Shown: one piece after another, positions 1 through 64,000 of the stretch
Layout: each line of letters opens with the position of its first letter
How positions within the stretch are numbered: position 1 is the first letter of the stretch
Origin: Chrysophaeum taylorii
Lineage: Eukaryota > Sar > Pelagophyceae > Pelagomonadales > Pelagomonadaceae
Direction of reading: 5' to 3'
Length of the DNA stretch: 64,000 nt
Assembly (NCBI GenBank): GCA_029834535.1
Contig: JAQMWT010000053.1
Span: 32,337-96,336, forward strand
Position numbers and translations under genes: made by a program
Notes under the pieces: model-generated
The model's database searches: none
What the model was told of the DNA's origin: nothing
What the model saw: the letters and a program-made list of their open reading frames with translations, nothing else

Positions 1-2257
1 TGCTGCGACGCGCACTTTCGATCGCGCCCAGAAAAGCTTCTAAGCTTAACCCGAAGCGGCGCGCTACTTGCGCCAAATGCGCCGCGTCGTCCATCACGTC
101 GGGCCTACGTGGCACCTCCTGTGGCTTGTTGAAGTTTGGCGATTTCATCAATATCATTACCACTAGAGTGTGCCAATGCCACAAGAAAACGGGCATCTCA
201 CGATGCGCGAAAATGCAGAAGAGGTGGACGCAATGATTCGCAAGCGGAAGGCGGAGGAGGAAGCAGGCGACTCGTACCACCTTCGACTGTCAGAGGCTTC
301 TTTGGTTTCGGCGGAACAGGCGGCGGAAACGACGAAAAAGTTGTTGGTGACGGCGCGGCGCGCGGAGTTGCAGCAGAAGGCGGCGACGTCTGCGGCGGCG
401 TCTGCGGCGGCGCCGACGGAAAAGAAGGAGCCAAAGAGGCGGTCACTGGAGTTGTTGAACGTGCCAACGAGGTGCCCGTCGCGATACCGGAACGTGCAAT
501 CCGTCGTGGGCACCCACGAGTACGTCAATCAATTCGAGGCCGAGGGGCGGTAGAAAAACGACGAGCCTACCCAGGAGGAGGCGTGCAAAGTCGCGTTCTG
601 AGTAACTGGCGCCGGACGGTCGAGGAGTTGGAAACCAATCTTGCTGCAGCAGGCACACCTTCCGACCTTCCCGTCACGTACCTCAAGGGCATCATCGTCT
701 CCCGCACTGGCGCATGTCCCAAGGCTAAGAACAACAGGGAGGTCGATGGCCAAAGCCCCTTCTCGCAGAATGCGACAGCGCCCTCCGAGTTATCACCAAC
801 ACGCAATGTCCACCCACCCCCGCGCTGCCGACGCTCGCTCCAAGGCTCCCGTCGAACAGCAATGCCGACGAGCCCAAGACCCCTATGAAGACCCAGCTGC
901 GTCGACTGTGACACCTGCATCCCCAACGTCGCCCGCGATGACGAGGGCTTTTTCGTCTGACTCGAATGCGGTGCCGTGCAGCTGGAATATACCCGAGTTT
1001 GTTGTGGACCCACCCACCGCAAAACGATTGACTTCGAGGGACCACCATCGCGATGGATATCATCATTCCCCAAACCCGGCCCAATCCGTACCTCCTGTCC
1101 ACCACCGTGTCCCTTTATAGATGTGCTTCGCATGGCGGCCAGCCAACCGGAAAGTCCAGGCGCATCAGACCGCCTGCTGCCACCACGGAGCCTTACGTCC
1201 CATTGTTCGGCGCGACACGACGCTCAAACCACCGTGCTCCCCGCGGCTAGCGGACCAACGGAGCAAGCCATCCAGGTGAAAACAACACGCGAGGGCTCAC
1301 TGCCCCATCCGGTCTCCTGACTTCGCGAATTGGGCTTCGAGTCAAATGAAAAGCTACAGCCCCAAGCCCACCAACGGAGACCCATATGTTTTATTAGCAG
1401 CCGCCGCCCTTGCCCTCGCGGCAGGGTAAAAATCTTGAACGGGTGATGATCATCGCGATTCGAACATTCGGAAGCATGCACAGTCACCGGCGTGAATAAC
1501 CTCGAGCTAACTTACTTTACGGCACAAAAACCGCAACGGGAAACAGCGCGGGGTGTCGCGGGGTGGTCGGCCGAAGGCAGCACGTTCGCGGCAATGTGCC
1601 GAAGAGCAACAGGGCCCTCCGCATTCGGGTCAGATCGCGAAGTCGGAGTTATCGGAGGTGGAGTTGGGGATGTTGGCGTTGGGGATGTTGGAGTCCCAGT
1701 CGGCGCAATTGGCATTTTCATCTTGGTCGTGGACGCGCTCGGTTGGAGCTCAGTGATGAGGGGGCGCCGTGGGGTGTGCTGTTTCGTAGGGCCACGCGGG
1801 CTTCTTTCGAGAAAGGTTTTAAGCCTTCTGGCCGTAGACTTCGTCTCACCCGCTGCCTCGCAACCGGCGAAGCCACCAAATTCGCCTCCAGAGCGTATGG
1901 CTCCGGGTCGCCCGTCTCGACATCTACCTCACGCTTCCTGCGCCCGTCTCGACGTCTGCCTTACGCTTGCAGAACATCTTCCCAACGTTTTCCACCGTGA
2001 CCAAGTGGTAAAACCAACTGGTGCCGAAAAACAAGAACATGGACTGTGTCGCGCCGCACGCGCCAAGACGTAACAATCTCAGCATCACCATCAGCGCCAT
2101 GTTGCCGGGCCTCATCACCGCCCTGCCAGCTGGCCCGCGCGCGCTCTGTAGTCTTCCTCACACGTCATCGTGGTTTTCGGGCCGTTCGATGCAAGTTGAC
2201 GTAAAGAAAACGGACGTAGTGTCGAGTGGCCTGTACACCGACGCTTAAACCTAGTTG
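1..2257. other. Unassigned sequence left of the first identified insertion
   Basis: I recognise no gene or repeat family here. Many short overlapping reading frames occur on both strands, as expected for GC-rich non-coding or long-decayed sequence. The only ATG-started frame with some character is at 170-553, listed separately. The right edge is set by the 8-bp target duplication of the SINE-like insertion starting at 2258. Decayed transposon sequence is the likeliest content but is not shown. Confidence 0.4.
170..553 (+). CDS. Hypothetical Ala/Glu/Lys-rich protein, doubtful
   Basis: A 127-residue frame with a real ATG. Residues 10-90 are rich in Ala, Glu, Lys and Arg with few breaks, so a helical or coiled-coil stretch is plausible; the end is basic and Pro-containing. 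I recognise no catalytic motif, signal peptide or membrane segment. The frame is overlapped on both strands by frames of similar length. It could be a short piece of a gag- or transposase-like protein. No family assignment is possible. Confidence 0.2.
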   Translation: MPMPQENGHLTMRENAEEVDAMIRKRKAEEEAGDSYHLRLSEASLVSAEQAAETTKKLLVTARRAELQQKAATSAAASAAAPTEKKEPKRRSLELLNVPTRCPSRYRNVQSVVGTHEYVNQFEAEGR

Positions 2258-2265
2258 ATCCGTTA

Positions 2266-2620
2266 CCCTGATCGCCGACTGCGGTTGCGATGGAGGACGG
2301 TGTCTCATGAATCCTGAGCCTTGCGAGGGCATCCGCCCTCCCGGCGTAGGTTTGCGCCTATTCGCCTCCCGGGCGGGCCGGTTGGCAGCCGGAACGTTCG
2401 CAGTGGGACGGTGTATGGCCGGGGGGCGAAGACGGAAGGTTATCGACGAGTTGGTTGTCAGTCACATCGCGGTCTCCTCGTCGCATGGCGACAAGCTTGA
2501 TGGTCTCTCCGCCGACCGACCTTTCGGCGCTCCTCGTCTACAGGCCCGTGATTCCGGACTGGCTCCTGTCGGTCCGGCCTGGCTCCCATGCTCGGGAGAG
2601 GTCTGAAGTTAGTTAGTTAG
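2266..2620 (+). mobile_element. SINE-like / truncated LINE insertion, TTAG tail, 8-bp TSD
   Basis: A 355-bp insertion ending in (TTAG)n at 2608-2620 and flanked by the perfect 8-bp repeat ATCCGTTA at 2258-2265 and 2621-2628. The last 60-170 bp match the 3' end of LINE1 (41564-44060) and of three other insertions near 14.2, 20.5 and 33 kb. The shared tail suggests mobilisation by LINE1-type machinery. Its 5' part resembles that of the 32.8-kb copy (both share TGCGATGGAGGACGG), so this may be a defined SINE rather than a random LINE truncation. I found no tRNA-like A or B box. Confidence 0.8.
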
Positions 2621-2747
2621 ATCCGTTAACGGACGGCTGCGTCAGCTTAACGGACAGCATCCAATTTGTTCTCTCCGATTCTCAAAACTATTTGACTCCC
2701 GATAAACTATTACACGACTTTCGAAAAAGTAACTATTACAGCACCAC

Positions 2748-3438
2748 TCCCCGATAAACTATTACGTAACTCCCACAAAACGACTATATACTTCGCCGAC
2801 GAACACGCACGTAAAGGTATCGACTCCCACAAAACGACTATATACTTAGCCAACGGACACGCACCTAAAGTACTGACTCCCACAAGACAACGAACGGACA
2901 CGCACCTAAAGTACTCACTCCCACAAAACGACTATATACTTCGCCGACGAACACGCACGTAAGGGTATCGACTCCCACAAAACGACTATATACTTCCCCG
3001 ACGAACACGCACGTAAGGGTATCGACTCCCACAAAACAACTATATACTTAGCGAACGCACACGCACCTAAAGTACTGACTCCCACAAAACAACTATATAC
3101 TTCGCCGACGAACACGCACGTAAAGGTATCGACTCCCACAAAACGACAATATACTTCGCCAACGGACACGCACGTAAAGCTATCGACTCCCACAAAACGA
3201 CTATATACTTCGCCGACGAACACGCACGTAAAGGTATCGACTCCCACAAAACGACTATATACTTAGCCAACGGACACGCACCTAAAGGTATCGACTCCCA
3301 CAAAACGACTATATACTTCGCCAACGGACACGCACCTAAAGTACTCACTCCCACAAAGCAACTATATCCTTCGCCAACGGACACGCACCTAAAGTACTGA
3401 CTCCCACAAACCGACTATATACTTAGCGAACGGACACG
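2748..3438. repeat. 54-bp minisatellite, about 13 units
   Basis: Thirteen head-to-tail units of roughly 52-55 bp, each starting near ACTCCCACAAAACGACTATA and containing CGAACACGCACGTAAAG or a close variant. Two subtypes alternate, one ending in GGTATCG and one in GTACTGA or GTACTCA. Because most units are 54 bp, the minus strand stays open over several units and gives 18-residue repeats; I treat this as a by-product of unit length. Confidence 0.9.
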
Positions 3439-3477
3439 TAGGGTACTGCGGCCCCAGAATTACTATTCGCCAAACGG

Positions 3478-3735
3478 CCTACAGTAAAAAGTTTGGTCAA
3501 TACTGTGGAAGTTTGAGGAGTAGTGATCAAACTTGTTGACCATACTTACAAGGCTATTAATCAAACTTGAAGGGGTGATTGATCAAACTTAATGCAACTT
3601 CGGAGTGACCAAACTTAACTGATAAAACTTCTATTGAAAATGACCAAAGTTGTGAATTTTTCCTTAAACATACATCAAAATCGAGCAAACTTGAAAGAAA
3701 TTGACCAAACTTATTGACCAAACTTGACCGATCCC
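3478..3735. repeat. TTTGGTCA-motif tail next to copia copy A1
   Basis: A 258-bp AT-rich block dense in TGACCAAACTT / AAGTTTGGTCA motifs in both orientations. Most of it (3482-3683) is repeated inverted at 19003-19209 beside copy A2, so it belongs to the inverted-repeat arms. Related motifs recur at 20100-20175 and 21325-21440. Such clustered short motifs are typical of subterminal regions of DNA transposons, but the owner of this block is not proven. Confidence 0.6.
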
Positions 3736-3785
3736 AAAATATAATTGCGGAAGAGTAAGGGAGAAAGGAAGGAGGGAAAGCCGTA

Positions 3786-4076
3786 TTACGGAGAGAAACC
3801 CCTCGTGTAGAGATAGGTGTGAAATGTTCCAGTGTCGCACACATAATAGTGTAGCTCTCTGGAAATCTTCAGTACCATCCTGCTGTCAATAGGGCGAGAG
3901 ACACCGTCGGGTAAGGAAAGTTTGAAGCAGCCAAAGCGGATAATGTCGTGGAGTTCCTTGGCGATGGCCTTGAGGTAGGCGTGCCTGTTTTCAGGCGACA
4001 TACCGTGGAGGCACTTAAGTTTGTATTCGTCAAACGGAAACGTCCGCTCCTTGGACCTTATATTCGTCAGGACCAA
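3786..4076 (-). pseudogene. Reverse transcriptase N-terminal fragment (copia type), truncated
   Basis: About 95 residues. The core (roughly residues 23-72) has the pattern that opens copia RTs: an Ala-Ile pair followed by an acidic residue and Leu, a Gly-Cys-Phe turn, a Pro-Asp-Gly loop, then IDSRMVLKI, which corresponds to the 'I-skWVfKiK' segment of the family. No catalytic Asp-Asp box follows; the sequence runs into the TTTGGTCA block. The diverged copy C retains similar sequence near 26450-26560, so this end-point may be a property of the subfamily. Confidence 0.6.
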
Positions 4077-4543
4077 CAGTGGCTGGTGAATTGTAGTTTA
4101 ACGACGCTGCGGTCGAGGCAGTGTGCGCAACATCGGGATAAGCGGAAACAGCGTCAGTAGGAGGAGTAGAAGAAGCAGATTCCAGTTGAATATGGATAGT
4201 AGGGTCGGCATGTAAGACCTGGGTGATATACTCTGTAGAGACCAGAAGGTATTCCTCCAAGTCAGCCAGAGATGCAGAATTAGCGCCAAACTCGGAGTAG
4301 TTGTGATCGATAAAGCTGGTCGGCGCAAGATACGTAAGTGCATATTGTAAGGATGAAATGCCAAAGGCAGCAGCGTGCTCAGTGAACGCAGCTAAAAGGG
4401 GCTGAGGAATGGGGCACGTAGGTGAGCCATCAGCAGTTAGAAAGGTTGCAGCTGGGATGCTGGATGCGCACTCGGCGTGGGCGAAGTAACCATCGACGTG
4501 CGGGTAGCGGGCAAGTAAGTGCGCAACGGGAGAAGAAGACGAG

Positions 4544-7500
4544 CTAACAACGCATGTTCCCCTCTGAGCAGATAGCAGACCAGAGGATACCACCATTGAT
4601 ATGAAGGGCGGAGAGGGCGGGAGACTTGAACGTAAGAAAGTGGTGGCGAAGATCCCAGCGGAAATCGGCGAGTTTGCCACCGGCGGCTTTGTAAGCACCA
4701 ATAGTAGACGCTTGTAGCCGGGCTTGGATAGTTTTCATAGAAGTGGCCTTGCGGGTGTTGGGCTGTTTGGAACCTGGGACAAGAATGAGGTCATCTTGTG
4801 CAAAAAGGTCTTTGTAAGAAGGAAGCAAGGGCGGCGGTGACATAGAGCCAGAATCGTCGGCGAGAGTGTTAGAAGAGGGAGAAGAGGTAGGAGCAGGGGA
4901 CGAAGAAGGAGCTGAGGGAGGTGGGGAGTGCCCCCTCTGAGGATGAGGAGTCCGTGTCCCCCTCTGAATGACATGGTCTTGGATAGCGGCGTGGGGTGTG
5001 AGCGAGAAAGGCGCGGGAGGAGCGTGAGGCGGAGGAGCAAGTTCAGGATCAGGAGTAGGATGCTGGAGCATGTAGAGGAATTGCATCTTGGACGAAACAC
5101 GAATTTGTCCGTTTTCTGGGTTGAGGACGACGTCGGCGATATGGTCAACGCGTGGGGAGACGAGCGGGTTTTGCGCGTTGGCGCAACATAGATATAAGTA
5201 TTTGCGGCGGCACGGTTCCCACTTGTGGTGCTCGTGGGGCTCCAATAGAAGGTAGCATTCAGCGCCGAAGATCTTGAGCATGTCATGCTGGGGGGTGGTT
5301 AGTTGGTTGTAGAGCAGCTGTTGCGGACTTAGGATGGCATGGTGAGCGCGCTCGAGCGTGGCGTTCGGAAGGAGGTTGTAACTTTGTATGGTGTGTATTA
5401 CCGCCCAGGGAAACATGATGGCTGGTTCCACGATCTTTGAGCCACGATAATGAGCATTAAGGAGAGAACGAAGGCGAGTTGAGGAGGCGGAGGCGATGAA
5501 ACCGATGGGTGACTCAACTTCAATGTTAAAGTGGTGCATGGACGGCGGGAAAGCGATGAGCTGAATGCCTTTATCGACGCGGTACGGGGCGGTAATGTGC
5601 TGACTAAAATAGGGTTTGAAGGCATCAGAGAAGAGGGTGCGCATGTGCACATTGAGCTGTGTACGACAAAAGTCATACACAAAATCCAGAGCTTGAGTGA
5701 ACTCCGTGGCGTTGGTGGTGCGTGTAAAGTACACCAAGAGAAATTTCGAAATGAGTTCCTTGAAGACGATAATACGTGTGAAGCCTCTCCATTCGGATGG
5801 GATGGTCACATGGCCGCCGTCGCACGCCCAAACTTCGCCGGCCTTGTGAGTTTGCTCAAAAGAGGGCTTGGTCGGATTGAAGTGCTTGTGCGGGTGGCGC
5901 TTGTTGTGTGCGATGCAGTCGGTGCATAAGTCGCGATACGGTATGTCAGAGGCAGAGAAGCCAGGGCGAGCCAGTACGTTGGGGGCCTTGGCAGCGACGT
6001 TGTCGGGGCAGTGGTGCACCCGGTGGAAGCGATTGGCACGTTCTTTGGCGTTGAGGTATTCGGCAGATCCGTGTGCGAAGGACTTGCGAGGAATGGGATG
6101 AGCGGGAATATGACGTTTGCGCCGAACATCGAACTTGAGTTCGGTGTCCAAGGCAGGGGGAGGCGGTGCATCGTTATCCTGGTGCGCAGCAGGGTCACTT
6201 GGAGGTGCATCCTCATCATCACGAGTAGCGAGAGTATCTTCGTAGGACGAAGATATATAGTTTAACGACATTTCGGTCAAGCAGTTGCTGGAAATAGACA
6301 TCATAAAATCTTGTGCCAAAGACAAGGTATCGGTGCTGCACGTGGTGGAGGCCTGATCAAGGGTCATAAAATTGGATACATAGGATTTCTTCGTCACGGC
6401 AGCAGTATGTTGGAAGGTAGGGTCCAACATAAGGGATTTAATATCGGAAACGAGGAGCGAAAGGTGCTTGTACAGTGTACTGTACGTACCGGCAGGCAGA
6501 GCATTGCTGAGCATGTCGCAGCAAAGGTCGTGGCGAAGAGACACGAGGGAAGATTCCCGTTGTTTGGTGTGGTTGTTAGCACGAATCAAGCCCGGTCGAG
6601 TGGGTTGGCGTAATTTCCCGTTGCGAGGGTCGAGTAAAATAATGTTGGCATACCCTCGGACGGTGGGCAATGGAGCAAGCATGGAGTGGATTTTAGAGCC
6701 GAGTTTGCGGTCACTTCCACGAAGGTACCCTATATAGCGACTATGGGATAAGTGGTGATCTTCCAGAGCAAAATGAGAATCCTTGTAGTCGAAAGAGTTG
6801 TCGGTGGCCTTGTAGGTAAGGCAGCCAGGCATCACAAGAGAGCATCTCGACAAGAGCTTTTGTATGGCGGTGCCATAGGTGGCAGCGGAGCCAACTTGAG
6901 GAAGGGCCTGGACTATCCACAAGTAACCCACAAACGGCTCCAAACATATATATCTGTCCCTGTCGCGGGGGACGTTGGAGGCATTAAACGTATACGTGCT
7001 TCCAAACGCGTCAATGGAAGCATAATATTTGGTGGCGGCGTTCTCTATGGTGAGGTTGCCGTCAGAATGGTGGCCACCGGTTAGGAAGTGGGTGTTGTGT
7101 GATGTTGATGAGGCTGTAAGTAGTAACCTATGTGACGGTTGGTCAGTTTCGAAAACGGTTATGTAATAGGACACAGGAGTGGGTGAGTTAGTGTGCAATC
7201 TGGCAAACACGTTATAGAGGATTGTAAAAGCCTTGACGTGTATAGAATTGGTTGCATGAGGCAGCGGCTCCATGGAGGAGCGTTTGAAGCACAGCTGATG
7301 ATAAGTACACTCGGATTGAACAGAGTGAGTACGTTGCTCGTGAGCCTGTTGTGAGTGAAGGCGCAACAATAACATATTGAGTGTTTCAAGGTCAGCCACA
7401 GTAAGCTGAACAGAACCTGTGCGAGAGTAAGGTGCAAACGTTTTAGGAACGGGGACATATGGAGGATCGGGGAACACCCGGATCCAGTCTTTGGCGATGT

Positions 7501-7819
7501 GTTTGGGTAGCCAAAGTCGCTTAGGAATGGCTTGTAAGTCATCCACGATCTTTAGGAAGGGGCGTGGATGGAGGATAGGCCATGACAATATGTTAATTGG
7601 TCCAGTAGAATACCTGCGTGCGATGCATATCCATCTTTCTCTAGATTGGTAGTCGCCACAGAGGTAGGTCGGGAACCTATCAACAACATCGACACAGTAA
7701 TCAAGTGTAGCATGGATGAGATTGGCGACAGTTATGTGGTCTTGATGACAGTACTTATGCGGAGGCGTCATCTCAGCCAGTAGTACCAAGGGCTGGAGTA
7801 ACTTGATGACTGACAGCAT
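4544..7819 (-). pseudogene. Copia-type polyprotein part: DNMT C-terminal motifs, linker, integrase (A1)
   Basis: A 1091-codon open frame. Residues 1-75 carry the second half of the DNMT: AEMTPP (motif VI position) and YQSRERWICIARR (motif VIII, QxRxR intact). Residues 590-640 hold an HHCC zinc finger (His599/602, Cys632/635). The integrase core follows with Asp667 (ACDGG), Asp732 (FSDAF) and Glu767 or Glu769, about 35 residues on, as in D,D35E integrases. A segment around 840-900 matches the post-core region of copia integrases. The frame ends in a Pro/Ser-rich linker. A frameshift near 4544 moves the continuation into the frame at 4030-4701. About 500 residues between DNMT and integrase are unassigned. 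Confidence 0.8.
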
Positions 7820-8172
7820 GCTGTCGAAAAGAGAATCGTCCAGCAGGCTGTGTAAGTCTTCTGTCTTATGCTGCTTTAGTAGATTCCTGTTCGTACAGGG
7901 AGGAGTAATCTCAATTATATCACAATAAAATTTGCGCCACAGACTAGGTGAAGGTGGTTAATAAAGGCGGGGAGAGATCCAAATAATAATACTGTAGGGA
8001 AACGGTGGCGTAACATACGAACAGGCGTATCATCAAACTCAACAACAACATGTACTTTGATATTTAAGCCTAAGTCATTAGTGGCTTGAGACAGGGACGC
8101 TGGGGTTGACAAACCAGAACAAAGTAACATGACAGAGGGTTTGCGAAGATTGGGCTCTTGTGAGAGAAACAC
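7560..8172 (-). pseudogene. Cytosine-5 DNA methyltransferase domain in copia element A1, frameshifted
   Basis: Would transfer a methyl group from S-adenosylmethionine to cytosine C5. The first part (8172-7915) has motif I (MLLCSGLSTPASL, the FxGxG-like cofactor loop) and motif II (VVEFDD followed by the RHRFP region). A small deletion/substitution around 7935-7950 breaks the frame before motif IV; the continuing frame then reads TPPCTNRN (the PPC catalytic cysteine), AEMTPP (motif VI) and YQSRER (motif VIII). It lies just after protease and before integrase. The family call rests on motif order and spacing; no clear target-recognition domain is seen. Compared with A2, motif VIII is intact here. 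Confidence 0.75.
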
Positions 8173-8192
8173 TGGGCGCGAGAGGATTCAGG

Positions 8193-9525
8193 TTAATGGC
8201 GGTGTGTGTTGCTGGACAAACTTGTTATGTTTCCGAAGATTGAGAACCAAAGGACGAATCCACGGGTGATCTGGTAAAACTCTTTTGAGTATATAATTGT
8301 AATATGCCAGTAGACCCCTGTTTTCATGGTATCGCTTGAGCGGAAATGCGAGGGAGCGAAGTTCGAGTTGCTAGCCGCGAGCGATCTTGTAGGTGAGACA
8401 AGGGAGAGCAAGTAAATTAGCTGCTATGTAGTGTATGGGAATACGTACATCTTTGTCTATGCGGCTCGTGACAGCGCTGAGCTTTGGCTCGGATCGATCA
8501 TTGAACACAGTGGTCAGGTTCGACTGGTTCCACTCGAGCATGCTCAGGATAGCGAGATGTCGGTCGGGCACTGGCTGAAGACATAAAGCGAAATCGATCT
8601 TAACATAGCCAACTTGTGGATGATCTGGTAGGGGAACAACTATGTTACGCGTTAACATCATGTGTGAGGCACGTTGTTGTCCAGTGGCAGTTTGAATAAC
8701 AATCGGCGCGTATTTGGAGTCCAGTGGAATAATATGGTTTGGTATTGCAAAATCATACGTGGACATCAAGGATATGGTAGCACAAGAGTCAATATATAGA
8801 AAGGAACAATGTTGAGGGACACTGTTTACCTTCATATAGTTGGTTAGGAGTGCATTTTCCGAATCCGGGCAAGTAGCGGAGAGGTTGGCAGTGAAGAAGT
8901 TCTCCAGAAATAACATGAAATTTGGAATGATGATCGGTTGAACAGGTGGTGATGGTTCGTCAGCCTCATCAGCCATGCCGTGTTTCTCATCAAATGACGA
9001 TAGCGAAGTCTGATCGACATCCCTTTTGGTTTCGGCTTGTGGTGGTTGGTTGATGGCAGATTGAGCCTGTGAAGATAGCGAGGACAGTAACGCTGGTGGT
9101 AAAGCCGAGATGGCGGAAGCAGTAAAGAAGTTAGGCGCAATATCGGAGGGATTACCCTGTGTGTTGGAGGCATCATTGGTATCTGTAGTAGGAGGAGTTG
9201 CCGTTGGGGTGGGGGCAGTAGCAACAGCATGATGTTGTGGCTCCACGTAGTTTAACGACTTTTCGGTCGAGGATAGATGAGCGTCTACATCATAAATGAT
9301 GTCTTCTGCGAACATGAGTTGTTCGTTTAGACGAAACAAGTCACTGTTGTCCTCAGTAGATGTCGTTGACAGAATGTCAGCGGATTGTAATAGAGTCTCA
9401 AATAACTTGTTGATATTCCGTTGTAGCTGAGCCGTGGTATCATTATCTGTCACATGCTTCGTAAGTTCGCTACACTGCTCTTGCAGTGTGTTTAGGGTGT
9501 GCTTCGTTCGATCTAATAATTTCAT
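8193..9525 (-). pseudogene. Gag C-terminal part and aspartic protease (A1)
   Basis: The frame at 9525-8371 begins with a region of predicted helices rich in Gln, Thr and Asp, passes through a Ser/Pro-rich segment, then reaches IDSCATISLMS near 8790, in the position and context of the DSGAT motif of copia proteases, followed by a region with ILSMLEWNQ typical of the C-terminal lobe. The third motif residue is Cys instead of Gly. A frameshift at about 8371-8411 separates it from the last ~70 residues (8411-8193). That tail ends at an in-frame TGA, beyond which the same frame enters the DNMT. Confidence 0.7.
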
Positions 9526-10800
9526 GTTAGATCGAGAGGACCTGTCAAAAGTGCGGGGTAGATTGGGCGATCATGGGACTGTCCAGTAGTTTTCTTGGTG
9601 ACGTAAGAATCACCAGAACGATAATACGATAAGTCGCTGCGAGAGAAAGGCTGGCGAGCATCATTAGAGTTACGCAAGCGTCTAGCATTGAACGTGGAAG
9701 ATGTACCAGGTTGAGACGCAGTGATGAAGGCGAGTGTGCTAGCAGTTTGAGTCAGACTTTTGTCTGCTAAATCCAGCGTATTTGTAAGTAGTAACTTTGG
9801 TTTTGGTTGAGGTGTCAATCCTTCGACGTAGGGTTGCCAAGAAACAGGGCGTTCTAAGCGTCTTTTGTTCGACCCATTTGATACTACATTATATAAGTCT
9901 AATGCGCATTCTAAGATGTAGCTAGGGTTGGTAGGGTGACACAATCGTTCAGCGTCTGGCACAGGCCGAGATGAAGATCGGGTTTCATACATATACCACC
10001 AATCTACCCAACCACGATCGTAACGATTGTTGCTGGTTTTATCGGCATAATGCCGATGTATCTCTTCATAAAATTTTCTACAAAGAGTACCAAAGTCGAA
10101 TTGAAGGTCAGTCTCTTCCTGGTTAAGTTGGTAATAGATTTGCCTAAATGCTAGGACAGCTTCGATAAAGACATGGACATACCAGTTAGGATTATAAACA
10201 ACAGAGTTAAACTGCTGTTTCAAGTAGGACACATCAGTAGTCGCAACAGACTCGTAGTGACTGAAGGCAATGAGCATAATGGCTCGAGCCTTGTTGGATA
10301 AATAACTTTCGTTATACGCCTCATTGATGGCGGGCCAGGCCGCAAGTGCTGGATTTCCAACACTTTCAAGATTGAAATAAGTATGCAAGAATGTAGCATG
10401 CGTATTCTGATAAGTGTGCCAGTCAGCAGCAGTTAACGAAAACATAGTAACAGGGGCACGAACACGGGTGTCAAAAGCTAATGCTTTCGGGCGCGCGCGA
10501 TTTAAGATTCGTTCCTCTTCTAAAAAACGAACATTGATTTCAGGACGTAATGCCTTGGCTTCATTGTCGTAACAGACAGTAGCTAGCTGAGCTACTTCTG
10601 CATCAGGTAAATTGGGAAAGCTTCATTGGTGAAATGCCATTCCTGATACTCAGGGGGCAATTCATCAACAACTAAACGGAGATCAGCAGCCCTATCGGTG
10701 TTCCATTTCAGAAAAACGCGATCGAGAATTTGATTCCGGAGGATAGTATGTCCGCACCTGTGATCGTCTTGGGTGCGGCTCGTGCTGCGTGTTCTGCCAT
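9522..10800 (-). pseudogene. Gag-like capsid protein (A1), broken by a deletion
   Basis: The ATG at 10800 opens with the same residues as the A2 protein (MAEHAARAAPK, then TGADIL), but about 180 bp present in A2 at 11973-12153 are missing, which shifts the frame. The frame recovers at 10445-9522 (307 residues) and is about 92% identical to A2 over the shared part. The protein is rich in Tyr, Trp, Asn and Leu, with no zinc knuckle (CCHC), and ends in a basic Ser/Arg segment. The capsid role is inferred from its place before the protease. Confidence 0.7.
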
Positions 10801-11083
10801 AGCAGTTGACGGGGAACCAATGGGTTCAGTCACGCAGTTGACACTGTCTAGACATTCTAAGGGGGTCTGTCTATCGGTGTCTATGTACACTCATTCGTTA
10901 TCGATGGAAAAATGTCTATTTGACAACTGTGCAAGCTGTGAGTCCAGAGTAGTGTCGCTAAGCGTAGTCACTCATGGCAGCTGGTTATTTTTGGTGCTCT
11001 CAAGGAGCTTGTTAGGTGCATTGCCATGGAATGTACGAGTGGACGTACCCAAAATATTCCATAACATGTGTGCAAGAGTACTG

Positions 11084-11644
11084 GTTGCAGAGAAATCTGC
11101 TGCCTCTTATCCTTATCCGTCCGTTGAGAACGTGATCTCTTCCTTACCCTTCTTCTTCCTTTCTACACAATCAAATAGTCCTCTGATTTGTGCTTAAGCT
11201 CATCATCATGGTCTAGCGCGTCCCGAGGTATTTGGCACTATACACTTTACCTTTCTCGTGTAGTTCTAGATGCCGCCTGTCGTGTTCTGAGGATATAGGG
11301 AACATACCTTTTCATTCCCCGAATTAAATACTTCCAGACGTTCATGATGAGACGGGATGGTTTCCCAGGTGACTTACCACTGCTGGCTAAATGCTCTGCA
11401 GGTTATGGGCCCAGGCGGGTCCCTGAGAAACCATGTGTTAAAACGTGCACGTAACGTATGGGTATTGGGCCGTTACCGCGCCGGCCCAGCCTCGCCACGT
11501 AAGCACGCTTGTGAATACAACGCCATTACCATTGGGCTGTATATGATACTCTTTGCACACGTGATCGTGTAACCTTGTGTGCACCTGTTCATAGTATCGT
11601 ATTGTCATAACAATGTTGATGTGTGTGTAATTGGCTAACCTGTA
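11084..11644 (+). repeat. LTR-like spacer between the inverted copia copies
   Basis: A 560-bp single-copy centre. Its left part (11105-11235) matches 28790-28925 in reverse orientation, just upstream of the gag fragment of copy C, and its middle (CAGGTTATGGGCCCAGG near 11399) matches the reverse complement at about 26103, upstream of the other copy C gag. Both matches are in the orientation expected if this is the 5' LTR of the plus-strand copy A2. No paired 3' LTR is recognisable beyond A2, so exact LTR ends are unknown. No gene is seen here. Confidence 0.55.
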
Positions 11645-11920
11645 CTCTTGCACACATGTTATGGAATATTTTGGGCACGTCCACTCGTACATTCCATGGC
11701 AATGCACTTAACAAGCTCCTTGAGAGCACCAAAACTAACCAGCTGCCTGAGTGACTACGCTTAGCGACACTACTCTGGACTCACAGCCTGCACAGTCGTC
11801 AAATAGACATCTTTCCATCGAAAACGATGAGTGTACATAGACACCGACAGACAGACCCCCTTATAATGTTTAGACAGTGTCAGCTGCGTGACTGAACCCA
11901 CACGTTCCCCGTCAACTGCT

Positions 11921-14190
11921 ATGGCAGAACACGCAGCACGAGCCGCACCCAAGGCGATCACAGGTGCGGATATATTGAAGCTCGAAGCTCCTGTAGTTGA
12001 GTTTCTTAACGACGGAAATCGATTTCAGCTTCAGACTCGCAAGGTATCCTTGCAAATCAAGCACATTAAGCAATTGTTACGGTCCAGTCATGCCGATGCC
12101 TTCCTCGAGTACGACTCGTACGAAGCATATACTCGGTCATGCAAGGACTACGAGATCCTCCGGAATCAAATTCTCGATCGCGTTTTCCTGGAATGGAAGA
12201 CCGACAGGGCTGCTGATCTCCGTTTAGCTGTTGATGAACTGCCCCCTGAGTATCAGGAATGGCATTTCACCAACGAAGCTTTCCCCAACTTACCTGATGC
12301 AGAAGTAGCTCAGCTAGCTACTGTCTGTTATGACTGTGAAGTCAAGGCATTACGTCCTGAAATCAATGCCCGTTTCTTAGAAGAGGAACGAATATTAAAT
12401 CGCACGCACCCGAAGGCATTAGCTTTTGACACCCGTGTTCGTGCCCCTGTTACTATGTATTCTTTAACTGCTGCTGACTGGCACACTTATCAGAACACGT
12501 ATGCTACATTCTTGCATACTTACTTCAATCTTGAAAGTGTTGGAAAACCAGCACCTGCGGCCTGGTCCGCCATCAATGAGGTGTATAACAAAAGTTATTT
12601 ACCCAACAAGGCTCGCGCCATTATGCTCATTGCCTTTAGTCACTACGAGTCTGTTACGACTACTGATGTGTCCTACATGAAACAGCAGTTTAACTCTGTT
12701 GTTTATAATCCCAACTGGTATGTCCATGTCTTTATTGAAGCTGTCCTAGAATTTAGGCAAATCTCTTACCAACTTAACCAGGAAGAGACTGACCTTCAAT
12801 TCGACTTTGGTACTCTTTGTAGAAAAATCTATGAAGAGATACATCGGCATTATGCCGATAATACCAGCAACAATCGTTACGATCGTGGTTGGGTAGATTG
12901 GTGTTATATGTATGAAACCCGATCTTCATCTCGGCCTGTGCCAGAAGCTGAACGATTGTGTCACCCTACCAACCCTAGCTACATTTTAGAGTACGCATTA
13001 GACTTATACAATGTAGTATCAAATGGGTCGAACAAAAGACGCTTAGAACGCCCCGTTTCTTGGCAACTCTATGTCGAAGGTTTGTCATCTCAACCAAAGC
13101 CAAAGTTACTACTTACAAATACGCTGGATTTAGCAGACAAAAGTCTGACTCAAACTGCTAGCACACTCGCCTTCATCACTGCGTCTCAACCTGGTACATC
13201 TTCCACGTTCAATGCTAGGCGCTTGCGTAACTCTAATGATGCTCGCCAGCCTTTCTCTCGCAGCGACTTATCGTATTATCGTTCTGGTGATTCTTACGTC
13301 ACCAAGAAAACTGCTGGACAGTCCCATGACCGTCCAATTTACCCCCGCACTTTTGACAGGTCCTCTCGGTCTAACATGAAATTATTAGATCGAACAAATC
13401 ACACCTTAAACACCCTGCGAGAACAGTGTAGTGAACTTACGAAGCATGTGGCAGATAATGATACCACGGCTCAGCTACAACCGAATATCAACAAGTTATT
13501 TGAGACTCTATTACAATCAGCTGACATTCTGTCAACGACATCTACTGAGGACAACAGTAATTTACTTCGTCTAAACGAACAACTCATGTTTGCAGAAGAC
13601 ATCATTTATGATGTAGACGTTCATCTATCCTCGACCGAAAAGTCGTTAAACTACGTGGAGCCACAACACCATACTGTTGTCACTGCTCCCACCCCAAAGG
13701 CAACTCCTCCTACTACAGACACGAAGAATGCCCCCAACACACAGGGTAATCCCTCCAATATTGTGCCTAACCTCTTTACTGCTTCCGCCATCTCGGCTTT
13801 ACCACCAGCGTTACTGTCCTCGCTATCTTCACAGGTCCAATCTGCCCTCAACTTACCACCACAAGCCGAAACCAAAAGGGATGCCGATCATACTTCGCTA
13901 TCGTCATTTGATGAAAAGCACGGCATGGCTGATGAGGCTGACGAACCATCACCACCTGTTCAACCGATTGTCATTCCAACGAATCTGCTATTGCTGGAGA
14001 ACTTCTTCACAGCCAGCCTCTCCACTACTTGCCCACATTCGGAAAACGCCTTCCTCGCCACCTACAAGAAGGTAAACAGTGTCCCTCCACATTGTTCTTT
14101 TCTATATTTTGACTCTTGTGCTACCATCTCATTGATGTCCATTTACGATTTTGCAATACCTAATCACATTATTCCACTGGACTCCAAATA
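11921..14190 (+). pseudogene. Gag plus protease N-terminal half (A2), interrupted by insertion
   Basis: About 757 codons are open from the ATG at 11921, which I prefer to the in-frame GTG at 11888 because both copies and the diverged copy C align from there (TGADILKL against TTDILKL). Residues 1-480 are the gag-like part, matching A1 and C; 480-680 are Gln/Ser/Pro-rich linker; about 728-738 read FDSCATISLMS, the protease active-site motif with Cys for the usual Gly. The frame ends at 14190 where the TTAG-tailed insertion enters within the protease fold; the remaining half resumes at about 14328. No zinc knuckle is visible. Confidence 0.8.
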
Positions 14191-14327
14191 ACTAACTAAC
14201 TAACTTCAGACCTCTCCCGAGCATGGGAGCCAGGCCGGACCGACAGGTGCCAGTCCGGAATCACGGGCCTGTAGACGAGGAGCGCCGAAAGGTCGGTCGG
14301 CGGAGAGTGACCATCAAGCTTGTCGCT
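14191..14327 (-). mobile_element. Short TTAG-tailed insertion inside the A2 protease
   Basis: Copy A1 reads straight through CCAAATA-CGCGCCG, but A2 has 137 extra bases here, starting with CTAACTAACTAACTTC (reverse of the TTAG tail) and ending in CAAGCTTGTCGC. The insert matches the 3' end of the 2266-2620 element, on the opposite strand and more 5'-truncated. Only TA is shared at both borders, so there is no clear target duplication. Confidence 0.85.
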
Positions 14328-14851
14328 ACGCGCCGATTATTATTCAAACAGCCACTGGATAACAACGTGCCTCACACATGATGTTTACACGTAACATTGT
14401 TGTTCCCCTACCAGATCATCCACAAGTTGGCTATGTTAAGATCGACTTCGCTTTATGTCTTCAGCCAGTGCACGACCGACATCTCGCTATCCTGAGCATG
14501 CTCGAGTGGAACCAGGCGAACCTGACCACTGTGTTCAATGATCGAGCCGAGCCAAAGCTCAGCGCTGTCACGAGCCGCATAGACAAAGATGTACGTATTC
14601 CCATACACTACATAGCAGCTAATTTACCGGCTCTCCCTTGTCTCACCTACAACATCGCTCGCGACAAGCAACTCGAACTTCGTTCCCTCGCATTTCCCCT
14701 CAAGCGATACCATGAAAACAGGGATCTACTGGCATACTACAACTACCTACTCCAAAGAGTTTTACCAGATCGCCCGTGGATTCGCCCTTTGGTTCTCAAT
14801 CTTCGGAAACAGAACAAGTTTGTTCAACAAAACACGCAGCCATTAACCTGA
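14328..14851 (+). pseudogene. Protease C-terminal half and tail (A2)
   Basis: Continues the protease after the insertion. ILSMLEWNQ and a flanking hydrophobic segment match the A1 C-terminal lobe. About 70 basic, Leu/Tyr-rich residues then lead to a TGA at 14849-14851. The same TGA stands at the equivalent place in A1, with the downstream frame continuing unchanged into the DNMT in both copies. Confidence 0.65.
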
Positions 14852-15658
14852 CTACTCTCACGCCCAGTGTTTATCTCACAAGAGTATAATCCCCGCAAGC
14901 CCTCTGTCATGTTACTTTGTTCCGGTTTGTCAACTCCGGCGTTCCTGTCTCAAGCCACTAATGACTTAGGCTTAAATATCAATGTAAAAGTTGTTCTTGA
15001 GTCTGATGATACGCTTGTTCGTATGTTACGCCACCGTTTCCCTACTGTATTATTATTTGAATTTCTCCCCGCCTTTATTAACAATCTTCACCTAATTTCA
15101 CCAGATGAAAGGCGCAAGTTCTATTGTGATATAATTGAGATTACTCCTCCCTGCACGAACAGGAATCTACTAAAGCAGCATAAGACAGAAGACTTACACA
15201 GCCTGCTAGACGATTCTCTTTTCGACAGCATGCTGTCAGTCATCAAGTTACTCCAGCCCTTGGTACTACTGGCTGAGATGACGCCTCCGCATAAGTACTG
15301 TCATCAAGACCACATCACAGTGGCCAACCTCATCCATACTACACTTGATTACTGTGTCGATGTTGTTGATAGGTTCCCGACCTACCTCTGTGGCGACTAC
15401 CAATCTAGAGAAATATGGATATGCATCGCACGCAGGTATTCTACTGGACCAATTAAAGCATTGTCGTGGCCTATCCTCCATCCACGCCCCTTCCTAAAGA
15501 TCGTGGATGATCTACAAGCTATTCCCAAGCGCCTTTGGCTACCTAAACACGTATCCAAAGACTGGATCCGGGTGTTCCCCGATCCTCCATATATCCCCGT
15601 TCCTACAAACGTTTGCACCTTACTCTCGCACAGGTTCTATTCAGCTTACTATGGCTGA
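14852..15658 (+). pseudogene. Cytosine-5 DNA methyltransferase domain in copia element A2
   Basis: Numbered from the GTG at 14867: motif I 14-25 (VMLLCSGLSTPA), motif II 42-58 (VVLESDD then RHRFP), motif IV 93-96 (TPPC, catalytic Cys96), motif VI 136-140 (AEMTP, Glu137), motif VIII 178-183 (YQSREI). All lie in one open frame of 263 codons. The second Arg of QxRxR is Ile here and Arg in A1, which may impair activity. No ATG precedes motif I except one inside it, so expression would need read-through of the TGA at 14849 or a fusion. A one-base insertion near 15606 shifts the frame afterwards. The target-recognition region is short or divergent. Confidence 0.8.
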
Positions 15659-16327
15659 CCTTGAGTCCCTCAATATGTTACTGCTTCGCCTTCACTCACA
15701 ACAGGCTCACGAGCAACGTACTCACTCTGTTCAATCCGAGTGTACTTATCATCAGCTGTGCTTTAAACGCTCCTCTATGGACCCGCTAACCCAATGCAAC
15801 CTACCCTATACACGTCAAGGTTTTTTACAATCCTCTATAACTTGTTTGCCAGCTTACACACTAACTCACCCACTCCTGTGTCTTATTACATAACCGTTTT
15901 CGAAACTAACCAACCGTCACACAGGTTACTACTTACAGCCTCATCAACATCACACAACTCCCACTTCTTAACTGGTGGCCACCATTCTGACGGCAACCTC
16001 ACCATAGAGAACGCCACCACCAACTATCATGCTTCCATTGACGCTTTTGGAAGCACGTATACGCTCACTGCTTCCGACATCCCCCGCGACCGGGACAGGT
16101 CCATATATTTGGAGCCGTTTGCGGGTTACTTGTGGATAGTCCAAGCCCTCCCTCAAGTTGGCTCCGCTGCCACCTATGCTATGGCACCGCCATACAAAAG
16201 CTCTTTTCCAGATGCTCTCTTGCGATGCCTGGCTGCCTTACCTACAAAGCCACCGACAACTCTTTCGACTACAAGGATTCTCATTTTGCTCTGGAAGATC
16301 ACCACTTATCTCATAGTCGCTATATAG
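15659..16327 (+). pseudogene. Linker between DNMT and integrase (A2), multiply frameshifted
   Basis: Homologous to residues 130-360 of the 1091-codon A1 frame, but spread over the frames 15507-15893 and 15794-16327. It carries SYYITVFET, GGHHSDGNLTIENA and WIVQALPQVG in the same order as A1. The region is conserved among A1, A2 and partly C (27.0-27.3 kb). I do not recognise the fold. It could be a target-recognition extension of the DNMT or an unrelated domain. Confidence 0.5.
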
Positions 16328-17790
16328 GGTACCTTCGTGGAAGTGACCGCAAACTCGGCTCTAAAATCCACTCCATGCATGCTCCATTGCCCACCGTCCG
16401 AGGGTACGCCAATATTATTTTACTCGACCCCCGCAACGGGAAATTACGCTACCCCACTCGACCGGAGTTGATTCGTGCTAACAACCACACCAAACAACAG
16501 GAATCTTTCCTCTTGTCTCTACGCCAAGACCTTTGCTGTGACATGCTCAGCAATGCTCTGCCTGCCGGTACGTACAGCACTCTGTACAAGCACCTTTCGC
16601 TCATCGTCGCCGATATTAAATCCCTTATGTTGGACCCTACCTTCCAACACACTGCTGCCGTGACGAAGAAATCCTATGTGTCCAATTTCATGACCGTTGA
16701 CCAAGCTTCCACCATGTGCAGCACAGATACCTTGTCCTTGGCACAATCTTTTATGATGTATATTTCCTGCAACTGCTTGACCGAAATGTCGTTGAACTAT
16801 ATATCTTCGTCCTACGAAGATACTCTCGCTACTCGTGATGATGAGGATGCACCTCCAAGTGACCCTGCTGCGCACCAGGATGACGACGTACCGCCTCCCC
16901 CTGCCTTAGACACCGAACTCAAGTTCGATGTTCGGCGCAAACGGCATATTCCCGCTCATCCCATTCCTCGTAAGTCCCTCGCACACGGATCTACCGAATA
17001 TCTCAATGCCAAAGAACGTGCCAATCGCTTCCACCGGGTGCATCACTGCCCCGACAACGTCGCTGCCAAGGCCCCCAACGTACTTGCTCGCCCTGGATTC
17101 TCTGCTTCCGACATACCATATCGCGACTTATGCACCGACTGCATCGCACACAACAAGCGCGACCCGCACAAGCATTTCAATGCGACCAAGCCTTCTTTTG
17201 AGCAAACACACAAAGCCGGCGAAGTCTGGGCGTGCGACGGCGGCTATGTGACCATCCCATCCGAATGGGGAGGCTTCACACATACCATCGTCTTCAAGGA
17301 ACTCATCTCGAAATTTCTCTTGGTGTACTTTACACGCACCACCAACGCCACGGAGTTCACTCAAGCTCTGGATTTTGTGTATGACATCTGTCGTACACAA
17401 CTCAACGTGCACATGCGCACCCTCTACTCCGATGCCTTCAAGCCCTACTTTAGCCAGCACACTACCTCCCCGTACCGCGTCGATAAGGGCATTCAACTCA
17501 TCGGCTTCCCGCCGCACATGCACCACTTTAACTTTGAAGTTGAGTCCGCCATCGGTTTCATCGCCTCCGCCTCCTCAACTCTCCTTCGTTCTCTCCTTAA
17601 TGCTCACTATCGTGGCGCCAAGATCGTGGAACCAGCCATCATGTTTCCGTGGGCGGTGATACACACCGTTCAAAGCTACAACCTTCTCCCGAACGCCACG
17701 CTCGAGCGCATTCATCATGCTATCCTGAGTCCGCAACAGCTACTCTACAACCAACTCAACACTCCCCAACATGACATGCTCAAGATTTTG
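16132..17790 (+). pseudogene. Linker and copia-type integrase (A2)
   Basis: One open frame up to a one-base deletion near 17788. The HHCC finger is at 17020-17150. The D,D,E triad falls at codons 17236 (Asp), 17431 (Asp) and 17536 or 17542 (Glu), the spacing known for retroviral-type integrases. Integrase would cut and join element DNA into the genome. It lies downstream of the DNMT and upstream of the missing RT, the copia arrangement. The core is well conserved with A1, with changes such as a Tyr for Phe next to the second Asp. Confidence 0.8.
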
Positions 17791-17810
17791 GCGCTGAATG
17801 TTACCTTTTA

Positions 17811-18905
17811 TTGGAGCCCCACGAACACCACAAGTGGGAACCGTGCCGCCGCAAATACTTATATCTCTGTTGCGCCAACACGCAAAACCCGCTCGTCTCC
17901 CCACGCGTCGACCATCTCGCTGACGTCGTCCTCAACCCTGAAAACGGACAAATTCGTGTTTCGTCCAAGCTGCAATTCCTCTACATGCTTCAGCATCCTA
18001 CTCCGGATCCTGAACTTGCTCCTCCGCATCACGCTCCTCCCGCGCCTTTCTCGCTCACACCCCACGCCGCTATCCAAGACCATGTCATTCAGAGGGGGAC
18101 ACGGACTCCTCATCCTCAGAGGGGGCACTCCCCACCTCCTTCAGCTCCTTCTTCGTCCCCTGCTCCTGCTTCTTCTCCCTCCTCTGACGCTCTCGCCGAC
18201 GATTCTGGCTCTATGTCACCGCCGCCCTTGCTTCCTTCTTACAAAGACCATTTTGCACAAGATGACCTCAGTCTTGTTCCAGGTTCCAAACAGCTCAACA
18301 CCCGTAAGGCAACTTCTATGCAAAATATCCAAGCCCGGCTGCAAGCGTCTACTATTGGTGCTTACAAAGCCGCTGGTGGCAAACTCGCCGATTTCCGCTG
18401 GGATCTTCGCCACCACTTTCTTACGTTCAAGTCCCCCGCCCTCTCCGCCCTTCATCTCAATGGTGGTATCCTCTGGTCTGCTATCTGCTCAGAGGGGGTA
18501 CATGCGTTGTTAGCTCGTCTTCTTCTCCCGTTGCGCACTGACTTACTTGCCCGCTACCCGCACGTCGATGGTTACTTCGCCGACGCCGAGTGCGCATCCA
18601 GCATCCCAGCTGCAACCTTTTTAACTGCTGATGGTTCACCTACGTGCCCCATTCCTCAGCCCCTTTTATCTGCGTTCACTGAACACGCTGCTGCCTTTGG
18701 CACTTCTTCCTTACAATATGCACTTACGTACCTGGCGCCGACGAGCTTCATCGATCACAACTCCTCCGAGTTTGGCGCTAATTCTGCATCTCTGTCTGAC
18801 TCGGAGGAATACCTTCTGGTCTCTACAGAGTATATCACCCAGGTCTTAAAGGCCGACCCTACTATCCATCCTACTGGAATCTGCTTCTTCTACCCCTCCT
18901 ACTGA
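17811..18905 (+). pseudogene. Integrase C-terminal part and Pro/Ser-rich linker (A2)
   Basis: Frame continuing after the deletion near 17788. The first ~60 residues (MEPHEHHKWEP, then RKYLYLCC) match the post-core segment of copia integrases. A low-complexity Pro/Ser/Ala-rich stretch follows, then a conserved segment shared with A1 (LPSYKD to SALHLNGGIL) and a Ser/Ala-rich end. In copia elements this linker leads into RT; here the frame stops at 18905 and no RT follows. Confidence 0.6.
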
Positions 18906-19020
18906 CGCTGTTTCCGCTTATCCCGAAGTCGCGCACACTGCCTCGACCGCAAGTCGGCGCAACGTCGTTAAACTATAGTTCACCAGCCACTGTTGGTCCT
19001 TGCTCGATTTTGATGTATGA

Positions 19021-21441
19021 TTAAGGGAAAACTCGCAAGTGTGGTCACTTTCCATAGAACTTATTAGAAGTTTGGTCAATTAAGTTTGGTCACTCCGAAG
19101 TTGCATTAAGTTTGATCAATCAACCCTTCAAGTTTGATTAATTTCCTTGTAAGTTTGGTCAACAAGTTTGATCACTACTCCTCAAACTTCCACAGTATTG
19201 ACCAAACTTTGGCTTTTAAAATCAAACTTAAGAAGGCTTTTCAAGGGGGCGCGTGAGCGCTTTTGGTGCGAAAATGCTTTAAAAACGAGAGCTAGGTGCT
19301 GCAGCCACGCAGAATCTACCGTCGCGTTACACGCGCGGCATGGGCACCCCCCCATGACCGCCTTAGAAGGAGGTCCATCCTAAGACAGCGCGGCGATACG
19401 CAAGGAGAGCGGGTAGCGACGCGCGGCCTCGAGAGCAGATTCCCACGGCGTGGCGTATTTAAGCTGGGCCCATTCTCGTACCTTCCATCGTTCGTAGAAG
19501 CCACCCAAACCGCGACTCTCCACGGTGGTGTTGCCGTGGTCGTGAGTCATTCTTCAGCAACAAGCGGACATCGGACACCAGACTTACATGGTCTGCGTGA
19601 GACGGATCACCCCATTCTGCATCCCAAAATCCGAGAGGGAGCGTCTTTGATAATCGACTCGGGGTCGAGAACGCGAAACTCGACGACCTCGAGAAACTGC
19701 GCGAGCAACGCCCCTCGAGCACCCAAAGATTGTAGTCCCACACTTGTGCGGGACCGTACAGGACCACGTTCAGGAATTCCTCACCGTCGCGTACCCGATC
19801 CGGAGTTAGCTGTCCAGCTTGATCATGGGACGGCAACGCGAGCACGTGCCGTTACGCCAGCATAAACAACTCGCACGACCGTAAGAGAACACCTCCTTAT
19901 CCTCCTCCTCCTCGCGCATCTCGAAAACCCCGCCCTGCCGCAAGATCTCCCCGGGAGCTGCTGCTGCACCGTCGAGCACTGTACGAGAAAGTCGGCAAAT
20001 ACAAGCTGCGGCGCGAAGGGATGTCAAGACGTCGACAGCCTCGTTCCGGGAAGATCGCCGACACCACACCTGTAATTCTAACCCAGTCTTCATTACGAGT
20101 CTAAAATATGACAAGTTTGATGTGACTGTTCGAAATTTGATCACACCAAATTGAATGCCTCCAAGTTTTGACCATACTCACGCATCAACATGCGAACACT
20201 CGCAGAACAACATATACAAACAAGGCCTGCGCAAGACAACGCTGATACCACGCTGTTTCGTCGCCCAAGATTGTTCGGATGCGCCTTATTAGTTCGATGT
20301 TTATGACAGACTACAGCGAACAATCCCGGTTCGTCATCTCGTGCCTTTAGCGGATGAACATTGTTGCAGATGTCTATCAAACGCATATGCCGAGAAGAGC
20401 CGCCTGACTGACTAACTAACTAACTAACTTCAGACCTCTCCCGAGCATGGGAGCCAGGCCGGACCGGCAGGTGCCGGTACGGAATCACGGAGGAAAATCA
20501 CGCAGTTGGGGCAGAGGCGAGGGACGAGGACGGACTTCTTGATGGTGGACCGCCACTGCGCGGTCTTGTGCGAGGTCGTGCAAAAGCGTCGCAGGCCGCG
20601 GACGTGTTGGTCCACGAACAATCGACCTGTCCGTCGCGCTCTGCCCAACCGAGCGAACCCCATCCCAGCGCGGACTTTCCGGGTGCTAACCGGCCAGCGA
20701 GCCGCCTGACTTGCCCTCCATAAAGCCCTTGATGAGGACCGACACGGCCTCGCAGAAGTGCTTCGCGCGATAGCTGGATCTTTGTCGGCAAGAAGGTTCG
20801 GAGCAGGTGTGCCTTTTAGCACACGTGACGGTATTGTCTACTTGCACGTCACAACGACCAGCACGCACATAAAAGCTGCATCTTGCATATAGCACTTGAA
20901 CGACAGCGCTGTCGCGCTGTATACCATGTTGTACATGCCGTCAACTTGCCGCCCGTGTCGAACATCATCTGCTGCAAGTCGGCCTCGAGAACACACATGC
21001 TGAACTTTGCATCTTGGTTAGATCGAGTAAAGTGGAGCCTCGCATTTGCGCGCTCTGAGCTGCGACAGCGTACTCGGCGATCTCTCATAGTCGTTTACCT
21101 TCGTCTGGGCACGCGACTTCTTGTTTTCTTTCTCGGCGTCGTGGTCAACCGACGTCGGCGTGTTACCACCACGCTCCCGCTCGACCTGAGCGACGAAACC
21201 CGCATCGATACCGTGTTCGTTTCGAAGTCGAAGGACGCTCCGGAGTCTCAGTGCGACGTGCAGAACCGCTGAATGCTTGATCACGGCGGGCCTTGTTTTG
21301 TCAGCGAACAGTATGTTTGCTCTCTAAGAGTACAAGTTTAGTCAGCCAAGATACGGATTGACTAAACTTAAGTGACCAAACTTGTTGAGGGTTTACGGTG
21401 ACCAAACATATGTGGTGGTTGGAAACTTGACTTTTCCCTAA
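19021..21441. mobile_element. Candidate DNA transposon with TTTGGTCA-rich ends, uncertain
   Basis: The left end starts TTAAGGGAAAACTCGCAAGT (19021) and the right end, reverse-complemented from 21441, reads TTAGGGAAAAGTCAAGTTT. These resemble imperfect terminal inverted repeats, each followed by clusters of AAGTTTGGTCA motifs. No target duplication or recognisable transposase was found. Frames at 19296-19865 and 20883-21272 match no family I know. The left end is also part of the inverted-repeat arm, so the element could be older than that duplication. The interior carries a TTAG-tailed insertion at 20410-20698. Confidence 0.35.
20410..20698 (-). mobile_element. TTAG-tailed insertion with 13-bp TSD
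   Basis: Flanked by the perfect repeat GAGCCGCCTGACT at 20397-20409 and 20699-20711. The insert reads GACTAACTAACTAACTAAC on the plus strand, so its TTAG tail points left; it matches the last ~290 bp of the 32821-33222 copy and is 5'-truncated within CCGGTTAGCACCCGG. The long target duplication and tail are standard marks of target-primed reverse transcription by a LINE enzyme. Confidence 0.9.
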
Positions 21442-21510
21442 TAATCTTCTTTCTTCTAACTACTAATCGACAGATGTTTGTCTGTTTGTTTGTTTGTCTG
21501 TCTGTTTGTC

Positions 21511-21878
21511 TTTAAATGTCGACTGCTAAGAGGGGGGGGTGTGTGTGGGGAGCATGAAGGATGTGGGTGGGTTTGTGGGGTATGAAGGATGTGCTTGACG
21601 GGCGGAGATAAGTACGCGGGACCTAGTCGGGGTCATCGCCGAGGCGTGGGGCAGGCGAAGAGAGGACGGGCCCCGCCCGTAGGTCGTACGCATGCTGCCG
21701 CCGGACGTATGTGCGACGAAGGGTGACGTCCTGCTGGGATCGGGCGGCCTGGGCGGGGTTCCCCGAGGCGGCGACATGGGTGAGGGCGGTGAGGGCGCAG
21801 CGAGCCCGGCCTAATGCGTTGGCGATCCCCCACTCACGGTAGATGCGGCGAGTTTGGGCCGCCTTTGCCTCTGTGAAG
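21511..21878 (-). mobile_element. LINE2 3'-end fragment inserted in helicase unit 1 (empty-site allele for E2)
   Basis: A 368-bp insertion in the TTTGTCTG microsatellite, flanked by the 17-bp repeat TTGTCTGTCTGTTTGTC (21494-21510 and 21879-21895). It matches the 3' end of LINE2 (44104-44381 joined to 52746-52840) without interruption. It shows the sequence of LINE2 before element E2 entered, in particular GGTGAGGGCGGTGAGGGC at about 21780-21797. Confidence 0.85.
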
Positions 21879-21961
21879 TTGTCTGTCTGTTTGTCCCTCG
21901 ATTTAGGGTGAGGATCAGGTAGGCGCGAGAGTAAGGGTCAGGTAGACGCGAGAGCCAGACA

Positions 21962-22556
21962 GTGATCCTCCAAGCCGTCTACGGCGACCTCGCAGACTAT
22001 TTCCACGACCCGCGGCGGCTCTTTCAGCGTGCCATTCTCACGCCCCGTCGAAACGATGTTGTCGATGCTGACAACGCGCGCATGACCGCGGCCTTTTTTT
22101 CCCGGAGACGAGGCGTCGGAGTTCTTTTCGGCCGACTAGGTTGGGTCGGAAGACGACGCCTCGCTCTCAAGAGTCGAGTTTTGAACTCCCTGACAACCAA
22201 CGGCATGCTGACTTTGATCGCGAGCTTAAAGTCTTCGCAACCTCGACCCGTCGCACGGCCACTGCAACGGTACCAGATACGTGATCGATCGTGTCGTTGT
22301 CACCGAGGCTCCTCCAGCCTGTATTCCTTAAGGCCCGCCGACGCCAAACGATCACCAAGAGCCAGGGCCAGACGCCCCGCGAGGTCGGCGTCCTCTTGGC
22401 GAAGCCCGTCTTCTGCCACGTCCAGCTCTACGTGGCTCTCTGTCGATCGGCAACCCCGAGGATATCCTCTTCTGAGTCGACGACTCCACCCTACTCCACA
22501 CGTGCTGCGCAATACCGATAAGCCCCCTCCCAGCGTCTACACGCGCACTATAGGTT
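21962..22556 (+). pseudogene. PIF1/Helitron-type helicase C-terminal fragment, unit 1
   Basis: Encodes AVYGDLADYF and RAILTPRRNDVVDADN, the pattern before the last helicase motifs of Helitron Rep/Hel proteins, then, after frame changes, INKSQGQTP-like (ITKSQGQTP here), VGVLLAKPVF and [10 protein letters not shown], which correspond to motifs V and VI ([30 protein letters not shown]). The nucleotide-binding N-terminal motifs are absent. The frame is broken by indels, so this is a relic. It would have unwound DNA during rolling-circle transposition. Confidence 0.75.
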
Positions 22557-23005
22557 AACTTACTGGGACCAGGTGAACTTACTGGGGTTAGAGATTGGGA
22601 CTAGGTGAACTTAGTGACCAGGTGAACTTACTGAGACCAAGTGTGAACTTACTGGGGCTTTTAGAGTAAACTCAAAGGTTGGCGGCGTCTGCGGATCAAC
22701 GCAGCTTAGATTGGCGGGGGTGAGAGCGACGAGCTCGAAGGAGAGTGGGGTGAGTGGGTGTGAGCACGAGTGGGCTTACGCCGAATTTACTGGGGTTAGA
22801 GATTGGGACTAGGTGAACTTACTGGGACCAGGTGAACTTACTGGGGTTAGAGATTGGGAGTAGGTGAACTTACTGGCCTGCACTTGTAACTACTAATCGA
22901 CAGATGTTTGTCTGTTTGTTTGTCTGTCTGTCTGTTAGTCCCTCGATTTAGGGTAAGGATCAGGTAGGCGCGAGAGTAAGGATCAGGTAGGCGCGAGAGC
23001 CAGAC

Positions 23006-23600
23006 AGTGATCCTCCAAGCCGTCTACGGCGACCTCGCAGACTATTTCCACGACCCGCGGCGGCTCTTTCAGCGCGCCATTCTCACGCCCCGTCGAAACG
23101 ATGTTGTCGATGCTGACAACGCGCGCATGACCGCGGCCTTTTTTTCCGGAGACGAGGCGTCGGAGTTCTTTTCGGCTGACTAGGCTGGGTCGGAAGACGA
23201 CGCCTCGCTCTTTACAGTAGAGTTTTCAACTCCCTGACAACCAACGGGATGCTGACTTTGATCGCGAGCTTAAAGTCTTCGCAACCTCGACCCGTCGCAC
23301 GGCCACTGCAACGGTACCAGATACATGATCGATCGTGTCGTGTCACCGAGGCTCCTCCAACCTGTATCCCTTAAGGCCCGCCGACGCCAAACGATCAACA
23401 AGAGCCAGGGCCAGACGCCCCGCGAGGTCGGCGTCCTCTTGCCCAAGCCCGTCTTCTGTCACGTCCAGCTCTACGTGGCTCTCTGTCGATCAGCAACCCC
23501 GAGGATTTGCTCTTCTGGGTCGACGACTCCACCCTACCCCACACGTGCTGCGCAATACCGATAAGCCCCCTCACGGCGTCTACACGCGCACTGTAGGTGA
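23006..23600 (+). pseudogene. PIF1/Helitron-type helicase fragment, unit 2
   Basis: Same fragment as in unit 1. The 23325-23564 frame reads INKSQGQTP and [10 protein letters not shown], closer to the family consensus than unit 1 (Asn restored in the NKSQGQ motif), and [10 protein letters not shown]. Stops and a frameshift separate it from the ILTPRR part near 23080. Cys replaces Ser in the LSRA-type motif VI in all three units, so that change predates the array. Confidence 0.75.
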
Positions 23601-24022
23601 ACTTACTGGGACCAGGTGAGCTTACTGGGGTTAGAGATTGGGACTAGGTGAGCTGAGTGACCAGGTGAACTAACTGGGACCAGGTGAACTAACTGGGACC
23701 AGGTGAACTTACTGGGGTGTTTAGAGTAAACTCAAGGGTTGGCGGCGCGTGCGGATCAAAGCAGCTTGGATTGGCGGGGGTGAGAGCGATGAGCTCAAAG
23801 GAGAGTGGGGTGAGTGGGTGTGAGCACGAGTGGGTTTACGCCGAACTTACTGGGGTTAGAGATTGGGACTAGGTGAACTTACTGGCCTGCACTTGTCTTC
23901 TTAACTACTAATCGACAGATGTTTGTCTGTCTGTTTGTCTGTCTGTCTGTTTGTCCCTCGATTTAGGGTAAGGATCAGGTAGGCGCGAGAGTAAGGATCA
24001 GGTAGGCGCGAGAGCCAGACAG

Positions 24023-24615
24023 TGATCCTCCAAGCCGTCTACGGCGACCTCGCAGACTATTTCCACGACCCGCGGCGGCTCTTTCAGCGCGCCATTCTCA
24101 CGCCCCGTCGAAACGATGTTGTCGATGCTGACAACGCGCGCATGACCGCGGCCTTTTTCTCCCGGAGACGAGGCGTCGGAGTTCTTTTCGGCTGACTAGG
24201 CTGGGTCGGAAGACGACGCCTCGCTCTTTACAGTAGAGTTTTCAACTCCCTGACAACCAACGGCATGCTGACTTTGATCGCGAGCTTAATGTCTTCGCAA
24301 TCTCGACCCGTCGCACGGCCACTGCAACGGTACCAGATACATGATCGATCGTGTCGTTGTCACCGAGGCTCCTCCAACCTGTATCGCTTAAGGCCCGCCG
24401 ACGCCAAACGATCAACAAGAGCTAGGGGCAGAAGCCCCGCAAGGTCGGCGTCCTCTTGCCCAAGCCCGTCTTCTGCCACGTCCAGCTCTACATGGCCCTC
24501 TGTCGATCGGCATCCCCGAGGATATACTCATCTGGGTCGACGACTCCACCCTACCCCACACGTGCTGCGCAATACCGATAAGCCCCCTCACGGCGTCTAC
24601 ACGCGCACTGTAGGT
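24023..24615 (+). pseudogene. PIF1/Helitron-type helicase fragment, unit 3
   Basis: Third unit with the same parts: AVYGDLADYF and ILTPRR upstream, SQGQ-like and QLYMALCRSA-like sequence downstream, with an additional change at the SQGQ site (AGGGGCAGAAGCC in place of the AGGGCCAGACGCC of units 1 and 2). Not intact in any frame. Confidence 0.7.
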
Positions 24616-25037
24616 GAACTTACTGGGACCAGGTGAACTTACTGGGGTTGGGGATTGGGACTAGGTGAGCTGAGTGACCAGGTGAAACTGGGACCAGGTG
24701 AACATACTGGGGCTTTTAGAGTAAAGGGTTTTTAGAGTAAACTCAAAGGCTGGCGGCGCGTGCGGATCAAAGCAGCTTAGATTGGCGGAGGCGAGAGCGA
24801 CGAGCTCAAAGGAGTTGGTGTGAGCTAGGTGAACTTACTGACCAGGTGAACTTATATGAAACTTACTGGGACCAGGTGAACTTACTGGGGTTAGAGATTG
24901 GGAGTAGGTGAACTTACTGGCCTGCACTTGTAATAATACGAAAGAAGTGTTATTGCAGAAGTTTTATTCGGATGGGCGCTGGCAGCATAATTCTCTTTGA
25001 ATTGCGCCCAAATGGCCATGGGCGGCTTATGAACTGA

Positions 25038-25628
25038 CTATAAATTAAGGAACGTGTAGAGGAAGCTTGCGTACGTTCCCACGTATCTAATCCAATCGGC
25101 TTTAGACAGACTTAGGAAAGTTATATTGGTTAGGGACGAATCATATACAACTGATTTGGGAAATTGGATATTTAAATGGCTTAATGCTCTTTTGACTTCG
25201 GCGTTTAATTCTGGACGAGCGAGGTTGTACGAGCCCTGGTACAATAAACGTTCAAGACCATTGCGCTCGTCATCAGTCAAGTGATGTGGACTGTTGACGT
25301 GCCATGTCTTGAGATGCGCCGCGAGGGCTGTTTCATCAGGCAGATGAAGATTCTGAACTTGTTCAGCTTTCCACTGAACAAAAATGTCGTCGACTGCTTC
25401 ATCGAGCATGACATTGTATTCCGGGGCATTCCTTGTGAATGCCTCGTCCGTGTCGAAGGTGAACAACGCGTCCGCGTACGCAAAGGTCATGTGCCTGCGA
25501 AGCATTTCCAGGTGCAAACTGGCCTTTGTATAATTATTTTGGAAGCGTAGACCATCGGCTAGTTTATTAACTAGCTTCTGTTATAGCTTGAGAATATCCG
25601 TCGTAGAGACGGGCTTGGACTTTGACAT
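25038..25628 (-). pseudogene. Gag N-terminal part of diverged copia copy C
   Basis: From an ATG at 25628 (MSKSKPVSTTDILKL) an in-frame TAA follows at codon 16; the same frame then runs to 25038. Residues align with the A2 gag: HADAFLEYDSYEAYTRSCKDYE corresponds to YADALFTFDTDEAFTRNAPEYN, with Trp-Lys, Leu-Pro and Tyr-Ala-Ser-Phe-Leu positions kept. Identity is low (about one third by eye), so it is a different subfamily. It ends abruptly near the last helicase unit at 24931. Confidence 0.7.
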
Positions 25629-25839
25629 ACGTGATGTGAGGGGTGTGAGTGTGAGCCTGTGGAAATATGTTAGAGGATTGATAAACAAATGCGACACATA
25701 CGAAAGAAGGGGTATAATGTGCGCGTGTAATATGTACAATACGCTATATCTAAAGTGTGGGCTTATGTACAGAACCAAACAAATCAACATGCCAGTTAAG
25801 CATGGTGACCTGAGACTGATAGGCAACATTTAATTCCCT

Positions 25840-26540
25840 GTCAGACTGTCCTGGGTTGGGGATGTTGGAAAAAACCCGCGCATGTTTCCGCAGCATGCGA
25901 CGGGGAAAGTTTAATGTTATTGCATCATGCAAGTGCACGTGTCCAATGACCAACCCAACTCGGTCAACTGGTGGGCACGCACCGTCACATAACAAATATG
26001 TACAGTAGACCAACGCCAAACACAATTATCGTGTCGAACTCGCAATCAGGCGTGAACACTTCATTAAACGTACAAAACAATTGGACTAACACACCTACGC
26101 GTCTGGGCCCATAACCTGGAGAGATTTGACCCTCTCCGGGTACATGGTAGAGACCGCGTGCGGTCTTAGGCGTGTACAGACCATTCCGCATGTCACGTGT
26201 TACTACACAAGGCAGGAATTAGCTCCTAACTTCCCCAGGGACATTAAGTCCCGTATAAGCTTTCACACTGACAACGAGGGACAGAGCTCCTGCTACTTAG
26301 GCATAAGACTCCTTGACCTTACGACACGCACCTTGTGGATTTCTCCTTGTCAGAAGAGAGACTCTATATGTTATCTCATATCTAGAAAGAACGCAAAAGC
26401 GGAAGGGGGAAAAAGGTTAAGCATGAGGGAAAGCCGTATTAATTCGGAGAGAAAACCCTCATGATGATAGAGTGTAAGAAAGGTGCAAGAAGTTCCAGAG
26501 TGCCGTACATATTATGTGTCGACTCTCTGGGGAAATAGCA
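25840..26540 (-). repeat. Likely LTR region of copia copy C
   Basis: Lies between the C pol remnant (26548-28224) and a second gag (25628-25038), both minus, as an LTR shared by two tandem elements would. The block at 26103 (CTGGGCCCATAACCTGGAGA) is the reverse complement of the A2 spacer sequence at about 11399. The edge near 26420-26450 (AAAGCCGTATTA...CGGAGAG) matches 3776-3800 at the end of A1. Ends cannot be placed exactly. Confidence 0.45.
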
Positions 26541-26547
26541 TTGGCAT

Positions 26548-27293
26548 TCATGTCACAACATAGATCTGGCGGGAATGACAAAAAAAAGTGATTTGGTGCG
26601 CTGTGAAATTGTTCGTGCGTACCAGCTTATGGCGTGAGCAGTGCCGTAAGCGATTAACGCGAGCATCGAGCACAATTATATTTGCAGAGCCTCTAATGGT
26701 AGGCATTGGGGCAAATAAAGAATGCACCTTGGCGCCCATTCCTTTGTCACTGGAGTTGATGTGGCCCAGGTATATGCTTTGATACAGATGCAAATCTGCG
26801 AGGGTGAATGTGCGATCAATAAACTGGAATCGATCTTCCTTGGGATAGTGAACAAGGGAGTCCTGTAGAGATTGACAACTGCGAGATACGAGAGTGCTGA
26901 TTAAGCGACGAGTGTCAGCAGATTCCTTTGAAATTGTGATGTGCTTCACAAAGCCACAAGAATCCTGTGGCGAGCTCTATAACGGGGGTTTTCTCAACAG
27001 AGGCATCATGGTGCGAGTGCAGTGTATACGTTTGCCGAACGTGTTCACTGTGGCTTGGTACTTGGAGCTTGGATTGGTGATGGTGATGTCTCCGCCAGTG
27101 TGTCTACCTCCTGTGAGGAAGTCGATGGGGGTGTAGAAGATTCGTTGATGAATAGCCTGTGGGACAATTGGTCAGCTTCGAAAATAGTAATACGAAAGGA
27201 CACAGGTTTGGTTGTTTTGTCTGGAAAGAGACGACCAAAAGCGTTGTGTAAAAGCACAAATGCTTTCAGTTCTATGTTCTTGACACCACACAA
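26548..27293 (-). pseudogene. DNMT-integrase linker remnant, copia copy C
   Basis: Two frames (27293-27045 and 26949-26548). The second contains YLGHINSSDKGMGAKVHSLF then APMPTIRG, aligning with YIGYLRGSDRKLGSKIHSML and APLPTVRG of A1. The first contains TKPVSFRITIFEADQLSHRL, aligning with TPVSYYITVFETDQPSHRL. The integrase is deleted: the sequence passes from this linker to the RT-start region near 26500. Conservation of this linker across subfamilies suggests it was a real domain. Confidence 0.65.
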
Positions 27294-27418
27294 TCTAGGG
27301 GCTCTCTTGAGGTCCTGTTAAAACCTAAACGGAAGTCCGACACATAGGACATGTCGTCTTGTGAAGGCTGCTCAAGCGTCTTTTGAGAGCGCAGGCGTGT
27401 GAACAACAGTGTGAGCGT

Positions 27419-28224
27419 CTATAGCTCAACCATTGGCAAGCGCACAGAACCAGTGCGGCTAATTTCGCAAAAGGTCTCTGGCTTTGCTACATAGGCAGCG
27501 TCGGGGGGAACTCGAGTCCAGTGCTCATCGACAAATAATTGGCGATCAAGGGAATTGCTGTGGTCGGCAATATCAACAAATGCAGTAACGTGCTTGTTGG
27601 GCCGGCTGGGGATCCAATGGACCAGTGTTGTATCTCCGTACAACGAGTATCCATCTCTCACGAAACTGAAAGTCTCCACACGTTTAACAAGGAAATTGAT
27701 CGCAAACACCGACTGTATAGAGGACGGAAGAAAATGATAGATTGGCGATCCGGATATGGCACTTATATGAGGCCAAATGAGGGGGTGTCATTTCAACCAG
27801 CAGCACCTGTGGCTTGAGGAGTTCCAAAGTACTTACAGCACTTAGAAATGGCGAATCGTCCATATCTCGCTCGAATGTGGATATGGCTCTCCCGTTGATA
27901 ACGTTGCGCTTAGTACATGGGGCTGTCAGCTCCGCGACCTCCGTATAAAATTCGGACCGTTTCTTGCTCGGAGGCACGATGCAGGTTCTTCAAGAACATT
28001 GGGAGAGACGGGAAATTTTCGATAGAGTTCCCGAAACGCGACCTAAGCGCATGTACAAGCATTTCATCAACATCAACGACAACTTTGACAGTGATGTTGG
28101 AACGTAAGTCGGGAGTTGCACGAGCAAGGGACGCTGGGGTACATAGACCGGCGCAAAGAAGCATGACTAGAGTCATAGAGGAGGCGGTAGCTTCTTGCGA
28201 ATCGTTATAAACCTGAAGCAACAA
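27419..28224 (-). pseudogene. Cytosine-5 DNA methyltransferase remnant, copia copy C
   Basis: The frame at 28224-27910 has motif I (VMLLCAGLCTPASLARA) and motif II (VVVDVDE with RSRF). The frame at 27977-27684 has LTAPCTKRN, where Ala-Pro-Cys stands for PPC, and LLVEMTPPH (motif VI). In the next frame (27709-27419) the QSRER position of motif VIII is not recognisable; LVKRVETFSFVRD occupies the site. Catalytic Cys and motif VI Glu survive but the gene is shifted at least twice. It shows that the DNMT was already in the common ancestor of subfamilies A and C. Confidence 0.7.
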
Positions 28225-28629
28225 CTATAATAATGGACTTACGTCGGTGTGGCTAGTTAGTCTAGCGACGTCGTCGTCGTCGTGATTGGTGGATGTCCGG
28301 GTTTCGTACATTTTGCACACTCAAATAGGGCTTGAGTGTAGCGGCCATGATCGGTAAGATTTCGATAGGTGCGATAGACCTCTCTTCGTGTGCTTTCTGA
28401 GTGATAACCACGTCAAAAAACTGTATGTTAGCTTCTTCGAAGTTGAGGCGCTTAGCCTGAGTCTGAAAAGCAAGCAGTTGCTCGATGAACGTGTCGGCGT
28501 ACGAGATTCATTAAGCGACAACCGGTTGAACTGTTGTTTCCGCTCGGACTCACCTGGCGTTGTTATCGAATCATAATAGTACAGTACCAGCAGCATAATT
28601 GCGCATGTTTTGTTCGGATGCACAGGCAT
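28225..28629 (-). pseudogene. Gag middle fragment, copia copy C
   Basis: PNKTCAIMLLVLYYYDSITT aligns with PNKARAIMLIAFSHYESVTT of A2, followed by a frameshifted remnant of the NPNWYVHVFIEAVL region. Between this and the DNMT (28225-28320) lie a (CGT)n-rich stretch and stops, so most of gag and the protease are deleted. Confidence 0.6.
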
Positions 28630-28784
28630 AGTATACAGTTCCTTATGCAGAGTATTCCGCGAGGCAGTGGTATAAAGTCACTGAAGAAACATCCCGTCTC
28701 ACCGTGGTTGAGTTCAGGGAACAGGTTCCCCTAGCCTCCGCACACGACAGACGACACGTAGAACTACCCCTTGTGTAACATGTA

Positions 28785-28925
28785 ATCCTACGCACCTATG
28801 GGACGCGCTAGACCATCACGAAGAGCGTGAAGCAAATCACATAACTATTTGATTTGGTACAAAGGGAAGAAGAAGGGCAAGGAAGAGATCGCGCTCTCGA
28901 CGGACGGAATATTAGCAGGAGTCTT
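28785..28925 (-). repeat. LTR fragment of copia copy C
   Basis: The reverse complement matches the A2 spacer at 11105-11235: TCTCTTCCTT-CCCTTCTTCTTCC, AATCAAATAGT and GGTCTAGCGCGTCCC are shared in order. It lies upstream of the C gag fragment, in LTR position. Confidence 0.6.
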
Positions 28926-29178
28926 CGGATTTCGCTGCACCCCCTCGAGATGTATAGAAAGCAAGGCAATCTAATATCTCAATAGAAATGTGGTGAGGAC
29001 GGAAGACTTCAACCTGAGTATCATGACTCATGGAGCGTCGTTATTTCATTTGAATGCAACGTCCAAGTAATAAAGCTCGGAAGTTAGATCGGGATTGCAG
29101 TCTTCTTAGTAAGAGCGGTCAAACCATGAAAGTTGTGAACTGTCGATGAACAGCAAGAAAGGAGTGAAACTACAGAGG

Positions 29179-29805
29179 TCATACGAGGAAACACACTTCT
29201 TTTTGCTCGTGTTCCGACGTATGATCATCAGCTGCATTAATAGCCTGGACATCATAGTCTTCATTGGTACGTGTCTCCAGCGTAGTAGTCAGACGACAGT
29301 TGTTAATATGGGTAGAAGACAAGACCGGCATGATACTATGCGTGATAAAAAAAAAAAAAAAAAAAAAGAAGACGAGCATGCTGGAGATAGTCTCCATGGA
29401 CTCAAGAGGCGTGCTGTTATAGTCCAATCTGAGCTCCACGAAGGGAACAAGGAAGCGTGACAACATCTGACATAGTCGGGTATTGTCTGATGTACGTTGC
29501 GAGTTGAGGAGGAATCGCGCGACAGTAAGGAATTCGGGCCTTATGCCCAGCCCATAGTAGACGACCGTCGTGGACGATACGGTACCATTAGGGGTGGTGT
29601 CCGTGAGCCATACGTCATCCGGTACTGAGTAGTCAGTCTCTAGGAGGATGCAATGTTGGGCGGTTGAGTTTCCATGGAGAGGTGGGTCCTTTGAGATCGT
29701 TAGTGTCCAGTGGGCGCCGAGCAAATACAGTGGTGTTGCGGTGCTTGGAAATAGCATCACTAGAGGTCGAGCCGTTGTATCTACAAGAATGACCGAAGTA
29801 GCCAA
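29179..29805 (-). CDS. Hypothetical ORF with homopolymer tract, doubtful
   Basis: A 208-codon frame crossing a run of 21 A at 29347-29367 that gives consecutive Phe on the minus strand. The upstream half (residues 30-130) has a protein-like composition, and more protein-like frames lie further upstream (30147-29890, 30361-30089). This may be another very diverged retroelement copy, since it sits in line with copy C, but I could not align it convincingly with A1/A2. No motif supports a function. Confidence 0.25.
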   Translation of the reverse strand: MATSVILVDTTARPLVMLFPSTATPLYLLGAHWTLTISKDPPLHGNSTAQHCILLETDYSVPDDVWLTDTTPNGTVSSTTVVYYGLGIRPEFLTVARFLLNSQRTSDNTRLCQMLSRFLVPFVELRLDYNSTPLESMETISSMLVFFFFFFFFITHSIMPVLSSTHINNCRLTTTLETRTNEDYDVQAINAADDHTSEHEQKEVCFLV

Positions 29806-30835
29806 TGCATTTAACAGTGCTGAGCGAGCTGTGTGTATTCGGGATGTGCCCGCATGTTAGGCAGAACATTTTTTTGACAATGGTGTACGTTAGTAGTGTG
29901 CACTGAACAAAGCGAGCCTGATCCTTTTACGAAGGCCGGCTCTGACGGAAGTGGGGTATCCGCCATACTCTATCATCATGTTAAGTGTTGGCATAGAAGA
30001 GTGAAGCCAAGTCAAAGCGTGGTAGGCGTATTTCTGCCAACTAGAAGAGAAACGTTCAATCTCAGTAAGTCCGGTAAGTTGCAGAGCGTCAAGAGAGAGT
30101 CTGCATGCACGGGTACGAAGAGTGAGGTTGATTTCGCATGTAGCCACGACAATAAGCTGTTTGTAAAACGCTTACGAAAAGAGGTAAAACTTTCCTGATA
30201 CTGTAATCCTCCTGCAATGATGCGTCGACATGCAAAGGTGGGCGTGCGGAGACATGGAGGTCTACGTCGCCTAGGAGTGCATATGCCGAGTAGGGTTGGG
30301 AAGTTGGTATGCCTCGGTTGATAATGAGGCGTGTACCTGTAGCTAGGTTAGTGAAGTCCAAGTGCTAGGCTGCGAGCATGAGATCGGAAAGTTAGATAAC
30401 AGATCCAGTAGTCTGTTTCAGAATACCCGAAATATCTTCATGAGTAGTGCTGTTCGCAATGCTGGATGGTGTATTATCAGTGATCTTGTCAGGTGGATTG
30501 GAAAAAAAAGGAAGGGGCTAGTTTGACGACATTGCGGTCTCCAGCCTGAGTCCAGGGTTAGCGAGTTAGTGCCCTCCTTGACTAATTCTTAAGTTGACAC
30601 GATGCTTGCCGACAGGCGGGTCGACACTGAAAATCACCCGACACTAAAAATTACCCGCTCTTTCGAAACTCAGCTTCCGCAGCTAAGGCCAGCAGAGCCA
30701 AGCCGAAGGTGGCGAAGCGCCCCAAGCCATGGAAGGAGCCTGGGCGGCCCCCTATGACAGCCCGGGAGAAGCGGCAGCGAGAAAAAGCGGCTCCAGCTCG
30801 CTCCGAAGCGAGTTTTCAACAAGAAAACGGCTGCG

Positions 30836-31290
30836 TTGGACACTGAAAATAAACGCCAGCAGCAGAAAGTCTTCGCGCAGGCCTTAGCGTATTGCGAGAA
30901 TGAAGGAATAGGGGCCAATAAGTGCATGACTGGCCACCCAGGGTGGATCGAGCTCGTCACCTGGAGACAGTTTGACGATAGACTGAAGGAGCGTGTTTTG
31001 TTTGATGAAACAGCCGCGACGCACACTCGCTCGGACCGGATGTTGCTCACACCGAAGGAGGAGCAGACGCCCGTGAAATACATTGTTGAGAGCAACAAGG
31101 CCGCGAAGAGATTGGAGTCAAAGTGCGCCATATTTTACTCAATCGTCGACTTCAGAACCGGCGCGGCGGACGCAAGAAAATCCCGTTCAACAACGTCAAC
31201 TACAAACTTGTGTGCGGCCGTTCGCCCTCGGAAGAATTATTCATAGGTTTCTTCGCCCGCAACTCGCACCGGATCAGCACGAAAATCAAG
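30836..31290 (+). pseudogene. Transposase N-terminal DNA-binding part (CENP-B/pogo type)
   Basis: The frame at 30836-31246 contains LTPKEEQTPVKYIVESNKAAKR, the pattern (L-T-x-E-E-x-x-L/P-V-x-Y-I) found between the two helix-turn-helix modules of pogo/CENP-B transposases. A shift into the frame starting at 31123 gives NRRGGRKKIPFNNVNYK then FFARNSHRISTKIK, matching the second HTH and the 'F..RH..ls.r' segment of the family. It would bind the terminal repeats. The frameshift is at about 31125-31150. Confidence 0.6.
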
Positions 31291-31620
31291 CAAAATAATC
31301 GAGGCGAAGCGTGCCGCCGTGAACTGCGACGAGATGGTCGAGGAGTACTTTGCGGGCATCCACGGACTTCGCGCCGAGCTCAAGGCCGCAGGGATTATGG
31401 ACGAGCACGGCGCCATATCGGACCCCGCCTTGTCCTGAAACTCGACGAGACGTCCCAGTTCGTGGACTACGCCGACAACAAAGGGGACGCCAAGACCAAG
31501 TTTGGGGCCGGCAAGGGTGACGTCTGCTGGGCCGAGGCCTATGCCTACCGCGAGTGCAACACTGGCATGATGTGCTGGGGCCTGTGCGGGCCGCGATGGA
31601 CGCGGCTGTATCGGCATGCT
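31290..31620 (+). pseudogene. Transposase DDE N-terminal fragment
   Basis: After another shift near 31290 the frame reads NCDEMVEEYFAGIHGLRAEL and, past a further shift near 31430, LVLKLDETSQFVDYADNKG, the position of the first catalytic Asp in DDE_1 (pogo/CENP-B) transposases, with GAGKGDV then YRECNTGMMC following as in algal and oomycete relatives I recall. The second and third catalytic acids are not found; the sequence then joins the C-terminal part, indicating an internal deletion. Confidence 0.55.
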
Positions 31621-32027
31621 TCGAGGCGTGGCAGCGCTGCAAGGACGGCTGTGTCTGCGGCCTTGACAACGACGCCGTGTGCGACGCTTGCAATCTCAAG
31701 TACTGCGAGATCTGCGGGGACCTCAAATGGAAGCGGTGCAGTAAGAAGGTGTGCAAAAAGGCGCTGGAGGATCTTGCGTTTGCCGTGCCGGATGATGCTG
31801 ATGCTGAAGATGAGGAGGAGGAGAAGGACAGCAACGCCGAAATCGAGCGCGAGATCGGTCACGATCGTCGCCGCCATCGGCGACCCCAGCCACGAACGAA
31901 CCAGCTACCTGAGACGCGCCCAAAGCAGCTCTCAGGGTCCCTACCGACACTTCGGGAGCTACGGTCATGCTTATTTCGACACCTAGTGCCCCTATATAGC
32001 CATCCTCCCCTTCCTCATGCCTGGTAA
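31554..32027 (+). pseudogene. Transposase C-terminal Cys-rich and acidic tail
   Basis: The 157-codon frame has a Cys cluster at residues 34-70 (CVCG, CDAC, CEIC, RCSKKVC), a likely zinc-binding module, followed by an acidic DDADAEDEEEE run and a basic end. Position at the end of a pogo-like transposase suggests a tail with protein- or DNA-binding role. I cannot name the fold. Confidence 0.45.
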
Positions 32028-32204
32028 TTTTTAGTGTCGGGTACTGCTAGACTTTACCCCACACCATGGCACGATCGAGATAAACTGGGGTATGGTGTGC
32101 CCCAGGTCCGAAAGGAGAGTGATCGGGAGTACTCCTGCGCGTCTCACATCGCTCGTTGGTCGAGTTCGGTCCATGGTACGGCTCTTGCAACAAAACAGTC
32201 ATTT

Positions 32205-32542
32205 TTACTGTCGACCCGCCTTTAAGAGGGGACGAAATGTAGCAAACTTAGCTGCGAGTGGTTTGGTAAAGCCGCCAGCCACGTTTAATTTGCCAGGGAC
32301 GTGACGGACGCGGATCTTTTGTAGCGCAACGTACACCTGTATCTTGAACCAGCGAGTAACGAGAGCTTTGGTACGAGAGGAGCTATCTGGGTTGTTAGAA
32401 GTGCGCACGGCTGCAGCATTGTCGGACAGGAGCGGCAAGCTTCGAATGAAGCGCGTATTCTCTGCGATAGGAGTGTTGTTGTCATCGAAGTCGACGGTGT
32501 GTGTGGATCCATACCAGCGTAAGTAAGTGTCGATGAATAATT
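32205..32542 (-). pseudogene. Copia RNase H C-terminal part, left half of split gene
   Basis: Contains LLSDNAAAVRTSNNPDSSSR then TKALVTRWF and VRHVPGKLNVAGGFTKPLA, matching the end of copia RNase H (DNqaAi, R-T-K-H-I, y-v-p...AD-lTKpL). The His and Asp of RTKHI and VADxLTK are replaced (A, G), so it is decayed. The upstream half is at 41240-41460, separated by element E1. RNase H would remove RNA from the RNA-DNA hybrid in reverse transcription. Confidence 0.75.
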
Positions 32543-32718
32543 ATAGACACTGTGCTCCTGGTAGATAATGGTGGCAGGGTAGTGCCACTCTACTTGTCCT
32601 GTCCTCTTACGACACAAAGAGCGGCACGGTGTTCGACACAGCGATTTGTTGATGTTTTGGTGTGAGTGTGAGATAAAGGGGGGGGGGTCCTAACCCTAGA
32701 TGGAACATTCTATCTCTA
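32543..32718 (-). repeat. E1 3' terminal direct repeat (LTR-like)
   Basis: Matches 41062-41239, 44382-44558 and 52561-52736: GTGTTCGACACAGCGATTTG is nearly identical in all, with a C/G homopolymer and TCTATCTCTA at the start edge. It is more diverged at its outer edge (TATAGACAC for TAAAAATCAC). Confidence 0.8.
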
Positions 32719-32820
32719 CGCCCTCGCAGATTGAACTCGGTGATGAGCGAAATATGGAACAAACAAAACGAATGTCTGGCCAGAGACAAATAGACGTTGA
32801 GTTGTGAGGAGCCGTGGAAT

Positions 32821-33222
32821 CACCCTAACCCTGCGATCGCTAACCGTTGCTTGCGATGGAGGACGGCGCCTAACACGCTTGCTCCCTGCGGCGGCCCCGG
32901 CCGTCCCGGAGTGAGACGGTGCCTGCTCGCCTCCCGGGCTGGCCGGTTAGCACCCGGAAAGTCCGCGCTGGGATGGGGTTCGCTCGGTTGGGCAGAACGC
33001 GACGGACAGGTCGGTTGTTCGTGGACCAACACGTTTGCGGCCTGCGACGCTTTTGCACGACTTCGTAAAAGACCGCGCGCAGTGGCGGTCCGTCATCAAC
33101 GAGTCCTCGTCCCTCGCCTCCGCCCCAACTGTGTGATTTTCCTCTGTGGTTCCGGATCGGCTCCTGCCTGTCCGGCCTGGCTCCCATGCTCGGGAGAGGT
33201 CTGAAGTTAGTTAGTTAGTTAG
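32821..33222 (+). mobile_element. TTAG-tailed SINE-like insertion inside E1, 6-bp TSD
   Basis: A 402-bp insertion flanked by TGGAAT at 32815-32820 and 33223-33228. E2 lacks it at the matching place (about 52450-52475), which confirms the boundaries. It ends in GAAGTTAGTTAGTTAGTTAG. It is the longest copy of this family here; its last ~170 bp match the LINE1 3' end. Short frames inside it (for example 32797-33204) are shared with the other copies only as decayed sequence. Confidence 0.9.
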
Positions 33223-33440
33223 TGGAATGAGAAGTGTGCGAAGTGCACGAGAGAGATAGAGTAGAGCGGAGTAGCAGGTGAGTGTGCGTGAGAAAGGAGA
33301 AAGAGCGCGAAGTCGAATGTGGAATAGGTTGAGAGGGGAAGCAAAATGAAAAGGATATTGCAAGAAGAGGCGAATGAGCAAGGAAAGGGAGAGGCATCGA
33401 TCGTAAGGAAGAAGGAAAGTGGAGGAGGATGCTAAGTGAG

Positions 33441-33965
33441 CTAATGGCGAAATATGGCGAATTCTGCACGAGAGATCAGATCATCATCTTGTTCAGTGAC
33501 TGATGAAATAAGGATGGAATGACCATATCGTGAAGAATAAGCGAGTGTAACAGTGTCATGGTTGAAGTCGAAAGTTGTACGCATTAAGTCGTGGGCGTTC
33601 CGTGATGTAAGACGACGGTGCGTGCGGGTGGATAAATCGTAAGTGACTGGGGGATCCTCGTAGTAGAACAGGTGGTCTAACTGATTACAACAGTAGGGAT
33701 CATGGGTCAGGCAGTCGGGAATTGTGCAGCAGACCAATCATTAATCGAAAGGCGAATAGTGAGAGTGGCCGTAGGGATGAGATTCTATTGTGACTAAAGT
33801 TGGGCTAGTAAAGGTGTGACGATGTGATTGAGCGGCAGCGTTATCCCATGAAGAGATACGACCATTGAACCAAATCGGTTTCGACATGGTAAGGTACTCG
33901 TCGTAATGATGGCGAGTAAGGCGGAGCTGTTCCTGGAATATGAGAGAACCAGAATTGCCTGTCAC
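33441..33965 (-). pseudogene. Element E 3' ORF (E1 copy), broken
   Basis: Matches the 159-codon E2 frame at 51524-52003: TGNSGSLIFQEQLRL then MSKPIWFNGRISSWDN and SHPYGHSHYSPF are shared. Two frames (33965-33741 and 33737-33441) separated by a stop make up this copy. I recognise no family. Conservation in both copies suggests a protein domain at the end of the E polyprotein. Confidence 0.4.
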
Positions 33966-34401
33966 ATACGTGTCGAAGCTGTCGTCCTGAGTGTAGCGTG
34001 GGCAGCTGAAGCTAAACTATGAGCATCTAAAATAATATGCGGATAATCGTAGCGCGATGAGGATATCGGGGTAAAGTTGTCGGGGGGTGGCCATAAATAT
34101 GGAAACTCTAAATTTGCTGTAGACTTGGAGTTGTGATCTGGTGGAAGTCGCCAGTGGCGATCATCGAAAGATGATGGGGCTGGGACTGAGGTTTACGAGT
34201 GTGTCGCGTATGATGGTGGATACAGGCGTGTGTCCTGTGCAGAAGAGTCGGTGCCCTGTGCAGAAAATGCCGAATATTGGGCAACAGAAGAAAATGCCTG
34301 AAGGCGATGGACTCTTCGAAGATATTGTCCTTGCCTGGGGAAGAGTTGACTATGAAGGTATGGTCGGAGTCGCATCGTTCGTGTTCTATTCGGCAAAGTA
34401 A

Positions 34402-36215
34402 TTACGAGTCGTGACAATCGACTGATCCAGTATTCATTTCATTTCCGGAGTCGTTTTCACCAGAATCAAACTTCCCTTGATGTACATGCGCGAGGGGGCG
34501 TGGTGCATCCCTGGTAAATCGTGCAGAGACTGAAAGGGTAGACATTCGACAGGAGGGTGTTGTCGAGATGCGAGAGCTGTACAGTATACAACGTGTAAGG
34601 AGCGTATGTTTCGAGAGAGGATTAATCGGTGGACGGGGGATGTCCGAAGAATGAACATGATGCGAGGTAATGTCCATAATGCGAGAACTGTCCGACAATG
34701 AGTCATGCAATACTGTGGCTAGCAGCGAGTGTGCGGGAATGAAGAAATAGATAGGCGTGGCAGTTAACTTCCCTTGATTCGTAACACAACTGGGTGGGGC
34801 TAGGGGTGTGCGGTAGTGACATCCGGTAGAATGCTGAGAGCAGAGCGCGTGTCCAACCCGTGGAGGTTGGAGGTTATCCTCGCGGGTGCTACGGCGAGTG
34901 TCGACTGGGTGCGAATCACAATGGCGACTGTTGGGCTCAGAGTTCTGCAAGATGGAACCTGCAGTGTGAACGGAGAGAATCGAACCGGGTGCGTCATAAG
35001 AGCGTAATACGCGAGTGCAGTTTGAGCTGTGTCCGTTGTAGGATTCTGACAGTAATGTCGACAGATGCGAAGCATGATCAGCACTGGACGAGGATGTCGC
35101 GTTGAGTTGTGTTGGAACCGAACCATTGTGGTGCAGAGCCTCAATGTCGAGCATAGTGCTGGGAGGGACGTTAAAGAGGTGAGCAAAGAACTCTGCGTGC
35201 GGCTATCATTTGGTGGCGGGCATTTATTGCACGAGACTGGCGATGACTGCGAAGTGTGGCTTCGGCGTGACAGAACTTCGTTCGCATATGGCAGCATGCA
35301 GGATAAAATCGAGCGAGCTGAAACTTGAGAGGTGTGACCTGCAAGAGACGGACGGAAGAGCGTGGGGGGCTCTGAATTGCATTGATGACGGAACTTAGTG
35401 TCATCATAAATCGTCGGGGATTTGGTCGTCGGGAGTCGCGTTGAAGCGGGGAGGAACGACGAGTGCTCATCAGGTCTTGGCGTGTGACAGAGGTCCTTAG
35501 AAAGAGGGACTTCGGTGCGTGCCTTGAAGTGAGTTCCGATATAGCCAGAGTGGCCATAGGAGACATGACTGATACGAATCGAAACGAATCTTGCTGTCGG
35601 TGGAAAACTAATGCGCCCTCGTAATTCGAGCTGGGTGAAATCTTCGAATTGCCGGCGAGACGGAGAGACCATGGTTGCGGAACGAGCGCAGAGCCGGGCG
35701 GCGGTCTGAGGGGGCGCGTCGGCGGTGGCTGATACGACAGTGTTCTGCTTATCTTGAACCGAAAGGTGTTCGGGCATCGTACTGTGCGACAAGCGAGCGT
35801 GCATCTCAGTTGACTGTGAGTGTACCATGGGGATGTCGCAATGTTCGTAGTCTAAACCGGGAGGGGCGGTGAGCGTGCCGTCGCGAGTGCATAGGAGCCT
35901 GTGCGGTGTCTGAGCTGTAATCGGAATATGACGTATGACGTCATACAAAGCGATGGGAGCTGAATCAGGCGTGATGGGACTGGCTAGTAGTGCCGGGAGC
36001 AGCATGTCGGGGGTAGCGCTCAGAGATGAGGGTGGGACGCAGTCCACTTCTATCTTGGTTGCCGTGTGTGGCGGTACTATGAGCGTAAACATCTGACATG
36101 GAGTAAGTGCTTGTGTCCCAAACGAGAATGCGGTTATAGTCGCATGGGAAGGTTGCATATTGTCTCTGCTGCAGTCAAAAGCTCGGGAGGAAACCAATGG
36201 AGAAACCATGAGCAC
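34402..36215 (-). pseudogene. Element E ORF, C-terminal Ser/Thr/His-rich part (E1)
   Basis: Frame 36215-34800 (471 codons) with the overlapping frame 35154-34402. Matches E2 frames 49349-50380 and 50271-51569. It contains the LRGRISFPP motif near 35605, one of four LRGR sites spread along the element. The composition is rich in Ser, Thr, His, Arg and Pro with few acidic residues. No known domain is recognised; order and similarity to E2 are the only support for coding. Confidence 0.4.
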
Positions 36216-36631
36216 CTAGGTGGCGTCTGGTGGCCAAGGTTTCTGTGGGTGTGGCGGAGGTGACTCCAATGTAGGATCCCTTTTTGGGTATGACTCAAAC
36301 GTTGCGATGAGTTCATGCTGAGATCATAGTCGTCCAATAGATGACGTGAGGTGATCGCGAATGAGCGATACGTCGACCTGGTGTCAGGGGAGACCGAGGT
36401 GGTGCAGTGACCTGACTGGCTGAGGTCGCCGTGCTGGTAAGATTCCAGCGGGTGCGCATAACTCTGGAGAATGCCGACATTGGCTTGTGCCTGATCTGCA
36501 CTCGTGCAGGGAGGCGAGATCGTATGTGCTGTCGCGGATTGCAGCGGCAGGGGCGGGTCAGGTGCCTGGGAGGCTGAAAGGCGGCCTTTGTCTTCCAGAG
36601 GCGAAGAGAGCGAGCGTTGCTGTAGCTTCAT
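36134..36631 (-). pseudogene. Element E middle fragment (E1)
   Basis: 165-codon frame matching E2 frame 48549-49223 (LPLQSATAHTISPPC against LPLQSAPAQTISPPC). Pro/Ser/Gln-rich. It bridges the frames on either side, which suggests one ancestral long reading frame broken by indels. Confidence 0.35.
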
Positions 36632-36742
36632 TTCATCATGATCGGATGGGCGTAATACGCTAGTGCGCGTAGTCGCGGTGCGCTTACCTGTATCTTCATG
36701 ATGTACCTGTGCGTCCTGCGGTGGTGCTTCTGGGAGCGGGAC

Positions 36743-38017
36743 CTATCTTAAGGACTGATCCATCGGATGGGGTGCATCAGCTATGAACGAGACAGGAGCC
36801 AGTAGCAGTGCAAGGTCGGATGACAGAACGTGTGCGTGGTCGTGCAATTGAGCGTTGGACCTGGGCATCGTCTGCATAGTCTGGAACCGTGCTGTGCAGT
36901 TGGTTTGCATTGTCTCGTCTGCTACATCAATGGGCTGAATGGTGTAGTTAGCTTTTGTGGTCTTGTGTTTCGTCTTGTCATCCAATAGAGACTGCGAGAT
37001 AGTAGTCGTTGCTATGTGCGAGACTCGAAGTAGCTGTTGAGCAGCTGTGGAGAGCTGAGTGCGTTCTTGTCTGGTAATATCTGTGGCGGTGGAGTTCCAG
37101 AGACATGATTGCGCAGCGTCGGACGTCTTGGCATTGGGGATTGCCATAAAGTGACTCGTAAGTTCAAAGTCGGACGTCGGAGAATGCATCGAACGACATC
37201 TGAGATCGCCAATTGAAATACGCCCTCGTAAGGCGTGCGCGACGTGGTGCGGGCGCGAGCGACTTATGTTGGTGATCTGAAGGTCGTGAGATACGTTGCG
37301 GCGCGGAGCGTCGGTGGAAATGACGAATACCTTGGTGTTAAAGGTGGTGACGCGGTGAGCATGGAAAAACGTGTCATGCTTCAAGAGCAAAAGCGCGTGA
37401 TGCGGGTGGTCCGAAGTCAGTGCCAAAAGGGGTGTGGCTCGCGGCAGACCTGTCTGCAAGGTAGGGCAGATGGGCGCGTGAGCTGAGATCCTGTGGTGGA
37501 GAGTATCCGGCCTGGAATGCTTGGGGTCCAGTGCGGGAATTCGACAAGGGGAATCGCCGAGGGAGAGTGCAGTAGAACCAAGGGCGATGGAAGGGTCAGT
37601 CATGCTGGGTGCATCCTCAATGGCGGAGATGCGGGGACCAGAGCAGTTAGTGCCGTAGTGACCAGGGTTGCCCATAGGCGTGTAGTGCATTCGAAGGTGC
37701 GGGCATGTGACATGCGTCCTCGAATGAGGTGTGACGTGCCGAGCGATAAGACGCTTTTGAGGGAGGCAACGTGAGTGACGGAGGTGCATGTTTATGGTGG
37801 AGCCGGCAGCTGGCGTGGAACGTTCGTCGTATGTTCCAGCGATGCGAAAGTGCCGACAGAAGCGGTTCAGGTGGAGCGAGTCTGTGCATTGTGCGCGGAG
37901 AATGTCTCCTGAGAGCGTAACATCGATTTTCCGGAGGCAGCCCAAGCGTGTGGCGTCCAGAAGAGAGCTATGCAAGGGGACATAAAGGACCGACGTGGTC
38001 GCAATAGAAACGTGCAT
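36743..38017 (-). pseudogene. Element E central ORF (E1), 424 codons
   Basis: The best preserved central part: the E2 counterpart is split (47549-48067, 48196-48552, 48549-49223). It contains HALRGRISIGDL and a downstream IPNAKTSDAAQ segment kept in both copies, and is rich in His, Arg and Thr. I see no catalytic motif, membrane segment or zinc finger. Confidence 0.4.
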
Positions 38018-38047
38018 AGTTTGCAGCTGATCGCGCCGTTCAGAACT

Positions 38048-38695
38048 CTAGAAATCTTTGTCTATTACTGCAGCCATGGGGAAGGCTTCCCAGAAGCTTG
38101 GTCGCGGCGAGACATAAGGGTTGGCTGCCGAATGGAGTGTGTCCTCTGTCTGAGAGTTGAAGAGCGTGTGATCATATGCTGCTACTGATGCTTGTGCGAT
38201 GACATCCATCAAATCGTGACATGGTGATCGCAGATGGGTCCATGCAACCTGCTGAGCAGTGTCATCCAGTGCATCCGGCCGAGAAGATGGATGGTGGGTG
38301 CAGCAGCGAGCGCCGGTGAGCGGCAGTGCGCGCCTGTCGTTGGGGAGATAAGGCAGCGAGGTGGAACCAGCTTCGAAGTGATCAGGAGCGGCTGATCGAG
38401 AGATATCGAACAAGTCGGGAGTGCCTGGTGAATCTGTGCTGATACCTGCAGGTGCTGTAAGTTCCTGCGAGTATGTTGACCGTGGGACCGTCGACAGCGT
38501 GTCTTGTCCTTGTGGATACGGCAATGCGGGGGCATTGGTGATGGTGCTTGGATCAGGCGGCTGATCTGGAATGGTCGAGGAGACCATCTTCGAGACTAGT
38601 GAGGTGGGTCTTGCTTCTTCGCTGTATGCATCATACCAGGGGGCTGAATCAGAGGGGGTGTTGTCAGTGGCCTGCGGCTCTTGTGCCTGGGGCAT
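38048..38695 (-). pseudogene. Element E ORF c (E1)
   Basis: 215-codon frame matching E2 46633-47217 and 47103-47786 (APSALPY-type start, then FDISRSAAPDHFEAGSTSLP shared). Pro/Ser/Asp-rich, no recognised domain. It overlaps the next upstream frame by about 100 bp, consistent with a frameshift in an originally continuous gene. Confidence 0.4.
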
Positions 38696-40287
38696 AGAGT
38701 ACGGCGGAGCCTTGGGTCCTTGAGTGTGGTTACCATAGTCGATGTAGGCGCAATACTCGGGAACATCTCGAGATGTCTTGTTCTTTTACCTGTCGAAAGC
38801 GGGATCGGGAGGTGGCTTGGTGTTCCTTCGACAAGACTGCTTCCTGGGCCGTTGTGCCCGAAGAGATAAGAAGCCCTTGTCTTGGCAGCATGATGGTGAT
38901 CATGACCATCAGGGAGAGAGCTGTCTGTTGATAATTTGGAATTTGTCGACTCTTGATGTTGGTGGTCTTGTTTCTTGGTGGGACTTTGCACGTGGTGAAC
39001 GTCGCCGGTGGTAGGGGTACGGTCGCCGGTGTTGGATGTACGCCCTCGCAACTCGGACGCGGGGATGTGGTCGAGTTGGAATGAACCAGGTTGCGGAGAA
39101 GGCGAGCGGGTGCAAAGGGGTTCGGGGGGTCGCAGAGAGGCGAAGAGTGAGTTGGCAGAGGAGGAGGGGCCAGAGATGGCGGGGGGTTGAGAACAGATAG
39201 GCGGCGTGGGTGGTGAACCAGGAGAGCCAGGTCCGGGGCATCCGTGGAGGTGGTGGTGATACTCGGGGGGGATTGGGAGAGAGGCATCGGAGGTGTGTTC
39301 GGAAGGGGATGAAGGTTGGTTGTGGATGGGGAAAGGAGGTAAAAGATGCGATGCAGCATCTTGGGTGGGGTGGGTGGCATCCAAGGAGGCTAGAATGGTG
39401 TGGAGGACGGCGTTGGTTTCGAAGTGGGAGTTGCGAATATCAGCGTGGGCAGTTTCGAGTGCCTTGAACTGGGTGTGTGTGTGATGGAGTTCCGCGCGGG
39501 TATAGACCCATTCGTCAGCTTGGATGGCGAGCTGGGCAGTGGCGAAGGCTAGGGCGGCGTCGGTTATGGTGGGTTTGGCGGCTGTGGAGGACACAGCGTT
39601 GTCCTTGAGAGTGAGCGTGGCCTTGGTTGCGGCCAAGTCAGCGGCTTGGGAGCGGAATGCAGCCCGAGTGGTGGCCAACTCGCGTTGGAGCGCAGACGGA
39701 GCTGCATGGGAACTTTGAGAAGGAAGGTGAGTTTTTGCTTGCGTGGAGATGGGGAAATGGTCGTTGCCATGGACTGCGTAATCGCGCGGGTGGAGATGAA
39801 AATCGGGGGGACAGCGACTTTCGAAAGGTGATGAAGGTCGGTCAGGAGGGTCCGATGGTTGGGCGGCAGTAGGTTGAGCCGCGGAAGGAGCTGGGGTAGT
39901 GATTGAAGTGCCGGGGCCGTCGTGGCCGAAGGTGGTATGGTCTTGTGGGTGGAGATGAAAGTCTCGAGGAGAGTGACTTGCGGGAGATGATGGGTATCGG
40001 ACAGGAGGGTCCGACGTTGGCGCGGCAGGAGCTTTAGCCGCTGTGGGGGGTTGGTCAGGGATGGCGGTGCCGGGGCCGTCATGGCCGTAGGTGGCATGAT
40101 CATCAGGAAGTGGATGAGTGGTGCGGCGAAGGGGGTGACGAGGATGTTGGGGGACTTGAATAGATGGTGAAGTGGGAGTCGCCGATAGTGGGGAGTTAGG
40201 CTCCAGTGAAGGAGGTGGAGGCTCCGGTGGGGTTGGTGGAGTGAAGAGAGTAATGATTAGTGGTGGTGGTGGTGGAGTGTTCAACAT
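38596..40287 (-). pseudogene. Element E Pro-rich ORF with GHDGPG repeats (E1), 563 codons
   Basis: Starts with a Pro-rich segment, then three imperfect tandem modules of about 55 residues around YGHDGPGTA, FGHDGPGTS and HGNDHFPIS, each flanked by DFHLHP. A coiled-coil-like Ala/Thr/Leu stretch of about 120 residues follows (TTRAAFRSQAADLAATKATL), then a linker with ELRGRTSNTGDRTPTTGD, and a later FGHNGPGSS. The coiled coil and repeats suggest a structural, gag-like role; that is inference. The E2 counterpart is fragmented in 45392-46820. Confidence 0.45.
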
Positions 40288-40829
40288 CGCTGGTAAAATA
40301 TTCGAACAAGGTGGAGTGTCCTCGTGAATGTGGGGTGTGCCAGGTTGTGGAGTAACCTTGGCGATGCCTGGGTCCGGAGGGACGGCAGTGGGGTATGAGA
40401 CTTTACCGTGGGGTGTTTGACATCCGGTGGGGTGGACGACAGGAGGTGGGTTCGGTTCATGTTCGAGAACGTTTTGAACAGCAGGAGGGGGGTGACCATC
40501 GAGATGATCGGGTCTTGGGTCGCGACTTCGTGAGAAGTTTGCTCGAGGAGGGTTGCCGTAAGAACAGCTGTTGTGGAAGCTTGTTCAAATTGCTCGTCTT
40601 GATCGAGTTGCACGTCTCGATCGAGTTGCTCGTCTTGAGCTGCGATGCTTGCGGTGGCAGCGATGTTTGCGGCGAGCGCAGCTTGTTTAGCAGCGCTATT
40701 GGCTCCGAGATGAGCGTTAGCAGCTTCGAGCTTTCGCAAATCCGCGTTGGTGATTTGCCAGAGAGCTTGTTGTGTAGCGAATTGCGTTGCTACTTCCAGA
40801 CTCGGGAGTCGTGGGTCATGAGTCGCCAT
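40281..40829 (-). pseudogene. Element E first ORF, coiled-coil (E1), 182 codons
   Basis: The N-terminus MATHDPRLPSLEVATQFATQ matches E2 (MATHDPQVPSLELATQFATP), so the ATG at 40829 is supported by conservation. Residues 25-75 are Ala/Gln/Leu/Asp-rich with heptad character and include a DEQLDRDVQLDQDEQ repeat. It begins about 230 bp after the 5' terminal repeat, where gag would lie. No zinc knuckle. Confidence 0.5.
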
Positions 40830-41061
40830 GTTGTCGGGGTTGCGTTTTGCGCGTTGTTTGGTTGCCTTTCACACTTTTGTTCGCACGTCTTCACCTGTAC
40901 CAAGCGATTAGACTTGACTACGGTCTTACAACTTTCAGGAACATCAGGAGATTGGTCTTACCTGGAAATCATGAGTATTTTGCGAGACGTCGATCGAGAT
41001 CGATGTCGTTCGGAGGACGTTTCTCTACCAGTACCGGACTGGGTCCAAACGTAGAGGACAG

Positions 41062-41239
41062 TAAAAATCACTGTGCCCCGGGTAGAGAATGGTGGCAGGG
41101 TAGTGCCACTCTACTTGTCCTGTCCTCTTACGACACAAGGAGCGGGGCGGTGTTCGACACAGCGATTTGTTGATGTTTTGTCGTGAGCGTGAGATAAAGG
41201 GGGGGGGGTCCTAACCCTAAATGGAATTTTCTATCTCTA
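41062..41239 (-). repeat. E1 5' terminal direct repeat (LTR-like)
   Basis: Contains TAAAAATCACTGTGCCCC at its inner edge and the TCCTAACCCTAAATGG / TCTATCTCTA edge, matching 32543-32718 and the inverse of 52561-52736. No tRNA primer-binding site is evident next to it. Confidence 0.8.
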
Positions 41240-41480
41240 AGAAAGTATGATTAACAACAAAAGAAAGTTCGAGCAGGAGCTTACGGAGCCAGACTGCTTC
41301 ATCAGCGCAGATGCTCGGAGCAATGAGCTCCGCTTCATGCATAGAGCATGAGACAATCGGTTGCAGTTTGCTCCTCCAACGGATGGGGCTATTGAAGAGG
41401 TAGAAGACAAAACGTGTAGTAGACTTCCTATCTTCCTGAGCAAGGGATGACTACGGGGTCAAATTTGCCAGCAGCAACGT
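41240..41480 (-). pseudogene. Copia RNase H N-terminal part, right half of gene split by E1
   Basis: In one frame it reads AQEDRKSTTRFVFYLF, then SPIRWRSKLQPIVSCSMHEA and DEAVWLRKLLLEL, matching copia RNase H (rkSTtG.vf, pI.W.SkkQ, ST.EAEyiA, WLr.LL.El). It ends at the E1 border and continues at 32542. A stop lies just upstream of the AQEDRKS segment. Confidence 0.75.
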
Positions 41481-41575
41481 CCCTTTATTGGTAGTCAACC
41501 ATAGTAGACAAGTCTACTCGGTTAGCGGAAATGACACAAAGGTGATTCTCGATGGCATTACCCTTAGCTAGCTAA

Positions 41576-42550
41576 CTAACTAACTTCGCAACTCTCCCGA
41601 GCATGGGATCCAGACTGGACCGGCAGGAGCCGGTCCAGTATCACAGAGGAAAAGCCCACTGTTGGGGTAGAGGCGAGGGACGAGTATGCGTCGATGGCTG
41701 ACCGCCACAGCGCGCGGTCCTGTGCGAGGTCGTGCCACGAGTTGAAGGGGATGTCGCATTTCCAGTGCGCCTTGGCGAGCGTCCTCCCGTACGTCATCTG
41801 CGGAGCCCCCGGTGGGCGCATGGAGCGGACCCAAGACGAGAGCATATTGCGAGGGAGTCGGGAGAAGGGCATGCGGGCGACGTGACCGGCCCAGCGGAGC
41901 TGGCGGCGCGTGATGTAGACGTCGATGGACTCGAGGCCGAGGCGCCGCAGGAGGGTCTCCGTTGGGATGTGATGTAGCCAGGTGTGCTTCCGGCTAACGC
42001 GACACACGACGCGGGCGCACTGCGCGCGGAAGCACCGCAGCCGGCGGAACAGGACCTCGGTGAGGCACCACAACTCCGCGCCGTGGAGGAGGATGGCCAG
42101 GACGAACGAGACGCATAGGAGACGCTTGGCGCGAGCAGAGACGGACTTCGAGGCGAAGGTGCAGTCCCGCAAGGTACCGAAGGCCTGAGACGCATTCTTG
42201 ATCCGCGCATCGACGTCTGAGTCGTCGCGGCAGTCGGGCGAGAGGACCGAGCCGAGGTACTCGAACTTGTCGACGACCGGTATGAAGCGGCCGCGCCCGA
42301 GCTCGATGTCCGAGAGGTCCGTATCGTCGAACGACATTGGGTCGCCGTACAGGTGCGCCGGGCGAGCGACGAGCAGCATCTCCGTTTTGGATGCCCCCCC
42401 CGTGTGTCGGTTGCCGTAGTGCACCTCCGTGCCCCAGGCGTCGCAGTGTTCGATGAGGCGCGGCGTCTCGCTTGGCGGCGATGTGGCGTTCCCAGAAGAG
42501 AAAGGCGACGTCGTAGACGTACGCCGACCCGTCGAAGAGAAACTCATCAC
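41576..42550 (-). pseudogene. LINE1 RT C-terminal region
   Basis: 324-codon frame. FEYLGSVLSPDCRDDSDVDA, RIKNASQAFGTLR, AKRLLCVSFVLAILLHGAEL and LRWAGHVARMP are classic downstream segments of LINE reverse transcriptases (thumb and connection region). The frame begins within the catalytic box region: the YADD-equivalent lies around 42500 at the junction with the other frame, where VYDVAFLF stands for the usual Y-A-D-D-(I/V)-A-L-L. Confidence 0.8.
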
Positions 42551-43260
42551 CGCGAGCGGACCAACTCCGGTTCGTCATCTGGAAGTCCTCCCGCATACGG
42601 TAAAACCACGGGACCCGGCCTTGGCGTCGTCGAAGCGACGTCATCAGTGCCGCCATTAACAACACGAACAGGTCGGGGCCGAGGACGTCGCCCTGCTTGA
42701 CGCCGATGATCGAGTCGACCGAGGCGACGACACCGCTGCCCGCGAAGTGGACCTGGATGCGGTGGGGGCCCTTTATGACATCGACGAGCTTCGGGTGGAC
42801 GCGGAACTTCATGAGCACCTCCCAGAGAAGCTCTCGCGGGACGCGGTCGAACGCCTTGACGAAGTCGATGAACAGCACCCACGAGTCCTGACCGTGCTCG
42901 CGCCGCTTCTTCAGCGCCAGCTTTAGCGAGAAGGTGGCGTCGGACGTGCCGCGCTCGGGTCGGAACCCACATTGGGACTCGTAATCGAGGGCCACGCAGA
43001 TGACGCCGAGTCGCACACGAACGATGTTCGAAACACCTTCTGCGCGACCTCGAGCATCATGATCCCGCGGTAGTTGCCCGGCAGGGAGAGGTCCACTTTC
43101 TTGGGGAGAATCCCGAGGAGGCCGACGTCCCACTCGGCCGGCTGGACCTCGGAATCCCAGAACTCGAGGACCACGCGTTCCAACAGCGGGAGCGTGAGAG
43201 CGTCGGCGGCGAGCGCCTTTCAGACCTCCGCGCGCGGCCCGATTCGCCGGGCGCGGTGCA
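42500..43260 (-). pseudogene. LINE1 reverse transcriptase fingers and palm
   Basis: The 43183-42923 frame gives WDVGLLGILPKKVDLSLPGN then YRGIMMLEVAQKVF; the 43133-41994 frame gives QCGFRPERGTSDATFSLKLA, FIDFVKAFDRVPRELLWEVL and IGVKQGDVLGPDLFVLLMAA. These are RT motifs 0-2 and A (FxDFxKAFD with the first catalytic Asp) and B (GVKQGDxLGP). A frameshift lies near 43010-43020 and another near 42480-42540 before the YxDD box. Confidence 0.85.
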
Positions 43261-43266
43261 GTTCAG

Positions 43267-43800
43267 CTAACCGACGGCCCGCTTGATCTCCTTCCGCGTC
43301 GGTGGGTCCCCGAGTTCCGGGAGGATCGATAACTGGTCGACGTCGTCAAGCACGGTGGGGTTGTAGCGAGCTTGTCGACTGTAGTGCTTCTCGAAGTGCG
43401 CCTCGAACACGCCGGTGTTCACCTGTAGCGACAAGCGCCGGCTACCGTCGGACTTCGTCATCTGCACCTGCCGAGCCGGCGTGGTCTTCGTGAGACCGCG
43501 TCGGAGCCGTGCGACCGTGTTCCAGTACTTCGAGGTGCCGCCGAGCGACTCGCTTCCCGCGTTGAGTCCGTCGCACAGGCGAGTAATCCATCGCTCGTTC
43601 GCCCGTGCCACGGCTTTCGCGAGCCGCGACTTGATCGCCCGAAAGGCTTCGAGGACCGTGGACGGCGAGCGAAGACGACGCCGGGTGCCGATTGAGATCA
43701 CCGACGCGTGGATGGAGTTGCGCCGCTCGATCAGAGGCTGGAGCTCCTCCGCCGCGTCCTCAAACCATCCGGGTCGGAGGCGTCGGATCTTCGGCAGCAA
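43267..43800 (-). pseudogene. LINE1 segment upstream of RT
   Basis: 177-codon frame with RPGWFEDAAEEL then LIERRN, a long basic helical region, and ARNERW-like / YWNTVARLRRGL, the typical linker between endonuclease and RT in LINEs. LPELGDPPTRKEIKRAVG at its end leads into RT motif 0. The segment further upstream (43955-43731) is frameshifted but still reads RSGLRRRWCSK-like LINE sequence. Confidence 0.7.
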
Positions 43801-44103
43801 AGCGTCGGAGGCCGAGGCCGCCGAATGCGCAAGGCAGGAGTATGGCGAGTACGGCGAGCCCCGGTCGGCGTCGCCCCCCTGTCCGAGGCGGCGGTCGACG
43901 CGTCGCCGGTCGCGTTGTCATGTGATTCACGGACCAAGCATAAGATGTCGAGCACCTTCGAGCACCACCGGCGCCGGAGTCCGGAGCGCGTGCGTTCTGA
44001 GCGCAGGGAAGCGTGGTCGAAGCGCGCCAGAGGGGGCCGAGTGCCAGGAGGTATGACTCGCGTCCTAACTTCTATAAAGGAGATGTTTGTTAGTCCGTTT
44101 GTC

Positions 44104-44381
44104 TTTAAAGGTCGACTGCTAAGAGGAGGTGGGGTGTGTTGCGCATGAAGGATGTGTGTGGTTTTGTGGGGTAGGAGGGATGTGCCTGACGGGCGTAGTT
44201 AGGTATGCGGGGCCTAGTCGGGGTAATCGCCGAGTCGTGGGGCAGGCGAAGAGAGGACAGGCCCCGCCCGTAGGTCGTACGCATGCTGCCGCCGGACGTA
44301 TGTGCGACGAAGGGTGAGGTCCTGCTGGGATCGGGCGGCCTGGGTGGGGCTCCCCGAGGCGGCGACATGGGTGAGGGCGGT
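44104..44381 (-). mobile_element. LINE2 3' end, separated from its body by E2
   Basis: Matches 21511-21790 without interruption and continues the LINE2 reading at 52746. It ends on the left in a GTTTGTC-type microsatellite tail. Its last bases, GGGCGGT (44375-44381), are repeated at 52746-52752 on the other side of E2. Confidence 0.85.
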
Positions 44382-44558
44382 AGAGATATAAATTTTGATT
44401 TTGGGTTAGTTAACCCCCCCCTCACACTCACACTCACACCCAATCACCAATAAAATCGCTGTGTCGAACACCGTGCCGCTCTTTGTGTCGTTAGAGACAG
44501 GGCATTAGGGTGGCACTACCACTGCCATCATTCTCTACCAGGGGCACAGTGATTTTTA
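44382..44558 (+). repeat. E2 left terminal direct repeat (LTR-like)
   Basis: About 177 bp: starts AGAGATATAAATTTTGATTT, has a C-run, (CACACT)n, AATAAAATCGCTGTGTCGAA and ends CACAGTGATTTTTA. AATAAA could serve as a polyadenylation signal. More than 85% identical to 52561-52736 by eye. Confidence 0.85.
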
Positions 44559-44615
44559 AGGTGCGAAGAATTGTGAAAGCAACCAATATCAGCGCAAAAA
44601 CGCAACCCCAAAACG

Positions 44616-45392
44616 ATGGCGACTCACGACCCACAAGTCCCGAGTCTGGAATTAGCGACGCAATTCGCTACACCACAAGAACAACAAGCTCTCTGGCAAC
44701 AGCTCAAAGCTGATTTCTTTGATCAGCTCGCCGCCGATAACGCTGCCTTACATGCTAAATTCGCCGCTGATTACGCTGATCTCAGAGTCAAACACGCTGC
44801 CGCACAAGCTAAGCTCGCCGCAACAATCGAAGCTCTGAACGAGCAACTCGACCAGGACGAGCAACTTGAACTGGCTTCCCCACCAGCTGTTCTTACGGAA
44901 ACCCCCCTCAAGCAAACTTCTCACGAAGTCGCGACCCAAGACCCGATCATCTCGATGGTCAACACACAACAACAACACGTTCTCGAACATGGACAACACC
45001 CACTTTCGGCCGTCAACCCCACCGGATGTCAAACACCACACGGCAAAGTCTCGCCCCCCACTGGCTTCCCTCCGGACCCTGGCCTAGCCAAGGTTACTCC
45101 ACAACCTGGCACACCCCACATTCACGAGGACACTCCACCTTGTTCGAATATCGCACCAGCGATGTTGAACACTCCACCACCTCCACCACTCTACATTACT
45201 CCCTTGACTCCACCAACTCCACCGGAGCCTCCACCTCCTTCACTGGAGCCTAACTCCCCACTATCGGCGACTACCCTTCACCATCTATACAAGTTCCCCA
45301 ACATCCTCGTCAACCCATTCGCCGCAACACTCACTCCCTTCCCGACGATCATGCCACCTACGGCCATGACGTACCCGGCACCGCCATCCTAA
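44616..45392 (+). pseudogene. Element E first ORF (E2), coiled coil then Pro-rich
   Basis: 258 codons from an ATG conserved with E1. Residues 20-90 are a strong Ala/Leu/Gln/Asp heptad-like region (LAADNAALHAKFAADYADL), 90-170 are mixed, and 180-258 are Pro-rich (NTPPPPPLY, PPEPPPPSLEPNSP). Compared with E1 this copy has extra heptads. It then loses frame with respect to the GHDGPG-repeat part. A structural gag-like role is inferred from position. Confidence 0.5.
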
Positions 45393-46560
45393 CCAAGCCC
45401 CCACCGAGGCTAAAGCTCCTGCCGCCCCACCGTCGGACCCTCCTGTCCGACATCCATCATCTTCCGCAAGTCACTCTCCTCGAGACTTTCATCTCCACCC
45501 ACAAGACCATGCCACCTACGGCCACGACGGCCCCGGCACTTCCATTCCTACCCAAGCCCCTTCCGCGGCTCAAGCTGCTGCCGCCCAACCATCGGACCCT
45601 CCTGACCGATCTTCATCACCTTTCGAACGTCGCTGTCCCCTCGATTTTCACCTCCACCCGCGTAATTACGCACTCCACGGCTACGACCCTTCTCCCGTCA
45701 CCACCCAACCATCACTCCACATTCTTTCTCGAAGTTCCAATGCACTTCCGTCTGCGCTCCAACGCGAGTTGGCTACCACCCAGGCTGCACTCCACTCCCA
45801 AACCGCCGAATTGGCCGCAACCACGGCCACGCTCACTCTCACGGACGACGCTTTGTCCTCCACAGCCGCCAAACTCACCACAACCGACGCTGCCTTAGCC
45901 TTAGCCTTCACCACCGCCAAGCTCGCCACCCAAGCCGACGAACTGGTCTCCACCCACGCTGAACTCCATCTCAAGGACACCCAGCTCAAGGCACTCGAAA
46001 CTGCCCACGCTGACATCCGCAACTCCCACTCCGAAACCAACGCCTTCCTCCACACCATTCTTGCCTCCTCGGATGCCACCAACCCCACCCAAAATGCAGC
46101 ATCGCATCTTTCACCTCCTTTTCCCATTCATCACCTACGTTCATCCCCTTCCGAACAAAACTCCGATGCCTCTCTCCCGATTCTACCCGAGTACCATCAC
46201 CACCTCCACGGATGCCCCGGACCCGGTTCTCCTGGTTCACCGCCCGCTCCGCCTATCTGTTCTCAACCCCCCGCCATCTCTGGCCCCTCCTCCTCTGCCA
46301 AATCACTCTTCGCCTCTCTGGCACCCCCGGAACCCCTTTGCACCCGCTCGCCTTCTCGGCCACCTGCTTCATATCAACTCGACCACATCCTCGCGTGCGA
46401 GTTGCGAGGGCGTACATCCAACACCGGCGACCGTACCCCTACCACCGGCGACGTTCTCCACGTGCAAAGTCACGCCAAGAAACAAGACCACCAACATCGA
46501 GATTCGACAACTTCATAATTAGCAACAGACAGCTCTATCTACGATGGTAACGAACACCAT
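45393..46560 (+). pseudogene. Element E GHDGPG-repeat and coiled-coil region (E2), fragmented
   Basis: Counterpart of the 563-codon E1 frame. Frame 45769-46518 holds the Ala/Thr/Leu coiled coil (ATTQAALHSQTAELAATTAT) and CELRGRTSNTGDRTPTTGD. The GHDGPG modules lie before it in shifted frames (45340-45700). No enzymatic motif. Confidence 0.4.
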
Positions 46561-46847
46561 CAAGCTGCCACGGCGTGCATAAAGGCTTCCTCTCTCTTTG
46601 GGCGCAAGGGCCCAGACAGCAGCCCTGCCGACGTGCAAAGCGAAACCAATAAGCACCACAACGTAGATCAAGAGTCGACAAATTACGAATTATCAACAGA
46701 CAGCTCTCTCCCTGATGGTCATGATCACCATCGTGCTGCCAAGACATGCACAAGGTCTTCTTCTCTCTTCGGGCACAACGGCCCAGGAAGCAGCCTTGCC
46801 GACGGAACGCCAAGCCGTCTCGTTCCCGCGTTGGACAAGTCAAAGAA
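46505..46847 (+). repeat. Tandem duplication of about 171 bp in E2
   Basis: CGACAA(C/A)TT...ACAGACAGCTCTCTC recurs at 46505 and 46676, and GGGC(G/A)CAA(G/C)GGCCCAG(A/G)... follows in both. E1 has a single unit here (about 38810-38950). The second unit reads FGHNGPGSS; the first has decayed. Confidence 0.7.
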
Positions 46848-47786
46848 CAAGACACCTCGAGATGTTCCCGAGGATTACGCCTACATCGACTATGGCAACC
46901 ACACTCAAGGATCCATGGCCCCACCGTATTCAATGCCCCAAGCAACAGAGCCGCAGGCTACTGACAACATCCTCTCGGAATCAGCCCCCTGGTCTGATGC
47001 ATACAGTGAAGAAGCAAGCCCGACTTCACTAGCCTCGAAGATGGTCTCCCCGACCATCCCCGATCAGCCGCCTGATCCAAGCGCTATCACCAATGCCCCG
47101 CAATGTCGTATCCACAAGGACAAGACACGCTGTCGACGGTCCCACGGTCACCATACTCGCAGGAACTCACCGCACCTGCAAGTATCAGCTCAGATTCGCC
47201 AGGGACTCCCGCCTTGATCGATATCTCTCGATCAGCCGCTCCCGATCATTTCGAAGCTGGTTCCACCTCGCTGCCTTCTCTCCCCGAAGACAGGCGCGCA
47301 CTGCCGCTCACCGGGGCTCGCTGCTGCACCCACCATCCACCTTCTCGGCCGGATGCACTGGATGACACTGCTCAGCAGGTTGCATGGACCCATCTGCGAC
47401 CACCGTGTTACGATTCGATGGATGTCACCGCGCGAGCAACAGTCACAGCACATGCTCGCCAGCTCTCCACCTCTCAATCAGTGGGCGCTTTCCTGTCTGA
47501 TGCCACCCCAATGTCTCACCGCCACAACGCTTTTGGCAACCCTCCATCATGGCCGCAGTCACAGACACGGATTTCGAGAGTTATGAACGCTCCGATCAGC
47601 CGCAAACTATGCACGCTTCTATTGCGGCCATTTCGGTCCTTTATGTCCACTCGCGTAGCTCTCTTCTGGACGCCACACGCCTACGCTGCCTCCGGAAAAT
47701 CGATGTTGCGCTCTCAGGAGACATTCTCCGCGCGCACTGCACAGACTCGCTCCGCCCGAACCGCTTCTGTCAGCATATTCGCATAA
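46633..47786 (+). pseudogene. Element E ORF c (E2)
   Basis: Frames 46633-47217 and 47103-47786. Matches E1 38048-38695 (SDAYSEEASPTSLASKMVSP, DISRSAAPDHFEAGSTSLP). Ser/Pro/Asp-rich. Frameshift near 47100-47200 where E1 is also close to a frame change. No domain recognised. Confidence 0.4.
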
Positions 47787-48552
47787 CAGGAATGTACGAC
47801 GAATGTTCCATGCCAGCAGCCGGCTCCACCTCAAACATGCACCCTAGTCACGCACGATGCCTCCCTCAAAAGCGCATTATCGCTCGGCACGTCACTCCTC
47901 ATTCGAGGAGGCATGTCACATGCCCGCACCTTCGCTTGCACTACACGCATATAGACAACCCTGGTCACTACGGCACTCGCGGCTCTGGTCCCCGCATCTC
48001 CGCCATTGAGGATGCACCCAGCATGACTGACCCTTCCATCGCCCTTGGTTCTACTGCACTCACGTAGTATGACCAAAGCGAACGTGCACTCTCCTTCGGC
48101 GATCCCCCTTTTCGATTTCCCGCACTGGACCCCACGCATTCCAGCCGGATATTCTCCTCCACGGGACCTCAGCTCACGCGCCCATCTGCACTACCTTGCA
48201 GACAGGTCAGCCGCGCACCACACCCCTTTTGGCACTGACTTCGGACCACCCGCATCACGCGCTTTTGCTCTTGGAGCATGACACGCTTCTCGATGCTCTC
48301 CGCGTCACCGCCTTCAACACCGAGACACTCGTCATTCCCACCGACGCTCTGCGCCGCCACGTATCTCACGACCTTCAGATCACCAACATAAGTCGCTCGC
48401 GCCCGCACCACGTCGCGCACGCCTTACGAGGGCGTATTTCAATTGGTGACCTCACAGGTCTTTCGTTGCATTCTCTGACGTCCGACTTTGAACTTACGAG
48501 CCACTTTATGGCAATCCCCATTGCCAAGACGTCAGACGCTGCGCAACCATGA
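47549..48552 (+). pseudogene. Element E central ORF (E2)
   Basis: Frames 47549-48067 and 48196-48552, together the counterpart of the 424-codon E1 frame. Contains HALRGRISIGDL at 48415-48450. His/Arg/Thr-rich without recognised motifs. Broken by a stop at 48065 and indels near 48150. Confidence 0.4.
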
Positions 48553-49223
48553 CTCTGGAACTCCACAGCCACAGAAATTGCCAGACAAGAAAGCACTCAG
48601 CTCTCCACAGTGCCCGACAGCTACTTCTAGTCTCACACATAGCAACGGACAAGACGAAAGACAAGACCACAACGGCTAGCTACACCAGTCAGCCCATTGA
48701 TGTAGCAGACGAGACAATGCAAACCAACTGCACGGCACGGTTCCAAACTAGGCAAACAATGCCCGGGTCCAACGTTCAATCGCTCAACCAAGCGCACGTC
48801 CAGTCGCTCGACCTCGCACTGCTACAGGCTCCTGTCTCATTCATAGCTGATGCACCCCATCCGACGGATCAATACTTCATACATGTCCCGCTCGCAGAAG
48901 CACCACTGCAGGGCGCACAGGTACATCATGAAGATACAGACAAGCACACCACGATTACGCGCACTAGCTCATTGAACCTATCTGATCACGATGAGATGAA
49001 GCTACGACTTCGCTTGCTCCCTTCACCTCTGGAAGACAAAGGCCGCCTTCCAGCCTCCCAGGCACCAGACCCGCCCCTGCCGCTGCAATCCGCACCAGCA
49101 CAGACGATCTCGCCTCCCTGTACGACTGCAGATCAGGCACTAACCAATGTCAGCACTCGCCAGAGTTATGCGCACCCGCCGGAATCTTACCAGCGCGGCT
49201 ACCTCAGCCAGGCAGGTCACTGA
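48549..49223 (+). pseudogene. Element E middle fragment (E2)
   Basis: 224 codons matching E1 36134-36631 and the end of 36743-38017 (QPIDVADETMQTNCTARFQT is shared). Gln/Pro/Ser-rich. No domain recognised. Confidence 0.35.
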
Positions 49224-49348
49224 ACCACCTCGGTCTCCCCTGACACCAGGTCGACGCATGCGACCACCTCATGTCATATATTGGACGACGATGATCTCGA
49301 GCACGAACTCATCGCAACGATTGAGTCATACCCAAAAAGGAACCTACT

Positions 49349-51569
49349 TTGAAGCCACCTCCTCCAATCCCACAGAAACATTGGCCACCAGACGCCACCC
49401 ATGTGCTCGTGGTTTCTCCATTGGTTTCCCCCATAGCTTTTGACTGCAGCAGAGACAAGATGCAACCATCCCATGCGACTATACCCGCATTCTCGTTTGG
49501 GACACAAGCATTTCCTTCATGCCCGAAGTTTACGCTCATGGTACCGCCGTATACGGCAACCAAGATCGACGTGGACTGCATTCCACCCTCATCTCTGAGC
49601 GTCACCCAGGACATGCTGCTCACCGCACTGTTAGCCAGCGCCATCACGTCTGAATCTGCTCCCATCGCCTTGTATGACGTCATGCGTCATATTTCGATTA
49701 CAGCCCAGACACCGCACAGGCTCCTACGCACTCGCGACGGCACGTTCACCGCCCCTATCGGTTTAGACTACCAACATTGCGCCATCCTAATGGTACACTC
49801 ACAGTCAACTGAGATGCACGCTCGCTTATTGCACAGTACGATGCCCGAACACCTTTTGGTTCAGGATAAGCACAACACTGTGGTCTCAGTCACCGCTTAC
49901 GCGCCCCCTCCGACCGCCGCTCGGCTCTGCGCTCGTTCCGCTACCACGGTCTCTCCGCCTCGCCGGCAATTCGAAGATTTTACCACGTTCAAATTACGAG
50001 GGCGAATTCGTATTCCACCGTCGACAAGATCTGTTTCGATTTGTATCAGTCACGTCTCCTATGGCTACTCTGGCTACATCAGAACTCACTTAAACGCACG
50101 TACCGAAGCTACATCAGAACTCACTTCACGGCACGTACCGAAGCCCCTCTTCCTGAGGACCTCTGTCACACGACAGGACCTGACGAGCACTCGTCGTTCC
50201 TCCGCGCTTCGACCCGACTCTCGACGATCCAACTCCCGGCGATTTGTGATGACACTAAGTTCCGTCATCAATGCAATTCCGAGCCTCCCACGCTCTTCCG
50301 TCAGTCTCTTGCAGGTCACACCACACCTCTCAAGTTTCAGCTCGCTCGGTTTCATCCTGCATGCTGCCATATACAAATGAAGTTCTGTCACGCCAACGCC
50401 ACATGTCGCAGTTATCGCCCGTCTGGCGCAACAAATGCCCGCAACTAAGTGATAGCGGCACGCAGAGTCCTTTGCTCCCCTCTTTTAACGTCCCTCCCAG
50501 CACTATGCTTGATGTTGAAGTTCTGCACCTCTACGGTTTGGTTACAACACGACTTCACGCGACATCCTCGCCCAGTTCTGTTCACGTTTCGCATCTGTCG
50601 ACATTACTGTCAGAATTCTGCTTCGGGCACAGCTCAGACTGCACTCGCATATTATGCTCTTATGACGCACCCGGCTCGCTCTTCTCCGTTCTCACTGCAG
50701 GTTCCATCTTGCAGAACTCTGAGCCCAACAGCCGCCATTGCGATTCGCACCCAGTCGACATTTTCCGTAGCACCCGCGAGGATAACCCCCAGTCTCCACA
50801 GGTTGGACACGCGCCCTGCTCTCAGCATTCTACCGAATGTCACTGCCGCACACCGCTAGCCCCACCCAGTTGTGTTGCGAATCAAGCGAAGTCAATTGCC
50901 ATGCCTATCTCTTCCTTCATTCCCGCACACTCGCTGCCAGCCACAGTCTCGCATGACTCCTTATCGGACAGTCCTCGCATTATGGCCATTGCCTCACATC
51001 ATGTTCGCTCTTCGGACATCTCCCGTCCACAGACTAATCCTCTCTTGAAACATACGCTCCCTCCGCGTTGTATACTGTACAGCTCTCGCATATCGACAAC
51101 ACCCTTCTATCGAATGTCTCACCTTTCAGTCAATGCACGATTCACCAGGGATGCACCACGCTCCCTCGCGTTTGTACATCAAGGGGAGTTTGATTATGGT
51201 GAAACCGACTCCGGACATGAAATGAATGCTGGATCAGTCGATTGTCACGACTCAGGATTACTTTGCCGAATAGAACACGAAAGATGCGACTCCGACCATA
51301 CCTTCGAAGTCAGCTCTCCCCAAGGCAAGGACAATATCTTCGAACCGTCCATCAAGGACAACATCTTCGAACAGTCCGTCGCCTTCCGGCATTTACTCCT
51401 GTTGCCCGACTCTTCTGCACAGTGGACCGACTCTTCTGCTCAGGACACACGTATGCACCAATTCAAACACGCGACACACTCGCGAACCTCAGTCTCAGTC
51501 CAATCATCTTTTGATGATGGCAAATGGCAACTCCACCAGACCACAATTCCAGGTCTACAGCCAACTTAA
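49349..51569 (+). pseudogene. Element E C-terminal Ser/Thr/His-rich ORF (E2)
   Basis: Frames 49349-50380 and 50271-51569 (343 and 432 codons), counterparts of E1 36215-34402. FKLRGRIRIPPS lies at 49989-50020. A local duplication near 50080-50130 repeats SYIRTHFTAR / GYIRTHLNAR and causes the frame change. The later frame has a short EPSIKDNIFEQS repeat. No known domain. Confidence 0.4.
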
Positions 51570-52003
51570 AATTGCTTTCATATTTATGGCCACCCCCAGA
51601 AGACTTTACCCCGATATCAACATCGCACGATGATTATCCGCATGTTATTTTAGACGCTCATAGTTTAGCTTCAGCTGTCCCACGCTACACTCAGGACGAC
51701 AGCTTCGACACGTATGTGACCGGCAATTCTGGTTCTCTCATCTTCCAGGAACAGCTCCGCCTTGCTCGCTATCGCTATGACGATAACCTTGCCATGTCGA
51801 AACCGATTTGGTTAAATGGTCATACCTCTTCATGGGATAACGCTGCCGCTCGGTCACATCGTCGCACCCTTACAAGCCCAGCTTTAGTCACAATGGAGTC
51901 TCATTCCTATGGCCACTCTCGCTATTCGCCTTTCGCTCAATCATTGGTCTGCTGTACACTTCACGACTGCCTGACCCACGATCCCTACTTTGTTATCAGT
52001 TAG
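51524..52003 (+). CDS. Element E 3' ORF (E2), 159 codons, unknown function
   Basis: Open from ATG 51524 to the stop at 52001. Matches the broken E1 version. Contains SYLWPPPEDFTPIS, TGNSGSLIFQEQLRL and SKPIWLNGHTSSWDN. The balanced composition with aromatic residues looks like a folded domain, unlike the low-complexity parts upstream. I cannot assign it; an envelope- or capsid-like role is possible but unsupported. Confidence 0.4.
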   Translation: MATPPDHNSRSTANLKLLSYLWPPPEDFTPISTSHDDYPHVILDAHSLASAVPRYTQDDSFDTYVTGNSGSLIFQEQLRLARYRYDDNLAMSKPIWLNGHTSSWDNAAARSHRRTLTSPALVTMESHSYGHSRYSPFAQSLVCCTLHDCLTHDPYFVIS

Positions 52004-52560
52004 ACCACCCGTTATGCTACGAGGATCCCTCCGCCACTTAGGATTTATCCACCCGCACGCACCGTCGTCTTATGTCACGGAACACCCGCGACTTAATGCA
52101 TGCGACTCTCGTATTCAACGATGACACTAGTACACTCGCTTATTATTCACGATGTTGTCATTACATCCTTCTTTCATCAGTCACTGAACAAGATGATGAT
52201 CTGATCTCTAGTACTGAATTCGCCATATTTCACCATTAGCCCACCTAGCATCTTCTTCCACGTTTCCTCTTCTTTACGATCGATGCTTTTTCCCTTTTCG
52301 ATTATTCGCCTCCTCTTGCATTCTCCCTTCACTTTGTTTCCCCTTAAACCTATTCAACGTTATACTTCGCGCTCTTTCTCCTTTCTCACACACACTCCCC
52401 TGCTACTCCGCTCTACTCTATCTCTCTCGTGCACGTCGCACACTTCTCACACTTCTCATTCCACGTCTTACCACAACTCGACGTCTATTTGTCTTTGGCC
52501 AGACAGTTGTTTTGTTTGTTCCAGATTTCGCTCACCACCGAGTTCAATCTGCGAGGGCGT
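52004..52560 (+). other. E2 3' untranslated-like region
   Basis: Pyrimidine-rich stretch with CTTTCTCC and CTCTCTCGTGC blocks, few frames. It ends at GCGAGGGCGTA directly before the terminal repeat; the same motif occurs at 46404, 48426 and 49996. In one frame this end reads NLRGRRDRK. Confidence 0.4.
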
Positions 52561-52736
52561 AGAGATAGAAAATTTGATTTAGGGTTAGTACCCCCCCCCC
52601 CCCTATCACACTCACACCCAATCACCAATAAAATCGCTGTGTCGAACACCGTGCCGCTCTTTGTGTCGTTAGAGACAGGGCATTAGGGTGGCACTACCAC
52701 TGCCATCATTCTCTACCAGGGGCACAGTGATTTTTA
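52561..52736 (+). repeat. E2 right terminal direct repeat (LTR-like)
   Basis: About 176 bp, AGAGATAGAAAATTTGATTT to CACAGTGATTTTTA, with a longer C-run (12) than the left repeat. AATAAAATCGCTGTG is conserved. Confidence 0.85.
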
Positions 52737-52740
52737 TTGT

Positions 52741-52995
52741 TCACTGGGCGGTGAGGGCACAGCGTGCCCGGCCCAATGCGTTGGCGATCCCCCACTCACG
52801 GTAGATGCGGCGAGTTTGGGCCGCCTTTGCCTCTGTGAAGTTGGCGCACCCGCTTTCCACCCAGGTTCGCGCACCGATTCGCTCTGCGCATGTTTGGGCG
52901 AGGGCGTGGCACGCCGCGCTGGCCTCACCGAAGGCACCAAAGACGGGGCCGGCGACGGTGCCGCAGCTACGTAGCCGCTGTTCGACGGGGCCCAA
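52741..52995 (-). pseudogene. LINE2 C-terminal end, cut by E2
   Basis: 84 codons ending at the E2 border, with AAQTRRIYREWGIANALGRA, the basic helical end that these RT proteins share. The uninterrupted end is seen in the 21.5-21.9 kb copy. Confidence 0.6.
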
Positions 52996-53247
52996 GAAGC
53001 CAGGCGGTGGTGCTGTACCCGGCTGGGGGATGATGGCGTCGATCCCGCGGGCGCGAGCGAGGTATTCGGAGTGGACTTGCGCTGCGCGCCGATCGACAGG
53101 CGACGGGTGGGTGGGATGGAGGGCGTGGGCGGTGTATAACGAACCCCAAGCGAGGGTTATGAGATCGTATAGTTGTTCCCTATTGTCGAGCAGGGTGAGG
53201 ATGTCTGGGACGACTTGGCGTCGGGCGAGATTGCCTCGGTACCGGCC

Positions 53248-54009
53248 TTAGAGGCGCGTGCGAATGGTAGGGGCGACGACGTCAGCAAAGATGCCGAAAA
53301 CCTCGGACAGGGTGGGGATGCCGGCGTCTTTGACGATGCAGAGGACGCACTCGAGCAGGCTGTCGTGCCAGGTGGTCCACGCTCCTCCGCGGTTGACAAG
53401 GTTGGCCTGCGCGAGAAGCACCTTGCCGCAAGCGTCGAGAGCGACAGCAGTGCCCAGAATGCGATTGCCCACGAGGCCCGAGCAAGCTGGAGAGGGGTAG
53501 CCAAAGTACTGGGCACACATCTCGGCCCAGCAGCGGTTGGGGATTTGAAGGGAGGAGCTGGGCCACGAGCGGATGAACGTGGTCGAGAAGCGATCCCAGG
53601 AGGACGCCGCTACTCGAAGAGCATCGGTGATGGGAAGGGTGGCCGCAAGTCGCTGGAGTGCAGTGGCCCGAGCTGTCTCGCGCTGGGAGGTTAGAGCACG
53701 CTGGAGCTGGGGTATGAGCACGGGTGTCGAGATGGTGGGGTCGACGAGGACGCCCATGGAGACGAATTCATGGGCAAGAGGACCGTCGACGAGATGAACG
53801 TTGGCGGGGTCGCTGGAACCAGCGCCGCCGTGGGAAAGCAGCGTGGTACGGCGATCAGCCCGTAGTCCGTCCCGCGCAGTCTCGAGTGCTCGCCCCAGGC
53901 GGCAACCGGATGCGAGAAGGTGGTGCCAACGGTGCAACTCGTTAGCTGTGCGAAAAAAAGTGGCACCCAGGACCGAGGCGAGGCGGGGGAGGTAGCCAGG
54001 GACCTCCAC
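53248..54009 (-). pseudogene. LINE2 C-terminal region after RT
   Basis: 253 codons. A helical part with ATALQRLAATLPITDALRVA is followed by a segment with Cys-Gly, ALDACGKVLL and WHDSLLECVLCIVKDAGI, the position where this RT class usually has a Cys/His cluster (CxxCG...H...C...R...HD) followed by an amphipathic helix ending in AG. Several Cys/His of that cluster are missing here. Frame shifted relative to the upstream part near 54000. Confidence 0.55.
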
Positions 54010-54584
54010 GGCACCCGCAGGATCGCGAAGGTCGACGAGGTGTGGGAGGGCCTGGGCCGCCGTTCCAACAAAGGCGGCGAGGCTGATGTCGGCGCAGGAG
54101 CGAATGCCGCCACCCCCACTTCGAGCAGGAAGGCGGAGGCGTTGGATGACGAAGCCGGTGGAGTCAAAACATGACGCGGCTCAGCGCCAAGTGCTGTGGC
54201 GACGAAGCTGACGACGGCAACGTCGAAGCGGGGGAGCGCGCTCGAGGTATTGGTGGGGTAGCAGTGTTGCGCGAGGTAATCCATGCGCGGGGCGATGCAG
54301 TAGCGGCCCAACGAGTACATGCAGTGGAGGGTGACGTTATGGAGCTTGGTGCGAATGGTGCTCATGTAGCTAACCTGAGCATAAACCTCGCGTTGCAAGG
54401 TAGCTTCGACATAGGCATCTCCGGCGTGTCCGGGGGGGGCGATGGGCACACCGTAGATTACGAGGTCGTCGGCGACAACGGGGATACCAGCAAGAGTGCG
54501 CGTGCCGTCCTGCGCAACTTGGACGTGGTATTGAACGTCGGGGTGATAGAGAAGACCCATGCCAAGTGCCGGACAGAACGCCAC
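53691..54584 (-). pseudogene. LINE2 RT thumb-like region
   Basis: 297 codons with GIPVVADDLVIYGVPIAPPG, matching the 'gi.vLGaPiG' element after the catalytic box in this RT class, then a region with RYCIAPRMDYLAQH and FDVAVV (family pattern: R..Y..R..p......FD..v). It overlaps the frame 54009-53248; a frameshift joins them. Confidence 0.6.
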
Positions 54585-54653
54585 GCACTTGTCGGGAGCT
54601 CCTCGCCGCTAGCTTGGATGTCCCGGGGGTACTGCAGGAGGGCGTCGACAACC

Positions 54654-57010
54654 TCACGAGGGGAACCAGTGATGACGACGTCGTCCATGCCAAATCGTGC
54701 GTAGCCGGCACATGAACGTAAGCAAGCGGGTGTCAAGGGCCTGTGCGGCGTCAGGCGTTGCCAGACAGTACGCCGGTGGATGGGTGGGGTCGTCTTGCTG
54801 GCCGCCTTCTTGAGAGGCGAAGGGGACGCGATCGAGGCCGGTGGGGCCACGAAGTGCCACCCAGGATGCCGGCCGTAATTGCTTGAACATAAAGCGGCCA
54901 AAAACACGCAGCTTAGCGTTGGCGTGGTTTGCGAGTTTGTCCACGACGGTCCGGCGCTTGAGCTCATTGAAGGCGCTGCGTTCGTCCAGCTTGATGATGA
55001 CCTGGTCGGGGTACTGCTCCGCGTGGGTGCGGACGCCAAAGACGAGGGGCGAAGGACCATCTTTGACGCCGACGGCAACGTTGATCGGGTACAGTGCCTC
55101 GGATATCTCGGAGTGGAGGCTACGCACAAGGCACCGTCCAGTGGCACGGCGGCGGACGGTGCCAATGCCGATAGGTCGAACGTCAGGTGCTTGGCTAGCG
55201 TCAGCGGAGCGTCGTTTCACCAACGGAATGAGGGTTACCGTGGTGGTGATGAAGTAGTCAGGAAGGGCTCCACGAACGAACAAGGTCTCAAGGTTGTCGA
55301 TTTTGTCCATCGCCGAGCGTGCCTTGACGTTGCTCGGGAAGGGCTTGGCGAAAACGGAGAGGAATTCATTGCGGCCCTGGTCGGGGCCCACACCAGCCTT
55401 CGGCCGGAGCGCGCGGTAAGTTTCACGTAGGGCGACCGAGAGTGAGGCGAGCCCTTGCGCGTGGTTGTGGAAAGTGTGAAGGTCCTCTTTGCGAGCAGGA
55501 TGTTTGGATACGAGATGGCGCATGACGTCTGGGTGGCATGGGTCGGCGATGCCCAGGCTGGTGAGGATACGGCATGCCCGAGAGAGGTCGCCAGATTCAG
55601 CGAGTCGCAATGCACGAAGTGCGCCCGCGTCATCGTCGGGGGCCGCCCGTGAGCGTACATGGGAGCGCACGCGAGTCACGTCGTGGAGGTAGCCGCTAAT
55701 GAGGAGATCGTAACGCCCAGCGGCGAAGGCTGCAAAGCGGTCGGTGAGCACGTCGGGCCGACGGGCGCCGCCTCGTGGTGCTCGCCGAAGAAGTAGCCTG
55801 TGAAGGCTCATGTACCAACGGAGGGCACGGTCACGAGCGTCATCGGAAGTGGCGTCTTCAGACCACGAACACACCTCGGCCATTGCGCACGCCCATGCCT
55901 CGCGGAATTGGGCGGGGATGTTGCGAATGCACGAGCACGGCGATATAATGAGGTCTTTGATGGAGACCTCGTCGATCGCAGAGCGCAAATCGCCCAGGTC
56001 ACGTGGACGGCGTGTCGGGAGGGAGGGGGCTGGCCCGGATGACGTAGGGTGGACGGGGGCGACAGACGGTGGCGCCGAATGTGACCGTGGCCCAATGGGA
56101 GAAGTGCCAGGAGACGCGCTCGTGGAGGCTGCAGCCGTGACAGGGGTGTTGCGGTGGCTGGTGGCAGGGGCAGGGGCGCGGCGGTTGCCGGCGGCAGTGG
56201 CGGGGGTGGAGGGGGTGCTAGTAGTGGGGGTGGTCCGGGTGCCAGTGGCAGGGGTGTTGCGGTTGCCTGTTGCATGCGCAGTGCGGTTGCCAGACGCAGT
56301 GGTGCGGCGGTTGCCAGCGGGAGGGGTGTTAGGGGTGTTGCGGGTGCCAGTGGATCGCGTACGGGCGCCAATGTGGGAGAGGCGGGCGGCACGGGCAGCT
56401 TGGGCAGCGTGGGCGGCAGCTCGATGGGCGAGGTAAGCGTCGGCGCTGGCAGCAGCGGCGGCGGCCCGTCCCGCGTCGAGTTGGACTGCCGCAGCAGCAG
56501 CAGCAGCAGCGTGCATAGCGGCGAGATGGCGTTCCACAGCAGCAGCGGCGCGAGCGGCAAGGGCAGCGTCGCGCATACGCGCTTGAATGCGATATCGGGC
56601 GGTGGTGGCGGCAAGGGCTGCAGCAAGAGGGAAAATGCGATGGGGTGTGGCATCGCGGACCTGGGGGAAAGAGTGCACAGACACCCAGCGTTGATGAGGG
56701 CGGACCATGCGTATAGGACTGCGGCAGTTGGGGCACGGCGGAAGGCGCGCGCGGTTGGTGGGCGCCACGTCAGGGTCGCCTTGGTCGCCGGCGAGGTTGC
56801 TGAGCGCCCACTGACCAACGCAGGCGTGGTGCAGGACCACGCGACAGCAGCGGACTTGGCAACGGGTAAAGCATGAGTTGGAGCTGTGGCGCAAGGAGAA
56901 TTTAGGCCTACCTGGCATGCCTTCGAATCCTGGCTCGCCGTTCGCGTCCGTGCCCTTGATGGAGTCACTGGACGAGGATGGCCGTTCTCCCGCCACACAA
57001 CCACAAACAA
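54654..57010 (-). pseudogene. LINE2 main ORF: RING-like finger, low-complexity region, reverse transcriptase
   Basis: 780 codons from ATG 56996. Residues 42-91 have a Cys/His cluster (Cys42, 46, 50, 51, His56/57, Cys59, Cys88, Cys91) resembling a RING or PHD-type finger. Residues 115-215 are Ala-rich; 215-330 are Thr/Asn/Pro repeats (GNRNTPATGTRTT). RT motifs: LPDYFITTTVTLIPLVKR, KLDERSAFNELKRR (motif A with Asp, family form D.snAFN..R), EGGQQDDP (motif B, family form GvqQGDPlGP). A frameshift near 54720 leads into GMDDVVITG, the YxDD-equivalent box with Gly in place of the aromatic. It would prime reverse transcription at its insertion site. Confidence 0.75.
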
Positions 57011-57020
57011 CCTCCGTGCC

Positions 57021-57261
57021 TGGTCCTCACAACTCGAGGGTCGGCTGTTGCTTTATAATTAAGATATTATCGAAACACAGAAATCAAGGTGACACATGGC
57101 ACGGAAAAGGAATATGATGTCATAGAGAAAACTGACATCATCAGAACGGAGTAGTAGGGTAGTAGGATAAGGGGGGCCATAGAAGAGGGGTAAGCCTCAG
57201 GAGGCGGGAGTTGCCGCCACAGGACTCCCCTGGTAAGAATTCGAGCTGCCCCAGCGAGGTT
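57021..57261 (-). other. Junction between LINE2 5' end and gypsy element G
   Basis: No coding signal. A purine-rich stretch just after the G stop (minus strand ACCAGGGGAG at about 57222-57231) could be a polypurine tract, and sequence left of it could be the 3' LTR, but the matching 5' LTR lies outside the window, so neither can be tested. Confidence 0.3.
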
Positions 57262-57861
57262 CTAGCGCGAGGAGCGCGGCTTCGCCTTACGAGCATCTCG
57301 TGAACGAATCTTCTGGTAAACGCGGGCGATGACCGGTTCAGGAACTCGGCCACTGCGTAAAGTAAACTTGGGGATCAACACATCAATCTCGTGCGGAGCG
57401 AAATCCGTGACACAAGGAGTTGTGTTGGAGGGAATTCTGGACTTGTCGGTGAAACTTCGACCTTCAACGTCCTTGAACTCGGGCTTGAGCTTGCGGTGCG
57501 AAAGGTGAGAGGTCGGCTTGAAATAAGCGACATCATCGTTCGGACCCAAATCGGAATAGAAATGTAGAGCAACACGATCATTTTGGTAATCGTAAGGCTC
57601 GTAAACTTCGGCAACATAAATCTTCTTGCGCCAATCAGAGCGCTTCCGGTCAGGAATCCGGAAAACAACAAACTTACCGTGCTGATAATCATCACGGAAG
57701 GTTTCTTCGGGTTTGCGGATGGTTTGATCAACGATCGGAGGTACCATCACAGGCGTGATCTGACTAACATGAACACGTCGTTCTTCGGGCGGAGAGTCGA
57801 GAGACTCAATCCTATAGGTGACCGGGAAAGGCGTTCCTTGATAATAAACGGCCCTCGCCAT
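57262..57861 (-). pseudogene. Gypsy G C-terminal region after integrase, reader-like
   Basis: 199 codons, joined by a frameshift near 57845 to the integrase. PFPVTYRIESL and RRVHVSQITPV complete the GPY/F-type module. The rest has KFVVFRIP, DWRKKIYVAEVYEPYD and VALHFYSDLGPNDDVAYFKP, a beta-rich pattern recalling Tudor- or BAH-like chromatin readers (W-x-G/A-K-V then V.WY). It is not a standard chromodomain. Such C-terminal modules in gypsy elements can steer integration to chromatin marks; here that is inference. Ends with a basic tail. Confidence 0.55.
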
Positions 57862-58694
57862 TCCGGTCGAAGTTTGTTCTGAAGGAAAGGAATGTAGAGC
57901 AAAACGTGCGATCCTTCCTTGTATTCAACATCAACATGATCGGCATTATAAGCCAATCGTTGTTTCTTCAAAGCTTTATCACGAGCCTCGCGGACGATCT
58001 TCGTATAATACTTCAATCGTTCACGAGTTTCGGCGACTGCATCAGAGCGAGTCTTCGGCAATAATCGCGTATCAAAATCCATAAGCGTGTAGTCAGTCGG
58101 TAACATCGGCTGACGGTTCAGGCGCAGCATAAAGGGAGAAATCTGCGTGCCTGGAATAAACTTGCGGTTGTAACAAAACGCAATATAATGGGCAAAGTCG
58201 GGCCAATCCGTGATGTTCCGGCCCTGAAGGCAAGCACGGAGGAAGGCCTTGATAAATCGGTTGACACGCTCAGCCGGGTTCGACTGGGCATGATAAGGAA
58301 TCGTAGTTTGGTATCGTGTGTTGAAGAGATGGCAAAACTCGCGCATCAACTTGTTCACGAACTCTTTACCGTTGTCGGTACGAATCATCGTGGGCAAGTA
58401 GCCCTTGAGGAGGATGTTAATGACAAAAGACTCGAGGACAGACTCAGCAGTCTTATCGTTCAAAACATCCAGAATCAAGAAATGCGAGAACGGATCAAAA
58501 AATACTAGAAGATACGTCTCGGGACCAGCGCTGGGCAAGGGTCCAAATAAATCCATGCAAAGAACAGCACCATCACCATCGTAGACGGGCTGCTGCAAGA
58601 GTCCAGCTCGTTTCGGCTCAGGCGTACGAGCTTTCTGGCAAACTAAACATTCAGCAATGAAGACTCCAACTTCGTTCGACATGTGGGCCACCAA
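57747..58694 (-). pseudogene. Gypsy G integrase
   Basis: The frame starts inside the zinc finger (CLVCQKA, the two Cys). The catalytic core has Asp48 (CMDLFGPLP), Asp107 (RTDNGKEF) and Glu142 (NPAERVNR), giving the D,D35E pattern. IPYHAQSNPAERVNRFIK is typical of gypsy integrases. EWRGPFIIKERL at the end is the start of the GPF module. The two His of the finger lie in another frame upstream, so a shift near 58690 splits it. Confidence 0.85.
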
Positions 58695-59234
58695 AATCGT
58701 TCTTGGATAGCCTGGACGGTACTGTGACGTCCCATATGACCACCGTTAACCGGAGTGTCATGGTAGAGTCGAATAATGCGCTTGCGCAACGTAGCAGGTG
58801 CAACAATCATCGGGTGCAAATCAGCAGAAATGCGGTAAAGAACGTCTTTAACGACTTCGAATCGTTCGTTCGCTCGGGAACGTCGCGGCGTCTGACCTTG
58901 GGCCATTCGGTAGCGAATATCCTCGCAAGTAGCATCAGATTCTTGCTCACGTGCGATCTCAGCGAGCGTCATATTATCGGGTATCTTATCGATATAATCT
59001 TTGTAAGCGGCTGCGTCTTTGAAGATCTGTGGCTCATCGCGCACGGTTCTTCCGACGTTGTCTCGTAGCGTGAGACGTAGCCAATTTCATCGGATCCTTT
59101 TCATGATCTTCTTCTTCGTCTTCCGGCAGTTCGGTCGTAACAAACGACATTATGAAGTGGCAGCCGGAGGCGGGAACTCCTCGGTCATCAACAGGTCGGG
59201 GAAGCTCTTGGAACACCAAATAAGCGTGGTTCAA
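58643..59234 (-). pseudogene. Gypsy G linker and integrase H2C2 N-terminal half
   Basis: Frames 59234-59034 and 59044-58643. The second has LRKRIIRLYHDTPVNGGHMG then RFWWP, the H..H part of the H2C2 finger, preceded by ATCEDIRYRMAQGQ typical of the RNase H-integrase linker. The first frame is acidic (EDEEEDHEKD) and joins RNase H by a one-base shift near 59235. Confidence 0.7.
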
Positions 59235-60874
59235 GGTTCTCCAAACTCGTCAGTCTCGATGACATGATCTATCGGATTGCGGGAGAGACAGTCAGGGATA
59301 CTCATTCCCGGTGACTTTCCCGGCTTGTAACCAAGTTCAGGGTCAAAATTGGCGAGGCGCATCGCCCAACGAGCAAGCTGCCCAGACGAGTGCGTCGCCT
59401 TACGTAAAAACGTCAAATTTCGGTGATCGGTCTCCAAAACAGTCCGGTGCCCTTCGATGTAGGCTCGAAAGTGCTCTAGAGAAAGTATAACTGCCAGCAG
59501 CTCTAGCCGACGGGGCTCGTAATTGCGCATCTCCTTCGGCACAGCTCGGCTCCAATATTCAATCACTCGTTCTTCTCGAGTCACTCTTCCGGCATCGTCC
59601 TTGACTTCGACAATCTGGAAGAGATATGCTCCAAGTCCATCCTTGGAAGCATCGGATCGGATCTGAAAAGGCAGATCATAATCGGGGTGGTAGACTCAAC
59701 GGGAATCAACCAAAGCTTCAATAATCGTATCCCAAGCTTTCTGACACTCGGGCGTCCACTCGAACTTTACACCTTCGAGGCATAATCGTCTCAGCGGTTC
59801 CACGATCTTCGAGTAGCCCTTCACATATCGCCGGCAATAATTACTCATGCCGATGAAAGAGCGTATCTGGGTCTTCGGGGAAGTATTCGGCAAAGTACCT
59901 GGAATCGGCATCTTCTGCAGTGCTTCCAGCGTCTTCGGATTCGGCTTCAAGCCTTCTGGGGTCGAAATGTGTCCCAGAAATTCTATATCATCCTTGAGAA
60001 GGTGGAACTTCGCGGTTCGACCGCTGTACCCTCTCTGTGCCAAATGACACATCACTTCGATCAAAACTTGTAAATGTCGATGAAGATCGTCGGATCCCAT
60101 CATAATATCGTCAACAAACGCAACCAAGTCTCGATACATCCATTTCGAAAGGTCGCTCGCCATTTGCTTGCAGAAAAGAGCTCCGGCCGTCTTCACACCT
60201 AGAGGTAATCGCAAGAAACTATGAGCGCCAAGTGGGCTAACCATCGTGACAGCGTCTTGCGCTGCCGGATCCAGACGAAGGTTGTGGTATCCCCATCTAA
60301 TATCAATGCATGTCCGCCATCGTCGCATAGCGAGAAAAGCTAAAGCATCATCTTGTCGAATGTTCGGCCAACTGTCATTGACCAATTGATCGTTGAGCTG
60401 ACGTAAGTCAACTGCAGCACGGAACGCGTTTGACGTTCCAATCTCAGCTCCTTTCTTCGGAAGCATCAACACAGGAAAGCCCCAAGGTGAGTTGGCCGGA
60501 CGAATGACTCCATCCCGGCACCACTCGCTGATCTGCTTGCGGAGACAATCGAGCTTCGCAGGCGTCAATCGGTAGGGCGTCATCTTAATCGGTCGCGGAT
60601 TCGCGTCTTTGAATCGTAGAGACACAGGAGGCGAGTCCACAGGTCTCATAATCGGGTCGAAAAAGGCCCAAGAATATTGCACACAGTGACGGAGCATCAG
60701 TTTCGCCTCGTCATCTAAGTGCGGATTGTCAGGAATTCCCAGCTCCTGAACAACCTTGTCAACTTCTTCCTTCGTAGGAATTTGAACTTTCATGGCTTCG
60801 TTATCCTTGACATGCTCAGGAGTTTGCGGCAGCGGTGCACCCTCAGCATCGCGCGGCGCATCTTTCCATGGCAC
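59231..60874 (-). pseudogene. Gypsy G reverse transcriptase and RNase H, one in-frame TGA
   Basis: The frame is continuous except for TGA at 59696-59698. RT: PYRLTPAKLD, VIRPANSPWGFPV (motif 1-2), CIDIRWGYHNLRL (motif A, Asp191), LPLGVKTAGALF (motif B), FVDDIMMG (motif C, Asp255/256), FLGHISTPEGL (motif D-E). RNase H: RSDASKDGLGAYL right after the TGA supplies the first catalytic Asp, then PRRLELLAVILSLEHF (Glu) and ETDHRNLTFL (Asp). The TGA stands as CGT-TGA, consistent with a C-to-T change in a CpG Arg codon. The DNMT lies upstream. Confidence 0.9.
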
Positions 60875-60899
60875 ATCGAACTTTTCTCGTATTTTAGTC

Positions 60900-61610
60900 T
60901 CACTTCCGGGTGGCTTTTGTTGATCTTCTCGCCTTTGACACGAACGCTCGGCTCGCTCTTAATCTTCGGTTCCCGATCTTGCTCAGGATCTGGCGGAACG
61001 TCCAAATTTGGTTGTCGGGGGCAGCAGAAGAAGCATGAGACGTCCCCGGCTCATCTGTTGCAGGCGGAATCAACGGTACCTCTGGAGGTTTCCATTTGGT
61101 GCGATCTTGGAGATCATCAGTCGACACCCATCTTACGACACGTGTGCGCGTGTTTAACAGCGGAACTTGTACGTGACGAAGGGTGGTTTCATCAATTTGC
61201 AAATAATAATCAAACGGTCGGTCTGCAGGACTCAACGCGGACGGCAAAGCTTCGCCGCTCAGGTGAAAATCCTTGGTCACAGAGTTGTGCAGATCGAGTA
61301 CTAATAAGGTCATCGTGTCTGGTGGCACGACGGACGCCAAGTGTTTCAACGAGGTCGTCCTGGAGAAGCCGGCCCAATCAAAATCAAGGGGCATCGTCAG
61401 CAACTCCGAAGTCATTTTCAGATTCAGAGATCTGTAATCGGAACGGTGCGGTCCTACGCGAAGCGGGACACGCGTAACGGTATAAGCTGCGTCTGTCGCG
61501 GCTCGTGATGATCCTAAATTGTTCATCTGAAGTAAATGTCGTTCGTCGGCGTAGCGGCGAACTCTTGCTGCATATTCTTGCAAGTCTTTGGAACTGCGCG
61601 CAAATGGAGC
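60900..61610 (-). pseudogene. Gypsy G linker between DNMT and RT
   Basis: C-terminal two thirds of the frame 61940-60900. After a frameshift near 61600 it continues the DNMT: ARVRRYADERHLLQMNN, PLDFDWAGFSRTTSLKHLAS, DTMTLLVLDLHNSVTKDFH, YYLQIDETTLRHVQVPLLNT. It may include the DNMT target-recognition domain, but no motif X is recognised. It ends in a Lys-rich tail (SKARRSTKATRK), and the RT frame starts about 25 bp away. Confidence 0.5.
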
Positions 61611-62299
61611 GGATGGCTGGAAACCAACAATCGCACGCGACAGCTCATCAAACTGGGCGTTATGTCGTAAAAATTGACGACGTACACGTAAGGGTGCAAA
61701 CGTGCAACGTAAGAAATAATCGAGGCCTCCTGCTCTATCAACCACATGAAGAAACCAGCCATCTTGCATAATTTCATCGTCCAGTGGGTAGCGGTGACTC
61801 CCTTCCCAACATCTCTGGAAGTCAAGTTGCACAGAGCGGAGTGTACGCAGGGTGGCGACGCGATACACATCGACGACGACCATTCCGCGTAGGGTAAATA
61901 AGATTCGATCAACCGTAAGGTTGTAACATAGCGACCACACAGTGTGTGCTGCACCACAGGAATGTTCGGAAAGTTCTTATGGTGGATCTGGTTGGCGGTG
62001 TCCAACGCATCGAGTGCTAGCACGACTCGAAACGACGTCCCACACATTTCGTTGGCTCGTTGGAGACCTAAAGTACTGCCTCCGGCTCCACTGAACAGCA
62101 TCACCACCTTGCGATAAGTGATTGGAAGCCATTGAACCTTTTCGTATCGGCGGCGGATCTCCGCTTCGGTGATCTCGCGGCACTTCTTTTCATCTTCTTC
62201 CGACCTTCGAGCGAAATCGTCGCTGCCTTCGGGTCGTTTGAGGGTGGACTTGTCCGCCATAGCGGTCGTAGCGTCCTTCTGCGCCGTGCTCAGCAACAT
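61523..62299 (-). pseudogene. Cytosine-5 DNA methyltransferase domain in gypsy element G
   Basis: 258 codons. Motif I at residues 66-75 (VMLFSGAGGS, classical FSGxGG), motif II 93-111 (VLALDALD then HHKNFP), motif IV 148-151 (SPPC, catalytic Cys151), motif VI position 187-191 (LIEQE, Glu189), motif VIII position 219-223 (SCRVR, Arg pair kept, Gln replaced). An acidic and basic helical segment (residues 25-55) precedes the fold. The frame is open through all motifs and ends at 61523; the continuation is probably in the frame below 61610. It lies between protease and RT. Motifs are closer to classical DNMTs than those of the copia element. Confidence 0.82.
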
Positions 62300-63023
62300 C
62301 GGCGGGGAGATTCGTCGCAGCGCGTCAAGTGACTAGCGACGGAAACGGTGAAAGAAAGGTTCCCCTTGTCGTATCCTTCTTCACATTCTTTCGTAAGTTC
62401 GTTGATCGTAGAGACGTTCAACTCATCTTCGTACCTAACGATATCGCCAATCGCAAGGACTTCGCCTTGAGTGACGACCGTCGGCACTTCTTCCGTGGCA
62501 GTAACCGCCACCCGAGCAGCGGACCGGTCGTGCTCTTCGCAAGAAGAACACATTCCTTCGACAACTCCCAACTGCTCGTTCTCAGCAAACGTAGCGACGA
62601 AAACCTGTCCCTTTCCTTAGGTTTCGACAAAATAACCGGTAGATTGTAAGTTCGACCGGGCTCGATCTGAAGCGTGCGCGCAGCGTATGCCACTACTTCT
62701 CGCGCGTCTTCTCCCGGAGCTGGGGAGAATTTGGTCGTAGCATGTCCCCGCGTAGCCAAGGCTACCGTACGTTCCGGCGGCGGGCTTCGGAGATCTTTAA
62801 TCGTGCTCAAACGAGCGTAAACTCGAGTCTTGACCAGGTCGAGACTCTTCCGAAAGGCATCGTGTTGATGATTGTAAATCGGTACGGTTATCGGATTTCG
62901 ATCGTAAATAGATCGAAAGGTCACGATGGGTGCATCGACTCGTTCATCCTTAACTTTAATCTTCTTGCGCCCGTAGACGACTTGGGTTCGATAAAAACAG
63001 ATCCGATCGTGGGCGTAGTCCAC
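62290..63023 (-). pseudogene. Gypsy G region between protease and DNMT
   Basis: Frames 63023-62418 and 62571-62290. Contains KKIKVKDERVDAPIVTF, NPITVPIYNHQHDAF and RTYNLPVILSKPKE, then EGYDKGNLSFTV. The pattern of short beta-like segments could be the C-terminal half of the protease plus a linker. No catalytic motif recognised. A frameshift lies around 62500-62570. Confidence 0.45.
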
Positions 63024-63648
63024 GACGGCTCCTAAAACTCGTATATCGCGCCCTCCCTACAGGAACAGATAGTTCGTATCGGCTACAATAGCGACAATGG
63101 GGGCGGCGATGTTGTCGGCGAGGCGACCCGAATCGCGATCCAACGAAGATCGTCGTCGTATTCAACCCTGATCCGTACAGCTTGCGCTTAATCGGAAGTT
63201 CGCCTTCATCGAAAATCAACTGATCTTTGGCCAACTTTCTGACCATTTCTCGGCAAATATAAGAAACATCTGCCATTCCATCGACACCGATGGTCGTCGA
63301 GAATTTCGGTCCGTCACGATTCCTGTAGATGTGACAGGCTATAAACGTAAGAGTACCCGTATCTAAACAACTGAGGGTAATCAAATCATCTTCGATCGTC
63401 TTGCCATCTCGCGGCGTCAACGAAGTGTGAGCACATCGGGCTCTGACTCGCTCATCTCCGGGGTTGGGCATCGATACCGCGGCTTGAGCTTTCGTATCAT
63501 CTGTTGTTGGCGTCTTCGCCATAACGCTCGCGGCAGCCTCTTTATCTGGCGGCTTCCGCTCTTCCTCAAGACAATCTCCGAGGGATAAACGCTGGTAGGG
63601 GATCCTGTCTTCGTAACATTGGAAGCAAAGGACCCCTCCATAAATCAT
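62956..63648 (-). pseudogene. Gypsy G aspartic protease candidate
   Basis: 230 codons. TLTFIACHI, then TTIGVDGMADVSYICREMV, occupy the place of 'v.al.DtGA.vs.i' in gypsy proteases; Asp is kept but the following residues are Gly-Met-Ala instead of Thr/Ser-Gly-Ala, so activity is doubtful or the motif is divergent. Basic shifted sequence follows after about residue 170. Upstream (63890-63650) the sequence continues as a Pro/Arg-rich gag-like end reading AFWKDEMNDLWRG. Confidence 0.5.
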
Positions 63649-63937
63649 TCATTTCGTCTTTCCAGAATGCATCCAAATTCATTCGTCGCTGCTGATCCTC
63701 ATCAGCATCGGCGATCGGTTCCGTGTCAGCTGCGGCTTTGAGTCTGTAGCTGCGCGGTTGTTCTGGTGGCTTCTTTAGTAGAATTCCGGGACCGTACAGC
63801 TTTCGTCACACAATCCTGCAGGTTCCACGTCTGCTCGTCTTCGTCACACTTGAGAACGCTGCTATCTTCTTCATAATCTATCCTTTTCTTCCGCGGGCGT
63901 ATCCGGTTCTCTTCCGTGTCTCGATCCGTAGTATCGT

Positions 63938-64000
63938 AAAAAAAAAAAAAAAAAACCGTATCGGGGGGTCCCCAGGATGGGGGGGGGGGGATTTTCCATC
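63938..64000. other. Homopolymer-rich window edge
   Basis: An 18-A run (63938-63955) and a 12-G run (63979-63990) close the window. Homopolymers of this length are prone to length error in assemblies, so frames beyond this point should be treated with care. Confidence 0.6.

What the first reader, a model, noticed from the sequence alone, without database searches (positions are those of the whole stretch)
61523..62299. Independent DNMT inside a Ty3/gypsy element, between protease and reverse transcriptase
Seen: FSGAGG, ALDALD, SPPC, IEQE and CRVR motifs in one open frame, followed by linker, RT, RNase H and integrase on the same strand. Its motif I and IV are classical, unlike the copia version, and its position in pol differs. 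Inferred: a separate acquisition in another LTR lineage of the same genome.
Basis: partly seen in the sequence, partly recalled or inferred. Interest (0 to 1): 0.88.

Follow-up and report, generated by a model that had tools for sequence, protein, structure and literature searches.

The report
Jumping gene carrying DNA-methylating enzyme
In a golden-brown marine alga, a multicopy virus-like jumping gene carries its own cytosine methyltransferase domain, kept by selection, inside the protein that copies it; similar captures are known in two other algal groups, with other enzymes.

Summary
Window 61257-62173 (-) encodes a C5-cytosine methyltransferase (DNMT) domain between a protease-like region and the reverse transcriptase of a Ty3/gypsy element. 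The genome is Chrysophaeum taylorii, a pelagophyte alga. Two capped searches list 186 related DNMT places; one copy has the whole order in one 3063-residue frame. Nine of 143 DNMT places sit between two copies of the element's 337-bp TG...CA LTR. Between the two sub-families the DNMT's dN/dS is 0.07, close to integrase and RNase H: the domain serves the element. It is not detectably related to host DNMT5 or to a second DNMT family in other repeats of this genome; weak affinity is to DNMT2 and phage C5-methyltransferases. A gypsy element with a DNMT in Pol is published for the charophyte Klebsormidium (Dnmt3-type), so this is a new variant of a known kind. What it methylates is inferred; CpG is not depleted in window or element.

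The parts
56885..57221 (-). 3' LTR, 337 bp, TGTGGCG...CGCCACA ends
   Evidence: homology between copies ends at 56885; the unit recurs upstream of DNMT in other copies; 9 of 143 DNMT places have it on both sides
57225..57231 (-). polypurine-tract-like AGGGGAG just before the 3' LTR
   Evidence: sequence printed; role inferred
57262..57924 (-). C-terminal end of integrase / Pol
   Evidence: 98% identical over 187 residues to the C5 frame; no Pfam family
57747..58745 (-). integrase core (rve)
   Evidence: PF00665 E=1.4e-12
58643..59086 (-). integrase H2C2 zinc domain
   Evidence: PF17921 E=2.7e-12
59231..59695 (-). RNase H
   Evidence: PF17917 E=2.6e-27
59696..60958 (-). reverse transcriptase, FVDDI motif
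   Evidence: PF00078 E=5.2e-13
60900..61256 (-). linker between DNMT and RT
   Evidence: in an A/B pair of other copies this linker evolves faster than the DNMT (dN/dS 0.19 against 0.07)
61257..61598 (-). DNMT C-terminal part: short target-recognition region and motifs IX-X, in a different frame (this copy is frameshifted)
   Evidence: 89% identical to L028 DNMT residues 196-309; motif IX-X alignment of L028 to one phage C5-MTase
61553..62173 (-). DNMT N-terminal part: motifs I (FSGAGG), IV (SPPC), VI (IEQE), VIII (CRVR)
   Evidence: PF00145; 98.6% identical to L028 residues 1-207
62290..62616 (-). part of the linker between protease-like region and DNMT (another frame)
   Evidence: 98% identical over 102 residues to the C5 frame
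62956..63648 (-). protease-like region (VDGMADVSYI); the frame shifts further downstream in this copy
   Evidence: for the intact frame; retropepsin assignment by motif only, no Pfam match

Best explanation
An LTR retrotransposon family of the Ty3/gypsy type (about 10-12 kb, 337-bp LTRs) in the pelagophyte Chrysophaeum taylorii has a C5-cytosine methyltransferase domain fixed in its Gag-Pol polyprotein, between the protease-like region and the reverse transcriptase. Shown: the domain, its place, its copy number, its flanking LTRs and its purifying selection. Inferred: it is released with or stays joined to RT, so it sits in the particle where cDNA is made and methylates cytosines of the element's own new DNA (or its RNA), so that the new copy enters the nucleus already marked; this could hide it from sensors of unmethylated DNA, protect it, or tune its expression. 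The window copy itself is a frameshifted relic and cannot make the enzyme in one frame.
For: Pfam domains in order on one strand; one 3063-residue frame with protease-like region, DNMT (residues 1422-1730), RT, RNase H and integrase in a C5 copy. 186 DNMT places on 151 contigs from two capped searches, in two sub-families, DNMTs 79-84% identical to each other's first member. 9 of 143 DNMT places are flanked by two LTRs on the same strand, and 17 more by one. 59 of 100 RT places have a listed DNMT within 3 kb upstream, counting 4 added by the second search; of the other 41 I read 8, and 8 of 8 hold DNMT pieces; 33 were not read. Of 30 gapless DNMT copies the motif IV cysteine is in 30, IEQE in 30, FSGAGG in 29, SPPC in 29 (8 of 30 clade-A loci and 2 of 9 clade-B loci with broken frames were left out, and the clade-A loci were the top-scoring ones, so intact copies are over-represented). 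dN/dS: 0.20 in 253 A-A pairs, 0.16 in 21 B-B pairs, 0.067 in 161 A-B pairs, synonymous sites nearly saturated; in one A/B pair DNMT 0.072, protease-like region 0.065, RNase H 0.068, integrase 0.057, RT 0.027, linkers 0.18-0.19. Published precedent: SymbioDIRS-Dnmt3 DNMTs methylate CG de novo (PMC5890265, abstract passage and Discussion).
Against: No activity, expression or methylation data. No CpG depletion: observed/expected 1.04 in the window, 1.20-1.33 in three copies; C/T mismatches between copies are not highest at CpG (clade A: CG 0.036, CT 0.078). Departures from consensus: PPCV for PPCQ, IEQE for ENV, AS for GN in motif X. Similarity to other C5-MTases rests on motifs I-IV: local hhalign covers only columns 20-111, and the alignment over motifs IX-X comes from a forced global run; the C-terminal half beats shuffles against one reference (L081) for clade A (z=6.9) but not for clade B (0.8). 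The dN/dS of the stretch from the target-recognition region to motif X is undefined in the A/B pair (saturated synonymous sites). AlphaFold2 of the window ORF alone failed (mean pLDDT 34.9).
Confidence: 0.55

Rival explanations
1. The domain methylates RNA (the element's genomic RNA, or a host tRNA used as primer) rather than DNA, in the manner of DNMT2.
For: The only methyltransferases among PDB matches to the window ORF (3 matches at E<=1) and to the family profile (6 at E<=10) are DNMT2/TRDMT1, E=0.11-0.2; SPPC motif IV as in DNMT2; no CpG deamination trace.
Against: Those PDB matches are not significant; the CFT motif seen in the printed DNMT2 chains is not in the gypsy domain; two phage C5-MTases align better (z 9.8-12.0 against 5.8-6.4), though these two were fetched because they resembled the domain.
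Confidence: 0.2
2. The fold is kept but catalysis is lost; the domain works as a binding module (SAM sensor, nucleic-acid binding, particle assembly).
For: PPCV, IEQE and the altered motif X depart from catalytic consensus.
Against: The catalytic Cys is in 30 of 30 and the motif VI Glu in 30 of 30 gapless copies, and motif I FSGAGG in 29 of 30; a mere scaffold need not keep these.
Confidence: 0.15
3. The domain acts on the host (on chromatin or on competing elements) rather than on the element's own nucleic acid.
For: 186 listed DNMT places of this family and a second, unrelated DNMT family in the same genome.
Against: The domain lies inside the Pol frame rather than in a frame of its own; there are no data on the host methylome.
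Confidence: 0.1
4. A chance motif match or an assembly artefact.
For: The window ORF alone is below Pfam's cut-off; no outside relative was found.
Against: 0 of 300 shuffles of two related copies against host DNMT2; 186 places; LTR pairs around it; purifying selection.
Confidence: 0.02

Closest known systems
KnitGypsy-Dnmt3 of Klebsormidium nitens (de Mendoza et al. 2018, PMC5890265; passages and the Discussion read)
   Same: LTR Gypsy element with a DNMT in the Pol frame, several distinct copies, purifying selection (Ka/Ks < 0.2)
   Different: Host here is a pelagophyte; the DNMT is not matched to DNMT3 here (SPPCV, not the PCN that I recall for DNMT3); 186 listed places; position between protease-like region and RT (the paper's exact position was not read)
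SymbioDIRS-Dnmt3 and SymbioLINE-Dnmt (same paper)
   Same: Retrotransposons that encode a C5-MTase; in DIRS it shares Pol with RT; CG methylation shown for the DIRS DNMT
   Different: DIRS (tyrosine recombinase) and LINE classes, dinoflagellate hosts; SymbioLINE is reported CG-depleted, the copies here are CG-rich
DNMT2/TRDMT1 and phage C5-methyltransferases (PF00145)
   Same: C5-MTase motif order; SPPC as in DNMT2; best alignments found
   Different: Weak similarity, mostly motifs I-IV; no CFT motif; Q of PCQ and GN of motif X replaced
ParB-plus-methyltransferase protein of the algal DNA transposon Sola1-1_Ec32 (PMC12477816; passages read)
   Same: A mobile element that carries a DNA methyltransferase
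   Different: Predicted N4C or N6A methylation, DNA transposon, separate gene

Membership tests
Ty3/gypsy LTR retrotransposon | Pol order protease, RT, RNase H, integrase (integrase after RNase H) | tested here: met
   protease by motif only
Ty3/gypsy LTR retrotransposon | Two LTRs with TG...CA ends | tested here: met
   In other copies: 9 of 143 DNMT places between two LTRs; the ends were read at the window's 3' LTR and in some loci; the window shows only the 3' LTR because the contig ends. Target-site duplications not established
Ty3/gypsy LTR retrotransposon | RT phylogeny within Metaviridae | not tested
   no tree built; Pfam RVT_1 and RT_RNaseH used instead
C5-cytosine methyltransferase (PF00145) | Family profile over curated cut-off (22 bits) | tested here: met
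   26.8 bits for the L028 domain; 14 of 14 domains match at E<=1, best 1.4e-6; two longer frames score 19.2 and 20.9, below the cut-off; window ORF 19.2
C5-cytosine methyltransferase (PF00145) | Motifs I, IV (PC), VI (E), VIII (RxR) in canonical order | tested here: met
C5-cytosine methyltransferase (PF00145) | Motifs IX and X after a target-recognition region | tested here: inconclusive
   Clear alignment of clade A with phage L081 (z=6.9) and in a forced global hhalign; not above shuffles for clade B or for the other four DNMT2/phage references (z -1.2 to 1.2); GN of motif X replaced by AS
C5-cytosine methyltransferase (PF00145) | Methylates cytosine | not testable with these tools
   needs an assay
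DNMT3 (as in KnitGypsy-Dnmt3) | Similarity to DNMT3 above other classes | tested here: inconclusive
   No DNMT3 chain among the 6 PDB matches at E<=10; no DNMT3 sequence was aligned directly
DNMT2 | CFT motif and significant similarity to DNMT2 structures | tested here: not met
   E=0.11-0.2; CFT of the printed DNMT2 chains absent from the alignment
DNMT5 | Significant similarity to the DNMT5 catalytic domain, SNF2 ATPase attached | tested here: not met
   host DNMT5 z=0.5 and 1.7, Ostreococcus DNMT5 -0.6 and -0.8; the best partial value is 2.3 for the clade-B C-terminal half; no SNF2 in two frames scanned
Second DNMT family of this genome | Detectable homology between the two DNMT profiles beyond the common fold | tested here: not met
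   hhalign probability 1.2% (both alignments shallow); z -0.6 to 1.4

The most novel reading that the evidence does not exclude
Gypsy elements of a pelagophyte captured a C5-methyltransferase of a lineage outside DNMT1/3/5 (bacterial/phage-like or DNMT2-like), and a second repeat family of the same genome captured an unrelated one. Two selfish families in one 71-Mb genome would then carry self-marking enzymes, possibly with non-CpG specificity, in a host that has its own DNMT5.
Probability: 0.35. Interest if true: 0.78.

Novelty: new variant of a known kind. Interest (0 to 1): 0.6.

Why it matters
Cytosine methylation is mostly seen as a weapon against transposons. A further, unrelated algal lineage in which an abundant retrotransposon keeps its own methyltransferase under strong selection would argue that the enzyme serves the element in a general way. 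The genome was sequenced with Oxford Nanopore and PacBio as well as Illumina (PMC10366177, passages), so the methylation state of these copies could probably be read from existing data.

Tried and rejected
Perkinsus as host: first guess, dropped; the recalled dinoflagellate spliced-leader pattern had 0 matches and a host protein matched Chrysophaeum taylorii at 100% on a contig of the same length.

A 363-bp repeat in the C49 copy was first taken for its LTR; rejected: it interrupts the element's 3' end there. The true LTR was found at the shared 3' boundary.

Copies whose RT had no listed DNMT as DNMT-free relatives: rejected for the 8 read; 33 not read.

Outside relatives: none at E<=0.001 among 7134 candidates or E<=1 among 7998 in the protein collection, whose search needs shared 5-residue words; none confirmed in viral contigs (25 pattern matches); in phages 6 records at the E<=10 limit with a clade-B query, best E=0.02. 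The protein collection holds at least one annotated Chrysophaeum protein, so absence may reflect repeat masking before annotation.

Structure: AlphaFold2 of the window ORF alone gave pLDDT 34.9; no fold search was made. No family tree was built: the domain is too divergent and no DNMT1/3/4/6 sequences were fetched. rRNA identification (RF01960) did not complete.

Full report
What is there. The finding was checked on the - strand of 56885-64000. The ORF 61523-62332 carries FSGAGG, ALDALD, SPPC, IEQE and CRVR in order. Pfam gives PF00145 at 19.2 bits for this ORF, and RVT_1, RT_RNaseH, Integrase_H2C2 and rve for the ORFs that follow. Compared with a better-preserved copy (L028), the window holds DNMT residues 1-207 at 62173-61553 and 196-309 at 61598-61257 in another frame: the copy is frameshifted inside the domain, and its polyprotein falls into several frames elsewhere. 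The contig ends at window position 64000, so gag and the 5' LTR are not in the window.

The organism. A host DNMT5 gene of this genome (C621) is 100% identical to CTAYLR_010750 of Chrysophaeum taylorii, on a contig of the same length, 23,557. The assembly size fits: 70.8 Mb in 697 contigs here, 71 Mb in 702 contigs in the genome paper (PMC10366177, passages). It is a pelagophyte stramenopile. In the held main text of that paper the words repeat, transpos- and gypsy do not occur.

The element. In a copy on contig C5 the order is one open frame of 3063 residues: acidic N-terminal region, protease-like region (VDGMADVSYI; assigned by motif only), linker, DNMT (1422-1730), linker, RT, RNase H, integrase (the domain names after DNMT rest on Pfam for the window). 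The shared 3' boundary of copies is window 56885. The 337-bp unit 56885-57221 begins TGTGGCG and ends CGCCACA and recurs upstream of DNMT copies. Of 143 listed DNMT places, 9 lie between two such units on the same strand (span 9,979-11,904 bp; 4 of the 9 span 10,457-10,486) and 17 have one, the window copy among them. The 64 unit places used come from two searches capped at 40 scored candidates each, so the counts are lower bounds. These are LTRs, and the DNMT is inside them. Target-site duplications were not established.

Copy number. A search with the window DNMT lists 143 places (143 scored of 921 candidates), one with a clade-B DNMT lists 128 (of 1017); merged, 186 places on 151 contigs. 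More candidates were not scored, so true numbers may be higher; some contigs look like duplicates of each other (C10/C297), which works the other way. There are two sub-families, clade-B DNMTs 79-84% identical to a clade-A one. Of 100 RT places, 55 have a listed DNMT within 3 kb upstream, mostly at 600-660 bp, 59 with the second list. I read the upstream DNA of 8 of the other 41, and all 8 hold DNMT pieces. I found no DNMT-free relative, but 33 were not read.

Selection. In 30 gapless copies the motif IV cysteine is present in 30 and IEQE in 30; FSGAGG in 29; SPPC in 29; one has a stop. These 30 are 22 of the 30 clade-A loci plus L054, and 7 of 9 clade-B loci; the rest had broken frames, and the clade-A loci were the top-scoring ones. 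dN/dS is 0.20 within A (253 pairs), 0.16 within B (21 pairs) and 0.067 between them (161 pairs; synonymous sites nearly saturated). In one A/B pair (L064, L055) the DNMT has 0.072 (motifs I-IV 0.100, VI-VIII 0.057, target-recognition region to motif X undefined by saturation), protease-like region 0.065, RNase H 0.068, integrase 0.057, RT 0.027, the two linkers 0.18-0.19. The DNMT is conserved like the working parts of Pol, not like the linkers.

What kind of DNMT. All 14 copies scanned match PF00145. PDB comparison finds DNMT2 as the only methyltransferase, at E=0.11-0.2. Shuffle tests (clade A, clade B): host DNMT2 z=5.8, 6.4; phage C5-MTases L078 9.8, 10.9 and L081 10.2, 12.0, but these two were fetched because they resembled the domain; L082 3.0, 2.5; L083 0.1, 1.9; host DNMT5 0.5, 1.7; Ostreococcus DNMT5 -0.6, -0.8; second DNMT family -0.6 to 1.4. 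The signal comes mostly from residues 1-120. The C-terminal half aligns over motifs IX-X with L081 for clade A (z=6.9) but not for clade B (0.8) nor, in either clade, with the other four DNMT2/phage references (-1.2 to 1.2). hhalign of the family against these five references gave 95.4% over columns 20-111 in local mode; the run over 263 columns (96.6%), which also pairs motifs IX-X, was a forced global one. So it is a C5-MTase with motifs I-VIII in canonical order, probably with IX-X, with unusual PPCV, IEQE and motif X, of unresolved class.

The other DNMT of this genome. A second DNMT family (LPCQ, ENVPPN) has 130 matches, some of them pieces of one place, from 120 scored of 652 candidates, and diverged relatives in the window at 29371-30189 (-), 37433-38041 (-) and 47546-48142 (+). 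Its profile is unrelated to the gypsy one at this sensitivity. The capped RVT_2 list (150 scored of 1670) makes this weak.

Methylation traces. CpG observed/expected is 1.04 in the window and 1.33, 1.33 and 1.20 in three 10-kb loci holding copies. C/T mismatches between clade-A DNMT copies are 0.036 at CG, 0.035 at CA, 0.024 at CC and 0.078 at CT; in clade B 0.048, 0.021, 0.058, 0.057. Pairs are not independent. This speaks against long-term heavy CpG methylation with deamination; it does not exclude methylation that is brief, in RNA, or in another context.

How it probably works. Shown elsewhere: a retrotransposon DNMT in Pol (SymbioDIRS) can methylate CG de novo, and its authors propose cDNA methylation (PMC5890265, Discussion). 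Here the position next to RT and the selection fit the same idea. My confidence is about 0.9 that this is a real DNMT-bearing gypsy family, about 0.5 that its substrate is the element's own DNA.

Novelty. KnitGypsy-Dnmt3 is a published gypsy element with a DNMT in Pol. A 2025 paper speaks of LTR Copia and DIRS when citing that 2018 work (PMC12344493, passage), while the 2018 text says Gypsy. Among the titles and abstract starts listed by searches (the last ones capped at 20 rows) I saw no report of DNMT-bearing retrotransposons in pelagophytes or other stramenopiles. Of five papers I read passages, and one section (Discussion) of one of them; the others on the lists were not opened, and most subscription papers are not held. 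New here: host lineage, DNMT class, copy number, and coexistence with an unrelated DNMT family.

Noticed in passing
window 29371-30189 (-), 37433-38041 (-), 47546-48142 (+): Diverged relatives (24-36% identical) of a second DNMT family that has 130 matches (pieces included) elsewhere in the genome.
   Followed up: partly
window 54654-57026 (-): A long frame with an RT-like stretch (LINE-like by eye). The DNA from 56884 downwards, which abuts the gypsy 3' LTR, is itself a repeat with 40 listed matches.
   Followed up: partly
window 4547-7957 (-) and 16042-18510 (+): Frames with weak rve and, in the first, SH3_retrovirus matches below the curated cut-offs, copia-like; the second DNMT was not found there by tblastn.
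   Followed up: no
L053/L065; window 2263-2620 (-): A 363-bp repeat occurs twice in the C49 stretch and nearly in full once in the window, with partial copies at 14191, 20415, 32828, 33146 and 41572; nature unknown.
   Followed up: no
L077 (C621) and L001 (C634): Host DNMT5 (DNMT and SNF2 domains; 2086-residue open frame) and a host DNMT2; these are the two best of 57 PF00145 matches.
   Followed up: partly
L064 ORF residues about 1050-1060: The protease-like active site reads VDGMADVSYI, unusual beside the D(S/T)GA that I recall for retropepsins.
   Followed up: no
G000 contigs C10/C297 and C25/C521: Matches at nearly the same coordinates in both contigs of each pair, as if parts of the assembly were duplicated or allelic.
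   Followed up: no
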